Positions 1 to 64,000 of a stretch of DNA of 64,000 nt are shown here, one piece after another. Numbering within the stretch: position 1 is the first letter of the stretch; each line of letters begins with the position of its first letter. Origin of the DNA: Algibacter lectus (GTDB lineage Bacteria; Bacteroidota; Bacteroidia; Flavobacteriales; Flavobacteriaceae). The notes below the pieces were generated by a model. The model made no database searches, was not told the origin of the DNA, and saw only the letters and a program-made list of their open reading frames with translations. The translations under genes and the position numbers were made by a program. The stretch spans positions 1-64,000 of the forward strand of contig NZ_FOLN01000004.1 in assembly GCF_900112395.1 (NCBI RefSeq), given 5' to 3'.

Positions 1-138
1 ATCAATATCTCCGCCTGTATCGTTTACTTCCGTTTGGTCTCCTGCTAATAAGCTGTCATCGTTTAAATCTTGCTCTGTGCATGATGTGAATACTGTTACT
101 AATAATGCTAATAAGAATGTAATTTTTAATGCTTTCAT
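1..138 (-). CDS. Small lipoprotein, 3' part outside window
   Basis: Forty-six codons read on the minus strand from an ATG at 136-138 and run off the window start, so only the N-terminus is visible. It begins MKALKITFLLALLVTVFTSC, a short charged start, a hydrophobic stretch and a lipobox ending at Cys20, so the product should be an acylated periplasmic or outer-membrane protein. The residues after the cysteine are acidic and polar (EQDLNDDSLLAG), as is common just after flavobacterial lipoprotein cleavage sites. No domain can be recognised and the function is unknown. A possible -7 element on the minus strand (CAAAAGTA read on the plus strand, 249-256) would leave a leader of about 110 nt. 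Confidence 0.6.
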   Translation of the reverse strand, partial: MKALKITFLLALLVTVFTSCTEQDLNDDSLLAGDQTEVNDTGGDID

Positions 139-445
139 TTTCTTCGTGTTTTTGAGGTTATTTTAAATTTTGGCAAATGGAATTCTGGCCCTATAATTTG
201 TACGAATTAAAGGGTAAAAAACTGGTAATTATCTTAAGATCAGTGAAACAAAAGTACAGAAGAAAACTTTTAAATTTTTAGTAAAAAAAGGATTTCCCGT
301 AAAAAACACGCAAAAAAAGGCTTAACCTTACTGAAAAAATAAGGTTATTCTTGCGCAAAATGCATTACATCGATAATCGGCCGCGACGAAGACCTAAAAA
401 AAATTGAAATTGAAAGTAAAACTCTACAGAAAAAGCTAAAATTAG
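139..445. other. Intergenic region between lipoprotein and LacI gene
   Basis: This 307-bp stretch has no convincing reading frame. It holds the leader and possible -7 element of the lipoprotein gene and the terminator of the LacI gene at 312-346. The rest is AT-rich sequence in which I see nothing further. Confidence 0.6.
312..346 (-). terminator. Rho-independent terminator after LacI gene
   Basis: Seven-base perfect arms AACCTTA (324-330) and TAAGGTT (340-346) form a hairpin. Read on the minus strand it is followed by AAGCC and a run of seven T. It lies about 100 nt beyond the stop of the LacI gene at 446. Confidence 0.6.
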
Positions 446-1453
446 CTATAAAGTTGATTTATTTTTAACAATACTCGTCTTTACAATCTTAGTTTTTACA
501 TCTGCACTGGCAGGTAAATTTTGCATTCGAGCAATTAACATTTGCGCAGCACTTACTCCAATCTCTTTTGCGTGCTGACGAATAGTTGTTAATTTGGGGA
601 TGGTGTGGTTAGAATCCGATTTACTTGCAAAAGCAATTACCGAAAATTCTTTTGGTACTTTTAAACCTAGATTTATTGCTGTATTTAGTGCAATAACTCC
701 AGACGAACTATCGGCTGCTATAACAGCATCAACCGTTCTATTCTTTTTTAGGAAAGATTTTATTTTTTTCTGATGATCGTCTTTTTTCCTTTTTATCTTT
801 AAAACTAATGGCTCTTGTACGCCATGTTCTAAAATAGCCTTATTGTAGCCACGCTCACGTAACTTACCCACACTAAGGTCGTTAATATTACTAATAAAGA
901 CAATGTTTTTTCTTTTTTCTTTTAATAAACTCTTAGTTGCATTGTACATCGCATCAAAGTCATCAACTATAACCTTGTCGCACATGACATCGTGAGCAAC
1001 GCGATCGAACATAACAATTGGTAAGCCCTGACTAATGGTTTTTTTAAAGTGTTCAATTTCATTATTAATTTGTGTTTCTTCAGCAACCGATAAAATAAAA
1101 CCATCTACACTCCCATTGGCAAGTAATTGTAAACTTTGTTTTTCTTTCTCTAGCGATTCATTTGATATACACGTAATGATATTGTAACCATGTTTTGCGG
1201 CTTCAGTTTCGATACCAAAAAGGACTTTGGCCAAAATTCTGTTTAAAATGTTTGGGATAATAACACCTATAGTTTTGGTTTTATTATTTTTTAAACTTAA
1301 TGCTACTTTGTTCGGTTTGTAATTGTACAGTTCTGCAAGTTCTTTTACACGTCTCACAGTATCCTCTCCAATTTCTTCGCTATTATTTAAAGCTTTTGAA
1401 ACTGTAGAAATTGAAACGCCTAATTCTTTCGCTAATTGTTTTAATGTAACCAT
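446..1453 (-). CDS. LacI-family transcriptional regulator (first of two)
   Basis: A 335-residue LacI/GalR regulator of normal length. Residues 3-23 (TLKQLAKELGVSISTVSKALN) are the N-terminal helix-turn-helix and hinge start. From about residue 60 (KTIGVIIPNILNRILAKVLF) the periplasmic-binding-protein-like effector domain follows, with the usual SVDGFILS and PIVMFDR segments. The ATG at 1451-1453 gives the canonical N-terminus. It is divergent from the TonB-dependent receptor at 1708, with 254 bp between them, which suggests local control of that receptor. The effector cannot be told from the sequence. A CAAAAATA element at 1486-1493 would be a minus-strand -7 box for this gene. Confidence 0.9.
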   Translation of the reverse strand: MVTLKQLAKELGVSISTVSKALNNSEEIGEDTVRRVKELAELYNYKPNKVALSLKNNKTKTIGVIIPNILNRILAKVLFGIETEAAKHGYNIITCISNESLEKEKQSLQLLANGSVDGFILSVAEETQINNEIEHFKKTISQGLPIVMFDRVAHDVMCDKVIVDDFDAMYNATKSLLKEKRKNIVFISNINDLSVGKLRERGYNKAILEHGVQEPLVLKIKRKKDDHQKKIKSFLKKNRTVDAVIAADSSSGVIALNTAINLGLKVPKEFSVIAFASKSDSNHTIPKLTTIRQHAKEIGVSAAQMLIARMQNLPASADVKTKIVKTSIVKNKSTL

Positions 1454-1660
1454 ACAAGTTTTGAGATATAAAGAAGTGCAATTTACAAAAATACTATTTT
1501 CAAATTACCTTACTAAAAATAAGTTATAATTATTTTATACCAGCAGTTCTTATTGTTTAAATTATATTTTTTCAATTTACCGATATTCTGAGTAATTATT
1601 AAAAATAGAGATCCTTTTGTAATTTTTTCTTAAACAGCATTTACTTTTATTAAATAAGTA

Positions 1661-1680
1661 TAATTTTGTTGCAAACAATA
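1661..1680 (+). promoter_or_regulatory. Candidate -7 element and inverted repeat before receptor gene
   Basis: TAATTTTG at 1661-1668 fits the Bacteroidota -7 consensus TAnnTTTG. Overlapping it, TTGTT GCA AACAA (1667-1679) is an inverted repeat placed where a LacI-type repressor could act. No -33 TTTG lies 19 bp upstream, so the promoter call is weak. Confidence 0.35.
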
Positions 1681-1707
1681 TAGCCAACTCAAACTAATCC
1701 AATTAAA

Positions 1708-4215
1708 ATGAAAACAAAAATTTCAATTGTATTTTCTTTTCTATTTTTATCAACCCAACTCATTTTCAGTCAAATAAACGGAAAAATCATTGACAAAGAT
1801 ATTAACGCACCTTTAGAGTATGCTACAGCGGCACTTTACAAAATAAACACAGAACTTGTGACAGGTGTTGTAACTAACACAGAAGGTGAGTTTTCATTAG
1901 AAAACATAAAACCCGGAAACTATTATTTAGAAGCTTCTTTTATGGGATACACATCTTATAAATCGGCAACTATTTCGGTTAACAAAAAGGGACAAGCTAT
2001 TAACTTAGGTGTTATAAAATTAACTTTAGGCAGTCAGCTAAACGAAGTATTGCTTAAAGCAGAACGCTCTGCCGTAGTACACAAAATTGACCGCCAAGTA
2101 TTCGACACAAAAAAATATCAAAATGCCGAAGGTGGAAATGCTGTAGATGTTATAAAAAACTTACCATCGGTAACTGTAGATGGCCAAGGAGAAATTAGTG
2201 TTCGTGGCAGCAAAGGTTTTACAGTTTTAGTAAACGGAAAACCAACACAAGGCGACGCCGCTTCTATTTTAGCTCAATTACCTGCAAATGCTTTAGAAAC
2301 GGTAGAACTAATTACAGCGCCATCTGCAAAGTACGATCCAGAAGGTAAAGGTGGGATTTTAAATATTAAAACAAAAAAAGGAGCTACTAACGGTACCTTT
2401 GCTCAAATAAATGCTCGAGGTGGCTTTCCGTCAATCGAACCTTACGATACTAAAGTTCCTGCAAAACGTTACGGCCTTGATGCTACTGTAAATAAACGTA
2501 GCGACAAATGGAACCTCTCTCTTGGTGCCAGTTACCAACGTAATGATAAAACAGGCCGAAGAGAAGGCGATATGTTTATTGTAAACCAAGCTGAAGATAA
2601 AACAACCTTTTTACCTTCGGATGGTGAACGTAGTTTTGACGACATTAGCTATAACGGACGTTTTAACGTCGATTTCACACCAAACCCGAACGATGAGTTC
2701 TCACTAGGTTTTTTCGCCGGAAAACATACTAAAGAAAGGTTAGCAGATATTGTTTATTACGATAATCATGCGGTATCTCCAATTGGAACAGAAAATAGAT
2801 TGTACTCCTTTGAATATTACAACCACAATTTAAGAATTAGAAAAGGAGATTTTGCCTTAGGAAGTTTTGATTACGCGCATAAGTTTAACGATAAATCTAA
2901 ACTTTCGACTTCTTTTTTATATGAATACACTTTTTTAGGAGGTCCAACAGTTAATGATAATTTAGGCCACCCGGATAACTCGATTATCTATCAACAAGAA
3001 TACAACACCAATGATAATCCGCTTTACGGAACCCGTTTTAACTTAGATTATACTTGGAAACCGTTTTCTTTCGGAACTATAGAAACGGGCTATCAATACA
3101 GAGACATCGATCACAAAGGAGAATTTGTTTATGAGCGTGATGGTAATTTAGTACCAGAATTCTCTAGTGATATTCAATTAAAACGTGCCATCCATTCGGG
3201 TTATGCGCAATTAACAGGTAAAAAAGATAAATGGGATTATGCTGCTGGTGTTCGCTTAGAGTCTATGGATAGAACCTATACTGAAGCTTTAAAAAGCGAA
3301 ACCACAACCAATTTATACGAGTATGATTTTGTGAAATTATTCCCTTCAGCTTCTGTACAATTTGCTGCAAACGATAAAACAAATATTAAAGCCGCCTACA
3401 GTAAACGTGTTGAACGCACCACCACTTTAAAAATGAATAGTTTTGCCGAGCGCGAACATTCTGAAGTTTTTGAGCAAGGTGATAATACACTATTACCAGA
3501 ATTTATAGATTTAGTTGAATTGGGTATTACTAAAAAATTAAAAGGCGGGAACTCGGTATACGCAACGGCTTATTTTAGACATACCGACAATGTAATAAAC
3601 CGAGTAAACACACTAGCATACGAAACAAATGGAGCCGTAATCGATAGCGTTATAAACCGTGTATATTCTAACGTTGGAAAAAGTAACGCAATCGGTTTAG
3701 AGTTTGGAGCAACCATTAAACCAACTAAAAACTGGAGCAATGTTTTTGGTGCCAATGTGTATAATTATGCTATTGATGGTGTTTTAAATTTTAACCATAG
3801 AGATGGTGTTTCTCGTAGTTATGATATCGATACAGAATCTACAATATATTCTTTCAACCTAAATTCTACTTACTCGTTTTGGGAAAACGCATCACTTCAA
3901 TTTACATTCAATTATCTATCTGCTAGAAACACAGCTATGGGAGAAGATTCTCGTTTTTACTCACCTAATTTAGCCTTTAGAAAAACCTTTCTTGATAATC
4001 GTTTAACTGCAACATTACAATGGCAAAACATAGATATGGGTCTATTAAATACAAACGAGCAACGTATTACAACCTCTAGACCAGACCAATTTTACACCAC
4101 AACTAATTATGTTTACGAAGTAGATATGATATCTCTAAACCTATCATACACATTTAATACGGTAAAAAATAAATCTAAATTTATTGATAGTGAGTTTGGT
4201 AAAAAAGAGTTTTAA
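1708..4215 (+). CDS. TonB-dependent receptor with carboxypeptidase-regulatory-like N-domain
   Basis: An 835-residue outer-membrane receptor. Residues 1-22 are a signal peptide ending IFSQ. Residues about 24-110 form a CarboxypepD_reg-like beta-sandwich (NGKIIDKDINAPLEYATAAL, GEFSLENIKPGNYYLEASFMG). A plug-like domain follows at about 140-225 (VDVIKNLPSVTVDGQGEISV, GKGGILNIKTKKG), and the remainder is beta-barrel of the kind grouped as outer membrane protein beta-barrel family 3. It is shorter than SusC proteins and has no SusD partner, so it is not a typical glycan importer; peptide, metal-chelate or small-molecule uptake are equally possible. Its neighbours are the divergent LacI gene and a HAD phosphatase downstream, so a sugar-related substrate is conceivable but only inferred. 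Confidence 0.85.
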   Translation: MKTKISIVFSFLFLSTQLIFSQINGKIIDKDINAPLEYATAALYKINTELVTGVVTNTEGEFSLENIKPGNYYLEASFMGYTSYKSATISVNKKGQAINLGVIKLTLGSQLNEVLLKAERSAVVHKIDRQVFDTKKYQNAEGGNAVDVIKNLPSVTVDGQGEISVRGSKGFTVLVNGKPTQGDAASILAQLPANALETVELITAPSAKYDPEGKGGILNIKTKKGATNGTFAQINARGGFPSIEPYDTKVPAKRYGLDATVNKRSDKWNLSLGASYQRNDKTGRREGDMFIVNQAEDKTTFLPSDGERSFDDISYNGRFNVDFTPNPNDEFSLGFFAGKHTKERLADIVYYDNHAVSPIGTENRLYSFEYYNHNLRIRKGDFALGSFDYAHKFNDKSKLSTSFLYEYTFLGGPTVNDNLGHPDNSIIYQQEYNTNDNPLYGTRFNLDYTWKPFSFGTIETGYQYRDIDHKGEFVYERDGNLVPEFSSDIQLKRAIHSGYAQLTGKKDKWDYAAGVRLESMDRTYTEALKSETTTNLYEYDFVKLFPSASVQFAANDKTNIKAAYSKRVERTTTLKMNSFAEREHSEVFEQGDNTLLPEFIDLVELGITKKLKGGNSVYATAYFRHTDNVINRVNTLAYETNGAVIDSVINRVYSNVGKSNAIGLEFGATIKPTKNWSNVFGANVYNYAIDGVLNFNHRDGVSRSYDIDTESTIYSFNLNSTYSFWENASLQFTFNYLSARNTAMGEDSRFYSPNLAFRKTFLDNRLTATLQWQNIDMGLLNTNEQRITTSRPDQFYTTTNYVYEVDMISLNLSYTFNTVKNKSKFIDSEFGKKEF

Positions 4216-4240
4216 TACCCTTTAATAAATTACATATGAG

Positions 4241-4280
4241 ATCCTGTAAGACCATTAAGTTTTGCAGGATTTTTTATTTT
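4241..4280 (+). terminator. Rho-independent terminator after TonB-dependent receptor
   Basis: ATCCTGTAA (4241-4249) pairs with TTGCAGGAT (4262-4270), with one G-T pair, followed by TTTTTATTTT. It separates the receptor gene from the HAD phosphatase. Confidence 0.7.
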
Positions 4281-4342
4281 AATATTTAACTAACATCGCT
4301 CTCAGTTCTAGTTTGTATTTTTGTTTTTTTTAAAAAAATTAT

Positions 4343-5155
4343 ATGAATTTATCTGAAGTTAAACTTGTTGTCACCGATATGGATGGCACTCTATTAAACA
4401 ACAATAGTGAAGTAAGCGATCGTTTTTTTAATCAATTTGAAGAATTAAAGAAACGAAACATTCATTTTGTTGCTGCAAGCGGAAGGCAATATCAAAGTAT
4501 TACACAAAAACTTGACACCATTAAAAGTGATATTTCGATAATTGCTGAAAATGGCGGATTAATGCAACATAACAACGAAACTAATGTTTTATTGAAATTA
4601 ACTCCAGAAGACGTTTTAAAATCTATTGAAATTCTTCGAGAAGTTCCGGGCTGCTATATTGTTTTATGCGGAAGAAAAGCGGCTTATATTGAAACGAACG
4701 ATTCTAAATTTATTTCAAAATTCAATGAGTATTACGCAGCTTATAAAATTGTTGACGACCTAACTAAAGTAACCAACGATGATTTTATGAAAATAGCTGT
4801 TTATCATTTTGAATCTTCCGAAGCTAATATTCTGCCTCATATTTCAAACATTGAAAAAGACTATCAAGTCACGGTTTCTGGTTTAAACTGGCTCGATATT
4901 TCTCATAAAGACGCGAACAAAGGCTACGCATTAAGCATGCTTCAAAAGGAAATGGGAATTCATAAAAATGAAACTATGGTTTTTGGAGATTATAACAACG
5001 ATTTACAAATGCTAGAATTAGCTCATTTTAGCTACGCCATGAAAAATGCCCACCCAAACGTAAAAAAAGTAGCCAATTTTGAAACTAAAAGCAATATGGA
5101 ACAAGGTGTAGAAAGTGTTTTAGAAACCTTAATACAGAGCGTTAAAATAGATTAG
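4343..5155 (+). CDS. Cof-type HAD-IIB family sugar-phosphate phosphatase
   Basis: A 270-residue haloacid-dehalogenase hydrolase of the Cof/YidA group. Motif I is DMDGTLL at residues 12-18, with the nucleophile and acid-base aspartates. Motif II is in AASGRQYQS, the motif III lysine lies in DANKGYALSML and motif IV is GDYNNDLQML. The large middle section is the type IIB cap that sets substrate choice. Family members dephosphorylate small sugar phosphates or cofactor phosphates in the cytoplasm; the specific substrate is not readable. A TATTTTTG element at 4316-4323 may be its -7 box, with a very short leader. It converges with the alginate locus and shares the terminator at 5211-5253. Confidence 0.88.
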   Translation: MNLSEVKLVVTDMDGTLLNNNSEVSDRFFNQFEELKKRNIHFVAASGRQYQSITQKLDTIKSDISIIAENGGLMQHNNETNVLLKLTPEDVLKSIEILREVPGCYIVLCGRKAAYIETNDSKFISKFNEYYAAYKIVDDLTKVTNDDFMKIAVYHFESSEANILPHISNIEKDYQVTVSGLNWLDISHKDANKGYALSMLQKEMGIHKNETMVFGDYNNDLQMLELAHFSYAMKNAHPNVKKVANFETKSNMEQGVESVLETLIQSVKID

Positions 5156-5210
5156 ATATTACGAAACTCAAACATCTTAACTTATGTTGAGGTTTTCACT
5201 ATAAAACATA

Positions 5211-5253
5211 AAAAAGCCTTTGATTTTTCAGCTAAGAAAAAGAAAGGCTTTTT
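5211..5253. terminator. Bidirectional terminator between HAD gene and eda
   Basis: AAAAAGCCTTT (5211-5221) and AAAGGCTTTTT (5243-5253) are perfect complementary arms with T-runs on both strands. It serves the converging HAD phosphatase and KDPG aldolase transcripts. Confidence 0.85.
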
Positions 5254-5275
5254 AATTTTTAAAGCGGTATTCCGC

Positions 5276-5944
5276 TTATTTTCTAACAGCTTCAATAATA
5301 GCTAATGCATTTTTTACATCTTGCTCTAATTTAGCGTAATCTTTATTCGCTATAATATCTTTAGAAATTAATTGAGATCCCATTCCAACGCAAGTTACAC
5401 CTGCATCGAACCATCCCGATAAATTTTCTTTAGTTGGCGAAACACCACCAGTTGGCATAATGCTTGTCCAAGGTTGTGGTCCTTTAATTCCTTTTACAAA
5501 TTTTGGCCCGTATAAATCACCAGGGAAAAGTTTCACGATTTCGCAACCTAACTCTTCAGCTCTTGCAATTTCAGTTAAACTTCCGCATCCAGGAGACCAT
5601 AAAACTTTTTTACGGTTACATGCAATTGCAATATCTTCTCTTAAAACAGGAGTTACAATAAAGTTTGCTCCTAAAGCCATATAAAGAGATGCTGCAGCAC
5701 CATCGGTAACAGAGCCTACACCCATAATCATACCTGGTAATTCTGCAATAGCATACTTAGTTAATTCTCCAAAAACTTCGTGAGCGAAATCGCCACGAGC
5801 TGTAAATTCCATTAACCTTGCACCACCATCGTAACACGCTTTTAGTACTTTTTTACTTAGTTCAATATCGTTATTGAAAAATAAAGGAATCATTCCTGTA
5901 TCTTTCATGGCTTGAGCCACTTCTAATCTTGAAAATTGTGCCAT
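5276..5944 (-). CDS. eda: 2-dehydro-3-deoxyphosphogluconate (KDPG) aldolase
   Basis: A 222-residue class I aldolase that splits KDPG into pyruvate and glyceraldehyde-3-phosphate, the last step of alginate monomer breakdown; the family can also act on 4-hydroxy-2-oxoglutarate. The catalytic glutamate and phosphate-binding arginine fit Glu46 and Arg50 (MEFTARGDF). Lys138 in GCEIVKLFPGDLYGPKFV is the expected Schiff-base lysine. PTGGVSPTKENL near residue 164 and the C-terminal VGMGSQLI are typical phosphate-binding loops. It follows kdgK after 89 bp that contain a long hairpin, so the two probably form one operon under the LacI regulator next door. Length is normal for the family. Confidence 0.95.
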   Translation of the reverse strand: MAQFSRLEVAQAMKDTGMIPLFFNNDIELSKKVLKACYDGGARLMEFTARGDFAHEVFGELTKYAIAELPGMIMGVGSVTDGAAASLYMALGANFIVTPVLREDIAIACNRKKVLWSPGCGSLTEIARAEELGCEIVKLFPGDLYGPKFVKGIKGPQPWTSIMPTGGVSPTKENLSGWFDAGVTCVGMGSQLISKDIIANKDYAKLEQDVKNALAIIEAVRK

Positions 5945-5977
5945 TTTTTTATATTTATTCGTTAAGTTAAATAAGCT

Positions 5978-6018
5978 GTTAAGCTGTTGACTCGCAAATA
6001 ACGACTCAACAGCTTAAC
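5978..6018 (-). repeat. Long intercistronic hairpin between kdgK and eda
   Basis: Thirteen-base perfect arms GTTAAGCTGTTGA (5978-5990) and TCAACAGCTTAAC (6006-6018) face each other across a 15-nt loop, with three further pairs possible inside. No T-run follows on the minus strand, so it looks like an RNA stability or processing element rather than a simple terminator. It sits 15 nt past the kdgK stop. Confidence 0.6.
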
Positions 6019-6033
6019 AAATAAACTTATATA

Positions 6034-7080
6034 TTATCTTGCAACACGTCCTGAAGCATCTCCACCCATAAGTTTTTCAACTTCGGCAACAGTTACTAAG
6101 TTCGCATCACCTTTAATAGTGTGTTTTAAACAAGATGCAGCAACTGCAAAGTCTAATGCATTTTGATCATCTTCTGGGTATTTTAATAATCCGTAGATTA
6201 AACCTCCCATGAACGAATCTCCACCACCTACTCTATCTACGATATCAGTAATTTGGTATTGACGTGTTTGTAACATTTGTTTTCCATCATATAAAACACC
6301 TGCCCATGTGTTATGAGATGCAGAGATAGAACCTCTTAATGTTGTAATTACTTTTTTAGCTCTTGGGAATTTCTCTGTCATTTGCTTACAAACTGATAAA
6401 AAAGCTTCAGCTTTAACATCATGTCCTGCTGTTTGAACAGCTGCTCCATCTGGTTTAATACCAAAATGCATTTCTGCATCTTCTTCGTTTCCTAAAACGA
6501 TATCACAGTAAGATGTTAACTCAGTCATTACAGCTTCTCTATGAGCATCATCACAGTAGTTCCATAATTTAGCACGGTAGTTTAAATCTGTAGAAATAGT
6601 AATTCCTTTTGCACTAGCAGCTTTAACAGCCTCTAAACATACATCTGCAGAACCTTGAGAAATTGCAGGTGTAATTCCTGTCCAATGGAACCATTCGCAT
6701 CCTTCAAAAACATCATCCCAGTTAATCATTCCCGATTCAATTTCAGCAATTGCAGAGTGTGCACGATCATAAACCACTTTAGATCCTCTTGATACAGCAC
6801 CAGTTTCTAAAAAGTAAATACCTAAACGATCTCCACCGTAAACAATTTTGTCTACACCAACACCTCTTTTACGCATTTCCATCATAGCACATTCGCCAAT
6901 ATCATTCTTTGGTAAACGTGTTACAAAATCAACATCTACACCGTAGTTTGCTAAAGAAACTGCTACGTTAGATTCTCCTCCACCATAAACAGCGTCGAAA
7001 TTATTTGCTTGTGAAAATCTTAAAAATCCTTGAGGAGCTAATCTTAACATGATTTCTCCGAATGTTACTACTTTACCCAT
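6034..7080 (-). CDS. kdgK: 2-keto-3-deoxygluconate kinase (PfkB family)
   Basis: A 348-residue ribokinase-like (PfkB) kinase expected to phosphorylate 2-keto-3-deoxygluconate to KDPG in the cytoplasm. The first PfkB region is seen at residues 32-45 (YGGGESNVAVSLAN). The second signature is DRVGGGDSFMGGLIYGL, with Asp288 as catalytic base and the glycine-rich anion hole before it. The variant GGGDSF in place of the common GAGDSF is found in KDG kinases. It lies directly upstream of eda on the same strand and divergent from a LacI regulator. A TTAAACGTTTAA operator core in its leader (7116-7127) ties it to that regulator. Fructokinase is the main alternative but fits the context less well. Confidence 0.92.
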   Translation of the reverse strand: MGKVVTFGEIMLRLAPQGFLRFSQANNFDAVYGGGESNVAVSLANYGVDVDFVTRLPKNDIGECAMMEMRKRGVGVDKIVYGGDRLGIYFLETGAVSRGSKVVYDRAHSAIAEIESGMINWDDVFEGCEWFHWTGITPAISQGSADVCLEAVKAASAKGITISTDLNYRAKLWNYCDDAHREAVMTELTSYCDIVLGNEEDAEMHFGIKPDGAAVQTAGHDVKAEAFLSVCKQMTEKFPRAKKVITTLRGSISASHNTWAGVLYDGKQMLQTRQYQITDIVDRVGGGDSFMGGLIYGLLKYPEDDQNALDFAVAASCLKHTIKGDANLVTVAEVEKLMGGDASGRVAR

Positions 7081-7112
7081 TTTTTTAAATACTTATTTGT
7101 TTTTATTAAAGC

Positions 7113-7130
7113 TGCTTAAACGTTTAACCA
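7113..7130. promoter_or_regulatory. LacI-type operator in kdgK leader
   Basis: TGCTTAAACGTTTAACCA contains the perfect 12-bp palindrome TTAAACGTTTAA (7116-7127) around a central CG, the hallmark of LacI-family sites. It lies 33 bp upstream of the kdgK start. The same core sits in the 30-bp palindrome at 7199-7228, centre to centre 92 bp away. Confidence 0.75.
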
Positions 7131-7175
7131 AAAAAATTAAAAATAAATCAAAACCTTATATTTTAAATACCGTGC

Positions 7176-7206
7176 TTTGATTCTAAATACTAACTCTGTA
7201 TATTTG
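7176..7206 (+). promoter_or_regulatory. Promoter of the second LacI gene
   Basis: TTTG (7176-7179), a 19-bp spacer and TATATTTG (7199-7206) match the Bacteroidota promoter consensus exactly. The -7 box is the left end of the operator palindrome. The longest reading frame would start at 7177, upstream of this -7 box, which rules that start out. Confidence 0.75.
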
Positions 7207-7228
7207 CTTAAACGTTTAAGCAAATATA
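7199..7228. promoter_or_regulatory. 30-bp perfect palindromic LacI operator
   Basis: All fifteen base pairs are symmetrical around the CG at 7213-7214. The inner core is TTGCTTAAACGTTTAAGCAA (7204-7223) and the outer ends read TATATTTG on each strand. Placed over the -7 box and start site of the LacI gene, it should give autorepression. Confidence 0.85.
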
Positions 7229-7242
7229 TAAAAAATTTCATT

Positions 7243-8262
7243 GTGAAAAAGAAAACAACCATAAAAGATATTGCAAACGTTTTAAATATATCTGCTGCCG
7301 CAGTTTCAAAAGCACTTCACGACGACTCTAGAATTAGTGATAAAACAAAAAAAGCGGTAAAACAAGTTGCGAAAAACTTAAACTACCAGCCTAACCATTT
7401 AGCGAGTGCTTTAAGAAGCGGCAAAAGTAATCTGGTTGGTGTTATTGTACCGCGTACAAATAGCAACTTTTTTTCTTCGGTAATCCAGAATATGGAAGAG
7501 GTTTTAAACAAAGCGGGCTACAACATTATTATAACACAATCTAATGAGTCTTACAAAAAAGAATGCGCTAATATTGACACCTTATTGTTTACACAAGTAG
7601 ACGGCATTATAGCCTCGATGGCCAATGAAACTGTAGACTTAAGTTATTATGAGAAAGTTAAATCTAAAGGTATTCCTTTAATTCTATTTGATCGTGGTGA
7701 AAACGATTTAAATGTAGATTATATAGGAATTAACGATTACAACAGCAGCCACATGATTGTGGAACATTTAGTAAAACAAGGCTGTAAACGCATTGCCCAT
7801 ATTGGAGGTTTTAAGCGAACCCGGATTTTTAACAATAGAATTCGCGGTTATGTTGATGCTTTAGAAAAATACAATTTACCACAAGATCCAGAACTATTAA
7901 TTGAAAGTAGCTTAACTACTGAAGAAGGTAGAGAAAAGATGATCGAACTATTGGCCTTAAAAAATAGACCCGATGCTGTGTATGTTGCTGGAGATTATGC
8001 TGCCTTAGGTGCTTTTCAAGTTTTAAATGAACAAAACATTAGAATGCCTGAAGATATTGCCTTAGTTGGTTTTGGAAATGAAGCTTTTACAGCTATGGTT
8101 TCTCCAACAATTACTAGTATTGAACAACACAGCTCCGAAATAGGTCAGCAAGCCGCTAAAACGTTTTTAAAGCACGTTAAAAACGAATCGTTTACTCAAA
8201 CATTAAACAAGATTATTTTAAACGCGGAACTGATTATTAGAGACTCTTCTAAAAAACAATAA
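7243..8262 (+). CDS. LacI-family regulator of KDG metabolism
   Basis: A LacI/GalR regulator. I place the start at the GTG at 7243-7245, giving 339 residues that begin MKKKTTIKDIANVLNISAAA. The in-frame extension to a TTG at 7177 crosses the promoter -7 box and a 30-bp operator and adds no conserved sequence. Residues 5-26 are the helix-turn-helix. From about residue 63 (NLVGVIVPRTNSNFFSSVIQ) the sugar-binding effector domain follows, with PLILFDRGEND and DAVYVAGDYAALGA segments. It is divergent from kdgK-eda and has a matching operator before kdgK. Autoregulation and repression of kdgK-eda, relieved by a KDG-type metabolite, are inferred. It converges with the SDR gene at a shared terminator. 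Confidence 0.9.
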   Translation: MKKKTTIKDIANVLNISAAAVSKALHDDSRISDKTKKAVKQVAKNLNYQPNHLASALRSGKSNLVGVIVPRTNSNFFSSVIQNMEEVLNKAGYNIIITQSNESYKKECANIDTLLFTQVDGIIASMANETVDLSYYEKVKSKGIPLILFDRGENDLNVDYIGINDYNSSHMIVEHLVKQGCKRIAHIGGFKRTRIFNNRIRGYVDALEKYNLPQDPELLIESSLTTEEGREKMIELLALKNRPDAVYVAGDYAALGAFQVLNEQNIRMPEDIALVGFGNEAFTAMVSPTITSIEQHSSEIGQQAAKTFLKHVKNESFTQTLNKIILNAELIIRDSSKKQ

Positions 8263-8293
8263 AGCGCCTTTGTAGTTAAACAAAGACGCTTTA
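8261..8293. terminator. Bidirectional terminator between LacI gene and SDR reductase
   Basis: AAAGCG-C-CTTTGT and ACAAAG-A-CGCTTT form a stem with one internal mismatch around a short loop, followed by TATAATTTT on the plus strand. It serves both converging genes. Confidence 0.75.
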
Positions 8294-8318
8294 TAATTTT
8301 GACTAAATCTGTAATTAC

Positions 8319-9083
8319 TTAGATACCTAAAGCTTGTCCTCCACCAATTTGGATAGTTTCAGCTGTAATGAAAGAAGCATCTTTACTAGCTAAGAAAGAA
8401 ACAACACCAGCAACTTCTTCTGGCTCACCTAATCTACCTAATAAAACACTGTTTGCCCAAGAAGCAAAAACTTCTGGTTTAGTAGCTTTAATTTGTGCAT
8501 GGAAAGGCGTATCGATAGTACCAGGAGATACTGCATTTACTCTAATTCCATATTCAGCTAAATCTTTAGCTAAAGCTCTAGTGATAGATTGTACTCCACC
8601 TTTAGATACTGAATAGATTCCAGCTCCAGGTCCTGCACCATTCCATGCTGCATTAGAAGTATAGTTAATTATGCTAGGGTTTTCACTTTTCTTAAGGAAA
8701 GGAATTGCTGCTCTTGATGCAAAGAATACTGAATCTAGGTTTAAAGCCATAACAAATCTGTATTGTTCAGTTGTCATTTCTTCAAATCTAGCTCTAACAC
8801 CAATACCACCCGTGTTGTTTACAAGAACATCAATTTTCCCGTATTTTTCACCAATTTTAGTAATGTTTTCAGTTACTGCTTCGTCTTTTGTCATATCAAA
8901 TCCGAAATATTCAGCAGTAATTCCCTCAGCAGTAAGTTCTTCTATACGTTTTGCACCTACTTCATCTTCAATACCGTTTAATACTACAGTATATCCGTCT
9001 TTCCCTAACCTTTTTGCTACTTCGAAACCAATACCACCTGTAGCTCCTGTTATTACTGCTACTTTTACTTTTGAATTACTCAT
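8319..9083 (-). CDS. SDR-family reductase, probable DEH (alginate monomer) reductase
   Basis: A 254-residue classical short-chain dehydrogenase/reductase. The cofactor motif TGATGGIG lies at residues 12-19, NNTGG (usually NNAG) at 89-93, and the catalytic residues are Ser143, Tyr157 and Lys161 (GIYSVSKGG). In alginate loci an SDR of this kind reduces 4-deoxy-L-erythro-5-hexoseulose uronate (DEH) to 2-keto-3-deoxygluconate with NAD(P)H. That assignment comes from context: it lies 37 bp after the hexuronate-type MFS gene and the locus also has KdgF, KdgK and KDPG aldolase. From sequence alone it could be called a glucose or 3-oxoacyl reductase. No acidic NADH-determining residue could be assigned with certainty. 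Confidence 0.85.
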   Translation of the reverse strand: MSNSKVKVAVITGATGGIGFEVAKRLGKDGYTVVLNGIEDEVGAKRIEELTAEGITAEYFGFDMTKDEAVTENITKIGEKYGKIDVLVNNTGGIGVRARFEEMTTEQYRFVMALNLDSVFFASRAAIPFLKKSENPSIINYTSNAAWNGAGPGAGIYSVSKGGVQSITRALAKDLAEYGIRVNAVSPGTIDTPFHAQIKATKPEVFASWANSVLLGRLGEPEEVAGVVSFLASKDASFITAETIQIGGGQALGI

Positions 9084-9120
9084 ATCGTTTAATTTTAATA
9101 TTTAATATACTTGTTTGATG

Positions 9121-10407
9121 TTAATTTATTTTTTCTACTTGTTCTATCTTTCTTATTAAGATAAATATGGACAATACTGCCATTGGAGCTAAAACCGCAA
9201 TTACAACGAAGGCTGGTGTATATGAAACCTCGGCTATCAATGGAATTAAAGTATTCATGATAATTACTGAAAATGCGGCTACCGTACCTGCTAAACCAGC
9301 TAATGTACCAACCGATGGTCCTCTTAATAAATCACTAGATATTGTTTGGATATTCCCGATTGCAAATTGGAATCCGAAAAGCACAACACTAACGATATAA
9401 ATAAAAGTCATTGGGTTTTTCTCGGTTACTAAGAAAATAATACCTAATAAGCCTAAGAAAATTAATGAACATCCAATTGTAATTGTAATTTTTCTAGCGG
9501 CATCAACGGTTTTAGTTTCCATTAATTTACCAGAGTACCAACCACCAATTAGACTACCTGCCATTCCACCTAAGTAAGAAATCCATATTGTTGATCCAAT
9601 TTCAGCAATACTAAATCCAAATTTAGAGTGTAAGTATAAAGGCATCCAGCCGACAAACAACCACCAAATTGGTTCTATAAAAAATCGAGATGCTAGTACA
9701 CCCCAAGATTCTTTGTAACTTAATATTTGAAGAACACTTAATCCTTTTTCTTTCTCTTTTTTCACTTCTACAGAAGCAATAGCTTCTGTTCTACTATTCA
9801 TAATCAAGTTTCTCTCTTCATCTGTAATCCAAGGATGCGTTTCTGGAGTTGTTTTATTAATAAACAACCATGGAATTACCCATAATAAACCAATTGCACC
9901 AATGATGATAAATGTTGTTCTCCAACCAAAATGACCATATAAATAAGCAATTAACACTGGAGCAATAACACTCCCTAAAGAGGCTCCTGCATTAAAAATA
10001 CCCTGCGCAATAGCGCGCTGTTTCACAGGAAACCACTCCCCATTACTCTTTACGGCTCCTGGCCAGTTACCTGCTTCACCTAAGCCTAAAAGAGCTCTAA
10101 ACAATGTTAAAGACACTAAACCTCTTGCAAATGCATGAAATATAGAAGCTACAGACCATACTACTATAGATACTGTAAACCCCATTCGTGTACCAATGAT
10201 ATCATATAACTTACCCGATAAAAACTTACCTAAAGCATAAGTTATCATGAACACATTAAGCATAATAGCATAATCTGATTCGTCCATGCCCAAATCCTTT
10301 CCCATTTCTGGCCACATTACACCAAAAGCGGTTCTATCAATATAATTAATAACTGTAGCAAGACAGATTAATGATATTATCCACCAACGTAAACCTTTTA
10401 CTTTCAT
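9121..10407 (-). CDS. MFS transporter, hexuronate/DEH permease (ACS family)
   Basis: A 428-residue inner-membrane carrier of the major facilitator superfamily with about twelve hydrophobic segments. The N-terminus LATVINYIDRTAFGVMWPEM is typical of the anion:cation symporter (ExuT-like) branch, and GKFLSGKLYDIIGTRMGFT is the conserved loop between helices 2 and 3. RALLGLGEAGNWPGAVKSNGEW is another ACS hallmark. It probably brings unsaturated uronate monomer (DEH) or its linear form into the cytoplasm. It lies between the GntR gene (74 bp upstream) and the SDR reductase, so import, reduction and regulation appear to share one transcript. Confidence 0.88.
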   Translation of the reverse strand: MKVKGLRWWIISLICLATVINYIDRTAFGVMWPEMGKDLGMDESDYAIMLNVFMITYALGKFLSGKLYDIIGTRMGFTVSIVVWSVASIFHAFARGLVSLTLFRALLGLGEAGNWPGAVKSNGEWFPVKQRAIAQGIFNAGASLGSVIAPVLIAYLYGHFGWRTTFIIIGAIGLLWVIPWLFINKTTPETHPWITDEERNLIMNSRTEAIASVEVKKEKEKGLSVLQILSYKESWGVLASRFFIEPIWWLFVGWMPLYLHSKFGFSIAEIGSTIWISYLGGMAGSLIGGWYSGKLMETKTVDAARKITITIGCSLIFLGLLGIIFLVTEKNPMTFIYIVSVVLFGFQFAIGNIQTISSDLLRGPSVGTLAGLAGTVAAFSVIIMNTLIPLIAEVSYTPAFVVIAVLAPMAVLSIFILIRKIEQVEKIN

Positions 10408-10481
10408 AAGTTTATTATAATTAAGTTTAATTTAAATATTCGCTTATCCACGAACACGTTATTTTTCAAATGAGATTCAAT

Positions 10482-11186
10482 TTATTCAACCTTATAACAA
10501 TATTGATATAGAATTTTAAAATGATCTTTCATTTTTTGCTTGGCTAATACAGGATCTTGCTTTTTTATGGCATCGTAAATATCATTATGCTCTTGAATTC
10601 CAACAACTGCCTGATCGATATTACAAACATGATATTTACCGAAATCGATAATTATTTGCGGCGTAATAGTTAACATAAACATGTTTATGGTACTATTTCC
10701 GCTTGCCTTTGCGATTGCTAAATGAAAAAGTAAATCTTCTTGCACAGCATCTTCACCAGACAAGGCTTTTTCTTTATAAGCATCTAAAGCCTCCTTTATA
10801 TTTTCTAAATCTTCTTCTGTTCTTCTTAAAGACGCTAGCCTTACTGTTTTTAACTCCAACAAAATTCTTGTTTCTACTAACGATTTAAAATCTGAAGATT
10901 CTAATCTTAAAATATCATCAATCATTCCATTCATTGCAATTACACCAATGTTTGCCACAAAAGTTCCGCTTTGAGGAATAGATTTTAATAAGCCATAGAA
11001 TTCTAATTTCTGAATAGCATCACGAACATTAGAGCGTGTTACTTCAAACTTTTCAGATAAGGTTCGCTCTGCAGGTAATTTATCTCCAGGCTCCAAATTT
11101 TTATAATTGATAAGATCTCGAATTTTACCAATTATATCGTTTTGCACTCTCTGACTCTCGCTTATTGTAACTACTTCTAACTTCAT
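10482..11186 (-). CDS. GntR-family (FadR subfamily) regulator of alginate/uronate genes
   Basis: A 234-residue regulator. The winged helix-turn-helix is at about residues 10-80 (LEPGDKLPAERTLSEKFEVT, NVRDAIQKLEFYGLLKS, SGTFV). An FCD effector domain spans about 95-225, with histidines in DLLFHLAIAKASGNS, VGIQEHNDIYDAI and MKDHFKILYQ that fit a metal-bound carboxylate pocket. FadR-type relatives UxuR and ExuR of Enterobacteria control hexuronate genes through sites resembling TTGGTATACCAA. Sites of the form TTGGTnnACCAA occur in arrays at four promoters of this locus, so this protein is their most likely reader. It heads the operon with the MFS and SDR genes. Confidence 0.9.
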   Translation of the reverse strand: MKLEVVTISESQRVQNDIIGKIRDLINYKNLEPGDKLPAERTLSEKFEVTRSNVRDAIQKLEFYGLLKSIPQSGTFVANIGVIAMNGMIDDILRLESSDFKSLVETRILLELKTVRLASLRRTEEDLENIKEALDAYKEKALSGEDAVQEDLLFHLAIAKASGNSTINMFMLTITPQIIIDFGKYHVCNIDQAVVGIQEHNDIYDAIKKQDPVLAKQKMKDHFKILYQYCYKVE

Positions 11187-11212
11187 ATGTTTTTCAATTT
11201 AATGACTACCAA

Positions 11213-11241
11213 CTGGTTAACACTTGTTTATAATTAACCAA
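11213..11241. promoter_or_regulatory. Degenerate GntR-type sites upstream of the GntR gene
   Basis: CTGGTTAACACT (11213-11224) and ATAATTAACCAA (11230-11241) each keep one intact half of the TTGGTnnACCAA pattern. Their spacing is 17 rather than 13 bp and no clear -7 box adjoins. They may be weak autoregulatory sites or relics. Confidence 0.3.
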
Positions 11242-11342
11242 ATAAAGGTGCTAAACTTAAACAAAACAGTTAAGTTATTAATCCTGTTTTATCTAGTATC
11301 TTTTTTCTAATCTCATCAAAATAGATTCCTTCTTCTTATTTT

Positions 11343-12263
11343 TTAATGAGTTACTTCTAACTCGTAATATTTAATTTTAGAATAAGAGCCCTCATCTCTT
11401 GATTGAAAATAATTTCCGGCCTTAAAATAGTTTTCGAAAACACCCCATTTTCTCATATGAATACCTTCGTAAACCTTATACTCATTATTGTTTAGCACAA
11501 TAACCATTTTACCTTCGGATACTTTAACCTCTAAAGTGAACTTTCTAAAACCGACTTCTTGTTCAAAATTGAATCCATCATCATCATCCCAAGCGTCTTC
11601 ATGCAATAAAGCTTCACCAGTTGCACTTAAATCTTTAAGTACTTTAGTTTTTACTCTAATTTTACCTTTATCCCAATATATTTTCAAAATTGGAGGTGCA
11701 TTATTATCTTTTTGGCCAATTAAATCTCTTTGTTCATTTGTTAAACGTCCATGGATTTGCATGATAATAGTTCTATGATATTTCCCTTCTGAATCTTTGG
11801 TGGTTTCTCCCATGGCAAGTTTCCCTTTCATGTTAGCTCCGTCTGCAAAGGTCCAGTTTGTGTTATTATCACCAGGAACCATTTGCTCTCTTAATTCAGA
11901 CCTTGTGTACTTTGTATTTGCCGTTGTGGCATTACTAGGAAAAGAATAAAACACTAATGCTCCACTGGTAGAATCGTTGTACATATAAGGTATTAATCTC
12001 TCATCTGTAGCGTAATTCAAAATTTCAGGTGGCTCAATATTCATTGCTCTTCCTTTTTTATTTAGCTCTGGGGTAGTAACACTCCAATGACTTAAATCAA
12101 TATTTGGAAGCTTTATCTTTTTCTTTTTTTTCTTCTTCTTCTTTTTATTTTCAACTTTAATATCCGAATCTGAAACGTTGCTTTTCTGTGCATGACAAGC
12201 AACGTTTCCAGATAGAATTATTGATAATAATAGTACTAATAGTTCTTTTCGGATGTTTTTCAT
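11343..12263 (-). CDS. Alginate lyase, polysaccharide lyase family 7
   Basis: A 306-residue endo-alginate lyase. The three PL7 strand motifs are all present: RSELRE (121-126), QIH (169-171) and YFKAGNYFQ (279-287). They carry the catalytic arginine, glutamine, histidine and tyrosine of the jelly-roll groove. QIH rather than QVH is usually linked with activity on guluronate-containing blocks. The signal region ends GNVACHAQ: it may be lipidated at Cys23, although Asn at -3 is unusual, or cleaved by signal peptidase I. Ten consecutive lysines (40-49) form a strongly basic linker before the catalytic domain. It is the last gene of the susC1 operon, 20 bp after a PKD lipoprotein. Confidence 0.93.
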   Translation of the reverse strand: MKNIRKELLVLLLSIILSGNVACHAQKSNVSDSDIKVENKKKKKKKKKKIKLPNIDLSHWSVTTPELNKKGRAMNIEPPEILNYATDERLIPYMYNDSTSGALVFYSFPSNATTANTKYTRSELREQMVPGDNNTNWTFADGANMKGKLAMGETTKDSEGKYHRTIIMQIHGRLTNEQRDLIGQKDNNAPPILKIYWDKGKIRVKTKVLKDLSATGEALLHEDAWDDDDGFNFEQEVGFRKFTLEVKVSEGKMVIVLNNNEYKVYEGIHMRKWGVFENYFKAGNYFQSRDEGSYSKIKYYELEVTH

Positions 12264-12283
12264 TTTATACTGAATTATTAATA

Positions 12284-13753
12284 TTAAAACCCTGGAGTAA
12301 TAATATCTACGTTATCGATAAAGACTTCTGAATTACCATCAACAGCCGTTAAAGATCTAACATAAATAATAACTTTATCAGATGACGCCTCGAACGTTAA
12401 TGTATTCGTTGTAAACGTACTTCCACTTGTAGCCTTACTAGAATTGAAATCATTAGTAATTTCTAAATACGCGTCTGCATTATCCTCAATACCTACTTCC
12501 GTAGTAATTTCAGTATTCAAAATAAATACTTCTGTAACTAACCCTTCTACTTCTGCACGGGTATCAATTGTAAATGTATACTCTACACCTGGCTCAACAG
12601 CTACTTGTTGATACAAACGACGGCAAGTACTATTAAGCTTTCCTCCTCTTGTTTCACCACCATTTCCGTAATTACCATTACTTGAAGATGAAGGTTGTTC
12701 ATCAGTACAATATTCAGTATCAATATAACTATTTAGTGCCGAATTATTCCAAAGCGCTTTATAAGGACTATCTATTTTTACGCCATCATTATTTTCTACA
12801 GTAGAATTTGGTGTCATGTCCCATGCATCAGCATTGTCACCGGTATTTTTAGTAAACTCATCAAAAGATCCATTTAAAACAATAGCTTTAAATGTTGGTT
12901 CTACACCCCCTGCAGGAACAGCTTTTACAATACTTTTAGACACACCTGCATCATTTGTAGTGGTTAGAGTAACTTCATAACTTCCACTCTCAGCATAGGT
13001 ATGTACCGGACTTTGTTCTGTAGATGTATTGCCGTCTCCAAAATCCCATAAATAAGAAACAGCCAAAATAGATTCATCCGTAAACGTTGCTGTTAAAGAT
13101 TTTGTAGAAAAGCTAAAATCCGGAACTGTTGATAAAACTAAGCCTTCTATATTTTTAGAAACGGAAACACTTGCACCTAAAAAATTAGTTACTGTAAGAG
13201 TTGCTACAAATGTCTCTGCCGTTTTATAAGCATATACAGGGTTAAAATCGGCATCCTCTTCAGTATCTTCAATATTCCAACCTAAAGTTTCCCCATCACC
13301 AAAACTCCAAACCAAATCACTAGCTCCCGAACTTAAGTTCTCGAAAGTAACTTCCGAATCTATAATGGTAAAATCAAAATCAACAAAAACAGGTGACACC
13401 AATGATGTAGCTTCTGCCACCAAACCATCTGCACTTTTTGTTGTTAAGCTTACAGAATATAAGCCTCCTTCGGCATATGTATAATCTGGATTTGCTTCAG
13501 TTGATGTATTACCATCGCCAAAATCCCATAAATAAGAAGTTGCATCTGTGGAATAGCTTCTAAATACTATTGATAAATTATCATCAGGGTTTGTACTATT
13601 CGTAAATAAAGTATTTGGTTGTATGTTATTTACATTTCCTGTTGGAGCTACGAACTCATCATAACCACTATCGTAACATGATACAAGCCCTAAGAACATA
13701 GAAGATAATACAAAAACACTCCTATTGAATTTTTTAAATATTTTATAATTCAT
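12284..13753 (-). CDS. Lipoprotein with three PKD domains and a C-terminal binding-module-like domain
   Basis: A 489-residue surface-type lipoprotein; the lipobox LGLVSC ends at Cys26. Three PKD beta-sandwiches are seen at about 58-122 (YLWDFGDGNTSTE), 125-203 (LVWSFGDGETLGW) and 210-280 (YLWDFGDGNTSTE again). The identical cores of the first and third suggest a recent internal duplication. The C-terminal 200 residues (starting NGSFDEF, with LYQQVAVEPGVEYTFTIDTR and VFIDNVDI) look like a carbohydrate-binding jelly roll. There are no catalytic motifs. Its place between susD1 and PL7 matches the SusE/SusF position, so binding alginate at the cell surface is inferred. Confidence 0.8.
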   Translation of the reverse strand: MNYKIFKKFNRSVFVLSSMFLGLVSCYDSGYDEFVAPTGNVNNIQPNTLFTNSTNPDDNLSIVFRSYSTDATSYLWDFGDGNTSTEANPDYTYAEGGLYSVSLTTKSADGLVAEATSLVSPVFVDFDFTIIDSEVTFENLSSGASDLVWSFGDGETLGWNIEDTEEDADFNPVYAYKTAETFVATLTVTNFLGASVSVSKNIEGLVLSTVPDFSFSTKSLTATFTDESILAVSYLWDFGDGNTSTEQSPVHTYAESGSYEVTLTTTNDAGVSKSIVKAVPAGGVEPTFKAIVLNGSFDEFTKNTGDNADAWDMTPNSTVENNDGVKIDSPYKALWNNSALNSYIDTEYCTDEQPSSSSNGNYGNGGETRGGKLNSTCRRLYQQVAVEPGVEYTFTIDTRAEVEGLVTEVFILNTEITTEVGIEDNADAYLEITNDFNSSKATSGSTFTTNTLTFEASSDKVIIYVRSLTAVDGNSEVFIDNVDIITPGF

Positions 13754-13773
13754 AATATTAAATTTTAGAACGT

Positions 13774-14946
13774 TTATTGTTTAACTGTTATATCAAATGC
13801 ATCTAACCTACTTTCAACACCAGAATTTGTAAGTAAAATGATTACTTTTTCATTTTCTCCTGCTTCAAAAGTTATAGCATGCTTTTTGAAAACATCATCT
13901 ACCCTACCAACATTATTATCTGTTCTAGAAGCAATAATGTTTGCGGCTAACTTGGCCTCATCTAGACTTGTTGCATTTGTACTTACTATAGATACAGTAA
14001 CATCTCCGAAAGCATTTTCTTCAAATGCACTGAAATAAGTTAATACATAAGTTGCTCCTGGAGTTACTTCTATTTCCTGATAACCAACTCTGGTACCATC
14101 TGCTGGAAATTTAGATGCTTGTAATCCTTCTGGCAAAATACCTTCGGCTTTTGAATTAATTTGAAATACACTACCCCAAGCACTACTACTTGGTGCTCTC
14201 CAAGAATCTCTGCCATCTCCAGAGCCGTCAAACAAACTATTATCCTCGAAACCAGGCTCTCCAATTTCTGGCTGTGGAATTGTAGGTACAGCTTGGTTTA
14301 CAGTAACCAATTTTTCAGTGTAATTAGATTTACCAAGGTTATCGGTAACCGTTAAGCCAACCGTATACTCTCCTGGTCCAGGAAAAGAAAATATTAATTC
14401 TTGATCTTGTAATGTTGCCGGTGGCAAAGCTGTTATTTGACTTTCCAAGTCTGAGATATTTTGTAATACTTCATCTGAAAGTGCTGCTTCAGCCGCGACT
14501 AATTGAGCTTCAAAATCAACAATCTCTGCTTCTAGTACATCAATCTTAGCTTGATTAGTTTCACATGGTAATTTAAACTCGCGTTTAGCAATCTCTTTTT
14601 CAATAGCTACAACAGATGCTCTTTCAGCCTCTATTTTAAGATTTAAAATAGGCAAGTCTTTATTAATAAAAGTAACGCCATCTGCAGGAGTTATTGACCA
14701 TTCATACATTGTTCCGTTAACAGCTAAATTAGAACCTGCTTGAAAATTAAAATCATAGTTAGCCCATAATTCATTTTTTTCGCAGTCAAATTCAGAAGAT
14801 GTAACATCAGTTAAATTATAAAATGGTGTTGGGCCTGTAATATCTTCCAAATCGCCAACATTAGCTAAGTCATCGCTAACACAAGAAGTTAAAGATACAA
14901 TAGCACCCAAAACTATATACTTTATATTATACAAATATTTATTCAT
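13774..14946 (-). CDS. PKD-type lipoprotein with helical insertion and binding-module-like domain
   Basis: A 390-residue lipoprotein with lipobox VSLTSC (Cys22). A PKD-like fold appears split: its first part is at about 80-99 (YEWSITPADGVTF) and its last strands at 182-217 (QELIFSFPGPGEYTVGLTVT). Between them residues about 100-178 are rich in Ala, Glu, Lys and Leu without Pro until 175, predicting a long helical hairpin or coiled coil (IEAERASVVAIEKEIAKREF, KIDVLEAEIVDFEAQLVAAE). The C-terminal 160 residues resemble the end domain of the neighbouring PKD protein (YQEIEVTPGATYVLTY, DAFDITV). It follows susD1 by 12 bp. Surface alginate binding is likely; the helical arm may dock to SusC/SusD, which is inference. 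Confidence 0.75.
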   Translation of the reverse strand: MNKYLYNIKYIVLGAIVSLTSCVSDDLANVGDLEDITGPTPFYNLTDVTSSEFDCEKNELWANYDFNFQAGSNLAVNGTMYEWSITPADGVTFINKDLPILNLKIEAERASVVAIEKEIAKREFKLPCETNQAKIDVLEAEIVDFEAQLVAAEAALSDEVLQNISDLESQITALPPATLQDQELIFSFPGPGEYTVGLTVTDNLGKSNYTEKLVTVNQAVPTIPQPEIGEPGFEDNSLFDGSGDGRDSWRAPSSSAWGSVFQINSKAEGILPEGLQASKFPADGTRVGYQEIEVTPGATYVLTYFSAFEENAFGDVTVSIVSTNATSLDEAKLAANIIASRTDNNVGRVDDVFKKHAITFEAGENEKVIILLTNSGVESRLDAFDITVKQ

Positions 14947-14958
14947 AATTATCAGGTT

Positions 14959-16560
14959 TTAGTATCCGTTATTTTGTTTATAGAAGTTTGGTAAATTATC
15001 TATTTCTCTTTGTGGAAAAGGAAGATATTTCTTTTCGTTTGTATAAAACAAACTGTTTTGATTAGAGAAATTTGTTAAAACCTCATCTGCCTTACCAAAT
15101 CTAATTAAATCGTATAAACGTTGATTTTCAAAAACAAACTCAACACGTCTCTCTTCCAATAAATCAGCTTTTGTTAAGTTAACCACCTCTTCTAGACCAG
15201 CTCTTAATCTTACTTTATTAAAAGCATCAATAGCTCTAGAATCCGTAGTACTATCATCGTTTCCTAAAATAGCTTCAGCATATAGCAATAAAACATCGGC
15301 ATATCTTAAAACAACCCAGTCATTATCTCCAATCTCACCATTTGTCGGAAACTTAACGTTAAACGTATCTTTTGTGTTATCTATTAATGTTGCGCTATAA
15401 TCTAATGCATTAAGACTAGCATAGAATCTTACCGGTTGTAATTCCGGGTTCATAACCTCTAAGAAATCTAAAGTTGCAATATTTACACCATTTGATGGTC
15501 CTTGCAATGTCATGGCGAAACTATGTGATTCAGAATCTGTTTGTACTTGATCATCTAAAGCGCTATCACTAGTTACATAATTGTCACTACTAACTAAATC
15601 GTAGGCTATTGAAAAAATAACTTCATCATTAATTTCTAGTGCAGAACTGTTTGACCAAGATCCATCAAGAACACCATCTGTATAACCATCTGAAATTGTA
15701 TTTCCTAACACATGCCCATAATCAATTACTAAATTAGCGTAATATTCTGCATCAGTTAAAACATCAGTTGTAGGGTTTAAAGGATCTGCATTAAACTCAA
15801 ATTGCTCAGCGTTATTTCTTTCAGTAAAAATTAAGTCGTAATTATAACTTGTATTGTTTTCAATAACAGAGGCTAATAAAAGCTCTGCCTCTCCATAATT
15901 AGGATTTGGTTGACTTAAATATGCTTTTGCAGCTAAACAAATAGCTGCACCTTTAGAAGGTCGATATCTGTTTTGTACACCACCATCCAAATAAGCTATA
16001 GATGTTTTAAAATCATTAATGATTTTCTCATAAACATCTGCTTCTGGCAATTGAGGATAATCTAAAGCTTCGTCCTTAGTAATATCTAAAACCTTATCAA
16101 TATAAGGTACATTTTGATATGCTCTTACTAAATTAAAGTGGCATAACGCACGCATAAAATAAGCTTCACCCACAGTGTACTGTTGATCTTCTGGCGCTAA
16201 AAAACGATTATCAATAATGGTATTAGCATGTTTAATTGTCGCCATATTATTAGAATAATATGTTGCAACATCACCATTATTAGGATCTACATTATAAGCG
16301 TTAATTGCAGGAAAATTTCCGTTTTCTGAATTTGCTCTAACGTTATCCGATCTTAACTCAATTAACAAAAACTCATTTGCAGGAACTTTTTGATATGCAT
16401 CTAAAACTCCATTGGATAGTAATTGAAACCCGTTATTGGTTTGTAGTAACTCCTCTATTGAAAGTGCTGTAGGATTACTAAGATCAAGTTCTTTCTCGCA
16501 ACTTGTAACTAAAGCTACTACAGAAAAACTTACTAATATTTTTTTATATATATTTTTCAT
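14959..16560 (-). CDS. susD: SusD-like outer-membrane glycan-binding lipoprotein (pair 1)
   Basis: A 533-residue RagB/SusD family lipoprotein. The lipobox ALVTSC ends at residue 21. The N-terminal SusD-like helical TPR part includes AYFMRALCHFNLVRAYQNVP, and the C-terminal RagB/SusD part ends with VRLRAGLEEV, ERRVEFVFENQRLYDLIRFG and LPFPQREIDNLPNFYKQNNGY, the usual SusD tail. It caps the SusC barrel encoded 6 bp upstream and should bind alginate oligosaccharides at the surface. Length is normal. It is the second gene of the five-gene operon susC1-susD1-PKD-PKD-PL7. Confidence 0.93.
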   Translation of the reverse strand: MKNIYKKILVSFSVVALVTSCEKELDLSNPTALSIEELLQTNNGFQLLSNGVLDAYQKVPANEFLLIELRSDNVRANSENGNFPAINAYNVDPNNGDVATYYSNNMATIKHANTIIDNRFLAPEDQQYTVGEAYFMRALCHFNLVRAYQNVPYIDKVLDITKDEALDYPQLPEADVYEKIINDFKTSIAYLDGGVQNRYRPSKGAAICLAAKAYLSQPNPNYGEAELLLASVIENNTSYNYDLIFTERNNAEQFEFNADPLNPTTDVLTDAEYYANLVIDYGHVLGNTISDGYTDGVLDGSWSNSSALEINDEVIFSIAYDLVSSDNYVTSDSALDDQVQTDSESHSFAMTLQGPSNGVNIATLDFLEVMNPELQPVRFYASLNALDYSATLIDNTKDTFNVKFPTNGEIGDNDWVVLRYADVLLLYAEAILGNDDSTTDSRAIDAFNKVRLRAGLEEVVNLTKADLLEERRVEFVFENQRLYDLIRFGKADEVLTNFSNQNSLFYTNEKKYLPFPQREIDNLPNFYKQNNGY

Positions 16561-16566
16561 AACTAA

Positions 16567-19500
16567 TTAAAATTGAAAGTTAACCCCTGCTGAAATTGTT
16601 CTAACCACAGGACCATCTCCTCTTTGGTAGCCTGATGTTAATGGCGTATTTGCGTTATCAGATGTTTGACCTGAAGCATCCGGATTAAACCCTTCATACC
16701 CTTTAGCAGTAAAGAATAATAAATTCTCACCAGTGATATAAAACCTTAATCTATCAATCTTATTTTTTGATGTAAATGATTCTGGTAATGAATAACCAAA
16801 TGTTACATTTCTTAAAGTTACAAAAGATGCATCTTGAATATGATCATCTGTAAACCTTCTATGAACCGTTAAATCTCTATCCGGGAAACTAGCTAACTCA
16901 TTTACTGCAGACTCACTAGCATAATATAATTGATCTAAATCGGCAACTCTTACTTCAGCTCCGTGAGATCCTTGCCATTGGAATGAAAAGTCGAAATCTT
17001 TATATCTAAAATCAGAATTGAATCCCCATGTGAAATCAGGGTAAGGACTTCCTAGTTCCGTTCTATCTTCATCATCAATAATTCCATCATTGTTTAAATC
17101 TTTTACATAAACATCTGCAAAATCATTATTAAACCTATTGAAAGGATTATCTACCCATTCTAAAGGAATTTCTTTTTCGTAAACCCAACCGTAAAAAGAA
17201 GTTATTGGCTGTCCTACTCGAGCAATAAATTGTGTTGCTCGAGTGTCTTGTGCAATTTCAGAAATAATTTGCTCACTTTTACCTAAACTCTCAACCGTAT
17301 TTCTGTTTAAAGAAAACTGACCCGATGCAGACCAGCTGAAGTCTTCGGTAGTAATAAGTCTGGAATTCAATTCTATTTCAACACCTTCATTTTTAACCTC
17401 ACCTATATTCTGCAACCAATTATCTGTACCATAAGAACTAGGTACCGGAGCAAAAAGTATTAAATCTTCACTTGTTCTAGTATAATAATCTAAGGTTAAA
17501 TTTAAAAGACTTCTACCGAAAGTAACATCAATACCTGGGTTAAATTCTATTAATTTCTCCCATCCTAAATCTTGATTTGCTAAAGTTAATCCTTTAACAC
17601 CTGTTTGACCGTTATAACCAACAGTACCGAATGTTTCTTCAAATCTGTAAAGCGACTGAAAGATGTTATTTGAAATTTCATTAGAACCTGAAACACCGTA
17701 ACTAGCTCTTAACTTTAAAAATGTTACAAACTCACTAGACGATAAGAAATTTTCTTTTGACATTACCCAACCTGCAGAAGCTGCTGGAAAGAAACCAAAT
17801 CTTGTGTTTGGACCAAATCTTGTACTACCATCTCCCCTTGCTGATACTTGTAATAAGTATTTTTCATTATAGTTATAATCTATTCTACCAAAATATGACA
17901 CTAACTTATCGGTTCCATTGTCCGTATAAGTGGTACCTCCATCTGCAAGCGCGATATTATTATTGAAATCATTTGTGTAACCAACAGCCTCCGATTCTTG
18001 AACGAAAAAATCACGTTGTGTATACTCGAAGCCAAGAATAGAATTTAAATTATGCTTACCAAAATTCTTCTTGTATTTAAGAAGTGACTCAAAAGCGAAT
18101 TGATTTAACTCATCCCTACCTTCTGCACGGAAAGATTCTTGATCTCTATTCTCTTGTCCATATAGATAATCGGCCTCATTAGATTTATTATGTCTAAAAA
18201 CACCTGAAATAGTCTGTCTAAAATTAAGACCTTTAGCTAATTCAAAATCAATATAAGATGATGCATTTAAACTTAATTTTCTCTTTTTTCTCGATCTCTC
18301 TAAGAAATGCACTAAAGGATGTACGTTTTTAGTTGTAGATAAAGTTAAGCCTCCCGATGTTAAATCGCTAGCCACTGGCAGCCCTGTATTGGGATCTCTA
18401 AGAATTTGTCTAGGATTATTTGGGTCTTGTGTAAAAACATGATCAAAAGCTCTAGAAAACCCATAACTTCCTTCTTGAAGGTTTTCAAATAATTTACCTG
18501 CATCTGTAGATGTGCCTACATCTGTAGAGAAATTAGTAACATACTTTAAGTGCTCTTCATTTAAGTAAAGTGGCACATGCCCCATTTGTCTTAATGGATC
18601 TGTAAAACGCGCTGGTAATTTATTTTGGTCGTTGTAGTTAACATTTAAGTTAGCTCCAAACCTAATTTTCTTATTTTTAGATTTACTATCAACCTTTATT
18701 CTAGCATTGTATTTTTTAAAATTATCAGTTAATGCAATTCCTTCATCTTCAAGGTACCCTAAAGATGCTGTATAACTCGTTAATTCAGTTCCACCTCTTA
18801 CAGCTAAAGAGTGACTAGTAATTACACCACCATTAAAAACTTCATCTTGCCAGTTTTTTTCACCATCTCCAAGAGAAGCAATAAAATCCATGGCTTCAAG
18901 TTCGGCATAAGCTGTGTTGTAATCTCCTAGAATTCTATCATAGTTTGGACTATCTGTAGCTATACCGTCAATAACACCCTGTAACCCGTTTAACCTTGCT
19001 CTTTCATCAGCAATTGTTGTGTTAAAATTATCGTTTTTATTAGCATACTTATACCCCATAAACGTGTTATAAGAGAATTTTGTTTTCCCGGCAACACCTT
19101 TTTTAAGCGTTACCAAAATCACACCATTTGCACCACGAGAACCGTAGATTGCAACAGATGATGCATCTTTTAAAACACTTATTGATTCAATATCATTATT
19201 ATCAATAGAACTTAAAATATCAGCATCTGTACCTAAAACAATACCATCTACAACAATTAAAGGTGCCGACGATCCTGTAATAGACCCTGGACCTCTTAAT
19301 GTAATTTTAGGATCACCTCCAGCTTCAGATGATGCAACTTGAATTCTTAAACCCGCTACTTTGCCTTGAAGCGCATCTTCTACACGCGCAACAGAAACAT
19401 TTTCAAGATCTTTACCTGAAACCTTAGATAAAGCACTTGTTATTGTTTTTTGTTTTTGATCTCCATACCCAATAATAACAACCTCATTTAATTGAGCAAC

Positions 19501-19797
19501 GTCTTCTTGAAGCGAGATGTTTAAAGTATTTTGGCTTCCAACAATAATAGTTTGAGACACAAAACCGATATAAGAAACTTGTAGAATATCGCCTTCTTCA
19601 ACTTTTATCTCGAAAGCACCATCAAAATCGGTAGAAGCCCCTTTTGATGTGTTTTTAACGATAACATTTACCCCTGGAATAGGAATGCCATCTGTCGCTG
19701 AAACAACAACACCTTTAAGTTGTATGCTGCCCTGCGCAAATAAAGCAATATTGAATACCAACATCACTACTAAAATTAGTTTAGACTTTAAATTCAT
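16567..19797 (-). CDS. susC: SusC-like TonB-dependent outer-membrane oligosaccharide importer (pair 1)
   Basis: A 1076-residue SusC/RagA receptor from the ATG at 19795-19797; a TTG two codons upstream extends the frame but is unlikely. Residues 1-21 are a signal peptide (NIALFAQ). A carboxypeptidase-like domain covers about 25-105 (GVVVSATDGIPIPGVNVIVK). The TonB box region EVVIIGYG precedes the plug (EDALQGKVAGLRIQ, LIVVDGIVLG, VLKDASSVAIYGSRGANGVI). The barrel ends in an aromatic residue (SAGVNFQF). It should import alginate oligomers with SusD. The gene has a leader of about 350 nt carrying two GntR-type operators at its start and a possible antisense RNA in its middle. Confidence 0.93.
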   Translation of the reverse strand: MNLKSKLILVVMLVFNIALFAQGSIQLKGVVVSATDGIPIPGVNVIVKNTSKGASTDFDGAFEIKVEEGDILQVSYIGFVSQTIIVGSQNTLNISLQEDVAQLNEVVIIGYGDQKQKTITSALSKVSGKDLENVSVARVEDALQGKVAGLRIQVASSEAGGDPKITLRGPGSITGSSAPLIVVDGIVLGTDADILSSIDNNDIESISVLKDASSVAIYGSRGANGVILVTLKKGVAGKTKFSYNTFMGYKYANKNDNFNTTIADERARLNGLQGVIDGIATDSPNYDRILGDYNTAYAELEAMDFIASLGDGEKNWQDEVFNGGVITSHSLAVRGGTELTSYTASLGYLEDEGIALTDNFKKYNARIKVDSKSKNKKIRFGANLNVNYNDQNKLPARFTDPLRQMGHVPLYLNEEHLKYVTNFSTDVGTSTDAGKLFENLQEGSYGFSRAFDHVFTQDPNNPRQILRDPNTGLPVASDLTSGGLTLSTTKNVHPLVHFLERSRKKRKLSLNASSYIDFELAKGLNFRQTISGVFRHNKSNEADYLYGQENRDQESFRAEGRDELNQFAFESLLKYKKNFGKHNLNSILGFEYTQRDFFVQESEAVGYTNDFNNNIALADGGTTYTDNGTDKLVSYFGRIDYNYNEKYLLQVSARGDGSTRFGPNTRFGFFPAASAGWVMSKENFLSSSEFVTFLKLRASYGVSGSNEISNNIFQSLYRFEETFGTVGYNGQTGVKGLTLANQDLGWEKLIEFNPGIDVTFGRSLLNLTLDYYTRTSEDLILFAPVPSSYGTDNWLQNIGEVKNEGVEIELNSRLITTEDFSWSASGQFSLNRNTVESLGKSEQIISEIAQDTRATQFIARVGQPITSFYGWVYEKEIPLEWVDNPFNRFNNDFADVYVKDLNNDGIIDDEDRTELGSPYPDFTWGFNSDFRYKDFDFSFQWQGSHGAEVRVADLDQLYYASESAVNELASFPDRDLTVHRRFTDDHIQDASFVTLRNVTFGYSLPESFTSKNKIDRLRFYITGENLLFFTAKGYEGFNPDASGQTSDNANTPLTSGYQRGDGPVVRTISAGVNFQF

Positions 19798-19958
19798 AAT
19801 CAATTTAGTTTAATTTTTATTTGGTTTGGAATTTTTGCTCCAAAATTAATTGAACCCTATAATGCTCAAAAAACTCGATTATTTTAAGAGACATTTAACT
19901 CTTAAAGCAATCCTAAAAACAATATGAACTAACTATAATCTTAGTAATTTTGTAGAAC

Positions 19959-20058
19959 ACATGTTTTTATTACTGTAATGGCATGTTTTAATTTACTTCC
20001 CTCCTAAAAGAAGTAAATCAATTAAAACAAGGATGGGCGTGGACCCTTCCTTTTTTTT
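19959..20058 (+). ncRNA. Candidate antisense small RNA opposite susC1 leader
   Basis: On the plus strand, opposite to susC1, a -7-like TAATTTTG (19945-19952) is followed by two hairpins. The first pairs TGTTTTAATTTACTTC (19984-19999) with 20010-20029 apart from a 4-nt bulge. The second, AAGGATGGG with CCCTTCCTT (20029-20052, one mismatch), runs straight into eight T (20051-20058). No gene on the plus strand needs this terminator. A transcript of about 100 nt, complementary to the susC1 5' leader, would explain it; some Bacteroides glycan loci have such antisense RNAs. No -33 element was found, and the structure could instead belong to the susC1 leader itself. Confidence 0.35.
20029..20058 (+). 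terminator. Terminator-like hairpin in susC1 leader, plus-strand direction
   Basis: AAGGA-T-GGG (20029-20037) pairs with CCC-T-TCCTT (20044-20052) around a 6-nt loop, and the T-run covers 20051-20058. It points away from susC1 with no plus-strand gene before it. Confidence 0.6.
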
Positions 20059-20133
20059 GTTTGCTATATTATTAGAAAGCTATCATTTTAATATTTAGTA
20101 TGAGATTTAATTTATTTTACTAAGCTCAAACAA

Positions 20134-20163
20134 CTGGTTGACCAGATTGGTTTACCAAATATA
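20134..20163 (-). promoter_or_regulatory. Tandem GntR-type operators and -7 box of susC1
   Basis: CTGGTTGACCAG (20134-20145) and TTGGTTTACCAA (20147-20158) lie 13 bp apart. The second overlaps CAAATATA (20156-20163), which is TATATTTG on the minus strand, the -7 box of the susC1 operon. No -33 TTTG is seen at 19 bp. Binding would cover the start site. Confidence 0.8.
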
Positions 20164-20318
20164 TACAAAATTTTGTTAATTCTAGCCTTTTGATATATTT
20201 TAACTAAAAAAAAGTTAAAATTATATCGAAGTAATTCTATAAAACCTAAAAAGATAAATTTAAAAGACTTGTGTTTTCAAACTTTTTAAACTTACCCTAA
20301 TGGTTTTAAATTACCTAA

Positions 20319-20693
20319 TTATGCTTTATCTCCAAAATAAGACACCTCGCCACCACTTAAGAAATCTTCTCTCACAGGACTAAATGTATCAATTAGCTCA
20401 CCTGCTTCCAAACAAACAGCACTATGCATTAAATTAGGCTCAATATATACACCATCTCCAGCTTCTACAATTTGCTTTACTCCATCAATTTCAAATTCAA
20501 ATTTACCCGAAGCACAAAAAGTAGCTTGCGTATGAAAATGTTGATGTGGAGAACCTAATGCCCCCTTCTCAAATTTCACTCTTACCATCATAATTTGATT
20601 ATCGTAACCTAAGAATTTTCTTGATACTCCTCCACCAAGTTCTTCCCATTGCATGTCTTTTGTAATGACGTACTTTTCACTAAATCGCTTCAT
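20319..20693 (-). CDS. kdgF: KdgF-like cupin, unsaturated uronate ring-opening enzyme
   Basis: A 124-residue single cupin. Metal ligands are His50, His52, Gln56 (SPHQHFHTQ) and His90 (PNLMHSAV). The downstream segment IDTFSPVRED supplies Asp102, Phe104 and Arg108, matching the pattern of residues reported for KdgF active sites. KdgF converts the cyclic 4,5-unsaturated uronate released by lyases into its linear ketone form, speeding entry into the DEH pathway. It follows the PL17 exolyase gene by 76 bp on the same strand, so enzyme and substrate supplier share the PL17 operon. No signal peptide is present, so it acts in the cytoplasm. Confidence 0.9.
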   Translation of the reverse strand: MKRFSEKYVITKDMQWEELGGGVSRKFLGYDNQIMMVRVKFEKGALGSPHQHFHTQATFCASGKFEFEIDGVKQIVEAGDGVYIEPNLMHSAVCLEAGELIDTFSPVREDFLSGGEVSYFGDKA

Positions 20694-20769
20694 TTTTTTT
20701 TGTTTTTTATAATTTATTTAATCGCACTAAAACAAGAACATATCAAAATATAATTCTTGTTGTTTATTA

Positions 20770-23055
20770 TTATTTTAATTCTTTCAAGGTAAAAGCTCCT
20801 GTCCATGAAACAACTTCACCTTCAATAGTTACTTTATGGTCCGAACCTGCTTTATTATCCAAGTTAGAGATTACAAATAGCTTTGTTTTATTATTATCTG
20901 TTTCAACCTTTACAGCCGTGTATTCCGCAACATCATGAACAACTTCAACATGCTTTACATGGCTATATGCATTTTCGGCAAACTCAGACCTAGCAGTATA
21001 TGTTCCATGAGATTCTACAACCGATGCAAAAACAGTATTTTTAGTGTTTGTTTTACGAAGAATAAAAGCAGGTTCATTACGTAAATTATAATCTGGATCG
21101 TTAGCACCTATTTTTGCTAATATCATTTTATCACCTTTAGCAGTTGCAGATGTTATAGAATAAAATTTACCATTCGATAACCAGGTTAATTTAGCATTAT
21201 CCCCAAAAGAAACACCTTCAGCCTCTTTATACAAATGTTGGTAACCGTTATCCTTACCAAAAACCGTTGGGGTATTTAACTTATTATATTCAAAATTGGT
21301 TTGCATTAATTGTCCTAAATAGTAAAATGGAAAATCGTATTTATTAGATGTATTAGATACTACTTTCATGAAGTCTAAAAGGTACGGCTTAGCATAACTT
21401 TCATCATTTATAAACACCACTGTACGTTGCATTTCTGTACCAGGGTATGCATTGCTTTCTTTAGCACTTGCAACTTGTAGGTTTTTATTAGAAACATCAA
21501 ACACATACTTATTTGAATGATGTATACTTCCAATTTCATATTTACCCATAAAATGAGACGTTTCATTTTGAACCAACGTATTATGAGCTATGGACTGCTT
21601 AGCCCATGTTTTATTTTCTTTTAAGTAGTTTCCGCCACCTTTTTGTTCAATATTTACATAACGCGCTAAACCATAATCCTGAAGCACCTCATCACCATCT
21701 TCATAAAGCGAGTATGATAATTTATCGTAATGCCCATGGCTTAACCCTTGTGCTGCATATTTAAAAACAAGTTCTAAATCTTCGCTTCTTAATATACCAA
21801 CAGCACCCTCATCTCCGTTTTGCCCATCACTTAGTTCAATAGATTTTTTATCAAAAGACTTACCTAAACCTTCCTTAATACCTAAAGCAATACTTAAACC
21901 CGTATCATCTAAAACAACACGATCTTGCTTTTCAGCAATACTTAACAATTCTGGATTTTTACCTCCAAAATGATAAGCGATATCCACAGCAGTTACCACA
22001 GCACTCGTATAATAACTCATTCCTTTTTGCCCATCGTTTAGTGGAAAAAAGTCACCATCTGCATCACTCAAATTAATAAGCGCATCGACTGCTTTAATTA
22101 GTACACCATTTTTATATTCAAAAATATTTAACTCAGGTTTTACATTCTGAAGCGCTTCAGCAAATATTAAAAAAGGGTACATAGCATAACGTTGGTAGTA
22201 TGGTCCTTCGGTATAATATCCATCTGGAGAAAATGGCTCATCTAAATTACCATAGAATCCTAATTTCTGTCCTTCTACTTTTATAAATCCACCATCATTA
22301 TCTTTCATTCCAACTTTTAAATTGTCGGTTTTTAAACCATTTAAAGCATCTTCTAATAAAGCATCATTATCCATAACCAAGGCTATCATCCCAACAGCAA
22401 CATTACCCCATGTACTATGGTTGTGCACACGATTAAAAAACTGTGGATTTCCTTCGGAAATAAACTTTGCGAAAGGAATAAACAAATTATTTTCTAAAAC
22501 ATCACGATCTTCTGGGCTCAACCAATCATAAACACAGTCGTAAGCTTGCGCCGAATAGACCAACCAGTTAGCATCGTTTAAGCATTGCCAAAACAACTTC
22601 CCTCTTGCATAAGACCGAGTTTGTGGATGCACTGGCAATGTTGGATACAGCTTAGCATAAGCCATTAACATATCTTTTACGTACGTAGCATATTTTTCAT
22701 CGTCTAAAATTTGATACAAAACCCCTGCCTTTTGCATCATATAGAAGTTCTGCTTATGACGTTGGTGCGTATATCCTCCAGAAAAATCTTTAGGAACTGG
22801 AACTAGGATTCCAACCTCAATTTCTGCGTCGACCTCAGCTTTCGTTTCAGCCAAACTCTTATCAAAAATTGGAATATTCCCTAAATTTGCACGTATATCC
22901 CTTACTCCTTTTTTGGTTAAAACCAAACTTGGATGTCCACTTTCCGCTTCAGTAGTAGCGACTTCTACACTAGTATCCGAGACTTGCTCTTTACAAGAAA
23001 AAACTAACATTAAAACAAGCATGATACTGAGCAAATTGACTCCTAAATTCTTCAT
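20770..23055 (-). CDS. Oligoalginate lyase, polysaccharide lyase family 17
   Basis: A 761-residue exo-type alginate lyase from the ATG at 23053-23055; the longer frame to a TTG at 23088 runs into the operator array and is rejected. The lipobox MLVFSC gives Cys21, so it is a lipoprotein, probably periplasmic-facing. The alpha-barrel N-domain carries NRVHNHSTWGN (Asn212-His213) and DGYYTEGPYYQRYA, which hold the catalytic Asn, His and Tyr of the family. The heparinase II/III-like beta-domain includes GHYDKLSYSLYEDG and SIAHNTLVQN. It should trim alginate oligomers to unsaturated monomers. Its promoter with two operators is directly upstream and kdgF follows. Confidence 0.93.
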   Translation of the reverse strand: MKNLGVNLLSIMLVLMLVFSCKEQVSDTSVEVATTEAESGHPSLVLTKKGVRDIRANLGNIPIFDKSLAETKAEVDAEIEVGILVPVPKDFSGGYTHQRHKQNFYMMQKAGVLYQILDDEKYATYVKDMLMAYAKLYPTLPVHPQTRSYARGKLFWQCLNDANWLVYSAQAYDCVYDWLSPEDRDVLENNLFIPFAKFISEGNPQFFNRVHNHSTWGNVAVGMIALVMDNDALLEDALNGLKTDNLKVGMKDNDGGFIKVEGQKLGFYGNLDEPFSPDGYYTEGPYYQRYAMYPFLIFAEALQNVKPELNIFEYKNGVLIKAVDALINLSDADGDFFPLNDGQKGMSYYTSAVVTAVDIAYHFGGKNPELLSIAEKQDRVVLDDTGLSIALGIKEGLGKSFDKKSIELSDGQNGDEGAVGILRSEDLELVFKYAAQGLSHGHYDKLSYSLYEDGDEVLQDYGLARYVNIEQKGGGNYLKENKTWAKQSIAHNTLVQNETSHFMGKYEIGSIHHSNKYVFDVSNKNLQVASAKESNAYPGTEMQRTVVFINDESYAKPYLLDFMKVVSNTSNKYDFPFYYLGQLMQTNFEYNKLNTPTVFGKDNGYQHLYKEAEGVSFGDNAKLTWLSNGKFYSITSATAKGDKMILAKIGANDPDYNLRNEPAFILRKTNTKNTVFASVVESHGTYTARSEFAENAYSHVKHVEVVHDVAEYTAVKVETDNNKTKLFVISNLDNKAGSDHKVTIEGEVVSWTGAFTLKELK

Positions 23056-23076
23056 ATTTTTTTGGAAATAGTTTAA

Positions 23077-23101
23077 TTGGTTTACCAAATTGGTTTACCA
23101 A
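23077..23101. promoter_or_regulatory. Tandem GntR-type operators of the PL17-kdgF operon
   Basis: Two identical sites TTGGTTTACCAA at 23077-23088 and 23090-23101, spaced 13 bp. The second overlaps the -7 box. They lie from the -7 element into the early transcript, the place for a repressor. Confidence 0.85.
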
Positions 23102-23129
23102 ATATAAGTATAATTATCACTTGCACAAA
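23099..23129 (-). promoter_or_regulatory. Promoter of PL17-kdgF operon
   Basis: On the minus strand TTTG (23126-23129), 19 bp and TATATTTG (23099-23106) match the Bacteroidota consensus. The leader to the PL17 ATG is about 37 nt. Confidence 0.8.
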
Positions 23130-23711
23130 AGATTGCCTAACAAAATCTAGATTTTAACAAACCCCAAAGACCCATTTGCTCAAAAAAAGCACACACATAT
23201 AAAACTAAGGAACAATAAGTTAAACAAAAAAAATACTCAACAAAAACACATAAACCCCTATCCTAATTAAACCTAAATTATATAATCTCTATTTCAAGCA
23301 ATAAAATCACAACATACAATCTAAAAACAACTTATTCGATAATAATTTTGTATATATATTTTCTTACCTTAGTTGCATATCATTTTCAATATGCACAACA
23401 ACAACTCCAGCTAACTACTAAACTCTTAAAACTAAGAACTATCTAAAACAAGTAACGTTTTATTAAAAACCAACATCTACCTCAATGAGACAATAAACTA
23501 ACCAATAAAACCAATAAGCTAAACACGCAAATCAAGATAACGACAAAGGCTTTTATTTAATCAAAAAACCAAAAAAGACTACGTAATTATTTCAATTTCA
23601 TAAAAAATTAACACATATTTTATCATGTACACAAAACCTTCAAATCCCACGAGTAATCTAGCTTTCTTAACAATTTCGTAACATTCGACATGTAAAACAA
23701 AACCAACCACT

Positions 23712-23742
23712 CTTGTTTTTATGAAATATTTAACTATATTTG
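23712..23742 (+). promoter_or_regulatory. Promoter of susC2-susD2
   Basis: CTTG (23712-23715), a 19-bp spacer and TATATTTG (23735-23742). The -33 element has one mismatch to TTTG. The predicted leader is about 220 nt. Confidence 0.7.
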
Positions 23743-23777
23743 GTAAACCAAAGTGGTAAACCAAAGTGGTTTGGCAG
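23740..23777. promoter_or_regulatory. Tandem GntR-type operators of susC2-susD2
   Basis: TTGGTAAACCAA (23740-23751) and GTGGTAAACCAA (23753-23764) are spaced 13 bp. A third, half-conserved GTGGTTTGGCAG follows at 23766-23777 in the same phase. The first overlaps the -7 box. Confidence 0.85.
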
Positions 23778-23971
23778 TTTAAATTCAGGTTTTTTTGACC
23801 AAAAAAAAGATTTCAAACTAATCCTTAAAATCTACGAGAGATAAAAATGAAAAACTAAAAAAGAAACTACAAAAAGAAAACGAAAAAGCAATCCGAGATA
23901 TAGCCTGAATCACCACTAGAAACAGTTCATATCTGGAAAATTATTCCAAACTAATCTAATTTATTAAACTA

Positions 23972-26900
23972 ATGAAAAAACACAAAAGATTTAAAAAGGT
24001 TTACCTTTTATTATTATCCTTTTGTTTTGCATTTACCTTAAGTGCACAACAAAAAACAATAACAGGTACAGTAACCTCAGCAACGGATAACCAACCTCTA
24101 CCGGGCGTTAACGTTATTGCAAAAGGCACAAACACTGGTGCTTCTACCGATTTTGATGGTAATTACTCTATAACAGTTGAAGGTAGCAACACCATTCTTA
24201 GCTTTAGCTATGTAGGTTTTGTACAAAAAACAGTTACTGTTGGAAACCAATCGAAAATTAACGTAGCTCTAGATGAAGATGTTAGTGCTTTAGAAGAAGT
24301 TGTCGTTGTTGGATATGGCGCTCGAAAAAAGAGTGATGTAACAGGCTCTGTTTCTTCAGTGAAAACTGCAGAGTTAACAGCATTTCCAGTTCTAGATGCA
24401 ACACAAGCGTTACAAGGTCGTGCTGCCGGTGTAAACGTTCAATCTAACAATGGTGGAGAGCCAGGAGCACCTATTAGCATCTCTATTAGGGGTAATACTT
24501 CAATTAATGCGAGTAGTAACCCACTAATTGTTGTAGATGGCTTCGTTGGTGCCAATATGCCACAAGCAGGAGATATTGAATCTATGCAAATATTAAAAGA
24601 TGCTTCTGCAACCGCTATTTACGGTTCACAAGGTTCAAATGGTGTTGTTTTAGTAACAACTAAAAAAGGTAGATCTGGCAGATTAAATATTGAATTAAAT
24701 TCTACTTACTCCGTACAGTCTACAGCAAATGAACTAAACTTATTAAACGCTAATGATTTTACCGATTACCAAAACCAAGTTAGACAAAATGTTGCTATTA
24801 CAAACTCTACAACAGCAAGTCCATACATACAAGGTGACTTCGATACAGACTGGCAAGATTTAATTTACAGATCAGGAAGTGTTCAAAACCACCAACTATC
24901 TGTTTCTGGAGGCTCAGACAAAGTAAACTATTATGCATCGGGTACTTATTTTAACCAAGACGGTGTATTAGTTAATTCTGGTTACGAAAGAGCTTCTTTC
25001 TTATCTAATTTAGATGCCCAAGTAACTGATAAATTAAAACTTGGAGTTAACTTAACAGGAGGTATAAGCACTAAAAATGGTGTTTCTACTCAATCTGATG
25101 GTTCTGTTACTGTTGGTGGAGATGATGTTGTTTCATTAGCAATGCGTTTTGCTCCAGATAAAGGTATATACAATGCAGACGGTTCGTTCACTACAAACGA
25201 TCAAGTAGGTGACGAAGTTGATAACCCATGGGCTGTTGCAACTCAAAGAGATGACGATACTGAAATAGAAGATTTTAGAGCAAATTTTTATGCTAATTAC
25301 GATATCGTAGAAGGGCTAGCTTTTAAAACAACTTTCGGTATAAGCACAAAAAATACATTTAGAGGTATTTATATGCCAAGAACATTAGAAGTTACTGCAG
25401 GTGGTAGCACTCAAGGTAGAGCTATTATGTCTGAAGATAAAACTAAAAATGTATTAACTGAGAACTACTTAACCTATAATAAAGAAATAGGAAAAGGAAA
25501 TTTAACTTTATTAGCTGGTCTTTCTTACCAAAAAACTACGAGTAAAGGTTTTTCTAATGAAGGTACAGGAACAATTTCAGATTCTTTCTCATACTACGGT
25601 TTATGGACCGCTACAAACTTAATCCAACAAGGATCAGGAGATATATATGTTACAGAAAAAGAAATCCAGTCTCAATTTGGAAGGATAAACTTTGATTATG
25701 ACGATAAATATTTAATTACAGCTACTATAAGACGTGATGGAGCTTCAAATTTTGCTACCAACGAAAAGTATGCTATTTTCCCTTCTGGTGCATTAGGATG
25801 GAAAGTTTCCAATGAAGATTTCTTAAAAGATAACGAAACTATTTCTAACTTAAAATTAAGAGCTAGTTACGGTGTAACTGGAAACCCTTCTATTGGTGCT
25901 TATGAATCTTTAGCTAGTTTAGAAAATATTTACGCATCTAGTAATGGAACAACAGTACAAGCTGTTACACCTTACCAACCAGCAAATCCTGATTTAAAAT
26001 GGGAGTCTTCTTACCAATTTAATGCTGGTGTAGATTTAGCTTTATTAAACAATAAAATCTCACTTTCTGTAGATTATTACAACATCGACACGAAAGATTT
26101 AATTATGAGAGATAATGGATTACCTTGGTATTTAGGTTTCTATAACGACCAGATTTTAAAGAATGTTGGTGAAATTAATAACACTGGTATTGAAGTCTTT
26201 TTAAGTACTAAAAACATTACTAATGATAACTTTAGCTGGAGTACAGACTTTGTATTCTCTAAAAACAAAAACACAGTTACTACGTTAATTAACGGAGATG
26301 ATTGGTTTGGAAATGGGGCACCAAGTTACTTTAGCGTTAACAATACTTACATCCTTAGAGAAGGTGAAGAAGTAGGCTTATTCTACGGGTTAGATTACGC
26401 AGGAGTATACCAAGGAGGTACTGCACCAGCAGGAACAGCTACATTACCTGGAGGCGTAGAAGGAGATCCTTTATTTTATGATATAGCTGATGAAGACGGT
26501 GTTTCTGACGGTGTTATTGATGACGGTGACAGAACAGTAATTGGTAACCCTAATCCAGATTTCACTTGGGGTATTACAAATGATTTCAGGTATAAAAACT
26601 GGGATTTAAACTTATTTTTCCAAGGATCTCAAGGAGGTGAAATTTTTAACATGACGAACGTTCAGTTAAATAATGGTGATGCAAACACAACATATGCTTA
26701 TTTCAATAACGCATGGACACCTTCAAATACAGATACCGACCAACCACGTGTTGGAAACAACAGTAACAGAGAAATTTCTTCACGATTTGTAGAAGACGGA
26801 AGCTATGTTAGATTAAAAAACCTTGCAGTAGGTTACAACTTACCTTCAGATGTTCTTAAAACTATAGGTGTAGAAAAATTAAGACTATCAGTTAGTGCAC

Positions 26901-27073
26901 AAAACTTATTAACAATCACTAATTATTCTGGTCTAGATCCAGAGGTTAATTATGCTGGTGCTCAAGGTGGCCAAAATGGAAATAACACCGCAAGTAACAC
27001 TGTTAGAGGATTCGACTTTGGAAATTACCCAACAGTACAGTCTTTTAGTTTCAGCCTTAATTTAACATTTTAA
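23972..27073 (+). CDS. susC: SusC-like TonB-dependent outer-membrane oligosaccharide importer (pair 2)
   Basis: A 1033-residue SusC/RagA receptor. A signal peptide ends near residue 25 (FTLSAQ). The carboxypeptidase-like domain GTVTSATDNQPLPGVNVIAK follows, then the TonB box region EEVVVVGYG, the plug (TQALQGRAAGVNVQ, NPLIVVDGFVG, ILKDASATAIYGSQGSNGVV) and a barrel ending SFSLNLTF. It is clearly a different protein from the first SusC of the locus, so the two pairs may import alginate oligomers of different size or composition. Shared operator arrays indicate common control. susD2 starts 21 bp downstream. Confidence 0.93.
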   Translation: MKKHKRFKKVYLLLLSFCFAFTLSAQQKTITGTVTSATDNQPLPGVNVIAKGTNTGASTDFDGNYSITVEGSNTILSFSYVGFVQKTVTVGNQSKINVALDEDVSALEEVVVVGYGARKKSDVTGSVSSVKTAELTAFPVLDATQALQGRAAGVNVQSNNGGEPGAPISISIRGNTSINASSNPLIVVDGFVGANMPQAGDIESMQILKDASATAIYGSQGSNGVVLVTTKKGRSGRLNIELNSTYSVQSTANELNLLNANDFTDYQNQVRQNVAITNSTTASPYIQGDFDTDWQDLIYRSGSVQNHQLSVSGGSDKVNYYASGTYFNQDGVLVNSGYERASFLSNLDAQVTDKLKLGVNLTGGISTKNGVSTQSDGSVTVGGDDVVSLAMRFAPDKGIYNADGSFTTNDQVGDEVDNPWAVATQRDDDTEIEDFRANFYANYDIVEGLAFKTTFGISTKNTFRGIYMPRTLEVTAGGSTQGRAIMSEDKTKNVLTENYLTYNKEIGKGNLTLLAGLSYQKTTSKGFSNEGTGTISDSFSYYGLWTATNLIQQGSGDIYVTEKEIQSQFGRINFDYDDKYLITATIRRDGASNFATNEKYAIFPSGALGWKVSNEDFLKDNETISNLKLRASYGVTGNPSIGAYESLASLENIYASSNGTTVQAVTPYQPANPDLKWESSYQFNAGVDLALLNNKISLSVDYYNIDTKDLIMRDNGLPWYLGFYNDQILKNVGEINNTGIEVFLSTKNITNDNFSWSTDFVFSKNKNTVTTLINGDDWFGNGAPSYFSVNNTYILREGEEVGLFYGLDYAGVYQGGTAPAGTATLPGGVEGDPLFYDIADEDGVSDGVIDDGDRTVIGNPNPDFTWGITNDFRYKNWDLNLFFQGSQGGEIFNMTNVQLNNGDANTTYAYFNNAWTPSNTDTDQPRVGNNSNREISSRFVEDGSYVRLKNLAVGYNLPSDVLKTIGVEKLRLSVSAQNLLTITNYSGLDPEVNYAGAQGGQNGNNTASNTVRGFDFGNYPTVQSFSFSLNLTF

Positions 27074-27094
27074 GAATTTTAAAAAGCATATAAA

Positions 27095-28630
27095 ATGAAA
27101 AAAACTAAATATATATTTTTAATGATGATAGGACTAGGTTTAGGACTATCTGCAGTAGGGTGTTCCGATTTAGAGGAAGAACCTGTAGGATTGTTATCTC
27201 CAGATGGATTTTACCAAACAACAGATGATATACAATTAGCCGTAAACGCTTCTTTAACTCATGCAATTAATGAAGAGATTTGGGGTAGAAAATTATCAAT
27301 TGCGTTATTATTACGTTCTGACATGGTCGATCTTGCATCAACTGAAACCCGAAGAGTAGAAATGAATACTCACACTATTTCTGGTAATAACGAAATGGTT
27401 TTTGACCCATGGACAAGAATTTACCTAGGTATTGCAGCAGCTAATGATGCAATTGCTGGCGGTGAAAAAGTTGAGGTTGCCGATGAGTTTAAAAATCCTG
27501 TTATCGCACAAGCTTACTTTGCAAGAGCTTTTTATTACTTTCATTTAGTAAGATTATTTGGAGATGTACCTTATATCACAGAACCTGTAACAGACATAAA
27601 TGCATCTAGTTCTTTAAGTTCTACTCCAGAAGCCCAAGTTTATGAAAACATCATATCAGATTTACAGTACGCTGAACAATGGTTACCAAACACAGTTACT
27701 TCTAGAGCGACACCTTCTAAAGCCGCTGCAAAATCTTACCTAGCTTTAGTTTACTTAACTTTAGCAGGAACTAATGACAATGCATATTTTCAATTAGCTT
27801 ACAACAAAGCGAAAGAGGTTATTACTAATAAAGCGACATATGATGTAGATTTAGACCCTGATTTTCAGACTCTATTTAACGCTAACAAAATTGATGCTTC
27901 TAAAGAACCAATATTTGCATTAGATTATAATAATGTTGAAGCTTCTGATAACTCTTATGATCAGACTGCTCCAATGACAGGAGTTAGAGGTGATGACGAT
28001 GATCAAGGATGGTCTGTTGCTGTTCCAGCTATGGCTGTTTATGACTCTTTTGACGAGGACGACTACAGAAAACGTGTTAGCTTCCAAACAAGAGCAACTA
28101 TTGGCGGTACAGATGTTGACTATACAAATTTCACTCTAAGTGGTCATAGTAACGCTAAAAACAGACCTTACATTGCGAAATACACACGTTATCCTGGCCC
28201 ATATGCTCGTGGTAATAAAAGAGCAACAAGCCATAACTATTCGATGATACGCTATGCTGAAGTATTATTAATTGCTGCTGAAGCAGGAGTTGAAATTGGA
28301 GCTGCTGATGCTGTTGATCTTCTTAATGAAGTAAGAAGCAGAGCAAGAAACGGTGGTGATTCTACAAACGGTGCATATGTAGAAGAAACAATTGCAGCGA
28401 GTACAGTTCCTGCAGACCTTACAAGTATAACAGTTGCTGATGTACTTGAAGAACGTAGAATAGAACTTGCTTTTGAAGGTAAAAGATGGTATGACATTAA
28501 GAGAAGACAATTAGGTAATCAAGTTTTTAGCGCGTCTGGATATGAAGGAGCAAAACCTGACTGGAACTCAGCCGAGGATTATGACACACCAATCCCTCAA
28601 GATGAATTAGATAGAAACCCAAATTTATAA
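27095..28630 (+). CDS. susD: SusD-like outer-membrane glycan-binding lipoprotein (pair 2)
   Basis: A 511-residue RagB/SusD lipoprotein with lipobox LSAVGC (Cys23). SusD-like helices include QAYFARAFYYFHLVRLFGDV; the C-terminal part has MIRYAEVLLIAAEAGVEIG, EERRIELAFEGKRWYDIKRR and IPQDELDRNPNL. It ends at NPNL, a few residues short of the common NPNL-QNPGY tail, a minor feature. It partners susC2. The operon holds only this pair, with no enzyme, and ends at the strong terminator at 28731-28789. Confidence 0.93.
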   Translation: MKKTKYIFLMMIGLGLGLSAVGCSDLEEEPVGLLSPDGFYQTTDDIQLAVNASLTHAINEEIWGRKLSIALLLRSDMVDLASTETRRVEMNTHTISGNNEMVFDPWTRIYLGIAAANDAIAGGEKVEVADEFKNPVIAQAYFARAFYYFHLVRLFGDVPYITEPVTDINASSSLSSTPEAQVYENIISDLQYAEQWLPNTVTSRATPSKAAAKSYLALVYLTLAGTNDNAYFQLAYNKAKEVITNKATYDVDLDPDFQTLFNANKIDASKEPIFALDYNNVEASDNSYDQTAPMTGVRGDDDDQGWSVAVPAMAVYDSFDEDDYRKRVSFQTRATIGGTDVDYTNFTLSGHSNAKNRPYIAKYTRYPGPYARGNKRATSHNYSMIRYAEVLLIAAEAGVEIGAADAVDLLNEVRSRARNGGDSTNGAYVEETIAASTVPADLTSITVADVLEERRIELAFEGKRWYDIKRRQLGNQVFSASGYEGAKPDWNSAEDYDTPIPQDELDRNPNL

Positions 28631-28730
28631 TAGAACTATTTATTTATAGATTTAATATTTGTAACCTTTTGAAGTTTTCTATATTGGTATAAACCAAATA
28701 GGCAGAAAACTAAAGATTATAAATAACTAA

Positions 28731-28789
28731 AACAGATTCTAATAATATTCAACAACATCTTGAATATTATTTTGAATCTGTTTTTTTTT
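28731..28789 (+). terminator. Strong terminator after susC2-susD2
   Basis: AACAGATTC-AATAATATTCAA pairs with TTGAATATTATT-GAATCTGTT over 21 bp with a small bulge, then a long T-run. A second hairpin just upstream (AGTTTTCT at 28672-28679 with AGAAAACT at 28703-28710) stands closer to the stop codon. Confidence 0.85.
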
Positions 28790-29725
28790 ACTTTAATTTC
28801 TAGATTTAGCTCACTCAATAACAAAAAAAAAGACAAGGTAATGATAAACAAATATCACAGACACCTACAAACAACCTTCTGTATAAACTAAACTTCTCTA
28901 AACTACCACTTGAAGACACCTACCCCAATTCCCTACTAAAATCTCTTCTTAATGAGCATAAACAGTTTTCATCTTCAAACAAACTTACCACAGTAGCTCG
29001 AGTAAACTAAGAATAAAGATTATCCTTAAAGCTTTATATTCCCGTCTCACTAATATATTTTCTACACACAATAGAAAAGCGATAACTAAACAACACAGAA
29101 AGCGTTTAAAAGCGAATAGCCTATCGCCTAATGATTACCTGCAAAACTTTATATAACACTCTTAAAAGCGCCCTTCGTACTAAAAAAATACCACAAAGAT
29201 TTGCTGATTCATCGCTATCTATATAAAGCTATTGAACTAAAAATAAATTGTATAGTTAGAAATTACAAAACAAATACACCCAAACAATTATTATCATCAT
29301 TCTTGTGATGCTTTATAATTTAGCAGGCATTCGAAATAAAACACTGCATTTAATGACTTTTAAAACCTCTAAAAAATAACATATTTTTACAATGAGCTTA
29401 ATAAGCAATACATCGCATTTTACATTATTTACTAAATATTTAAACGTAAATATTTACAGCTCATATTTTTTTTTAACGACAAAAGAGTATCCGAGTTAAA
29501 ACATTTTTATCTGATTATTTATTATTTCAATATGAAACTTTTCCGCGCAAGCGCATACAGTCCTAATTAGGAAAAACAATTAGAAGAAATAGAATCTGGA
29601 AGTTTTAATACTTATAACACTATAGTAAATCACGAAAACCAATCCCCCTAAACTTAATAAATACTACAGGCTCTAAATAAGAATCTCCTATATATCTTAA
29701 CATCAATAGTAAACATTGGCTCAAG

Positions 29726-29763
29726 AAAAAAGGCATTGAAAATTAATTTTCAATGCCTTTTTT
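29726..29763 (-). terminator. 38-bp palindromic terminator after PL6
   Basis: A perfect palindrome centred at 29744/29745, with stem core GGCATTGAAAATT and flanking A6 and T6 runs. It can terminate in both directions and lies 26 bp after the PL6 stop. Confidence 0.9.
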
Positions 29764-29788
29764 ACTATTTCGATAATAAAATCAACGA

Positions 29789-32104
29789 CTAATACATCAA
29801 CTTCATTTTTAAATTTTCTTCGGTTTTAATTTCACCAGAATTACTAATATCATTATCAGATGCATAGTTCTCCTTTGCTCCCCACAGAATAGAAACATAA
29901 TCAACCTTATTATCTTTGAAAGTGTTTTTAGCAATGTTTACATAAACAATACCTCTATGGTTTAACAACATCTTGTTTTGCTCGTTGGCGCCACAATTAG
30001 TAAAGGTACTATTAGTAACTAATAGATTTCCGCCAATAGTCGACTCATCATAACCACCACGATAATAATCTATAACGTTTTGTTTTACATTATCGAACGT
30101 ACAGTTATTTACGGTTAAATACTCTGTGTTATAATCGCCTTTATCGTTTGTTTCTTCAGATAATTCTAAACCATTTTCACAGTTTGAAATAGATGTGTTT
30201 TCAAAAGTGATTTTTTCTGAAAAAGACTGCTTGTAAACCTTTAAAACATAATTGAAATCACTGATATCACAACCAGAAACCGCTAATCCAAAATGATTAG
30301 ACATATTCTCTTTTAAACTAGCAAAAGCGTAGTTTGAATTATTTCCTTTTAAACTGACATATTTAAGCGTTAATATGCCTTTAGGGTTTAAAGAAAATAA
30401 AGGTGAACTACTTTCTCCAGAAAAAACAATTTGTGCTTTCGCTTTTTCTTGAGATTGTATTGTAATGCTTTTATTAATTTCTATCGATTTAGAAATTTGA
30501 TAAACTCCCGCATTTAAAGCTATAATATCACCTTTTTGCGCTTCGTTAATTTTAGCTTGAAGTTCTTCTGCGTTGGCAACAGTAAAGATGTTAGCTTCTT
30601 TTACTGCTATCTCGTTAGAATACCAACTTGCTCCATATTTAGATTTATCTAAAATATTAGGATCTGGCATATCAGCATTAACAAAAGCACCTATTTTATT
30701 TTGATTTAATCTTGAATTCCCTGCTAAATCTTTCGTTATTGTATTAAATTCAAAACCTACATAAGGTGTTACTTCACCTGGTACACCTACCGGAATTGAT
30801 ATGGTTTCAGAAACTTTTTTCAACTCTAATTTAGCATTCTGTAAACCACCGTTGTAATCTTTAAACTCTACATCGCTATTATTAATAATGTTACTTTTAA
30901 AAAGAACACCGTCTGCTTTATCATGCTCCACAACTGGTAATAAATCTCCTTCTGTATTGTAAATAACATTGTTTGCAACAACAGTTCTAATAGGTCGTGC
31001 AGAACGAATTTCCGACTTTGGCAACACATCAGATTGTGCAATATTAGTACCAACTCCAAACTGCCAAGGTGATTTACAATTTACGTAAGTATTATATGCA
31101 ACCACAACATCTGTAACTTGATTGTATCTATTTAATGGTGATTTTGGTATACCATTCATAACAGCCAATGGACTTCTGAAGTTTTCACCAATAATATTAT
31201 AGAAATAATTATTAATAACCCAATGCCCCGTGTTTACAAGTCTAATTCCTCCGTAGTTTTTATTAACACCATCTCCAATAAAATAATTACCATCAATAAC
31301 AGCATAGTTACCGTGGCGCGTTACTACAGAACCTTCACTTTTATAGAACACATTATTTCTAATTTCGTTGAAATTTGTTTTACTCGAAATAACTTCAACC
31401 TCTCCATTACATTCTTCAAATAAATTATTTGCAATAGTTGTATTACTCGGAGACATAGACGTAAAACTACTACCTAATTGGATAGATTCTCCTCGAGCCC
31501 CTCCTTTTCTCGGTCTTGGACCAAAATGGTTATTTACAATTTGATGATAATTTCTAATACTTTGGTTTCCTTTTAAATCAACTCTAAGGGTTGGACCGCC
31601 ATTAGTTTTACCTGCAATATAACAATGATCGACTTTATTATGTTTTCCGAAAAGTTGAATCCAAAGGTCATCTTTATCACGTTGTTTTTGGTTGTAATCT
31701 AAAATCACACAGTTGGTAACTCTAGAATAGTTGGCAACTTTCTCCTCACTAGTTCTAAACGCGATAACATTACTTGTGGGTGTGTACCCATTTCTAAAAA
31801 ACAAGCCTTCTACAACTAAGTAATTTCCGGCAATTTCTAAATTAGAAACACCTTCTATAAATACTTGGCCAGGCGTTTCTGCTTTTAATGTAATTGGAGC
31901 ATTTTCAGTTCCTTCACCTACAAATTTTATTTCTACGTTTTCCCAAACACCGTTTGCCAAAACAATATTATCTCCGGCTTTAACATTTTTAATAGCCTCG
32001 TACAATTCCTTATTGGTGCTTACTAAAGTACCTGAATCTTCAACTTTTCCGTTACAAGAAAAACATAAAACAACTACCAATAAAAGGCTAAACAACTTAT
32101 TCAT
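29789..32104 (-). CDS. Alginate lyase, polysaccharide lyase family 6 (two beta-helix domains)
   Basis: A 771-residue lipoprotein from the ATG at 32102-32104 (MNKLFSLLLVVVLCFSC, Cys17). The longer frame to 32179 crosses a terminator-like hairpin and is rejected. The N-terminal right-handed beta-helix carries PL6 features: LRVDLKGNQ with the probable catalytic Lys178, and NNHFGPRPRKGGARGESIQL, whose arginines at 197-204 include the partner. A second beta-helix begins near residue 505 (NAEELQAKINEAQKGDIIAL) and repeats the opening pattern of the first (NKELYEAIKNVKAGDNIVLA). This two-domain plan is known for some PL6 enzymes. It should cut alginate outside or at the outer membrane. It follows the LTD protein gene in one transcription unit. 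Confidence 0.9.
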   Translation of the reverse strand: MNKLFSLLLVVVLCFSCNGKVEDSGTLVSTNKELYEAIKNVKAGDNIVLANGVWENVEIKFVGEGTENAPITLKAETPGQVFIEGVSNLEIAGNYLVVEGLFFRNGYTPTSNVIAFRTSEEKVANYSRVTNCVILDYNQKQRDKDDLWIQLFGKHNKVDHCYIAGKTNGGPTLRVDLKGNQSIRNYHQIVNNHFGPRPRKGGARGESIQLGSSFTSMSPSNTTIANNLFEECNGEVEVISSKTNFNEIRNNVFYKSEGSVVTRHGNYAVIDGNYFIGDGVNKNYGGIRLVNTGHWVINNYFYNIIGENFRSPLAVMNGIPKSPLNRYNQVTDVVVAYNTYVNCKSPWQFGVGTNIAQSDVLPKSEIRSARPIRTVVANNVIYNTEGDLLPVVEHDKADGVLFKSNIINNSDVEFKDYNGGLQNAKLELKKVSETISIPVGVPGEVTPYVGFEFNTITKDLAGNSRLNQNKIGAFVNADMPDPNILDKSKYGASWYSNEIAVKEANIFTVANAEELQAKINEAQKGDIIALNAGVYQISKSIEINKSITIQSQEKAKAQIVFSGESSSPLFSLNPKGILTLKYVSLKGNNSNYAFASLKENMSNHFGLAVSGCDISDFNYVLKVYKQSFSEKITFENTSISNCENGLELSEETNDKGDYNTEYLTVNNCTFDNVKQNVIDYYRGGYDESTIGGNLLVTNSTFTNCGANEQNKMLLNHRGIVYVNIAKNTFKDNKVDYVSILWGAKENYASDNDISNSGEIKTEENLKMKLMY

Positions 32105-32133
32105 AAAAAGGTTTTTGATAAATTTAAAATAAC

Positions 32134-32172
32134 AAAAAAGAAGGCCAATTACAACAAAAGACCTTCTTTTTA
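32134..32172 (-). terminator. Terminator-like hairpin between LTD-protein gene and PL6
   Basis: AAAAGAAGG (32136-32144) pairs with CCTTCTTTT (32162-32170); on the minus strand a T-rich tract follows. It lies between the LTD-protein stop (32184) and the PL6 ATG (32104). No separate PL6 promoter is visible in the remaining 30 bp, so partial read-through or RNA processing is likely. Confidence 0.7.
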
Positions 32173-32183
32173 AAAACAACTAA

Positions 32184-33245
32184 CTACTCAACTATAATTT
32201 TTTTAACCAAGCTTCCTTCTAATGCGTTTATTTTTAAAAGATAAACACCACTATTTAAACTTGAAATATCTAATTTATTATTTACTAAATTCTTTTCTGA
32301 AATTAATCTTTTACCAACAATACTAAACATTTCTACAGAAGAAACATTTACATTATCGGCATCTATTTTAATATGATCTTGCGCTGGATTTGGATAAATC
32401 TTAAATTTTGATGCAAGTACATTTTTATCAACAGAAAGCACGTTTGTATTTGCTGCGCCAGGCGTTCCGTAATAACTCGTAGAACCATAAACACCTACGC
32501 TTGGGTCTGAAAACACCCAACTACCATTTACTAACTGTACACTTACATCATCATCCAAAGATGCATTTCCATTATAACAAGACGACCCTGACAACTGAGT
32601 AAAAGAGCCATCCCAACTAGGAAGCAATTGTAAGTTTGGAATACCATCTGGTTTTCCGCTTCCCGCTAAATTTGTAGCATTATATCCAAAATCATACTCA
32701 AATCTATCTATTTCAACAAAATCCGTTGTATCTACTTCAGGATCACTAATAATCGGCATTAATAACCTTAAACCATCTATCTCATCATCAATTCCATCTT
32801 CGTCAACACTACTATTACATCCTCCTACTCCGTCATCAAAACTATTAGAATTATTAAACGTAGGAAAATTAGACCCTGTTCCTGAACCAGAAACCAATGG
32901 TGTTGGTGATATTACACCATACTGATAAGATGAGACTAAACCACCATTAACAGCAGCATCACTATTTGATGTCAATAACAAGTAGCCATTAGCCGGAACA
33001 ATTAAAGACCCTATAATAAGATGCGATCTTTTACTTGAAGAACCATCTCTAATAGTCCATCCTTCAATATCAATATCAGCACTCGTAGTATTCATAATCT
33101 CAAACCATTCCCCTTGAGCTTCACTTGATGTGGAAGGATCTGGTAAAAACTCAGTAAATATTATATCTCCAGGAGAAGATGTGAATTGAGCGTGCGCAAA
33201 AGCTGCAAGCATAAAAGAAAAAAGAAAAAGTAGTTTTGTTTTCAT
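32184..33245 (-). CDS. Secreted lamin-tail-domain protein with type IX secretion signal
   Basis: A 353-residue exported protein. Residues 1-20 are a signal peptide (MLAAFAHAQ). Residues about 22-130 form a lamin-tail domain (GDIIFTEFLPDPS, GEWFEIMNTTSADIDIEGWT, ANGYLLLT). The C-terminal 75 residues are a type A sorting domain of the type IX secretion system (FKIYPNPAQDHIKI, SVEMFSIVGKRLI, LDISSLNSGVYLLKI, KKIIVE). It should be secreted or anchored at the surface through SprA-type translocons, one of which is encoded in this window. No catalytic motif is seen. It heads the transcription unit with PL6 and has its own operator array, so it is tied to alginate; surface binding of the polymer is inferred. 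Confidence 0.85.
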   Translation of the reverse strand: MKTKLLFLFSFMLAAFAHAQFTSSPGDIIFTEFLPDPSTSSEAQGEWFEIMNTTSADIDIEGWTIRDGSSSKRSHLIIGSLIVPANGYLLLTSNSDAAVNGGLVSSYQYGVISPTPLVSGSGTGSNFPTFNNSNSFDDGVGGCNSSVDEDGIDDEIDGLRLLMPIISDPEVDTTDFVEIDRFEYDFGYNATNLAGSGKPDGIPNLQLLPSWDGSFTQLSGSSCYNGNASLDDDVSVQLVNGSWVFSDPSVGVYGSTSYYGTPGAANTNVLSVDKNVLASKFKIYPNPAQDHIKIDADNVNVSSVEMFSIVGKRLISEKNLVNNKLDISSLNSGVYLLKINALEGSLVKKIIVE

Positions 33246-33276
33246 ATCTAGCCTGTTTTAGTTTGTGAATAGTACT

Positions 33277-33314
33277 CTGGAAAACCAAATTGGTTAACCA
33301 GATTGGTTTTCCAA
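33277..33314. promoter_or_regulatory. Triple GntR-type operator of the LTD-PL6 unit
   Basis: CTGGAAAACCAA (33277-33288), TTGGTTAACCAG (33290-33301) and TTGGTTTTCCAA (33303-33314) repeat with exact 13-bp spacing. The last overlaps the -7 box. Confidence 0.85.
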
Positions 33315-33342
33315 ATATATACATTATTTCGAGGTATGCAAA
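33312..33342 (-). promoter_or_regulatory. Promoter of the LTD-PL6 unit
   Basis: On the minus strand TTTG (33339-33342), 19 bp and TATATTTG (33312-33319). The predicted leader is about 60 nt. Confidence 0.8.
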
Positions 33343-33602
33343 TTATTTTAACAGAAAGTTTGGTAATTAAACATCTTTTATGGTTAAAATCCCACATATA
33401 AAAACTCGAAAATTATATTTTATATATTCAAACAGGAGGTTATTACTAAAAAACAAAGCACTGAAATTGTGTGATTTAAACATAAATCAGACTAAATTCC
33501 AACATAAAGCACAAAGCTTCCTCATAATAAAGATGCGAGAAAAGACTTCGAACCCCTAGATTATCGATAAAATGAAAAGAATACTACTTATTTTTAAGAC
33601 GA

Positions 33603-35702
33603 TTAATAATCGAAATACCAATTAAACAAATCGGTTCTAATTCCGAAATTCAACCAAACCGTATTATTCTTGAAAGTTGTGGCCGTAGTTGCCTCGGGAT
33701 TAAAATTTCTAACTGTAATATCGGTAAATAACTTCATATTAGACGCAGGGTTAATAACATAACCAGCCTGTAAATTTCCGTTAAAAACATTAGTTTTAAT
33801 GCCTTGCCCTACTTCTACTCCAGAATCGAATGGACGATCATTATAGTTTTTATAGATATCAGCGCCATAACTAAACCCATCTGTATCATCATTAAAATCT
33901 AAACCACGCACACCAAAAATTAACTTTGCATCGGCAAACCAGCGTTTATAATGATAACGACCAATAAATATAGCTTCACTAAAGTTCGCGCCCCACAAAT
34001 GTGCCATAGACTGATTATTATGTCCGTAATTTGTGGCTATCGTGTTATGTGAATATGTGTAAGGACGAATGCGATTATATTCAAATTGAAGCAGTAAATT
34101 TTCAACCTTAAAAGCATTAAAATACTTAACACCCAATTGATAGCCAAACTTGTTTTTCCAACTTCTCTCCCCCGCTTTTACATCAGCTAAAGAAAATTCG
34201 TCTAACACAAACTGACTATATAAGTTAATATTATCATTCCACTTATATTTTGCGGTAGCACCTATTACAGCATTTCCCGCATCTTGACCGGTTTCAAACT
34301 CTATAGCTCTATAAAAAATAATAGGGTTTAAATAATTAACATCAAAGCCACGATTATTAGTGTTACTCCAAATTACCGATTCAAATAAACCAAGATTAAA
34401 TCGCTTCGAAACATTCCAGCTTAAATAATGGTTAGCCATATATTTAGTTAAAAACGCACCGTCTTCAGTAACTTCTGGGCGTACATCTTTTAACCACATC
34501 CAGGTATTGGTATATTTTATTTTCCAAAACTTGGTGTTTAATTTAAGGAATGGGTGCGGACTAGCAACATCACTCAATAATAACGAACGATAACCATCAC
34601 CTATAAAATTTTTACCATGCCCAAATTGAATATTTATAAATTTTGCGGGTGCATAAGACATGTATGCCTCCGCAACAGGATAATCGTAAGAATCTGTTTT
34701 AAATCTTTTAGCAATACCACGCCCAGGAATAATAGCCGGATCTGGTCCGAAGGCTTTTAAACTTTCAGCATATCTATTTACATAATCTGCGAAACGTCCC
34801 TGACTTTCAAAAACAGAAGCATAAAAATTAAACTTTTCTCCCAAACCACCTTGAACCAAAAAACCTCGGGTATTATTATAAGTAGAACTGAACTCCGCAT
34901 CAGTGTCTTTACCAACTTCTAAATCGAAAATAGGGTCTATTGTAAACCAATAATCGTCACTTTGCAGTTGCACTAAATGTTCATTCCAAAGTTTTTGTCC
35001 GGCCCAAGTTGCAGTTTCACGCTGTAGAGCTTCTTTTTCTGCCTGAAAATCATAATAACTCGCTACATCATCATAAACAAAGGGTTTTGATGCCGTATGG
35101 CTATTGCTACCCACAACATTCATTTGCCTATCAAACTTAGCATAATCACTATGCGTAAACTGAATATTTAATTGACTGTTATAAGCTTTATTTTCGAAGG
35201 TCTTTAAATCATTATTTACTCTATCAAACTCTTGCTTGGCTTGTTGTTCTAACTTAGAAATTGGATTAATTGCTTCGCTTTCATCGATATCTAAATTCGT
35301 ATCTATCAAAGGAATTTTAATTTGAAGCGAATATTGTTTAAATGTAGGGCGCCCATTATAAGTTGCCGGTTTAATTTTTGGCAAACTTGAAAACACACGC
35401 TTAGCCTCATCTTTTAATTCATTATAAACCGCATCAACATACATCACCTGAAACCGACCTATTGTATCCACTTCAAAAAGAACCACAACTTCTCCTTTAT
35501 ATTTTTCTTTTTCAACCCTTACAGGCACCTTAAAACTATTATAGATGTGTGCATGTACTTGGTTATCGAAACATTTTTGTTGTTTACTGAATGAAATACT
35601 GTCACACCCTGAAAACACAGGAGGCTTTTCCGAATACGGATTGCCTTGAGTATAACCAACACATTGAGCCAAAATGAAAACTAGGAAAAGAAATTGCTTC
35701 AT
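33603..35702 (-). CDS. remB: RemB-like outer-membrane protein with N-terminal TonB-C-like domain
   Basis: A 699-residue protein from the ATG at 35700-35702; a GTG one codon upstream is also possible. A signal peptide ends near CVGYTQG. Residues about 28-118 resemble the C-terminal domain of the two TonB proteins encoded next door (PPVFSGCD, KCFDNQVHAHIYNSFKVPVR, GEVVVLFEVDTIGRFQVMYV, VFSSLPKIKPATYNGRP). From about 200 onward alternating aromatic strands make an outer-membrane barrel related to capsule assembly Wzi proteins (YDYPVAEAYMSYAPAKFINI, FIGRYHYKRWFADAKLIFG). Flavobacterial RemB, linked to gliding motility, has this general character; I recognise it by overall features, not by alignment, so the gene name is tentative. 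Confidence 0.6.
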   Translation of the reverse strand: MKQFLFLVFILAQCVGYTQGNPYSEKPPVFSGCDSISFSKQQKCFDNQVHAHIYNSFKVPVRVEKEKYKGEVVVLFEVDTIGRFQVMYVDAVYNELKDEAKRVFSSLPKIKPATYNGRPTFKQYSLQIKIPLIDTNLDIDESEAINPISKLEQQAKQEFDRVNNDLKTFENKAYNSQLNIQFTHSDYAKFDRQMNVVGSNSHTASKPFVYDDVASYYDFQAEKEALQRETATWAGQKLWNEHLVQLQSDDYWFTIDPIFDLEVGKDTDAEFSSTYNNTRGFLVQGGLGEKFNFYASVFESQGRFADYVNRYAESLKAFGPDPAIIPGRGIAKRFKTDSYDYPVAEAYMSYAPAKFINIQFGHGKNFIGDGYRSLLLSDVASPHPFLKLNTKFWKIKYTNTWMWLKDVRPEVTEDGAFLTKYMANHYLSWNVSKRFNLGLFESVIWSNTNNRGFDVNYLNPIIFYRAIEFETGQDAGNAVIGATAKYKWNDNINLYSQFVLDEFSLADVKAGERSWKNKFGYQLGVKYFNAFKVENLLLQFEYNRIRPYTYSHNTIATNYGHNNQSMAHLWGANFSEAIFIGRYHYKRWFADAKLIFGVRGLDFNDDTDGFSYGADIYKNYNDRPFDSGVEVGQGIKTNVFNGNLQAGYVINPASNMKLFTDITVRNFNPEATTATTFKNNTVWLNFGIRTDLFNWYFDY

Positions 35703-35805
35703 CACTTAATTGAGGATTGATAAATAATATAAAATATATTTAAGCTCGAAAGATACTATATTTTTTATATTCTGCACGGCAACTGTATCAGTTCCTTCAA
35801 ACAAC

Positions 35806-35837
35806 AAAGCCGTTAACCTATATAGGCTAACGGCTTT
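35806..35837 (-). terminator. Terminator after second tonB gene
   Basis: AAAGCCGTTA (35806-35815) pairs with TAACGGCTTT (35828-35837). On the minus strand it is followed by a T-rich GTTGTTTG, 25 bp past the tonB stop. Confidence 0.7.
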
Positions 35838-35861
35838 TAGATAATTTTATTGAGTATTTTA

Positions 35862-36653
35862 TTACTGCACACTAAACGCTATTGGTAAGGTATAAATAAC
35901 ACCTACATTTTTGTCTCGTTGTTTTCCTGGCGTCATTTCCGGAATGTTATTAATAACACGCTCAGCTTCCTTCTCTAAATCAGGATGTGTTCCTCGAGTT
36001 TTAATATCGGTAACACGACCAGTTTTATCAATTTTAAACTGAGTTCTAATCACCTGTTTTCCAGACAAACCAAGCTCGCTACCTAAATTAGTATCAAATT
36101 TTCTCTGAACCAACTTTGTTATTTTCTCAGACATACATTTACGTTTATCTAAGTTTGTTTTTTTGTTTTCGCATCCCGGGTAAACAGGCACTTCTTCAAC
36201 GCTAACAAAATCTACTGGAGGCTCATCGGCTGGAGGGCCTTCAACAACAATATCACCAATAGCAATAGGCTTAGACGTTGTATTCTGATCGGCCGTTTTA
36301 ATATTCATAGCCTCCTCAAACGGCGCATCATTATCGACTTCTTCTACCTTATCAATTAACTTAGTTGATTTTTTAGGTTCTGGCTGAACCTCTTTTACTG
36401 GTTCAACATAAATTTTAAAGTTTTCAATTCGAATCTCCTCAGGGTCGGGTTCAAAATTGAAACTACTTTCCTTAGGGATTTCCGACTCAAACTTCATTTC
36501 AAAAAGACCATACACCATAAACAAACAGATGATTAAGCCCACCTGAAAGTAAAGCGTGGAGTTTTTTTGTAAATTTGCATCATGCTTTTGCGATTTTTTC
36601 ACGATTTGCTCATTTTGCCGAATGAGTTCGTGAGTTTTCTTTGGATTACTCAT
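35862..36653 (-). CDS. tonB: Energy transducer TonB (second copy)
   Basis: A 263-residue TonB-family protein. One membrane segment lies at about residues 33-50 (TLYFQVGLIICLFMVYGLF) after a basic cytoplasmic tail. A periplasmic linker rich in Pro, Glu and Lys follows, and the C-terminal domain is at about 165-262 (VPVYPGCENKKTNLDKRKCM, TQFKIDKTGRVTDIKTRGTH, VINNIPEMTPGKQRDKNVGV). It would couple inner-membrane proton force through ExbB/ExbD to outer-membrane receptors such as the SusC proteins; that pairing is not shown by the sequence. It lies 128 bp after a paralogue, with a terminator between them, so it may have its own promoter. Confidence 0.9.
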   Translation of the reverse strand: MSNPKKTHELIRQNEQIVKKSQKHDANLQKNSTLYFQVGLIICLFMVYGLFEMKFESEIPKESSFNFEPDPEEIRIENFKIYVEPVKEVQPEPKKSTKLIDKVEEVDNDAPFEEAMNIKTADQNTTSKPIAIGDIVVEGPPADEPPVDFVSVEEVPVYPGCENKKTNLDKRKCMSEKITKLVQRKFDTNLGSELGLSGKQVIRTQFKIDKTGRVTDIKTRGTHPDLEKEAERVINNIPEMTPGKQRDKNVGVIYTLPIAFSVQ

Positions 36654-36712
36654 AATTATTAAAATTTAAATGTTAATATTATGATAAAGTTGCAATAAGC
36701 ATACCAAAAAAG

Positions 36713-36742
36713 AAATCCCGCTACAGAAATGTAACGGGATTT
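36713..36742 (-). terminator. Terminator between the two tonB genes
   Basis: AAATCCCG (36713-36720) pairs with CGGGATTT (36735-36742), extended inward by TACA and TGTA. T-rich sequence follows on both sides. A second small hairpin, GCTGTT-GTTT-AACAGC, lies at 36755-36770. Confidence 0.8.
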
Positions 36743-36781
36743 TATATTTATTGTGCTGTTGTTTAACAGCTGAAAAGAAAT

Positions 36782-37501
36782 TTAATCTTGAACTTGGAAT
36801 ACAATAGGTAAAGAGTAAGGCACTGTTACTGCTTTTCCACGTTGCATACCTGGCTTCATTTTAGGCAACATGTTAATAACACGTGCTGCTTCTTTTTCTA
36901 AACCTGGGTGTGGTGCTCTTGAACGAACTCCAACAACATTTCCTGTTTTGTCGATTTTAAAGATAACGTTAATACGTTGTCTTCCCGATAAACCTAATTC
37001 ACTAGCTAATTCAGTATTAAACTTTTTAGTAACGAATTTTTGAATTTTTTCAGACATACAAGCTTTCTTAGCTGCGTTGTTACCTTTTTCGCAACCTGGA
37101 AAAACAGGTACATTTTCAATAACAGCAAAAGGCACTTCGATATCTTCTTCAACCTCTACAACTTCTACTTCTTCAACCTCAACAATTTCTGTTTCTTGAT
37201 CAACTTCAGTAGACTCTATAATAGTTTCCTCGATTTCCACTTCATCCTCAACAATCTCAATAACATCTGGAGCTGCTGGTGGCGGTGGCGGTGGTGGAGG
37301 CGTTTGCATTAGATTAGTAATTGGAATTTCTTCCTCTTCTATTTCGTCCATACTTACCACTCCTATATCGGTAATTACGTCATCATAAGTTTTGAAATTA
37401 ATAGCATAGTTCGTTAAGAATAACATTAACGCTAAGCCGATTGCAAAATACAGTGAACTGTTACGTCCAACATTTGCTTTAGGATTTTTTTTAGGTTCCA
37501 T
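36782..37501 (-). CDS. tonB: Energy transducer TonB (first copy)
   Basis: A 239-residue TonB-family protein. The membrane anchor is at about 15-32 (SLYFAIGLALMLFLTNYAI). A run of prolines near 68-75 and a long stretch of Glu and Val (EDEVEIEETIIESTEVD) span the periplasm. The C-terminal receptor-binding domain is at about 130-238 (ENVPVFPGCEKGNNAAKKAC, INVIFKIDKTGNVVGVRSRA, MLPKMKPGMQRGKAVTVPYS). It is a paralogue of the neighbouring TonB, sharing the ASELGLSG-R/K-Q block almost exactly. The acidic linker differs from the usual Pro-Lys linker of enterobacterial TonB but is common in flavobacteria. Confidence 0.92.
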   Translation of the reverse strand: MEPKKNPKANVGRNSSLYFAIGLALMLFLTNYAINFKTYDDVITDIGVVSMDEIEEEEIPITNLMQTPPPPPPPPAAPDVIEIVEDEVEIEETIIESTEVDQETEIVEVEEVEVVEVEEDIEVPFAVIENVPVFPGCEKGNNAAKKACMSEKIQKFVTKKFNTELASELGLSGRQRINVIFKIDKTGNVVGVRSRAPHPGLEKEAARVINMLPKMKPGMQRGKAVTVPYSLPIVFQVQD

Positions 37502-37562
37502 AAATTTAATTAGTTTATCAAGATTGCTAAAATAACTATTTATTTGTCAAAAAAACAAGTCT

Positions 37563-37940
37563 TTATTGCTTTTTAACTTGTAATTTGTTTATTCGCCACA
37601 ATATCAAAGCTGTGAGTAATGCTCCCAAGGAGTTTGCTACTACATCATAAATATCCATGGCGCGATAGTCCGTCATAGTATCTTGTAACACCTCAATAAC
37701 TATACCAAAAACAACAGCAAATACAGTTGCATATAATAAAGCTTTCATTTTTTCCAACTTAAAGTTGAAAATAAACGCAGCATACCATAAAACAGTAAAA
37801 GCAGCATAGGCTCCAAAATGGAAAATTTTATCTCCATTAGAAACATCTACTTTTGGCATATCTTTAAGAGACATTAAACAAGCTGCTGTTAAAGCAACAG
37901 TATATAATACCGCTAAGACTATTGCCGATTTTTTAAGCAC
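37563..37940 (-). CDS. VanZ-family membrane protein
   Basis: About 125 residues with four hydrophobic segments ([68 protein letters not shown]). The conserved VanZ-like features are [12 protein letters not shown] and GIVIEVLQ followed by [15 protein letters not shown] choose the GTG at 37938-37940 as start; it overlaps the last codons of gcvH by 8 bp, while a TTG one codon upstream is the alternative. This arrangement implies translational coupling with gcvH. VanZ proteins are named after a teicoplanin-resistance factor, but flavobacterial members have no known role. Confidence 0.85.
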
Positions 37941-38313
37941 CAATTAATGCTTTATAACCGTCTGCAGACATTAACCCATCGATTTGAGAAACATCAGAAC
38001 ATTTTACTTTAATCATCCATCCAGCTCCGTAAGGATCTGTATTTACATTTTCTGGTTCATCTTCTAAAGTTTCATTAAACTCTATAATTTCACCTGAAAC
38101 TGGTAAAAATAAATCTGAAACCGTTTTTACAGCTTCTACCGTTCCAAAAACTTCTTCAGCTTCTAAAGTTTCATCAAGAGTTTCTACCTCAACATAAACA
38201 ATATCACCTAACTCGCTTTGTGCAAAATCGGTAATACCAATAGTTACAACATCGCCGTCAACCTTTACCCACTCGTGGTCTTTTGTGTACTTTAATTCTG
38301 ATGGAATATTCAT
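37933..38313 (-). CDS. gcvH: Glycine cleavage system H protein
   Basis: A 126-residue lipoyl carrier protein that shuttles the aminomethyl group between the P, T and L proteins of the cytoplasmic glycine cleavage complex. Lys63 in [20 protein letters not shown] is the lipoylated lysine. The start [20 protein letters not shown] and the ending [15 protein letters not shown] pattern are typical and the length is normal. Its own promoter lies 58 bp upstream, so it need not depend on sprA read-through. VanZ is coupled downstream. Confidence 0.96.
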
Positions 38314-38370
38314 TTTATTTTTATTTATTAAATACGATTAATATGTAAAACTAATTTTTATAAGTTTTCA

Positions 38371-38401
38371 CAAATGTATTTATTCAATATTGATTTTCAA
38401 A
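38371..38401 (-). promoter_or_regulatory. Promoter of gcvH-vanZ
   Basis: On the minus strand TTTG (38398-38401), 19 bp and TACATTTG (38371-38378) match the consensus, just after the sprA stop and before gcvH. Confidence 0.65.
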
Positions 38402-38412
38402 TAGATTAGTTG

Positions 38413-41400
38413 TTAATTCCCAAAATTATATCTGATGGTAAAACCAGAACGAATAGTTGTTAATGGAAACGCCGTAGAAATAGCATATTCAGAGAAAGAA
38501 TAGTCGAAATAAAAGATACCTGTTAGGTTTTTACTAAAGGCATAATCGGCCGAATATTTTAATCCCCAAATGGTTTGACCAGAAGTAACTTGATTGTTTT
38601 CTAAATCTAAATAACGAATAATAGTTTTATTATCACGAATCGAGATATCTGCCTTCATATTTAAATCGCTCACAATGCGTTTTTGCGGACCAGCAAGATT
38701 CGACCTAATTCTTAAATCTTTTATTCTATATCCTAAACCTAAAATGAATTCGTTACCGATAATCTCAGTCATTAAATTATTATCGAAACTTAATGATAGT
38801 AAACGGTCCTTTTTAATTTCAGCTAGAATTTTTACAGAATTTTTCATTTCCATATCTATTCGTACTAACGGACTAAACATTTCTGTTAAGTTTATATTAC
38901 TAAACAAACGCTCGTTTTTATAATTCCCAGATTGATCTTTAGTATCGTCTGGTTGATCATCATAAGGCTGAGAAAAATCAACTTCGTTGTAATCTAAATT
39001 AGTTTGAAACTGATTAATAGTATAAGTAGATCGGTAACCATGCGTTAATGAAAAACGCTTAAAACGCTTTTTAAACCACGCCATTTTCATGAAACCAGAA
39101 TATTTTAAATCCCAGTTAGGAATTGGAACATCTCTAAAAGCACTAGTATTTACTTTATTTGCATCTGTACCTGTATATGCCGCTAAGAACGCTGGCAGCA
39201 ATACATTTTGACTGTTTTTACCAAAACCTTTTGGATAGCCATCATCATCTAAATCGTTTACATCGGCTCCATTTTGAGTTGCTAAACGGCGCGCAATAAT
39301 AAGTCGGTTACTTCTAAAATCATTAAACGCATCAGACACGGTTTCATCACTTTTACTAAAAGCTGTTTTAATTAAAAGTGTAGATATATTAAAATTCCCG
39401 AATGTATTTGGTGTTAAGCCAACATACTGATTATCGTTATTAACATCTACTCTATAATTTTCAGTGAAGTTTTTATAATAAGTTCTATTACCAACAATAT
39501 CAATTTTTAAATCTTTTACAGGCTCTAAACTTGCAGAAACATCTAACTGTTTTGTATTAGTAGATGTAAATTGCTGATTAAAATCTTGATACAAAGTAAG
39601 CCAACCGTTTCTTGCCGCTAAACTTCTAATATCAGCCTGACTACCAAAAGTGTAACCAAAAGTAGGTTTAAGTGTCCCTAAAAAACCAGGTGTTTGTGTG
39701 TAACCTGGTAAGTATGTTCCGTTATTTTCAGAGTAATTAAACTGCACTCTTTTAACTGATGTTAATATATCTATACCCGCATTTAATAGCTTAGTAGTCG
39801 ATTGGCTTTTAACTTTAGGTTGCTTTTTATCTTTTGCAGACGATTTACTAGTTGGAGGTCCCGTTGTTCTTGTTCGCACACGTCTAATTGGCTTTTTAAC
39901 CAACCCAATATATTTATACAACTTATTCATATCTAAAGATGTATTAATATTATGTGTGTTGGCATTTTGAATGGTGTTACCCAAATCGTAAGTTTCGCCA
40001 TCTAGTTCAAGACTGCCATATAAATCAGATCCTTTTTGCCATTGAAAGTTACCCGTATATTGGTAAGTAGCATTAACAAAACTAAATGTTGGAATTTTAT
40101 TAATTGGTAATTGATATGTTAACCCAAGGTTTTGCATTTGCCTGTTTGGATCTCCAAAATCCAAAAAGCCATCCCAAACATCAAGCGTTGGATCTTGTTC
40201 CCCATTAATAATATTGTCTTGAAAATAATTACGAACAATGTTATTGTTAGAAGCTGTAAAGTTAAACTGAAGTGACTCGGTTAAATTGTAATTTACAGTA
40301 TATTGAAAATCGAAAGTATAATTTCGCCTAAATAATTCTTCAATTTCAATATTTGATCCACCAGATAAATCGGCATCTCTAAATTTTTGTCTATTAAACT
40401 GACGGTTTAAATCCGTATTAATTGTAAAGCTTGAAGGCAGCAGGTTTAAGTTGAAATCTTTTAAAATCTTCCAATATTTTCCAGTAAATAAAGAATCGTT
40501 CTTTTTAAAAGGCTGAATAGTTACAGGGTTGAAGTTATGCGCATAATTTGCACCAACACGAACTGTTTTACTAACTGAGTTTTCTATTTCGAAATCGCGA
40601 TGTTCTACTTTATTATAAGAATAGTTTAAAGTAACATTCTCTACATCGTAAAAACGCGGTTTTGCATCTCCCGTTCTATTTTTTCGAACTCCAATTAAAT
40701 TGATACTTTGGCGCTTGGTATAATCTTCAGATTGTTTTTTAATTTTATCCTTATCCACTTCAGTTTCGGCAGCATCTAATCGAGAATCTAAAGTTAAATC
40801 TTCGTAGAATTGATCGTATTTTGGCGTAATTAATTCTTCACTTTGCCCGTAATTAAATGGTATTTGAATACCCCATTTTTTCGGTAACAACTGTCCCACG
40901 TTAACATTGGTAACCACATCGTATTGTTTAACATCTTCTAAACTACGTTGACTTGGTCCTTGCTCTATCGCTCCAAAACCAGAAGTACTTTGACTTCCAG
41001 TTGCGCTAATACTAGCAAAATCGGCTAAGTTGGTATCCATACTTACTACAGCAGCCCAACCACCTTCGTTATCCATATCAGATAAGCGCATTTCGTTAAA
41101 CCAAACAGCTCCACAAACATCACCTTTATCTCTAGAAATATTTTTAACACCAACCATAAGGGTTCTAATGTCTCCAAAATTTGGATTTCCTTTAATACCT
41201 ACACGATGTTGCCCTAGTGTATAACCACTAAATTCATCGGACACTATTCGAATATCATCTCCTATAACATCATAAAATGTTGGATCTTCGTTAGCCAAAG
41301 AACTATCTGAAATTCCCTGAGCTTTAACTTTACCTAAAATTTCAATAGGAATATTAATTTCATTAGCTGTTGGCCACAACCCTTCTCTTGTTGTAGATTG

Positions 41401-44400
41401 AGAAACTTGTAATGGTATTTCTATTTGATAGTAATTCTCTGTTAAATCATTACCCATTCTAATAAACCCGACTAGCTCTTCATCATCTAAATTACCAGAA
41501 TCATCATCATCGGCATGCATAAACATTCTTAAACGTTTATACTGACGCATATCGAAACTAACATTTTTATAAACTGCTCTAGAGTCTTCGGCTTCTAAAT
41601 CACAAGCCTTAAGTACCAACGACTGTTCATTTTGCTCAACTACCGTATTGTTATTATAAAGTTCTTCAGGTTCGATTCCCGGAGGTCTCTCATAACTTCC
41701 ATCGTTTTCAATAGTACCAATAATTTCAACAGAAAAATCAACACTCGAATCATAAGGTATATCATCGTTCAAAGTCTGTGCGTATCGACGCCAATCACTT
41801 CTCACTAAATCTAAAGTTCCAAAACGAAAAATAGTAGGTTGAACAAAATCTTTTAGATATATTCTTGAAAAACGTACCGAACGTAAATCACTAATACCTC
41901 CAACAGCAACTCTATCATTCCCTTCAACAGGAATTCTAATTTGGTACCATCTTACGTTAACACTTTCTCCGTTTGGTAAGGCTCTAGGTTGTTCTTTAAA
42001 ATCTCTTAAATATTCTTTTAAAGGATTGGCATCTGAAATATTATCGAATTCCGTACTTGATTTTGGTAAATATTGTGGCTGAATATCTAATTCATATTCA
42101 TAATAACTATCAATCGTGTTCATGGTGTTATCACGATTAATATCTTCTACATCAGGCTGTGTATTAGCACCACGATCGGTATCACTAAATGTATCTGGGG
42201 TATTGCCTTCAACCCCATTATATTTTTTATAACGATCAAAAATATCTCCTTCAGCATTTAAAAAATACTCGTAATTATCATTTGCAGGATCATCTAAACC
42301 ACTGTAGTTACTATAGATTGCGGTAAGCTCTGGATCGTCGGCAATTACTGGTGTTTCTCCAGAATCAGGATATCCGTCGTAACCAACATCTTGATTAGTG
42401 CGTTCATCTCCTGTAGAATCGAATGCATAAATTAAAGATTGGTTTTGAGGTACAACCGTTCCCCAAGCTGTTTTTTGAAGCAAATCGATATTACCATCAT
42501 CAGGCAATCCGTTTTCGTATAACTTTCTACCATCTTTTATAATATCTTCTGAGATATTTCCTAAGTTAAAAACTAGTTTACCACCGGGATTGGTTTGATT
42601 TTCTTGAAAAGGATCTTGTAACCAAAACTCTATATACTCTACGTTTTGTTGTTCAAAATCTGTTGAAGTTAGCTGGCGCGTAATACCCGCCCAACTATCT
42701 CTAGCTTCTACACTATCTATACCATCGGCAGCAGCAGGATCATAATTGTAAGGCCCACGCTCTTGTGGATAATATGCTAAGTCTAACGTGTAAATTACAG
42801 AATTTTGCCCTTGTACTAAATCACGATCTGGAAACAACTCGTTTATAAAAACACGACTTGTGTAAAGGCTAGACATATCTTCATCTGTAATGTCATCTGG
42901 CCTTTGGCTTGTATAAAAAATAGGATCTATAGAATACCAGTTTAACATGGCACGTTGGTAACCATTTTGAATACCATTATCATCCTCATTTCCATTAGTA
43001 GGTGTATTTAAGCCAACAGGTCTACTAGATAAAAACCAAGATTGTTGCGAACGTAAATCTATTGAATTTTGCGATCCTTCAAAATCGTCTATGTAAGATG
43101 TAGCCTCTCCATTTAAGTTAGTTCCGCTTGGAGAACCCGGCAGTAAATAGGCCACCTCACCACGTACAGAAAAATTAGATTCGGCATCGGTATCTATATT
43201 TGGCAACTTATTAACCAAGCGTGTTAAAAATGGAACTTGGGTTGCGTAATTTCCATTAAACCCTACAATAGTATTATTTATAGGCTCGGTACCATAATTA
43301 GCTTTTTGAGTAATTGGCCGTTCATTTAAATTTAAAAACGTTCCGCCTAAAACAAAATTCTCATTAAACTTGTGTTCTACATTTATACCTGTAAAACGTT
43401 TAGTTTGCTGACCAAAAACAGCATTGTTTTCTGTTGAAACTTCAATTGGTGTATTCGAAGCTTTTAAAGATTCATCTAAAATTTGAACCTGCCCTAACTG
43501 ATAATTTACAGTATAATCTATACCTTCAACTAACACTCGTCCGCCAGCCGTAACTCTCACAGATCCTGGTGAAAGATTAAAACCACCAATAGAAATACCA
43601 TCGCCACCAGATGATTTATAACGTCCTTTTAGTTTGAATTTATTCTTTTCGTTTTCGTCTAAAGCTTTTGTTTTTGTACTTTTATACAGTACATCGTAAA
43701 CATATTTTTCTTGATTTTCGTTGTATGATGCATCATTTTCATAATCACCACCACCTAAAACATCAAATAAATATTCTCCAAAAGGTTCTGCATTCGGGAA
43801 AATAATTTGCCCATTTTGCGAAAGTACTGTTATACCTTCTACAAAGTCGAAAAAACCATCACCACTTGTTTGCGGATCATTGTTATAGTTTAATTTATCT
43901 AAATTAAACACACGCAAAAGCGGTTGTTCATTTAATGGTTTCTCTCCTGGTAATGGATCAGGAAAATCTGTTGTTCCAACCGGTGTAATGTAGTTTAAAG
44001 GAGAGGCTTCATTATAAAAGATATTCAATTTAAAATCTTCCGAACTTAAATTATAAGCACCCGTGTCGTAGATGTTTTTCATCATTAAATCCCAGATAGG
44101 AAGATCGACATTTGTAATACTACTTTTTAATAATTTCACCACTAAATTACTATTTACAACCTGAGTAACATCCCCACTTGTATTTGTAGTAACATCGGTA
44201 GCAGAAACACCATCGTTAGCAAATTCACCAACCTGATACACCTCACCACCTATAGTATATTGAAAGGCAACAGCCAATACTTCATCACTATTTAAACGTT
44301 GATTTAAGGAGATATAACCTAACTCTGTATTTAAACTATATTCCGAACCTTCGGTTAATTTTCTTGCGTTTTCTAGAGTCGAATAATCAAAACCTTCATT

Positions 44401-45642
44401 AGTTCCCGATACTTCAATACCAGATTTAATAGTTGCCACATCTCTAATACTTGCATTTAATTGAGATGTTGGTGCCGACTGAGTTATTTTTGTTGGATCA
44501 AATGCATTATTACTATTTCTAGGAAGAGCGCCTGGCCCGCCAAAAACATTAACTCCAGAATATACTTTATCACTTTCACCTAAATCCTGAAGTGCAACAA
44601 TATTTCTAACATTATCTGTTCTATTACTTCTGTTAGTAATCCAAACTTCAATTCTAGTAATTTGTAAACCTCTAGTATCTAAATACGGGTAAGTTTTTAA
44701 TGCCTTATCGTAATTATCTCTAAAATACTGCGCTAAGAAAAAGTGTCTATTCTCATCGTAATCTCTAATGAACAACTCGAAATCTTCTAGCGTTCCACCA
44801 CTTTGAGCTACAACGGTATTAGACTCAGAACGCTGCTCGGAAAACACACCCGTAATGGTAGTTTTACCAAATTGCAATTGTGCTTTTACACCAAATAAAC
44901 TTTGCGCTCCCGTTATTAAAGAACTGTTTAACGGCATACTTACATTACCAACTTCTATTTTTTGAAGGATATCATCCTCGGTTGGTGTGTACTCTAATTT
45001 TATAAGATTTTGAAAATCGAAAGTAGATTGTGTATCATAATTTGCATTTATTTGAAGACGTGTTCCCACTTTCCCTAATAAACTTAAACTGATACGTTGA
45101 TCAAAATCGAACGTGAAATTACTTCTATTTCTTGGTGAAAACGATGGGTTATCTTGTTTTGAGAATAAAACACCCAAATCCATTTCTACAGAACCTTGCG
45201 GAATAACCTCAATGGTACTACCTCCAAAAATAGATTCAAAAAAATCGGATTTCACATAAAACTCTGGTAATAAGTTTTTTTGAGCTTCGTCTGCTCCTTC
45301 TTTTTTACCAGAAAAGGCATCGACCTTTTCTTTATAATAACTACTTAAATTTTGTTTTGAAACCAAAGCATAATACTCCTTTGGTGTTAAAATTACAGGA
45401 TAATTAATATTGAACTGCCCTATTTTTTCGGTGTAAATATACCTATCGGTTAAAGCATCATAAGTATATTTAGACTCAATACTATTTGGTCTCGATGTTT
45501 TTATTTCACCTTGCTGATACCCTTTTTTTACAGAATCTTGCTCTTTTTCTTGTCCCCAAGATATTACTGAAAAACACAGCATGGCCAATAAAAAAGCCAC
45601 GTGTTTTATTGATTTATAAAAATAGAGGTTAGTTCTTCTCAA
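38413..45642 (-). CDS. sprA: Type IX secretion outer-membrane translocon SprA (Sov)
   Basis: A 2409-residue giant outer-membrane protein with a signal peptide ending VISWGQ. SprA forms the very large barrel through which type IX cargo crosses the outer membrane, and is required for gliding in motile relatives. Typical blocks include the N-terminal LTPKEYYALVSKQNLSSYYK, EVIPQGSVEMDLGVLFSKQD and GKVGTRLQINANYDTQSTFD, and a C-terminus ending FTIRYNFGN. The only suitable start is TTG at 45640-45642, six bases after the ruvA stop, because the first internal ATG falls within the signal peptide. The ruvA-sprA junction suggests one transcript. The LTD protein of this window is a likely client. Confidence 0.95.
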   Translation of the reverse strand: MRRTNLYFYKSIKHVAFLLAMLCFSVISWGQEKEQDSVKKGYQQGEIKTSRPNSIESKYTYDALTDRYIYTEKIGQFNINYPVILTPKEYYALVSKQNLSSYYKEKVDAFSGKKEGADEAQKNLLPEFYVKSDFFESIFGGSTIEVIPQGSVEMDLGVLFSKQDNPSFSPRNRSNFTFDFDQRISLSLLGKVGTRLQINANYDTQSTFDFQNLIKLEYTPTEDDILQKIEVGNVSMPLNSSLITGAQSLFGVKAQLQFGKTTITGVFSEQRSESNTVVAQSGGTLEDFELFIRDYDENRHFFLAQYFRDNYDKALKTYPYLDTRGLQITRIEVWITNRSNRTDNVRNIVALQDLGESDKVYSGVNVFGGPGALPRNSNNAFDPTKITQSAPTSQLNASIRDVATIKSGIEVSGTNEGFDYSTLENARKLTEGSEYSLNTELGYISLNQRLNSDEVLAVAFQYTIGGEVYQVGEFANDGVSATDVTTNTSGDVTQVVNSNLVVKLLKSSITNVDLPIWDLMMKNIYDTGAYNLSSEDFKLNIFYNEASPLNYITPVGTTDFPDPLPGEKPLNEQPLLRVFNLDKLNYNNDPQTSGDGFFDFVEGITVLSQNGQIIFPNAEPFGEYLFDVLGGGDYENDASYNENQEKYVYDVLYKSTKTKALDENEKNKFKLKGRYKSSGGDGISIGGFNLSPGSVRVTAGGRVLVEGIDYTVNYQLGQVQILDESLKASNTPIEVSTENNAVFGQQTKRFTGINVEHKFNENFVLGGTFLNLNERPITQKANYGTEPINNTIVGFNGNYATQVPFLTRLVNKLPNIDTDAESNFSVRGEVAYLLPGSPSGTNLNGEATSYIDDFEGSQNSIDLRSQQSWFLSSRPVGLNTPTNGNEDDNGIQNGYQRAMLNWYSIDPIFYTSQRPDDITDEDMSSLYTSRVFINELFPDRDLVQGQNSVIYTLDLAYYPQERGPYNYDPAAADGIDSVEARDSWAGITRQLTSTDFEQQNVEYIEFWLQDPFQENQTNPGGKLVFNLGNISEDIIKDGRKLYENGLPDDGNIDLLQKTAWGTVVPQNQSLIYAFDSTGDERTNQDVGYDGYPDSGETPVIADDPELTAIYSNYSGLDDPANDNYEYFLNAEGDIFDRYKKYNGVEGNTPDTFSDTDRGANTQPDVEDINRDNTMNTIDSYYEYELDIQPQYLPKSSTEFDNISDANPLKEYLRDFKEQPRALPNGESVNVRWYQIRIPVEGNDRVAVGGISDLRSVRFSRIYLKDFVQPTIFRFGTLDLVRSDWRRYAQTLNDDIPYDSSVDFSVEIIGTIENDGSYERPPGIEPEELYNNNTVVEQNEQSLVLKACDLEAEDSRAVYKNVSFDMRQYKRLRMFMHADDDDSGNLDDEELVGFIRMGNDLTENYYQIEIPLQVSQSTTREGLWPTANEINIPIEILGKVKAQGISDSSLANEDPTFYDVIGDDIRIVSDEFSGYTLGQHRVGIKGNPNFGDIRTLMVGVKNISRDKGDVCGAVWFNEMRLSDMDNEGGWAAVVSMDTNLADFASISATGSQSTSGFGAIEQGPSQRSLEDVKQYDVVTNVNVGQLLPKKWGIQIPFNYGQSEELITPKYDQFYEDLTLDSRLDAAETEVDKDKIKKQSEDYTKRQSINLIGVRKNRTGDAKPRFYDVENVTLNYSYNKVEHRDFEIENSVSKTVRVGANYAHNFNPVTIQPFKKNDSLFTGKYWKILKDFNLNLLPSSFTINTDLNRQFNRQKFRDADLSGGSNIEIEELFRRNYTFDFQYTVNYNLTESLQFNFTASNNNIVRNYFQDNIINGEQDPTLDVWDGFLDFGDPNRQMQNLGLTYQLPINKIPTFSFVNATYQYTGNFQWQKGSDLYGSLELDGETYDLGNTIQNANTHNINTSLDMNKLYKYIGLVKKPIRRVRTRTTGPPTSKSSAKDKKQPKVKSQSTTKLLNAGIDILTSVKRVQFNYSENNGTYLPGYTQTPGFLGTLKPTFGYTFGSQADIRSLAARNGWLTLYQDFNQQFTSTNTKQLDVSASLEPVKDLKIDIVGNRTYYKNFTENYRVDVNNDNQYVGLTPNTFGNFNISTLLIKTAFSKSDETVSDAFNDFRSNRLIIARRLATQNGADVNDLDDDGYPKGFGKNSQNVLLPAFLAAYTGTDANKVNTSAFRDVPIPNWDLKYSGFMKMAWFKKRFKRFSLTHGYRSTYTINQFQTNLDYNEVDFSQPYDDQPDDTKDQSGNYKNERLFSNINLTEMFSPLVRIDMEMKNSVKILAEIKKDRLLSLSFDNNLMTEIIGNEFILGLGYRIKDLRIRSNLAGPQKRIVSDLNMKADISIRDNKTIIRYLDLENNQVTSGQTIWGLKYSADYAFSKNLTGIFYFDYSFSEYAISTAFPLTTIRSGFTIRYNFGN

Positions 45643-45648
45643 AATGTA

Positions 45649-46230
45649 CTATAATTTTTTTAGAGCTTGTTTTATAATAGACTCTACCGATGCATCGGGT
45701 TCGGCCATTACAATTTTTTCCACAACACGTTCGGCTTGTTTTTTAACAAAGCCAAGCACTTCTAAAGCTGATAACGCTTCATCCTTATTGGTATTGCCTT
45801 GAGAAACAGAAACTTCATCTATATCATAAATTTTCAATACTTTGTCTTTTAAATCGAGTATAACACGCTGTGCTGTTTTAGCTCCAATACCCTTTATAGA
45901 TTGAATAAGTGCCACATCGCCAGTTGCAATACCTTCGCGCACCTGCTTTGGTGTTAATGAAGACAACATAGTACGTGCAATACTTGCTCCAATACCACTA
46001 ACAGATAATAACAATCTAAACATTTCTCGTTCGGCCACCGATGAAAACCCATACAATGTATGCGAATCCTCTTTAACCTGAAGATGCGTAAACAATTTTA
46101 ATTGTTCCGCATCTGGTATATTTGAAAATGTGTGTAACGATATATTTAACATATAACCAACACCGTTGCAGTCTATTACAACATGCGTTGGATTTTTTTC
46201 TACTAATTTACCTTGAATGTGTGTTATCAT
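45649..46230 (-). CDS. ruvA: Holliday junction branch migration protein RuvA
   Basis: A 193-residue DNA-junction binding protein. The N-terminal OB-fold starts MITHIQGKLVEKNPTHVVID. Helix-hairpin-helix motifs are SGIGASIARTML and IKGIGAKTAQRVILDLKDKV in the middle, and the C-terminal RuvB-contacting domain is at about 145-193 (KDEALSALEVLGFVKKQAER). A RuvA tetramer loads RuvB rings on Holliday junctions; ruvB is also in this window but 6 kb away. It lies between the malic enzyme gene (34 bp) and sprA (6 bp), a gene order I recall as common in flavobacteria. Confidence 0.96.
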   Translation of the reverse strand: MITHIQGKLVEKNPTHVVIDCNGVGYMLNISLHTFSNIPDAEQLKLFTHLQVKEDSHTLYGFSSVAEREMFRLLLSVSGIGASIARTMLSSLTPKQVREGIATGDVALIQSIKGIGAKTAQRVILDLKDKVLKIYDIDEVSVSQGNTNKDEALSALEVLGFVKKQAERVVEKIVMAEPDASVESIIKQALKKL

Positions 46231-46264
46231 AACCGGTTATTGGTCCCTTCCAAATGTAATAAAA

Positions 46265-48562
46265 TTATTTTAGCTCGGCATGTTCTACTTCCCACTTCTC
46301 TTTATGTTGAGCGTCAATTACAGCAATAGCAGCCATATTTACAATCTCGTCAACATTGGCACCAAGCTGAAGAATATGCACTGGTTTACGCATCCCCATC
46401 ATGATTGGCCCGATAGACTCAGCTTCATTTAGTTCTTTCAATAACTTATAAGTAATATTGGCTGAATCTAAATTCGGAAAAATTAAAGTGTTTACTTTTT
46501 TACCTACTAATTTAGAGAACGGAAACTTTTCACGAAGCATTTCATCGTTTAAAGCAAAATCTGTTTGTAACTCACCATCAACAATCATTTCCGGATAATG
46601 TCTATGTAAAAAAGATACTGCTTCTCTTACTTTTGAAGCACGATCGTTTATAGACGAACCAAAATTTGAATAAGACACCATAGCCATTACAGGTTCTAAA
46701 CCAAACATTTGAACTACTTTTGAGGTCATTTGAGTAATTTTAGCCAAATCTTTAGCCGTCGGATCGATGTTTATTGAGGTATCACTTAAAAACAGAGGAC
46801 CACGTTTCGTCATCATTAAGTTGGTAGTTGCAGCACGTGAAATACCTTTTGCTAAACCAATTAATTCCAACATCGGTTTTACAACTGTTGGGTAGTTTCT
46901 AGAATATCCAGAAATTAATCCGTCGGCATCACCTTCGTTCACCATCATGGCAGCAAAATAATTACGCTCACGCATTAAACGTTGTGCAGAATAATATGTT
47001 ACACCTCGACGTTTGCGTTGCTCCCAATATACTTTTGCGTATTTATTTTTACGCTCGTTTTCTTCTTCTTCTTTTGGATCTACAATTAAAATATCGGCAT
47101 CAAACTCAATATCTTTCATTAAAGATAAAATGGTTTCTTTTCTTCCTAATAAAATAGGAATAGCAATACCTTCATCATGTACAATTTGTGCTGCTTTTAA
47201 AACATCTAATTGATCAGCTTCTGCAAAAACAATACGTTTTGGCGCTAATTTAGCTCTGTTTAATAACAAGCGAACCAATTTATTATCAGACCCTAAGCGT
47301 TGTAATAAACTATCTTTATAACGTTCCCAATCTGTAATAGGTTGTTTTGCAACACCACTTTCCATAGCCGCTTTTGCAACTGCTGGTGGTACTTCTGCAA
47401 TTAAACGTGGATCGAATGGTTTTGGAATAATATAGTTTTTCCCAAAAGTTAAACGGGTTTCACCGTAAGCAATATTTACTTGTTCTGGCACTGGTTCTTT
47501 AGCCAATTTAGCTAAAGCTCTTACCGCTGCCATTTTCATGGCTTCGTTAATTTTAGTTGCGCGCACATCTAAAGCGCCTCTAAAAATAAAAGGAAAACCA
47601 AGTACGTTATTAACCTGGTTAGGATGATCGCTACGACCAGTAGCCATTATAATATCTTTTCTAGTATCTACGGCTAATTGGTATTTTATTTCCGGATTAG
47701 GGTTTGCCATGGCAAAAACAATCGGGTTTTCAGCCATTACCAATAGCATCTCTGGCGTTACAATATCTGCCATAGATAAACCGATAAACACATCGGCATT
47801 TTCCATAGCCTCTAGTAAAGTATCAATTTTTCTGTGCGTTGCAAATTCTGCTTTTTCATCAGAAAGGACTTCTCTATCGTCACGAATAACACCTTTACTA
47901 TCTAGCATTACCATGTTTTCGCGTTTTGCACCACAAGCCTGGTACAAACGTGAACATGAAATAGCTGCTGCTCCGGCACCACTAATTACTATTTTAACTT
48001 CTTCTAGCTTTTTTCCAGCAATTTCAACTGCATTTAATAAGGCTGCTGCCGAAATGATTGCTGTTCCGTGCTGATCATCGTGCATTACAGGAATATCTAA
48101 CTCTTCCTTTAAACGACGTTCAATCTCAAAAGCTTCAGGAGCTTTTATATCTTCAAGGTTAATACCACCAAATGTAGGCGCTATCTTTTTAACTGTTTCA
48201 ATAAATTCATCGACATTTTCTGTGTCAACTTCAATATCGAATACATCGATATCTGCAAAAATTTTGAATAATAAACCTTTACCTTCCATTACGGGTTTCG
48301 AGGCTTCAGGACCAATGTTTCCTAATCCTAAAACGGCCGTTCCGTTAGATATTACGGCAACTAAATTCCCTTTAGCTGTATATTTATAAGCTGCTTCTTT
48401 ATCTTTTTCAATTTCTAGACATGGTGCAGCAACTCCCGGCGAATAGGCTAAAGACAAATCGCGTTGGGTGGCGTATTTTTTAGTTGGAACAACTGCTATT
48501 TTACCTGGTGTTGGTTTTGCGTGATAAATAAGGGCTTCTCTACGCTTGCTTTCTTCACTCAT
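46265..48562 (-). CDS. maeB: NADP-dependent malic enzyme with phosphotransacetylase-like domain
   Basis: A 765-residue fusion. The first 430 residues are a malic enzyme (TQRDLSLAYSPGVAAPCLEI, FGGINLEDIKAPEAFEIERR, VMHDDQHGTAI, and the Rossmann motif VISGAGAAAIS). The last 330 resemble phosphotransacetylase (RIVFAEADQLDVLKAAQIVH, GLISGYSRNYPTVVKPMLEL, LFLSDTSINIDPTAKDLAKI). It decarboxylates malate to pyruvate with NADP; the second domain is usually regulatory, not an active acetyltransferase. Length is typical of MaeB. A TATATTTG -7 element (CAAATATA on the plus strand, 48663-48670) lies about 100 bp upstream. Confidence 0.95.
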   Translation of the reverse strand: MSEESKRREALIYHAKPTPGKIAVVPTKKYATQRDLSLAYSPGVAAPCLEIEKDKEAAYKYTAKGNLVAVISNGTAVLGLGNIGPEASKPVMEGKGLLFKIFADIDVFDIEVDTENVDEFIETVKKIAPTFGGINLEDIKAPEAFEIERRLKEELDIPVMHDDQHGTAIISAAALLNAVEIAGKKLEEVKIVISGAGAAAISCSRLYQACGAKRENMVMLDSKGVIRDDREVLSDEKAEFATHRKIDTLLEAMENADVFIGLSMADIVTPEMLLVMAENPIVFAMANPNPEIKYQLAVDTRKDIIMATGRSDHPNQVNNVLGFPFIFRGALDVRATKINEAMKMAAVRALAKLAKEPVPEQVNIAYGETRLTFGKNYIIPKPFDPRLIAEVPPAVAKAAMESGVAKQPITDWERYKDSLLQRLGSDNKLVRLLLNRAKLAPKRIVFAEADQLDVLKAAQIVHDEGIAIPILLGRKETILSLMKDIEFDADILIVDPKEEEENERKNKYAKVYWEQRKRRGVTYYSAQRLMRERNYFAAMMVNEGDADGLISGYSRNYPTVVKPMLELIGLAKGISRAATTNLMMTKRGPLFLSDTSINIDPTAKDLAKITQMTSKVVQMFGLEPVMAMVSYSNFGSSINDRASKVREAVSFLHRHYPEMIVDGELQTDFALNDEMLREKFPFSKLVGKKVNTLIFPNLDSANITYKLLKELNEAESIGPIMMGMRKPVHILQLGANVDEIVNMAAIAVIDAQHKEKWEVEHAELK

Positions 48563-48662
48563 ATAGATGGATATTTTATTTATTGTTAGCCTTTTAAGGT
48601 TTAAAACTACTCGGTTTTAGATGATGTATTTTAATAACTTAAAAGGATTTGCTTCTAACTTA

Positions 48663-48670
48663 CAAATATA
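48663..48670 (-). promoter_or_regulatory. Candidate -7 element of maeB-ruvA-sprA
   Basis: CAAATATA on the plus strand is TATATTTG on the minus strand. The nearest CAAA for a -33 element is only 14 bp away, so the call is moderate at best. Confidence 0.4.
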
Positions 48671-48763
48671 ATAATACTACCAAGCAAACTGCTATTCTTT
48701 TAAAAAATTGATTTTTATTTTACTCTTGCTATTTAATCTTCTTTTAAGTTAATTACAAAAAAC

Positions 48764-48805
48764 AAAAAAGCCTTAGTTATCAACTAGTGACAACTAAGGC
48801 TTTTT
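48764..48805 (-). terminator. Strong terminator after DUF6503-type gene
   Basis: AAAAAGCCTTAGTT (48765-48778) pairs with AACTAAGGCTTTTT (48792-48805), extended inward by TCA and TGA. It lies 19 bp past the stop at 48825 and has T-runs on both strands. Confidence 0.9.
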
Positions 48806-48824
48806 AATATTATTTATTGTTCAA

Positions 48825-49730
48825 TTATTTATTCAATACTTCTGCACCTTCTGGCTTAGAAAAGAAATTATCTTCTACAGTTGGAGAAAAACTAATATCA
48901 CTAACATCTATTTTAGTGATATACTCACCTAATCCATCTTTATCTGTTGTAGACCAGTATGTCTTAAACCCAGTTGCAAACACAATACCATCAACAGTGG
49001 TAGTACCTTGAGATACTGTAATTTTCTCTGGCGCATGCCCTCCGTTTGGAAAATACTGCGGATAAGACACAATATATTTAAAAGCATCTACCAAGTTTGT
49101 TTCTGCATTTATATACAAAATATAATAATCATCTGGTGCTGCGCCAATACCAGCATCGTAAGTTGCTTTTAAAATTTTTTGAGTAGCGCCCTTAAATTCT
49201 TGCTCTGGTAATAATTCAAGATTTACACCTTCACCATCTAAAACAAATGGCTGACCAGAAAAATATAATGGTGTTAAAGCCCAAAACTGAGTATCGTAAG
49301 CAAATGAAGTACTGTCCTTAGCCTTTAACCAAGCTTCTTCACCATCCCAACCATAGATAGATGTTGGATCTTCAATGCTATTATGCCTTGCTTTATTGCT
49401 CCAAGTATCAATGGTTTGATAAGAATCTCTAATACCTTTACCATTCAATGGTTGGTAATTAAAACGAAATGAAAGGTATCCATTTGAAAACCATTTATCC
49501 AATCCGCCATGAGCTTCCATAGCGCTCCAAAGTACTTTACCTGCTTCTGTAGCATTAAGTTTTTTATGTGCAGCTTCTACTCTTTTTTCTATCCAAGAGG
49601 CTGGAATATCATATTTCGCTTCGGCACTTTCAACCTCTGGGTTAGCAACAGCTTCTACTTTTTTTGTTTGCTTACATGCAACCATGGTTAATACTAAAAA
49701 TAAACCTAGAAGTTTATAAGATGTTCTCAT
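48825..49730 (-). CDS. DUF6503-type lipoprotein of unknown function
   Basis: A 301-residue lipoprotein with lipobox LTMVAC at Cys19. The mature part begins with a charged linker and then reads WIEKRVEAAHKKLNATEAGK, AMEAHGGLDKWFSNGYLSFR and WDGEEAWLKAKDSTSF. The pattern suggests a large beta-sheet lipid- or ligand-binding fold like those of LolA-type proteins, and matches what I recall of the flavobacterial DUF6503 family; no function is known. It is a single-gene unit with a terminator downstream. The product should sit in the periplasm, anchored to a membrane. Confidence 0.65.
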   Translation of the reverse strand: MRTSYKLLGLFLVLTMVACKQTKKVEAVANPEVESAEAKYDIPASWIEKRVEAAHKKLNATEAGKVLWSAMEAHGGLDKWFSNGYLSFRFNYQPLNGKGIRDSYQTIDTWSNKARHNSIEDPTSIYGWDGEEAWLKAKDSTSFAYDTQFWALTPLYFSGQPFVLDGEGVNLELLPEQEFKGATQKILKATYDAGIGAAPDDYYILYINAETNLVDAFKYIVSYPQYFPNGGHAPEKITVSQGTTTVDGIVFATGFKTYWSTTDKDGLGEYITKIDVSDISFSPTVEDNFFSKPEGAEVLNK

Positions 49731-49829
49731 TTTATTATTTTCTTTTATTGATTAATCTGTTTTAGTCGGGACTAATTCCCCAACATTTCAAAAAAATATT
49801 ATTTCTTTAGAAAATATTAAAGGCTGTTA

Positions 49830-51032
49830 CTATTTCTTTATCGAAAAATTAAATGTGGCTCCTTGTCCCAATTCCGAAGTTACACTTATTTTTCCGCCTA
49901 ATTTTTCAACTATTTTTTTTACTGTAGCTAAGCCGATACCGTGCCCTACTTGACCAAATTTATCCTGATTGGCAACCTTTGTAAATAATTTGAAAATTTT
50001 AGTTTGATCACTAAAGTCAATGCCCGGACCATTATCTTTTATATAAAACTTATAATGTGTATTGCTCTCCTGTGCATTTATTTCAATAAGCACATCTTCT
50101 TTATCACTGTACTTAATAGCATTACTTACCAAATTCATTAGAATATGATGAATAGCCGTTTTATTAACACGCACAGTCTCTAAAGAAGACTTTAAAACCA
50201 TTTTCACATGATGATCCGAATTAAATAGTTGAGCAATTTCGGTGGTCAATTCTTGTAAATCAATGGTAGCTTTACCTTCTTTCAAAAGTCCATCACTTCT
50301 ACTATAACTAAGTAATCCGTCAACTAAATCTCGAAGACTATCTGCAGAACTCATAATTAACTCTAAAAGTTTTAAACCTTCTGCGTCAATATCTAATTTA
50401 TAATCTGTAATAAATATTTCTGCTAAACTAGAGATATTAATTAAAGGTGATTTTAAATCGTGAGCCGCAATGTATGCAAAACGCTCTAATTCATGATTTT
50501 TCTCTTCTAAATCTGTTAGTGTTTTCTCTAATAAAAATTTGTTTTTACGCAGTTCTAACAAATTCATAACCTGATTTGACAGCGCAGACAAAGACTTTAT
50601 TTGTCCTTCATTTAAAACATTTGGCTTATGATCCATAACACACAAAGTCCCCAATGGCAATCCATTTTTACTTGTAAGTTGTGCACCAGCATAAAAAATA
50701 GCATTAGAATCTCCTGTTACAAGCGGATTATCATGAAAACGAAAATCTTCTCGTGTATCGGGAACAATAAAAACACCATCGGTATTATTTATAGCGTGAG
50801 CACAAAAGGATTGTTCTTTTGGAGTTTCGGTAATATCTACACCATGGTGCGATTTAAACCATTGGCGTTTATTATCCAATAGACTAATTAAAGCAATTGG
50901 GGTACCGCATATTTCGGCAGCAATAGCCGTAATATTATCATAATCTGTTTCTGGAAGCGTATCTAGTATGTTATAAGACTCCAGATTTTTAAGCCTTTCA
51001 GCTTCATTTTCTGGTATATCTGGGGTAACCAT
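49830..51032 (-). CDS. GAF-domain sensor histidine kinase
   Basis: A 400-residue cytoplasmic kinase without membrane segments. A GAF sensor domain covers residues about 20-165 (ITAIAAEICGTPIALISLLD, KEQSFCAHAI, GLPLGTLCVMD). A short coiled linker leads to the HisKA domain with phospho-acceptor His191 (FAYIAAHDLKSPL). The ATPase domain has the N box HHILMNLVSNAIKYS, the G1 box IKDNGPGIDF and the G2 box GHGIGLATVKKIVEKLGG. No response regulator is encoded nearby, so its partner and signal are unknown. The GAF type often senses small molecules or redox state. Confidence 0.92.
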   Translation of the reverse strand: MVTPDIPENEAERLKNLESYNILDTLPETDYDNITAIAAEICGTPIALISLLDNKRQWFKSHHGVDITETPKEQSFCAHAINNTDGVFIVPDTREDFRFHDNPLVTGDSNAIFYAGAQLTSKNGLPLGTLCVMDHKPNVLNEGQIKSLSALSNQVMNLLELRKNKFLLEKTLTDLEEKNHELERFAYIAAHDLKSPLINISSLAEIFITDYKLDIDAEGLKLLELIMSSADSLRDLVDGLLSYSRSDGLLKEGKATIDLQELTTEIAQLFNSDHHVKMVLKSSLETVRVNKTAIHHILMNLVSNAIKYSDKEDVLIEINAQESNTHYKFYIKDNGPGIDFSDQTKIFKLFTKVANQDKFGQVGHGIGLATVKKIVEKLGGKISVTSELGQGATFNFSIKK

Positions 51033-51130
51033 AATAATTAAATTTAAGATTATAGCAAATTACTTCATATCAACGAAATAATCCCACAATAAATTGTTAA
51101 ATTTAACTACACAAATAAACCCAACACATT

Positions 51131-51154
51131 AAAAGCCTTCTATTTACGAAGCCT
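51131..51154 (-). terminator. Weak terminator after ruvB-queG
   Basis: On the minus strand AGGCTTC pairs with GAAGGCT in six of seven positions around a 7-nt loop, followed by TTTT. It lies about 40 bp after the queG stop. Confidence 0.4.
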
Positions 51155-51192
51155 AAAAAGCATATATAATGTGAGTTACCTCTCCCTAAAAG

Positions 51193-52113
51193 TTACTTTA
51201 AAAAATTGATATTTCTTTTTAAACCAGCAAATTTAGTCCGTTTAACTGCAGATTTTTGAAACACTTTTTTGAAAGTATCTTCAGTAATTTCTTCCCAATC
51301 TTTTTTAGTCATTGAAAGTAATTCGGGATGCGGATTAAATAACGGCTCACTATGTGCTTTAGAAAATCGATTCCATGGGCAAACATCTTGACAAACATCG
51401 CAACCAAACATCCAATCGTCCATTTTGCCCTTAAAGGAAGGAGGAAGGTTTTCTTTTAACTCAATGGTTAAATAAGAAATGCATTTACTACCATCTACAA
51501 CGTATGGTTCCACAATAGCTTCGGTAGGGCAAGCATCAATGCAAGCCGTGCAACTACCACAATGGTCAGTAGTAGCAGAATCGTACTCCAACTCTAAATC
51601 AATAATAAGTTCGGCTATAAAATAGAATGAGCCCACTTTCTGTGTTATTAAATTACTATGCTTCCCTACCCAACCTAAACCAGACTTAGCGGCCCAAGCT
51701 TTATCTAAAACAGGTGCAGAGTCTACAAATGCTCTACCACTAACCTCGCCAATTTCATCTTGAATAAAATGTAACAGGTGTTTCAATTTATCCTTTATGA
51801 TATGATGATAATCATGTCCGTAAGCATACTTACTTAATTTAGGTGCGCTAGTATCTTGTTGAACTTCCGAAGGAAAATAATTTAATAATAGCGACACCAC
51901 ACTCTTAGAATCTTCCACCAATAAAGTTGGATTTAAGCGCTTATCAAAGTGATTTTCCATGTAGCGCATTTGCCCATTCATGTTTTTGTTCAAATAGTTT
52001 TCTAAACGTGGTGCTTCTTCTTCTAAAAATTGAGCTTTGCTTATACCACAAGACAAAAAACCGAGGCGTTTGGCTTCGGTTTTAATTAAAAGGGTATAAT
52101 CTTCTTTGTTCAC
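51193..52113 (-). CDS. queG: Epoxyqueuosine reductase QueG
   Basis: A 306-residue cytoplasmic iron-sulfur, cobalamin-dependent enzyme that reduces epoxyqueuosine to queuosine in tRNA, the last step of that pathway. Two [4Fe-4S] clusters are supplied by Cys185, 188, 191 and 195 ([12 protein letters not shown]) with Cys211, 238, 241 and 245 ([11 protein letters not shown]). Asp131 in [13 protein letters not shown] fits the catalytic acid. The start is a GTG at 52111-52113, 8 bp after ruvB, giving [10 protein letters not shown]; no ATG is available nearby. The product is slightly shorter than versions that carry a C-terminal HEAT repeat. It is co-transcribed with ruvB. Confidence 0.95.
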
Positions 52114-52121
52114 GTTATTTC

Positions 52122-53144
52122 TTAAAAAAGTCCGCCTTTAGTTGGGCCTTTTACACGACCTAAATGTTTATAAGCTTGTTCTGTAACTTCTCTACCACGA
52201 GGCGTACGCATAATAAAACCTTGCTGAATTAGAAAAGGTTCATAAACTTCTTCTATAGTTTCAGAACTTTCACTTACTGCCGTTGCAATTGTAGATATTC
52301 CAACTGGCCCACCTTTAAACTTGTCAATAATGGTAGTAAGTATTTTATTATCCATTTCATCTAGACCATGTGCATCCACATGTAATGCTTCCAAAGCATA
52401 TTTAGCTATAGTGATATCTATACTACCATTTCCCTTTATCTGGGCAAAATCACGAACACGACGTAACAATGCGTTAGCGATTCTAGGTGTACCACGGCTA
52501 CGACCCGCTATTTCAATGGCAGCCTCCATGGAGATTGGAACGTCTAAAATAGTAGCACTTCGTTGTACAATGTTAGTTAGTAAGTCTGTTTTATAATACT
52601 GTAGCCTACTTTGTATTCCAAAACGTGCTCTCATTGGTGCTGTAAGAAGACCTGAGCGCGTTGTAGCTCCAACCAAAGTAAATGGATTTAGATTTATTTG
52701 AACGGAGCGCGCATTAGGCCCAGTTTCAATCATGATATCAATTTTATAATCTTCCATAGCCGAGTATAAATACTCTTCAACTATAGGGCTTAACCTATGG
52801 ATTTCATCTATAAATAAAACGTCACGTTCATCAAGATTGGTAAGCAAGCCTGCCAAATCTCCCGGTTTATCCAATACAGGTCCAGAAGTTATTTTGATTC
52901 CAACGTTTAATTCATTAGCCAAAATATTTGCCAGGGTTGTTTTACCAAGCCCTGGAGGTCCATGAAATAAAGCATGATCTAAAGCTTCACCACGTTGGTT
53001 TGCTGCTTGAACAAATATTTGAAGATTTTCCAAAACCTGATCCTGCCCCGTAAAATCATCAAATGACAAGGGTCTTAATTGTTTTTCAACATCTAATTCT
53101 TCAGGTGAAAAATGCTCGTCGCTAGGATCTAAATTTTCATTCAT
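52122..53144 (-). CDS. ruvB: Holliday junction ATP-dependent helicase RuvB
   Basis: A 340-residue AAA+ motor for branch migration with RuvA. Walker A is GPPGLGKTT (62-70), Walker B is LFIDEIHRL (from about 110), sensor 1 is in [20 protein letters not shown], and [20 protein letters not shown] carries the sensor 2 arginine. The C-terminal winged helix ends [11 protein letters not shown]. Length and sequence are typical. A possible -7 box (CAAATATA on the plus strand, 53201-53208) overlaps the terminator of the oxidase operon upstream. Confidence 0.97.
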
Positions 53145-53203
53145 TAAACAAATATATTTTTAAGCTACTTAAAGCATTCAAACGTGATTAAACTATATAG
53201 CAA

Positions 53204-53249
53204 ATATAAATAAAAAGCCTCTCCAAAATGGAAAGGCCTTTATTTATAT
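53204..53249 (-). terminator. Strong terminator of the act-cta respiratory operon
   Basis: ATATAAATAAA (53204-53214) and TTTATTTATAT (53239-53249) enclose an inner stem of AGCCT and AGGC with TCC and GGA. On the minus strand it lies 44 bp after the subunit I stop. Confidence 0.85.
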
Positions 53250-53292
53250 CAATTTCTCTTGTACGAGATGCCTTTTAACAAGGCCCAAATTA

Positions 53293-55086
53293 TTAGTGCT
53301 GTAATTCCTCTTCACCTACCATTAAAGGAACATCTTGAGGTACAAAATCTACATCGTGACCTGGTTTACTATAATCGTAAGCCCAACGGTGTACGTGAGG
53401 AATCTCACCTGGCCAGTTACCGTGAATATGCTCTACGGGAGTTGTCCACTCTAAGGTAGTCGATCTCCATGGGTTCTGTGTTGCTTTCTTACCATAGTAC
53501 ATACTTGCAAAGAAGTTGTACAAATAAATTAACTGAACAACACCACCAACTAAAGCGAAAATAGTAATGATTACGTTAACATTAGCTAAATCATCAAATA
53601 ACGGAAAGTTAGAGTTTGTATAGTAACGACGAGGTAAACCTGCCATACCAATAAAGTGCATTGGGAAAAATACTCCATAAGCACAAACTGCTGTTATCCA
53701 GAAGTGAATATAACCTAAGTTCTTGTTTAACATACGACCGTACATTTTTGGGTACCAATGGTAGATACCAGCAAACATACCATAAAGAGCAGATATACCC
53801 ATTACTAAGTGGAAGTGAGCTACTACAAAATATGTATCGTGAACGTTTATATCTAAAGCACTATCACCTAAAATAATTCCTGTTAAACCACCAGTAATGA
53901 ATGTTGATACAAAACCAATAGAGAATAACATAGCAGGATTCATCTGTAAGTTACCTTTCCATAACGTGGTAATCCAGTTGAATGCTTTTACCGCAGATGG
54001 GATTGCAATTAATAAAGTTGTGAAAGTAAACACAGAACCTAAGAAAGGATTCATACCTGAGATAAACATATGGTGGCCCCATACAATTGTTGAAAGGAAA
54101 GCAATAGCCAAAATTGAAGCAATCATGGCACGGTAACCAAAAATAGGTTTACGTGAGTTAGACGCCATAATTTCAGATACTAATCCCATTGCAGGTAATA
54201 TTACAATATATACCTCTGGGTGACCCAAGAACCAAAATAAGTGTTCGAATAATACAGGTGAACCACCTTGATAGTGTAATACTTCACCTTGAATAAATAT
54301 ATCTGATAAGAAGAATGATGTTCCAAAACTTCTATCCATAATCAATAATAACGCTGCAGATAATAGTACAGGGAAAGAAATGATCCCAATTACCGCAGTA
54401 ATAAAGAATGCCCAAATTGTTAATGGCAATCTTGTCATTGACATACCTTTTGTACGTAAGTTAATTACCGTTACAACATAGTTAAGAGATCCTAATAATG
54501 ACGAAGCAATAAATATCGCCATGGCAACTAACCAAAGTGTCATTCCCATACCTGAACCACCTTGAGCCATTGGTAAAGCACTTAATGGAGGATAAATTGT
54601 CCAACCAGCTGCTGCAGGTCCTGCCTCAACAAATAATGAAATTACCATGATTACACTTGATAAAAAGAATAACCAATAAGAAACCATATTTAAGAAACCA
54701 GATGCCATATCACGTGCACCAATTTGCAATGGAATTAACAAATTACTAAACGTACCACTTAATCCGGCTGTAAGTACAAAAAATACCATAATGGTACCAT
54801 GAATAGTTACTAATGCTAAATAAATATCTGCATCCATAACACCTCCTGGAGCCCATTTACCTAATAACGCTTCAAATAATACATTAGGCTCTTCTGGCCA
54901 TGCAATTTGCATACGAAACATTAAAGACATCAGAATTCCAATAATCCCCATAAAAGTACCAGTTACAAGGTACTGCTTAGCGATCATTTTATGGTCTTGA
55001 CTAAATATATATTTAGTTACAAACGTTTCTTTATGATGATGTCCGTGGTCGTCGTCGTGAGCGTGAGTATCTGCGTGTGCTGACAT
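53293..55086 (-). CDS. ctaD: Cytochrome c oxidase subunit I
   Basis: A 597-residue haem-copper oxidase subunit with about twelve membrane helices. CuB and haem ligands are seen in WLFFLGHPEVYIVILPAMG (the His-Tyr pair), WGHHMFISGMNP (two CuB histidines) and HDTYFVVAHFHLVMG (haem ligands); HGTIMVFFVLTAG carries a low-spin haem histidine. The N-terminus before the first helix is unusually rich in histidine (seven His within residues 4-18). It reduces oxygen to water at the inner membrane. It ends the operon with alternative complex III, 27 bp after subunit II, so electrons can pass from ActA/ActE straight to this oxidase. Confidence 0.96.
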   Translation of the reverse strand: MSAHADTHAHDDDHGHHHKETFVTKYIFSQDHKMIAKQYLVTGTFMGIIGILMSLMFRMQIAWPEEPNVLFEALLGKWAPGGVMDADIYLALVTIHGTIMVFFVLTAGLSGTFSNLLIPLQIGARDMASGFLNMVSYWLFFLSSVIMVISLFVEAGPAAAGWTIYPPLSALPMAQGGSGMGMTLWLVAMAIFIASSLLGSLNYVVTVINLRTKGMSMTRLPLTIWAFFITAVIGIISFPVLLSAALLLIMDRSFGTSFFLSDIFIQGEVLHYQGGSPVLFEHLFWFLGHPEVYIVILPAMGLVSEIMASNSRKPIFGYRAMIASILAIAFLSTIVWGHHMFISGMNPFLGSVFTFTTLLIAIPSAVKAFNWITTLWKGNLQMNPAMLFSIGFVSTFITGGLTGIILGDSALDINVHDTYFVVAHFHLVMGISALYGMFAGIYHWYPKMYGRMLNKNLGYIHFWITAVCAYGVFFPMHFIGMAGLPRRYYTNSNFPLFDDLANVNVIITIFALVGGVVQLIYLYNFFASMYYGKKATQNPWRSTTLEWTTPVEHIHGNWPGEIPHVHRWAYDYSKPGHDVDFVPQDVPLMVGEEELQH

Positions 55087-55113
55087 AATCTTATATCGTT
55101 TTTATCTTTTTAA

Positions 55114-56181
55114 TTAGTTAATTAGAGAATTTTTGAATTCTTTTTGCTCCTTAATCCAAGCATCATATTCTTCTTGTGTTTCTACAATAATCTTCATTTG
55201 CATATTGTAGTGCGATTTTCCACAAATTTTATTACAAAGTAACAAGTAGTCAAATTCGTAACGTTCTAAAGCCTCTTCACCTTTAGCAACTAACGCCATA
55301 CTCTTTTCAACTCTTATCTCGTTAATGTTTGTAACCTTCTCTTGCATTTGTTGTGTTTGACGCATATCTGCAGTAGTTACTGTAGGCGTGAATCCAAATT
55401 GAGTAATCATACCAGGAACACAGTTCATTTGCGCTCTAAAATGAGGCATATAAGCTGAGTGTAATACATCTTGAGAACGCATTTTAAACAAAACAGGCTT
55501 CCCAACAGGTAAATGCAATTCCGTTGTAATGATATCATCTTGAGCATTAGGATCAGCTTCATCTAAACCTAAAATATTAGCTCTATCGATATCGATTAAG
55601 CGCACGTTAGCTTTTCCTAAAGTATTATCAGCTCCAGAATATCTAGCTTTCCAGTTAAATTGTTGTGCATACAATTCAATTACTAACGGATCATCACTTT
55701 CGTCAACACTAGTAATGTTAATCCAAGTACTTAAACCGTATATGATTAAACCAGCTAATACAATTACAGGAATAATAGTCCAAATGAACTCTAACTTGTT
55801 ATTATCAGCAAAGAATAATGCTTTCTTACCTTTTTCACCTTTATATTTAAAAGCGAAATAATGTAGTAAAAACTGAGTTACAGTCTGTACAAAGAAAATA
55901 AGCACCATTGAGATAACCATTAAGTTATCAATGATTGGGCCATGAGCAGAAGCAGAATTTGACATTAATGGCAAATCTCCCCATTTAACAAAACATACAA
56001 TGGTAATGATATAAATGAAAGCTAAAAAGCCCATCATTAAATATGCATTCATTGTGTTGTCTTTGTCTGTGGCAACAGCACTGTTTTCTCCTTTAGCCTG
56101 AGCTAAATCGAAAATTTTAACCATTTGCCATATGGCAACTAAAATAAATACTAAAACTATAATTGTTAATAAAGCAGTCAT
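55114..56181 (-). CDS. ctaC: Cytochrome c oxidase subunit II
   Basis: A 355-residue subunit that carries the CuA electron-entry site. CuA ligands fit LLCNKICGKSHYNMQM (Cys, Cys, His, Met in the C-x3-C-x3-H-x2-M spacing) plus the histidine of VLHSAYMPHFRAQMN. Two extra hydrophobic segments stand at the N-terminus (about 1-24 and 47-68) before the usual pair (LMVISMVLIFFVQTVTQFLL and FIWTIIPVIVLAGLIIYGLS), so it may have four membrane spans, a variation common in Bacteroidota. No haem c motif is fused. It follows actF by 30 bp. Confidence 0.95.
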   Translation of the reverse strand: MTALLTIIVLVFILVAIWQMVKIFDLAQAKGENSAVATDKDNTMNAYLMMGFLAFIYIITIVCFVKWGDLPLMSNSASAHGPIIDNLMVISMVLIFFVQTVTQFLLHYFAFKYKGEKGKKALFFADNNKLEFIWTIIPVIVLAGLIIYGLSTWINITSVDESDDPLVIELYAQQFNWKARYSGADNTLGKANVRLIDIDRANILGLDEADPNAQDDIITTELHLPVGKPVLFKMRSQDVLHSAYMPHFRAQMNCVPGMITQFGFTPTVTTADMRQTQQMQEKVTNINEIRVEKSMALVAKGEEALERYEFDYLLLCNKICGKSHYNMQMKIIVETQEEYDAWIKEQKEFKNSLIN

Positions 56182-56211
56182 TGGTATCGTTCGTCTTTAT
56201 TTATATCTTAA

Positions 56212-57597
56212 TTAATAATGAAAATCTTCACTTTCTTTTCTAAAAGGATAACCTTTTACTAATAGTGGTGCTTTTGTTAAAGCGGTGAACACTACAAATA
56301 TGAATAAGCCTGCGAAAAGTAAAACAGAAGCTATTTCAGGAATTCCAATAAACCATCTATCTCCAACGGTTGCTGGCATGATCATGTTAAAAATATCTAC
56401 GTAATGTCCGAATAAAATAACCAATCCAGCCATTACCACAAACCAAGGAATACGTTTGTATTCAGCGTTCATTAATAATAAAAGAGGGAATACAAAGTTC
56501 ATAACAACCATTCCTAAGAAAGGTAATTGATAATCTTGGAAACGTGTTACGAAGTAAGTTACCTCTTCTGGTATATTAGAGTACCATATAAGCATGAACT
56601 GTGAGAACCATAAGTATGTCCAGAAAATACTAATTGCAAACATAAACTTAGCTACATCATGCAAATGGTTTTCATTAACAAACTCTAAATAATTTTTAGA
56701 CTTTAAGTAAATAGTAACTAAAGCAATTACTGTAATTCCACTTACAAACATACTTGCGAAAACATACCATCCAAATAAAGTAGAGAACCAGTGTGGATCT
56801 ACACTCATAATCCAATCCCAGGACATAATAGATTCTGAATAAATAAAGAATACTAAGAATGCCGCAGAAATACGGAAAGACTTTTTAAAGTTACTGTTAT
56901 CTTCAGCTGTATCTTGTGCAATTGAAAACTTACGTGCAAAGTGACGGTATAAACTCCATCCTGCAATAAAAACTAAACCTCTTACAGCAAACCAACCAAT
57001 ATTTAACCAGCCTGATTTACCATCAATTAATTTATCATAGTGATGACTTTCTGGGTTAGTAACCTCAGGATTCATCCACATAAAGATATTATAATGACCT
57101 ATAGTACCAGAAGCTACAGCAATTGCAAGAACAATTAATGCACCTGGTAATAAGTAAGCGGTAATGCCTTCCATGACTCTAAATAATACTGGTGACCATC
57201 CTGCTTGTGCAGCAATCTGAATAGCATAAAATGCTAAAACACCTAAAGCTATCATCATAAAGAAAAATGCCGCAACATATAAAGCAGACCATGGTCTATT
57301 CGCTATTTGATGTTGTACATGTTCCACATGCTCCTTATGAGCATCTACGTGATGTTCTCCAGATTTAGCATGAGCTGTATCGCCGTGAGCGTTTTCTTTT
57401 GCATGTGCATCATGAGCCGGTGCTGCATGAGCTACATCTTCACCATGACCACCACCGTGATGCGCTTCTTCTGCAAGTAAGGTTTCAACCTCTTCAAAAG
57501 ATAAATGAGATGTAAAAAAACCATAACCAACGCCTATTGCTCCTAAAAGCATTAGAATGAAAGAGAATGTCTTTAATTTATTTGAAAATGTGTACAT
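56212..57597 (-). CDS. actF: Alternative complex III membrane subunit ActF
   Basis: A 461-residue integral membrane subunit with about ten helices, related to ActC and NrfD and known in annotation as quinol:cytochrome c oxidoreductase quinone-binding subunit 2. Typical features are ESIMSWDWIMSVDPHWFSTL, WFSQFMLIWYSNIPEEVTYF and the LLLLMNAEYKRIPWFVVMAG stretch. Between helices 1 and 2, residues 46-96 hold fourteen histidines among Ala, Asp and Glu, which looks metal-binding. It works with ActB and ActC in oxidising menaquinol. Position in the cluster is the usual one, after actE. Confidence 0.93.
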   Translation of the reverse strand: MYTFSNKLKTFSFILMLLGAIGVGYGFFTSHLSFEEVETLLAEEAHHGGGHGEDVAHAAPAHDAHAKENAHGDTAHAKSGEHHVDAHKEHVEHVQHQIANRPWSALYVAAFFFMMIALGVLAFYAIQIAAQAGWSPVLFRVMEGITAYLLPGALIVLAIAVASGTIGHYNIFMWMNPEVTNPESHHYDKLIDGKSGWLNIGWFAVRGLVFIAGWSLYRHFARKFSIAQDTAEDNSNFKKSFRISAAFLVFFIYSESIMSWDWIMSVDPHWFSTLFGWYVFASMFVSGITVIALVTIYLKSKNYLEFVNENHLHDVAKFMFAISIFWTYLWFSQFMLIWYSNIPEEVTYFVTRFQDYQLPFLGMVVMNFVFPLLLLMNAEYKRIPWFVVMAGLVILFGHYVDIFNMIMPATVGDRWFIGIPEIASVLLFAGLFIFVVFTALTKAPLLVKGYPFRKESEDFHY

Positions 57598-57619
57598 ATC
57601 TATAATAATCTTATCAATC

Positions 57620-58171
57620 TTACTTTTCTAAATCTGCCTTCAACGTTAAAACATAACTAACAACTTGCCAGCGTTCTTCTTCGTTTATTTGGTTAGCATA
57701 CGATCCCATAGCATTCTTACCATAGTAAATAGTATGATAAATACTTCCAGCGGTAATAGCTCTACCAACGTCATCGTAACTTGGAATACCCAAGATCTTT
57801 TCACGCTTTACTAAGTTTCCTTGTCCGTTACCTTTAGTCCCGTGACAGATTCCACAGTAAATATTGTATAACTCTTTTCCTCTTTCAGTATCAATATCAT
57901 CAGCGCTAAGCGGACTCATTAAAGTGGCCTTTGCTAATTCATATCCTGCAGTAGAGTTTTCAATATCAAAAGGCACATGACCTCTTGCTACAGAACCTTT
58001 AGCAGGTATTTGAGCCTCTACTCCATCTTTGAAAGCTGCTTCACCGTAAGTTTCATAACCAGCAGACTCATACATGTTAGGCATAAACTGGTAGTTAGGT
58101 GCTGTATCTTTTTTACAAGAAACAGCTACTAAAACAACTGCAATTACTAATATTTTAATTAAGCTTTTCAT
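57620..58171 (-). CDS. actE: Alternative complex III monohaem cytochrome c ActE
   Basis: A 183-residue lipoprotein cytochrome; the lipobox VAVSC ends at Cys19. One haem c site CGICH lies in LYNIYCGICHGTKGNGQG, and the methionine of GSYANQINEEERWQVVSYV region (NAMGSY) is a probable sixth ligand. It is held at the outer face of the inner membrane and passes electrons within alternative complex III or to the oxidase. It lies 8 bp after actD and 22 bp before actF. Confidence 0.94.
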   Translation of the reverse strand: MKSLIKILVIAVVLVAVSCKKDTAPNYQFMPNMYESAGYETYGEAAFKDGVEAQIPAKGSVARGHVPFDIENSTAGYELAKATLMSPLSADDIDTERGKELYNIYCGICHGTKGNGQGNLVKREKILGIPSYDDVGRAITAGSIYHTIYYGKNAMGSYANQINEEERWQVVSYVLTLKADLEK

Positions 58172-58179
58172 ACTATAAA

Positions 58180-58710
58180 TTAATGTGCTTTATCAACTAA
58201 ATTAATTTCTACGGCTCCTGTTCCTGCTAATAACTCTTCTAGCTGTTTTTCGTTTCCATCAACAGCAATTTCCATTAAGAAATGATCATCAGTTGTTCTT
58301 GGATCTGGATTTTCAGCATTTTTAAATGGCCACATTCTACTTCTTAGGTAAAAGGTAAGTACCATTAAGTGAGCTGAGAAAAATACCGTAAGTTCGAACA
58401 TAATTGGAACGAAAGCAGGCATGTTTTCAATGTAGCTAAAACTAGGTTTACCACCTATGTTTTGAGGCCAGTCTTCAATCATTATGAAATTCATCATAAC
58501 AGTTGCTACAGTTAAACCTATTAAACCATAAATGAACGCCGTAATAGCAATACGAGTAGGTGCTAAACCCATCGCTTTGTCTAGTCCGTGAACTGGAAAT
58601 GGTGTATATATTTCTTCGATATGAAATCGTTCTGCCTTAACCTTTTTAACAGCCGACATTAAAACGTCATCATCCGTATAAATAGCGTGAATTACTTTAG
58701 ATGCTTCCAT
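58180..58710 (-). CDS. actD: Alternative complex III subunit ActD (DUF3341)
   Basis: A 176-residue DUF3341 protein with two membrane segments (RIAITAFIYGLIGLTVATVM and FVPIMFELTVFFSAHLMVLT). The N-terminus VIHAIYTDDDVLMSAVKKVK and the YTPFPVHGLDKAMGL motif are typical. It has no cofactor and helps hold the quinol-oxidising complex together. It lies 3 bp after actC. Confidence 0.94.
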   Translation of the reverse strand: MEASKVIHAIYTDDDVLMSAVKKVKAERFHIEEIYTPFPVHGLDKAMGLAPTRIAITAFIYGLIGLTVATVMMNFIMIEDWPQNIGGKPSFSYIENMPAFVPIMFELTVFFSAHLMVLTFYLRSRMWPFKNAENPDPRTTDDHFLMEIAVDGNEKQLEELLAGTGAVEINLVDKAH

Positions 58711-58713
58711 TAT

Positions 58714-60171
58714 CTACGCTTCGTTTTTTTTGTTAGTTACTTTATCTACAGTCGTTCTTGCGTCTGCTCCTGTACCTGCTAAACTATCACCTCTTTCTCT
58801 GATATTCTTGTAACGTTCACCAGAAGATTTCAAAATAGTTTTAACCTCTGCTTGTGCAATTACCGGGAATGTTCTTGAATATAATAAGAATAATACAAAG
58901 AAGAATCCAATAGTTCCAACAAATATTCCAATATCAACAAATGTAGGAGAGAACATTGTCCATGATGAAGGTAAGTAATCTCTATGTAACGATGTTACGA
59001 TAATTACAAAACGTTCGAACCACATTCCTATGTTTACAACAATAGATATAAAGAAAGAGAACATAATACTTGTTCTAAGCTTTTTAAACCACATAAACTG
59101 TGGAGAGAATACGTTACAAGACATCATTGCCCAATATGCCCACCAGTAAGGTCCAGTTGCTCTGTTTAAGAACGCGTATTGTTCGTACTCTACACCAGAG
59201 TACCATGCAATAAATAACTCAGTAATATATGCTACACCAACGATAGAACCCGTAATCATAATTACAATATTCATTAATTCGATGTGTTGTACTGTAATAT
59301 AATCTTCAAGGTTACATACCTTTCTCATAATAATAAGAAGTGTATTTACCATAGCAAATCCAGAGAATACCGCACCAGCAACAAAGTATGGAGGAAAAAT
59401 GGTAGTATGCCATCCTGGTATTACCGATGTCGCAAAATCAAAAGATACAATAGTATGTACAGAAAGTACTAATGGTGTTGCTAAACCTGCAAGTACCAAA
59501 GATACTTCTTCAAAACGCTGCCAATCTTTAGCTCTACCAGACCAACCGAAACTTAATAATGCATAAATTTTCTTTTGAAAAGGCTTTACAGCGCGATCTC
59601 TTAGCATAGCGAAATCAGGAAGTAAACCTGTCCACCAGAATACTAATGATACTGATAAATACGTTGAGATTGCAAATACATCCCAAAGTAACGGAGAGTT
59701 AAAGTTAACCCATAATGAACCAAATTGATTCGGTATAGGTAACACCCAATATCCTAACCATGGACGACCCATGTGAATTACAGGGAATAAACCAGCTTGA
59801 ACAACAGAGAAAATTGTCATGGCTTCCGCAGAACGGTTAATAGCCATTCTCCATTTTTGACGGAATAATAATAGTACCGCAGAAATAAGTGTTCCTGCGT
59901 GACCAATACCAACCCACCAAACGAAGTTAGTAATATCCCAAGCCCAACCTACAGTTTTGTTCAAACCCCAAGTTCCAATACCTGTTGAAATGGTATAAAT
60001 AATACATCCTATACCCCAAAGGAAAGCTGCTAATGCTATAGAAAAAACTATCCACCATTGCTTATTCGCTTTTCCTTCTACAGGTTTGGCCACATCCACA
60101 GTAACGTCGTGGTATGATTTTTCGCCTGTAACTAAAGGTCTTCTAATAGGTGCTTCGTAATGAGACGCCAT
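58714..60171 (-). CDS. actC: Alternative complex III NrfD-like quinol-oxidising subunit ActC
   Basis: A 485-residue NrfD/PsrC-family integral membrane protein with about ten helices. Recognisable parts are WAWDITNFVWWVGIGHAGTL, FPVIHMGRPWLGYWVLPIPN and VSFDFATSVIPGWHTTIFPP, which carry the histidine and aspartate residues near the quinone site. It oxidises menaquinol and delivers electrons to the iron-sulfur clusters of ActB. It follows actB by 28 bp. Confidence 0.95.
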   Translation of the reverse strand: MASHYEAPIRRPLVTGEKSYHDVTVDVAKPVEGKANKQWWIVFSIALAAFLWGIGCIIYTISTGIGTWGLNKTVGWAWDITNFVWWVGIGHAGTLISAVLLLFRQKWRMAINRSAEAMTIFSVVQAGLFPVIHMGRPWLGYWVLPIPNQFGSLWVNFNSPLLWDVFAISTYLSVSLVFWWTGLLPDFAMLRDRAVKPFQKKIYALLSFGWSGRAKDWQRFEEVSLVLAGLATPLVLSVHTIVSFDFATSVIPGWHTTIFPPYFVAGAVFSGFAMVNTLLIIMRKVCNLEDYITVQHIELMNIVIMITGSIVGVAYITELFIAWYSGVEYEQYAFLNRATGPYWWAYWAMMSCNVFSPQFMWFKKLRTSIMFSFFISIVVNIGMWFERFVIIVTSLHRDYLPSSWTMFSPTFVDIGIFVGTIGFFFVLFLLYSRTFPVIAQAEVKTILKSSGERYKNIRERGDSLAGTGADARTTVDKVTNKKNEA

Positions 60172-60199
60172 AATTATATAATTGATTCTTTAATTAGAT

Positions 60200-63100
60200 T
60201 TATGCTTCTGTTGTATTTCTCACTTTTGTTTGATACTGTACGTTAGGTTTTGTTCCCACGTGTTCTAACAGGTGATACATACGGTTATCTTCTTTAAGTT
60301 TTGCAACTTGACTTTCTTTATCGTTGATATCTCCAAATACCATTGCACCACTGCTACAAGCCGCAGAACATGCTGTTTGGAACTCACCATCTTTAATAAC
60401 ACGTCCATCACGTTTAGCATCAAGAATAGTTTTTTGTGTCATTTGAATACACATAGAACATTTTTCCATAACACCACGAGAACGTACTACAACATCTGGA
60501 TTTAATACCATACGTCCTAAATCATCATTCATATGATAATCGAACTCATCGTTTCCATTATATAAGAACCAGTTAAAACGACGTACTTTATAAGGACAGT
60601 TGTTAGCACAATATCTTGTACCTACACAACGGTTATAAGCCATGTGGTTTTGACCTTGACGACCGTGCGATGTTGCTGCCACAGGACATACTGTTTCACA
60701 AGGTGCGTGGTTACAATGTTGACACATGATTGGTTGGAAAGCTACTTGAGGATTCTCTGAAGCATGCTCCATTTCACCAAACTCGCTTAATGAGCTTCCT
60801 AAACCAGAAATATTTTCTTTCTTTTCGTTATCACCATCGAAAGACTCTTCCGAAGAATAGTATCTATCAATACGTAACCAGTGCATATCGCGACTTCTAC
60901 GAACTTCAGACTTACCAACTACTGGTACATTATTTTCAGCGTGACAAGCTATAACACATGCCCCACAACCTGTACAAGAATTTAAGTCTATAGATAAGTT
61001 AAAGTGATGTCCAATAGAACGATCAAACTCATCCCATAAGTCAACACTAGGATCTGTAACTGGAGTTTCTTTATGATTTAAAGAAACCATAGCCATAGGG
61101 TTCCACTCTTGCTTATCTTTAGTATTGAATATTTCTAAAGATGTTTCTTTAATGATATCCCCACGCCCCATTAAGGTATTATGCAATTGTACTGAAGCAA
61201 ATTCATGCTCACCAGCTGCCGCCTCAACAGTTACGTTCTGTACTGTATTAAAGTTATGGTAGAAAGCAAAGGCATTTACACCTGTTTGCATCTCTTCTTT
61301 TAATCCTTTTGTTTTACCGTAACCAAAAGATAATCCAACAGAACCTTTAGCTTGTCCTGGTTGTATTAAAACAGGTATAGTTAAACTAACACCATTTACG
61401 GTAACATTTGCATAACTACCATTTAATGCACCGTTTGCAACGTGCTTGTTCATTAAACCTAATGCTTCTGCATCAGCTTTAGAAACCGTTAAATAGTTAT
61501 CCCAAGATGTTCTAGTAATTGGATCTGGAAACTCTTGTAACCATGGGTTATTGGCTTGTTGCCCATCTCCCATACCTACTTTGGTATATAATGATAATTC
61601 TAATCCGTTTGAAGCAGCAGAAGCCACTAAAGCTTTAGCAGCAGCAACACCTCCTATAACAGAAGCTCCGTTAACTGCATTACTAGCACTTATAGTTGAA
61701 GTCGATGTGCTCGTAGTAAACTCATCTTCATCTTCTTTCTTAATACCAACACCTACAGCAACATCGTGAAGAAGTCCCCCCACTAAAGTTCGGTCTTTCT
61801 TATCTTTTAATTCTGTAGTTGATGTTGTTACTGTTTTCGTTGAACCAGTATTTAATCCACCAATTGAAGAACCATAAACATAAACACCATCGTGTAATGC
61901 TTGATTGAATGAATTCCCCCCTAATACGCTAGAATTCCAATTGTTCTTAATATAATCGTGAAAAGTATCTTCATTACCTGTCCATTTTAATAATGCATCT
62001 TGAAACTGACGCGTATCAAATAATGGGCGGATAGTAGGTTGCATTAGAGAATAATGACCTTTTTTGATTTCAACATCACCCCAAGATTCTAAATAATGTG
62101 GTGCTGCTGCAATATATTCCGTTTGAGTTGAAGTCTCATCTTCTTTTAAAGAAAAAGCGATTGACAATTCAACATTCTTTAATCCTTCTGAAAAGTCTGA
62201 AGCGTTTGCTAAGCTATAAACCGGATTAACACCGCTCATGATAACCGCAGCTACTTTTCCAGCTTTCATATCCGCAACTAATTTAGTCACTGCTTTATCG
62301 CTACCTTGCCTAGTCTTTATTGGAGTACTAGGATCGAACGCTTTACTTTGTAATGCTTCATTTATTTCTAAAACAATAGTTTGAGCATTCACATCTTGAA
62401 TACCAGTAACTACAACTGCATTACTTCCTGCTTTTTTAATTTGAGATGCTGCATTTTTAACAGCTTCATCAACTTTAGGCGATAATGTTCCAGAAACAGA
62501 ACCATTTACAACATAGCTATATAATTTAGCTAAAGCTATTTTCTGTTCTGATGGTGTTAATGGCACACGCTTATCTGCATTTGCACCAGTAAGAGACATA
62601 TTCGATTCAAACTGAATATGACGAGACATTTTACCATGGTTAGGCACTTTGTTTTTCGCATATCCTGAATCGAAACCACCACCTTGCCAATCTCCTAAGA
62701 AATCAGCTCCTATAGAAACGATTGTCATCGCTTTAGAGAAATCATAGTTTGCTAAGCCGCGCTCACCATATTTAGCTTGGTAAGCATCAAGAGCAGCAGA
62801 CTCTGATATAGCATCGTAAACCACATGGCTTACATTACCATATTTATTTTTAAATTCAGTAATTAACTTATCAGTAGAAGGACTTGCAAAAGTTTGTGTT
62901 AATAACACAATACTCTTGTTTGCTGCTGCTAAATCCGTTAATTTCTTAGTTGTTTCACTATCAAAAGTATCCCAAGTAATAGAATCTCCAGCCTTTTTTG
63001 GACCTTGAACTCTTAAACTATCATACAATCCTAATACAGAAGCATTAACTCTAGCGTTAGCACTACCATTGGTAGCTGCCATCACATTGTTCTGAATTTT

Positions 63101-63457
63101 AATTGGACGACCTTCACGGGTTTTCACTAAAACACTAGCAAAATCAAAACCATTCGCTATAGTAGTTGCGTAATAGTTAGCAACACCAGGAATAATTTCT
63201 GTTGGTTGTACTACATAAGGAATCGCTTTTTTAACAGGACCCTCACAAGCAGCTAAAGATGCTGCAGCGGTACTAAACCCAACATACTTTAAGAAATCGC
63301 GACGCGTTGTAGAGCTTTCTTCTAATGTATCTTTATCTCCTAAAAATTCATCGGTAGGAATCTCAGCTACAAACTCGTTTTGTTTAAGCGTCTCAACAAT
63401 AGAGCTATTTTCGTTTAGCTCTTCAACACTTTTCCAGTATTTCTTGTTTGATGACAT
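60200..63457 (-). CDS. actB: Alternative complex III iron-sulfur subunit ActB (TAT-variant molybdopterin oxidoreductase-like)
   Basis: A 1085-residue fusion. A twin-arginine-like signal (TTRRDFLKYVGFSTAAASLA) followed by ACEG near residue 70 suggests export with possible lipidation. Residues about 75-750 resemble a molybdopterin oxidoreductase but, as in this family, are thought to lack the cofactor. The C-terminal ferredoxin part has four cysteine groups: CTGCGACVIACHAENN, CQHCNHAPCETVCP, CVGTRYCANNCPYK, and CSMCIQM with CSAACSSGA. These fit three [4Fe-4S] and one [3Fe-4S] cluster. It passes electrons from ActC to the haems of ActA and ActE. It lies 73 bp after actA. Confidence 0.95.
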   Translation of the reverse strand: MSSNKKYWKSVEELNENSSIVETLKQNEFVAEIPTDEFLGDKDTLEESSTTRRDFLKYVGFSTAAASLAACEGPVKKAIPYVVQPTEIIPGVANYYATTIANGFDFASVLVKTREGRPIKIQNNVMAATNGSANARVNASVLGLYDSLRVQGPKKAGDSITWDTFDSETTKKLTDLAAANKSIVLLTQTFASPSTDKLITEFKNKYGNVSHVVYDAISESAALDAYQAKYGERGLANYDFSKAMTIVSIGADFLGDWQGGGFDSGYAKNKVPNHGKMSRHIQFESNMSLTGANADKRVPLTPSEQKIALAKLYSYVVNGSVSGTLSPKVDEAVKNAASQIKKAGSNAVVVTGIQDVNAQTIVLEINEALQSKAFDPSTPIKTRQGSDKAVTKLVADMKAGKVAAVIMSGVNPVYSLANASDFSEGLKNVELSIAFSLKEDETSTQTEYIAAAPHYLESWGDVEIKKGHYSLMQPTIRPLFDTRQFQDALLKWTGNEDTFHDYIKNNWNSSVLGGNSFNQALHDGVYVYGSSIGGLNTGSTKTVTTSTTELKDKKDRTLVGGLLHDVAVGVGIKKEDEDEFTTSTSTSTISASNAVNGASVIGGVAAAKALVASAASNGLELSLYTKVGMGDGQQANNPWLQEFPDPITRTSWDNYLTVSKADAEALGLMNKHVANGALNGSYANVTVNGVSLTIPVLIQPGQAKGSVGLSFGYGKTKGLKEEMQTGVNAFAFYHNFNTVQNVTVEAAAGEHEFASVQLHNTLMGRGDIIKETSLEIFNTKDKQEWNPMAMVSLNHKETPVTDPSVDLWDEFDRSIGHHFNLSIDLNSCTGCGACVIACHAENNVPVVGKSEVRRSRDMHWLRIDRYYSSEESFDGDNEKKENISGLGSSLSEFGEMEHASENPQVAFQPIMCQHCNHAPCETVCPVAATSHGRQGQNHMAYNRCVGTRYCANNCPYKVRRFNWFLYNGNDEFDYHMNDDLGRMVLNPDVVVRSRGVMEKCSMCIQMTQKTILDAKRDGRVIKDGEFQTACSAACSSGAMVFGDINDKESQVAKLKEDNRMYHLLEHVGTKPNVQYQTKVRNTTEA

Positions 63458-63530
63458 ATTATATAATTGAATTACTTCTTATTAATTTTTAAAAGCTCTC
63501 TGCTTTCACAGAAAAGAAAAACTATTTTTT

Positions 63531-64000
63531 TTAGTAGTGACACTTACCACATTCTAACCCACCCATTTGAGCCGCTGTTAACTGATCTACACCATACTTT
63601 TTAGATAATTCATCATGAATTTTAGTATAGTAAGCATTATCTTTTACGTTAACATCAGTTTCTCTGTGACAGTTAATACACCATCCCATTGTTAATGGAG
63701 CATGTTGATAAACAACTTCCATTTCTTGTACAGGACCGTGACATGTTTGACACTCTACTCCTGCAACAGTTACGTGTTGCGAGTGGTTAAAGTAAGCGAA
63801 ATCTGGCAAGTTGTGAATACGAACCCATTTTACCGGACTAGACTCACCTGTATATTTTTGCTCGGCATCATCCCATCCCGCAGCAGCATATAATTTTTTA
63901 ATTTCACCATCGTAGAAATCTTTAGAGTATTCTGGAGATGTTTCGCCATTGTATTCATAAATAGATTTATGACAGTTCATACAAACATTTAATGAAGGCA
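63531..64000 (-). CDS. actA: Alternative complex III multihaem cytochrome c ActA, 5' part outside window
   Basis: The C-terminal 156 codons of a periplasmic multihaem cytochrome. The frame stays open to the window end; the first ATG inside it (63978-63980) is the Met of a haem motif CMNCH and cannot be the start. Four haem c motifs are visible in order: CMNCH, CQTCH, CINCH and CGKCH, the last almost at the C-terminus. WVRIHNLPDFAYFNHSQHV between the first two supplies extra histidine ligands. It heads the act cluster and begins the path of electrons to the oxidase. Confidence 0.93.
   Translation of the reverse strand, partial: PSLNVCMNCHKSIYEYNGETSPEYSKDFYDGEIKKLYAAAGWDDAEQKYTGESSPVKWVRIHNLPDFAYFNHSQHVTVAGVECQTCHGPVQEMEVVYQHAPLTMGWCINCHRETDVNVKDNAYYTKIHDELSKKYGVDQLTAAQMGGLECGKCHY

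Follow-up and report, generated by a model that had tools for sequence, protein, structure and literature searches.

Tandem 13-bp-phased palindromes at the alginate promoters of Algibacter lectus and related Flavobacteriaceae as candidate operators of AusR-type GntR repressors

Introduction

The closest described counterpart of the system analyzed here is AusR of Zobellia galactanivorans, a GntR repressor which, as summarized in passages of papers citing the primary work, acts at single, double, or triple operators and is released by alginate breakdown products (PMC7874173, PMC8286568, PMC8073546). The Zobellia regulon, as portrayed in those passages, shares with the A. lectus locus a GntR-family regulator, alginate lyase and SusC/D targets, and double or triple operators. 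Another regulator with dimers stacked on a tandem operator is the FadR-type GntR protein NanR of Escherichia coli, which reads direct repeats, (GGTATA)3, with cooperativity ascribed in the sections concerned to a 32-residue N-terminal extension (PMC8012715). Operators of the UxuR type, which serve hexuronate regulators, contain GT-N2-AC within a TKGT/ACMA palindrome; strict tandem phasing is not described in sections 5, 10, and 17 of the survey that defines them, and its table lists no Bacteroidetes FadR-subfamily regulators (PMC4494728). Our literature search, with the primary Zobellia AusR paper outside its scope, returned neither a paralogue code nor a 13-bp phasing for GntR operators.

We analyzed a 64,000-nt stretch of A. 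lectus DNA (contig NZ_FOLN01000004.1), hereafter the window, together with the rest of the genome and the corresponding loci of relatives. A preliminary description of the window had reported phased palindromes at four alginate promoters, proposed a GntR protein encoded in the locus as their binder, and left AusR unnamed. The best reading is the AusR switch as in Zobellia, known to us from citing papers; the repressor switch itself is already known from that relative. The analysis would extend it to many flavobacteria by sequence alone, and 13-bp-phased dyads fused to TAnnTTTG would provide a simple and specific signature for recognizing alginate regulons in genomes.

Results and discussion

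Alginate locus and site arrays in the window

Algibacter lectus is a seaweed-eating marine bacterium. Its GntR/FadR-type regulator gene is located inside the alginate locus, as in AusR-type alginate regulons, where it is sixth in the proposed susC1 operon and is flanked by the PL7 and MFS genes (Table 1). Strand and spacing suggest that this operon is co-transcribed. The listed PL17 frame opens at 23088, within the array, and the true start is therefore probably the in-frame ATG at 23055. A 2409-aa open frame (38413-45642), near two TonB-type genes, adjoins the locus.

Table 1. Positions of genes, site arrays, and −7 boxes in the window (by coordinate), followed by phased arrays elsewhere in the A. 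lectus genome
Feature	Position	Strand	Remarks
Proposed susC1 operon	8319..19803	-	susC1, susD1, hypothetical, PKD protein, PL7 lyase, ausR, MFS, SDR
GntR/FCD regulator, AusR-like	10482..11186	-	proposed binder; Pfam GntR 4.6e-17, FCD 2.3e-24
susC1-operon array	20134..20158	-	two TTGGTnnACCAA-like sites, 20134-20145 and 20147-20158
TATATTTG −7 box, susC1 promoter	20156..20163	-	TTTG overlaps site 20147-20158
PL17 alginate lyase and cupin (KdgF-like) genes	20319..23055	-	
PL17-kdgF array	23077..23101	-	sites 23077-23088 and 23090-23101, both perfect
TATATTTG −7 box, PL17 promoter	23099..23106	-	
TATATTTG −7 box, susC2 promoter	23735..23742	+	
susC2-susD2 array	23740..23777	+	sites 23740-23751 and 23753-23764, degenerate site 23766-23777
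susC2 and susD2	23972..28630	+	
LTD/Por-tail protein and PL6-type lyase	29789..33245	-	Pfam Chondroitinas_B
LTD-PL6 array	33277..33314	-	three sites, starts 33277/33290/33303
TATATTTG −7 box, LTD-PL6 promoter	33312..33319	-	
Phased array	contig 16:114969		before PL7-type lyase with lipoprotein-like start (L012:8019-8822)
Triple array	contig 25 (L011)		before susC3-susD3
Pair	contig 25 (L011)		before PL7 / kinase-6PGDH fusion / Nramp / PL7 gene run
Pair	contig 25 (L011)		before second GntR gene (GntR2)

The four window promoters carry nine TTGGTnnACCAA-like sites with at most two mismatches each, plus a highly degenerate tenth, with exact 13-bp steps within each array. This agrees with the ten sites, one of them degenerate, reported earlier. 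The tenth site reads GTGGTTTGGCAG, with four mismatches to TTGGTnnACCAA; it has a same-register counterpart at L017:6157 in Algibacter pacificus, a hint of retention. Single sites are weak evidence, since 61 matches with up to two mismatches occur in the window against a chance mean of 41.3. Phased pairs, at the same tolerance per site, number five at 13 bp, whereas 200 Markov sequences had 0.02 on average and 1 at most; each other spacing from 6 to 60 bp gave 0 or 1 pair. This confirms the exact 13-bp step at the four alginate promoters. The TTTG of TATATTTG is common to the −7 box and the outermost site at all four of them; the overlap with the −7 box noted in the preliminary description is thus borne out as the TTTG of TAnnTTTG. 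At the susC2 promoter, a TTG (23713-23715) precedes the −7 box by 19 bp, the most frequent gap in relatives.

The site agrees with the FadR-subfamily operator (TKGT/ACMA, GT and AC being separated by 2 or 3 nt), TTGGTnnACCAA having 2 nt. This is the spacing of UxuR; ExuR has 3 nt in the sections of the survey that treat it (PMC4494728), and the earlier comparison with UxuR/ExuR operators was therefore half right.

Phased pairs in the A. lectus genome

A genome-wide pair search with up to three mismatches gave 10 matches, corresponding to eight promoters, versus 2 with a reversed-pattern control. All eight belong to alginate loci and lie ahead of alginate lyase, SusC/D, LTD-PL6, or GntR-paralogue genes; four are those of the window, and the other four, including three on contig 25, indicate a second alginate locus in this genome, with a regulator related to the first. 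Each promoter carries two or three operator copies, in keeping with the multi-copy operators of an AusR-type alginate regulon. Occurrence of phased pairs at many unrelated promoters would speak against the proposal, and none was found among the eight. Single sites gave no such signal: TTGGTnnACCAA with up to one mismatch gave 399 matches per strand and its control 383, and a −7-anchored single-site search gave 27 matches against 51, its three exact matches all being window promoters. As single sites are indistinguishable from chance, we claim no single-operator promoters.

The contig-25 locus also encodes a SKI kinase-like domain fused to 6-phosphogluconate dehydrogenase (L011:14478-16358); this gene and that of an Nramp transporter are flanked by two PL7 lyase genes. 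Matches to the fusion and the transporter recur near GntR2 genes in genomes G173, G323, and G348; in G173 and G348, one of the PL7 genes is replaced by a PL6-like gene.

Spacing rule and co-occurrence with the regulator in relatives

We examined the neighborhoods of close relatives of the regulator, taking the best 80 of 144 loci; none of these is a Zobellia record, and many come from near relatives and are not independent events. In them, 120 site pairs lie 13 bp apart and 37 lie 26 bp apart. Across the scanned range of 2 to 60 bp, no other spacing occurs among these 157 pairs, counted with at most one mismatch per site; Markov sequences averaged 0.67 pairs in all. When neighboring sites were allowed up to three mismatches, 79 of 83 sources (the 80 loci, the window, L011, and L012) yielded 123 arrays, 74 double and 49 triple, and four-site arrays are present in L204 and L193.

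In the family-wide scan, a core pair with a gap of 0-30 bp was present in 111 of 397 genomes. Among the matches listed, a hand count placed 70 of 75 plus-strand occurrences at 13 or 26 bp; the remaining five are spread over four genomes in which the regulator search gave nothing at E≤1e-40. Pair and regulator strongly co-occur in 249 genomes searched with GntR2 as query at that threshold: both are present in 59, the pair alone in 11, and the regulator alone in 5 (Fisher p about 1e-39), so that 5 of 64 regulator-bearing genomes have no pair at the strict pattern. The motif search in related Flavobacteriaceae suggested in the preliminary description thus finds pairs and GntR gene in the same genomes. 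A 13-bp pair at L128 (G154), inside a reading frame of a genome without the regulator, was judged to be due to chance.

Register with the −7 box

TAnnTTTG is given as the −7 consensus of Bacteroides, and is reported also for a Flavobacterium promoter, in the relevant parts of two papers (PMC4747536, PMC2483708). In 102 of 116 arrays (the 123 minus seven with no annotated downstream gene) it stands in exact register at the first site, TTG falling on site positions 1-3, compared with no array when the second site is taken and 2 of 116 when the last site is read on the opposite strand; with one letter free to differ, the counts are 103, 0, and 29. The exact register holds for all 46 triples and 56 of 70 doubles. 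Its presence at the first site and absence at the second indicate that the arrays are anchored on the −7 box and extend downstream. The 14 arrays out of exact register include the PL17 promoters of L046, L050, L055, L058, L061, and L080, with GTATA before TTGG, and, of the eight promoters in A. lectus, those of the PL7 lipoprotein and GntR2. A −33 TTG lies 18-21 bp before the −7 TA in 73 of the 102 in-register arrays (59 at 19 bp), versus 0, 5, 5, and 7 in four control windows, and 29 of the 102 have no TTG at gaps 17-23. Seven of the 116 arrays precede ausR itself.

Proposed mechanism

We consider it highly probable (about 0.87) that an AusR-type GntR/FadR repressor of alginate catabolism uses the arrays as operators, with dimers stacked over the start site. 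Each 12-bp dyad would accommodate one AusR dimer; the first, fused to TAnnTTTG, would lie approximately over the transcription start, with one or two further dyads on its downstream side, each 13 bp from the last. Once occupied by dimers, the melting region and the start site would be closed to RNA polymerase, and alginate breakdown products would be expected to release the repressor. The interpretation in the preliminary description is supported in part. The attribution of the sites to the GntR protein is well supported: its domains, its co-occurrence with the pairs, and the AusR precedent of Zobellia all point to this protein as the probable binder.

At a 13-bp distance (about 1.24 turns, roughly 86 degrees at 10.5 bp per turn), adjacent dimers would probably touch. 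Alternatively, the sites may be read independently by dimers that make no contact, 13 bp being the tightest packing near the promoter. The AusR N-terminus is compatible with such a reading, as it has no extension as long as that of NanR (20 versus 38 residues before the aligned part); however, independent dimers should tolerate spacings of 14, 15, or 20 bp, and none of the 157 pairs has one, which leaves this alternative unlikely. Contact between neighboring AusR dimers would explain the absence of other spacings, and the same absence suggests the cooperative repression that the preliminary description had connected with the 13-bp phase.

The contact, if any, would differ from that of NanR, which is a solved relative of AusR (E 6.6e-11). 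NanR reads direct repeats, whereas the AusR sites are full palindromes at 13 bp. Tight binding in NanR-like stacking calls for at least two repeats at a defined spacing; what the present data give for AusR is the fixed spacing. AusR residue 21 aligns to NanR residue 39, and AusR residue 14 to PdhR residue 12; the AusR N-terminus is therefore PdhR-like and 18 residues shorter than that of NanR, and dimer contacts would have to be made by other means than those of NanR.

The GntR2 paralogue and the two central base pairs

GntR2, encoded on contig 25, is 63% identical to the window's GntR protein. Orthologues of GntR2 (77-81% identity) occur in G173, G348, and G323, each of which has an AusR copy elsewhere, and their loci show the same lattice fused to TATATTTG at the susC and lyase-side arrays; the GntR2 promoter of A. 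lectus has the lattice without the TATATTTG fusion. The two sets of loci differ in the two central base pairs of the sites. AC/GT or GC centers account for 16 of 23 sites at the GntR2 loci of the four genomes and 0 of 22 at their AusR loci (Fisher 4.9e-7), and for 0 of 236 sites in the 80 loci. The looser measure of any G or C in the center gives 18 of 23 versus 7 of 22 in the same genomes, and this weaker contrast (p 0.003) places the difference between GntR2 and AusR in the AC/GT and GC classes.

The recognition helix reads SR[S/G/N] in AusR and SRR in GntR2. Among 102 regulators in 100 loci, Arg52 is accompanied by AC/GT- or GC-type centers in 6 of 6 loci and 20 of 29 sites, whereas with other residues at position 52 none of the 90 site-bearing loci, and none of their 338 sites, shows such centers. 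The exceptions at the six Arg52 loci are nine of the 29 sites, which are not AC/GT, GC, or CG and include three AA sites in G323. By alignment offset (query 30 to FadR 24), residue 52 corresponds to FadR Thr46, which sections 5 and 10 of the survey describe as touching bases and as occupying a position correlated with the central nucleotides; the preference of arginine for G, stated in the same source, fits Arg52 with AC/GT or GC centers (PMC4494728).

In a forward test, two further GntR2 orthologues found by protein alone both had Arg52, and 9 of their 11 sites were AC- or GC-centered, the two exceptions being in G756. Selection was by protein similarity alone for L126, L193, L194, L199, L243, and L244; L131 (G370) was picked for its AC-centered operators and provides no independent test of the code, and the GntR2 locus of A. 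lectus was first met through its operators. The GntR2 genes form one lineage; in a tree of 37 regulators, two changes are required to account for Arg52, and the well-supported branches alone are compatible with one origin. At the order level (395 genomes), exact matches to AC-centered arrays were found in A. lectus only and added nothing to the code.

The arrays of G323 (L193:5082-5132) and G756 (L244:6408-6445) mix AA-centered with AC- or GC-centered sites, and the three AA sites in the former and two in the latter may be AusR sites. On balance, we favor a model in which two or more paralogous repressors in one genome share one −7-anchored lattice and are kept apart by residue 52 and the two central base pairs, with some mixed arrays able to take both inputs. 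AusR (Ser/Gly/Asn52) would then use mainly AA, TT, or TA centers, and GntR2 (Arg52) mainly AC/GT or GC. Such a paralogue code is possibly new; if true, a single residue and two base pairs would suffice to keep two alginate regulons separate, and the question of how duplicated repressors with an inherited operator architecture avoid cross-talk would become testable.

Other possible readers of the arrays

Another regulator might act on the arrays, for example the LacI-type protein encoded at 7177-8262, inside the locus, all the more as Bacteroides uronate genes are assigned to LacI-type regulators in a table of one comparative source (PMC3878776). We regard this as very improbable, because the site matches the FadR-subfamily consensus TKGT/ACMA with 2-nt spacing, as given in the sections cited above (PMC4494728), its center tracks the GntR recognition helix, and a homologue of the LacI-type protein is present in just 27 of 78 array-bearing loci in the stretches retrieved. 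A role of the palindromes in the 5' leader RNA, as a hairpin or stability element, would suit the second and third sites, which lie downstream of the −7 box in the presumed leader, but is most improbable, as the upstream half of the first site, located in the promoter, is equally conserved and conservation extends to sequence beyond mere pairing.

In 18 of the 116 arrays (L046:4924, L047:3162, L075:4776, L093:4755, and 14 more), the promoter carries a separate element, CGAAAACGTT, which starts 34-36 nt before the first site and overlaps the −33 box. It looks like a second candidate operator, perhaps of LacI type, at the same promoters. The 80 loci together contain only 19 copies, and the four window promoters lack the element. 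A homologue of the window's LacI-type protein is found in 8 of 16 loci that bear CGAAAACGTT and in 19 of 62 other loci.
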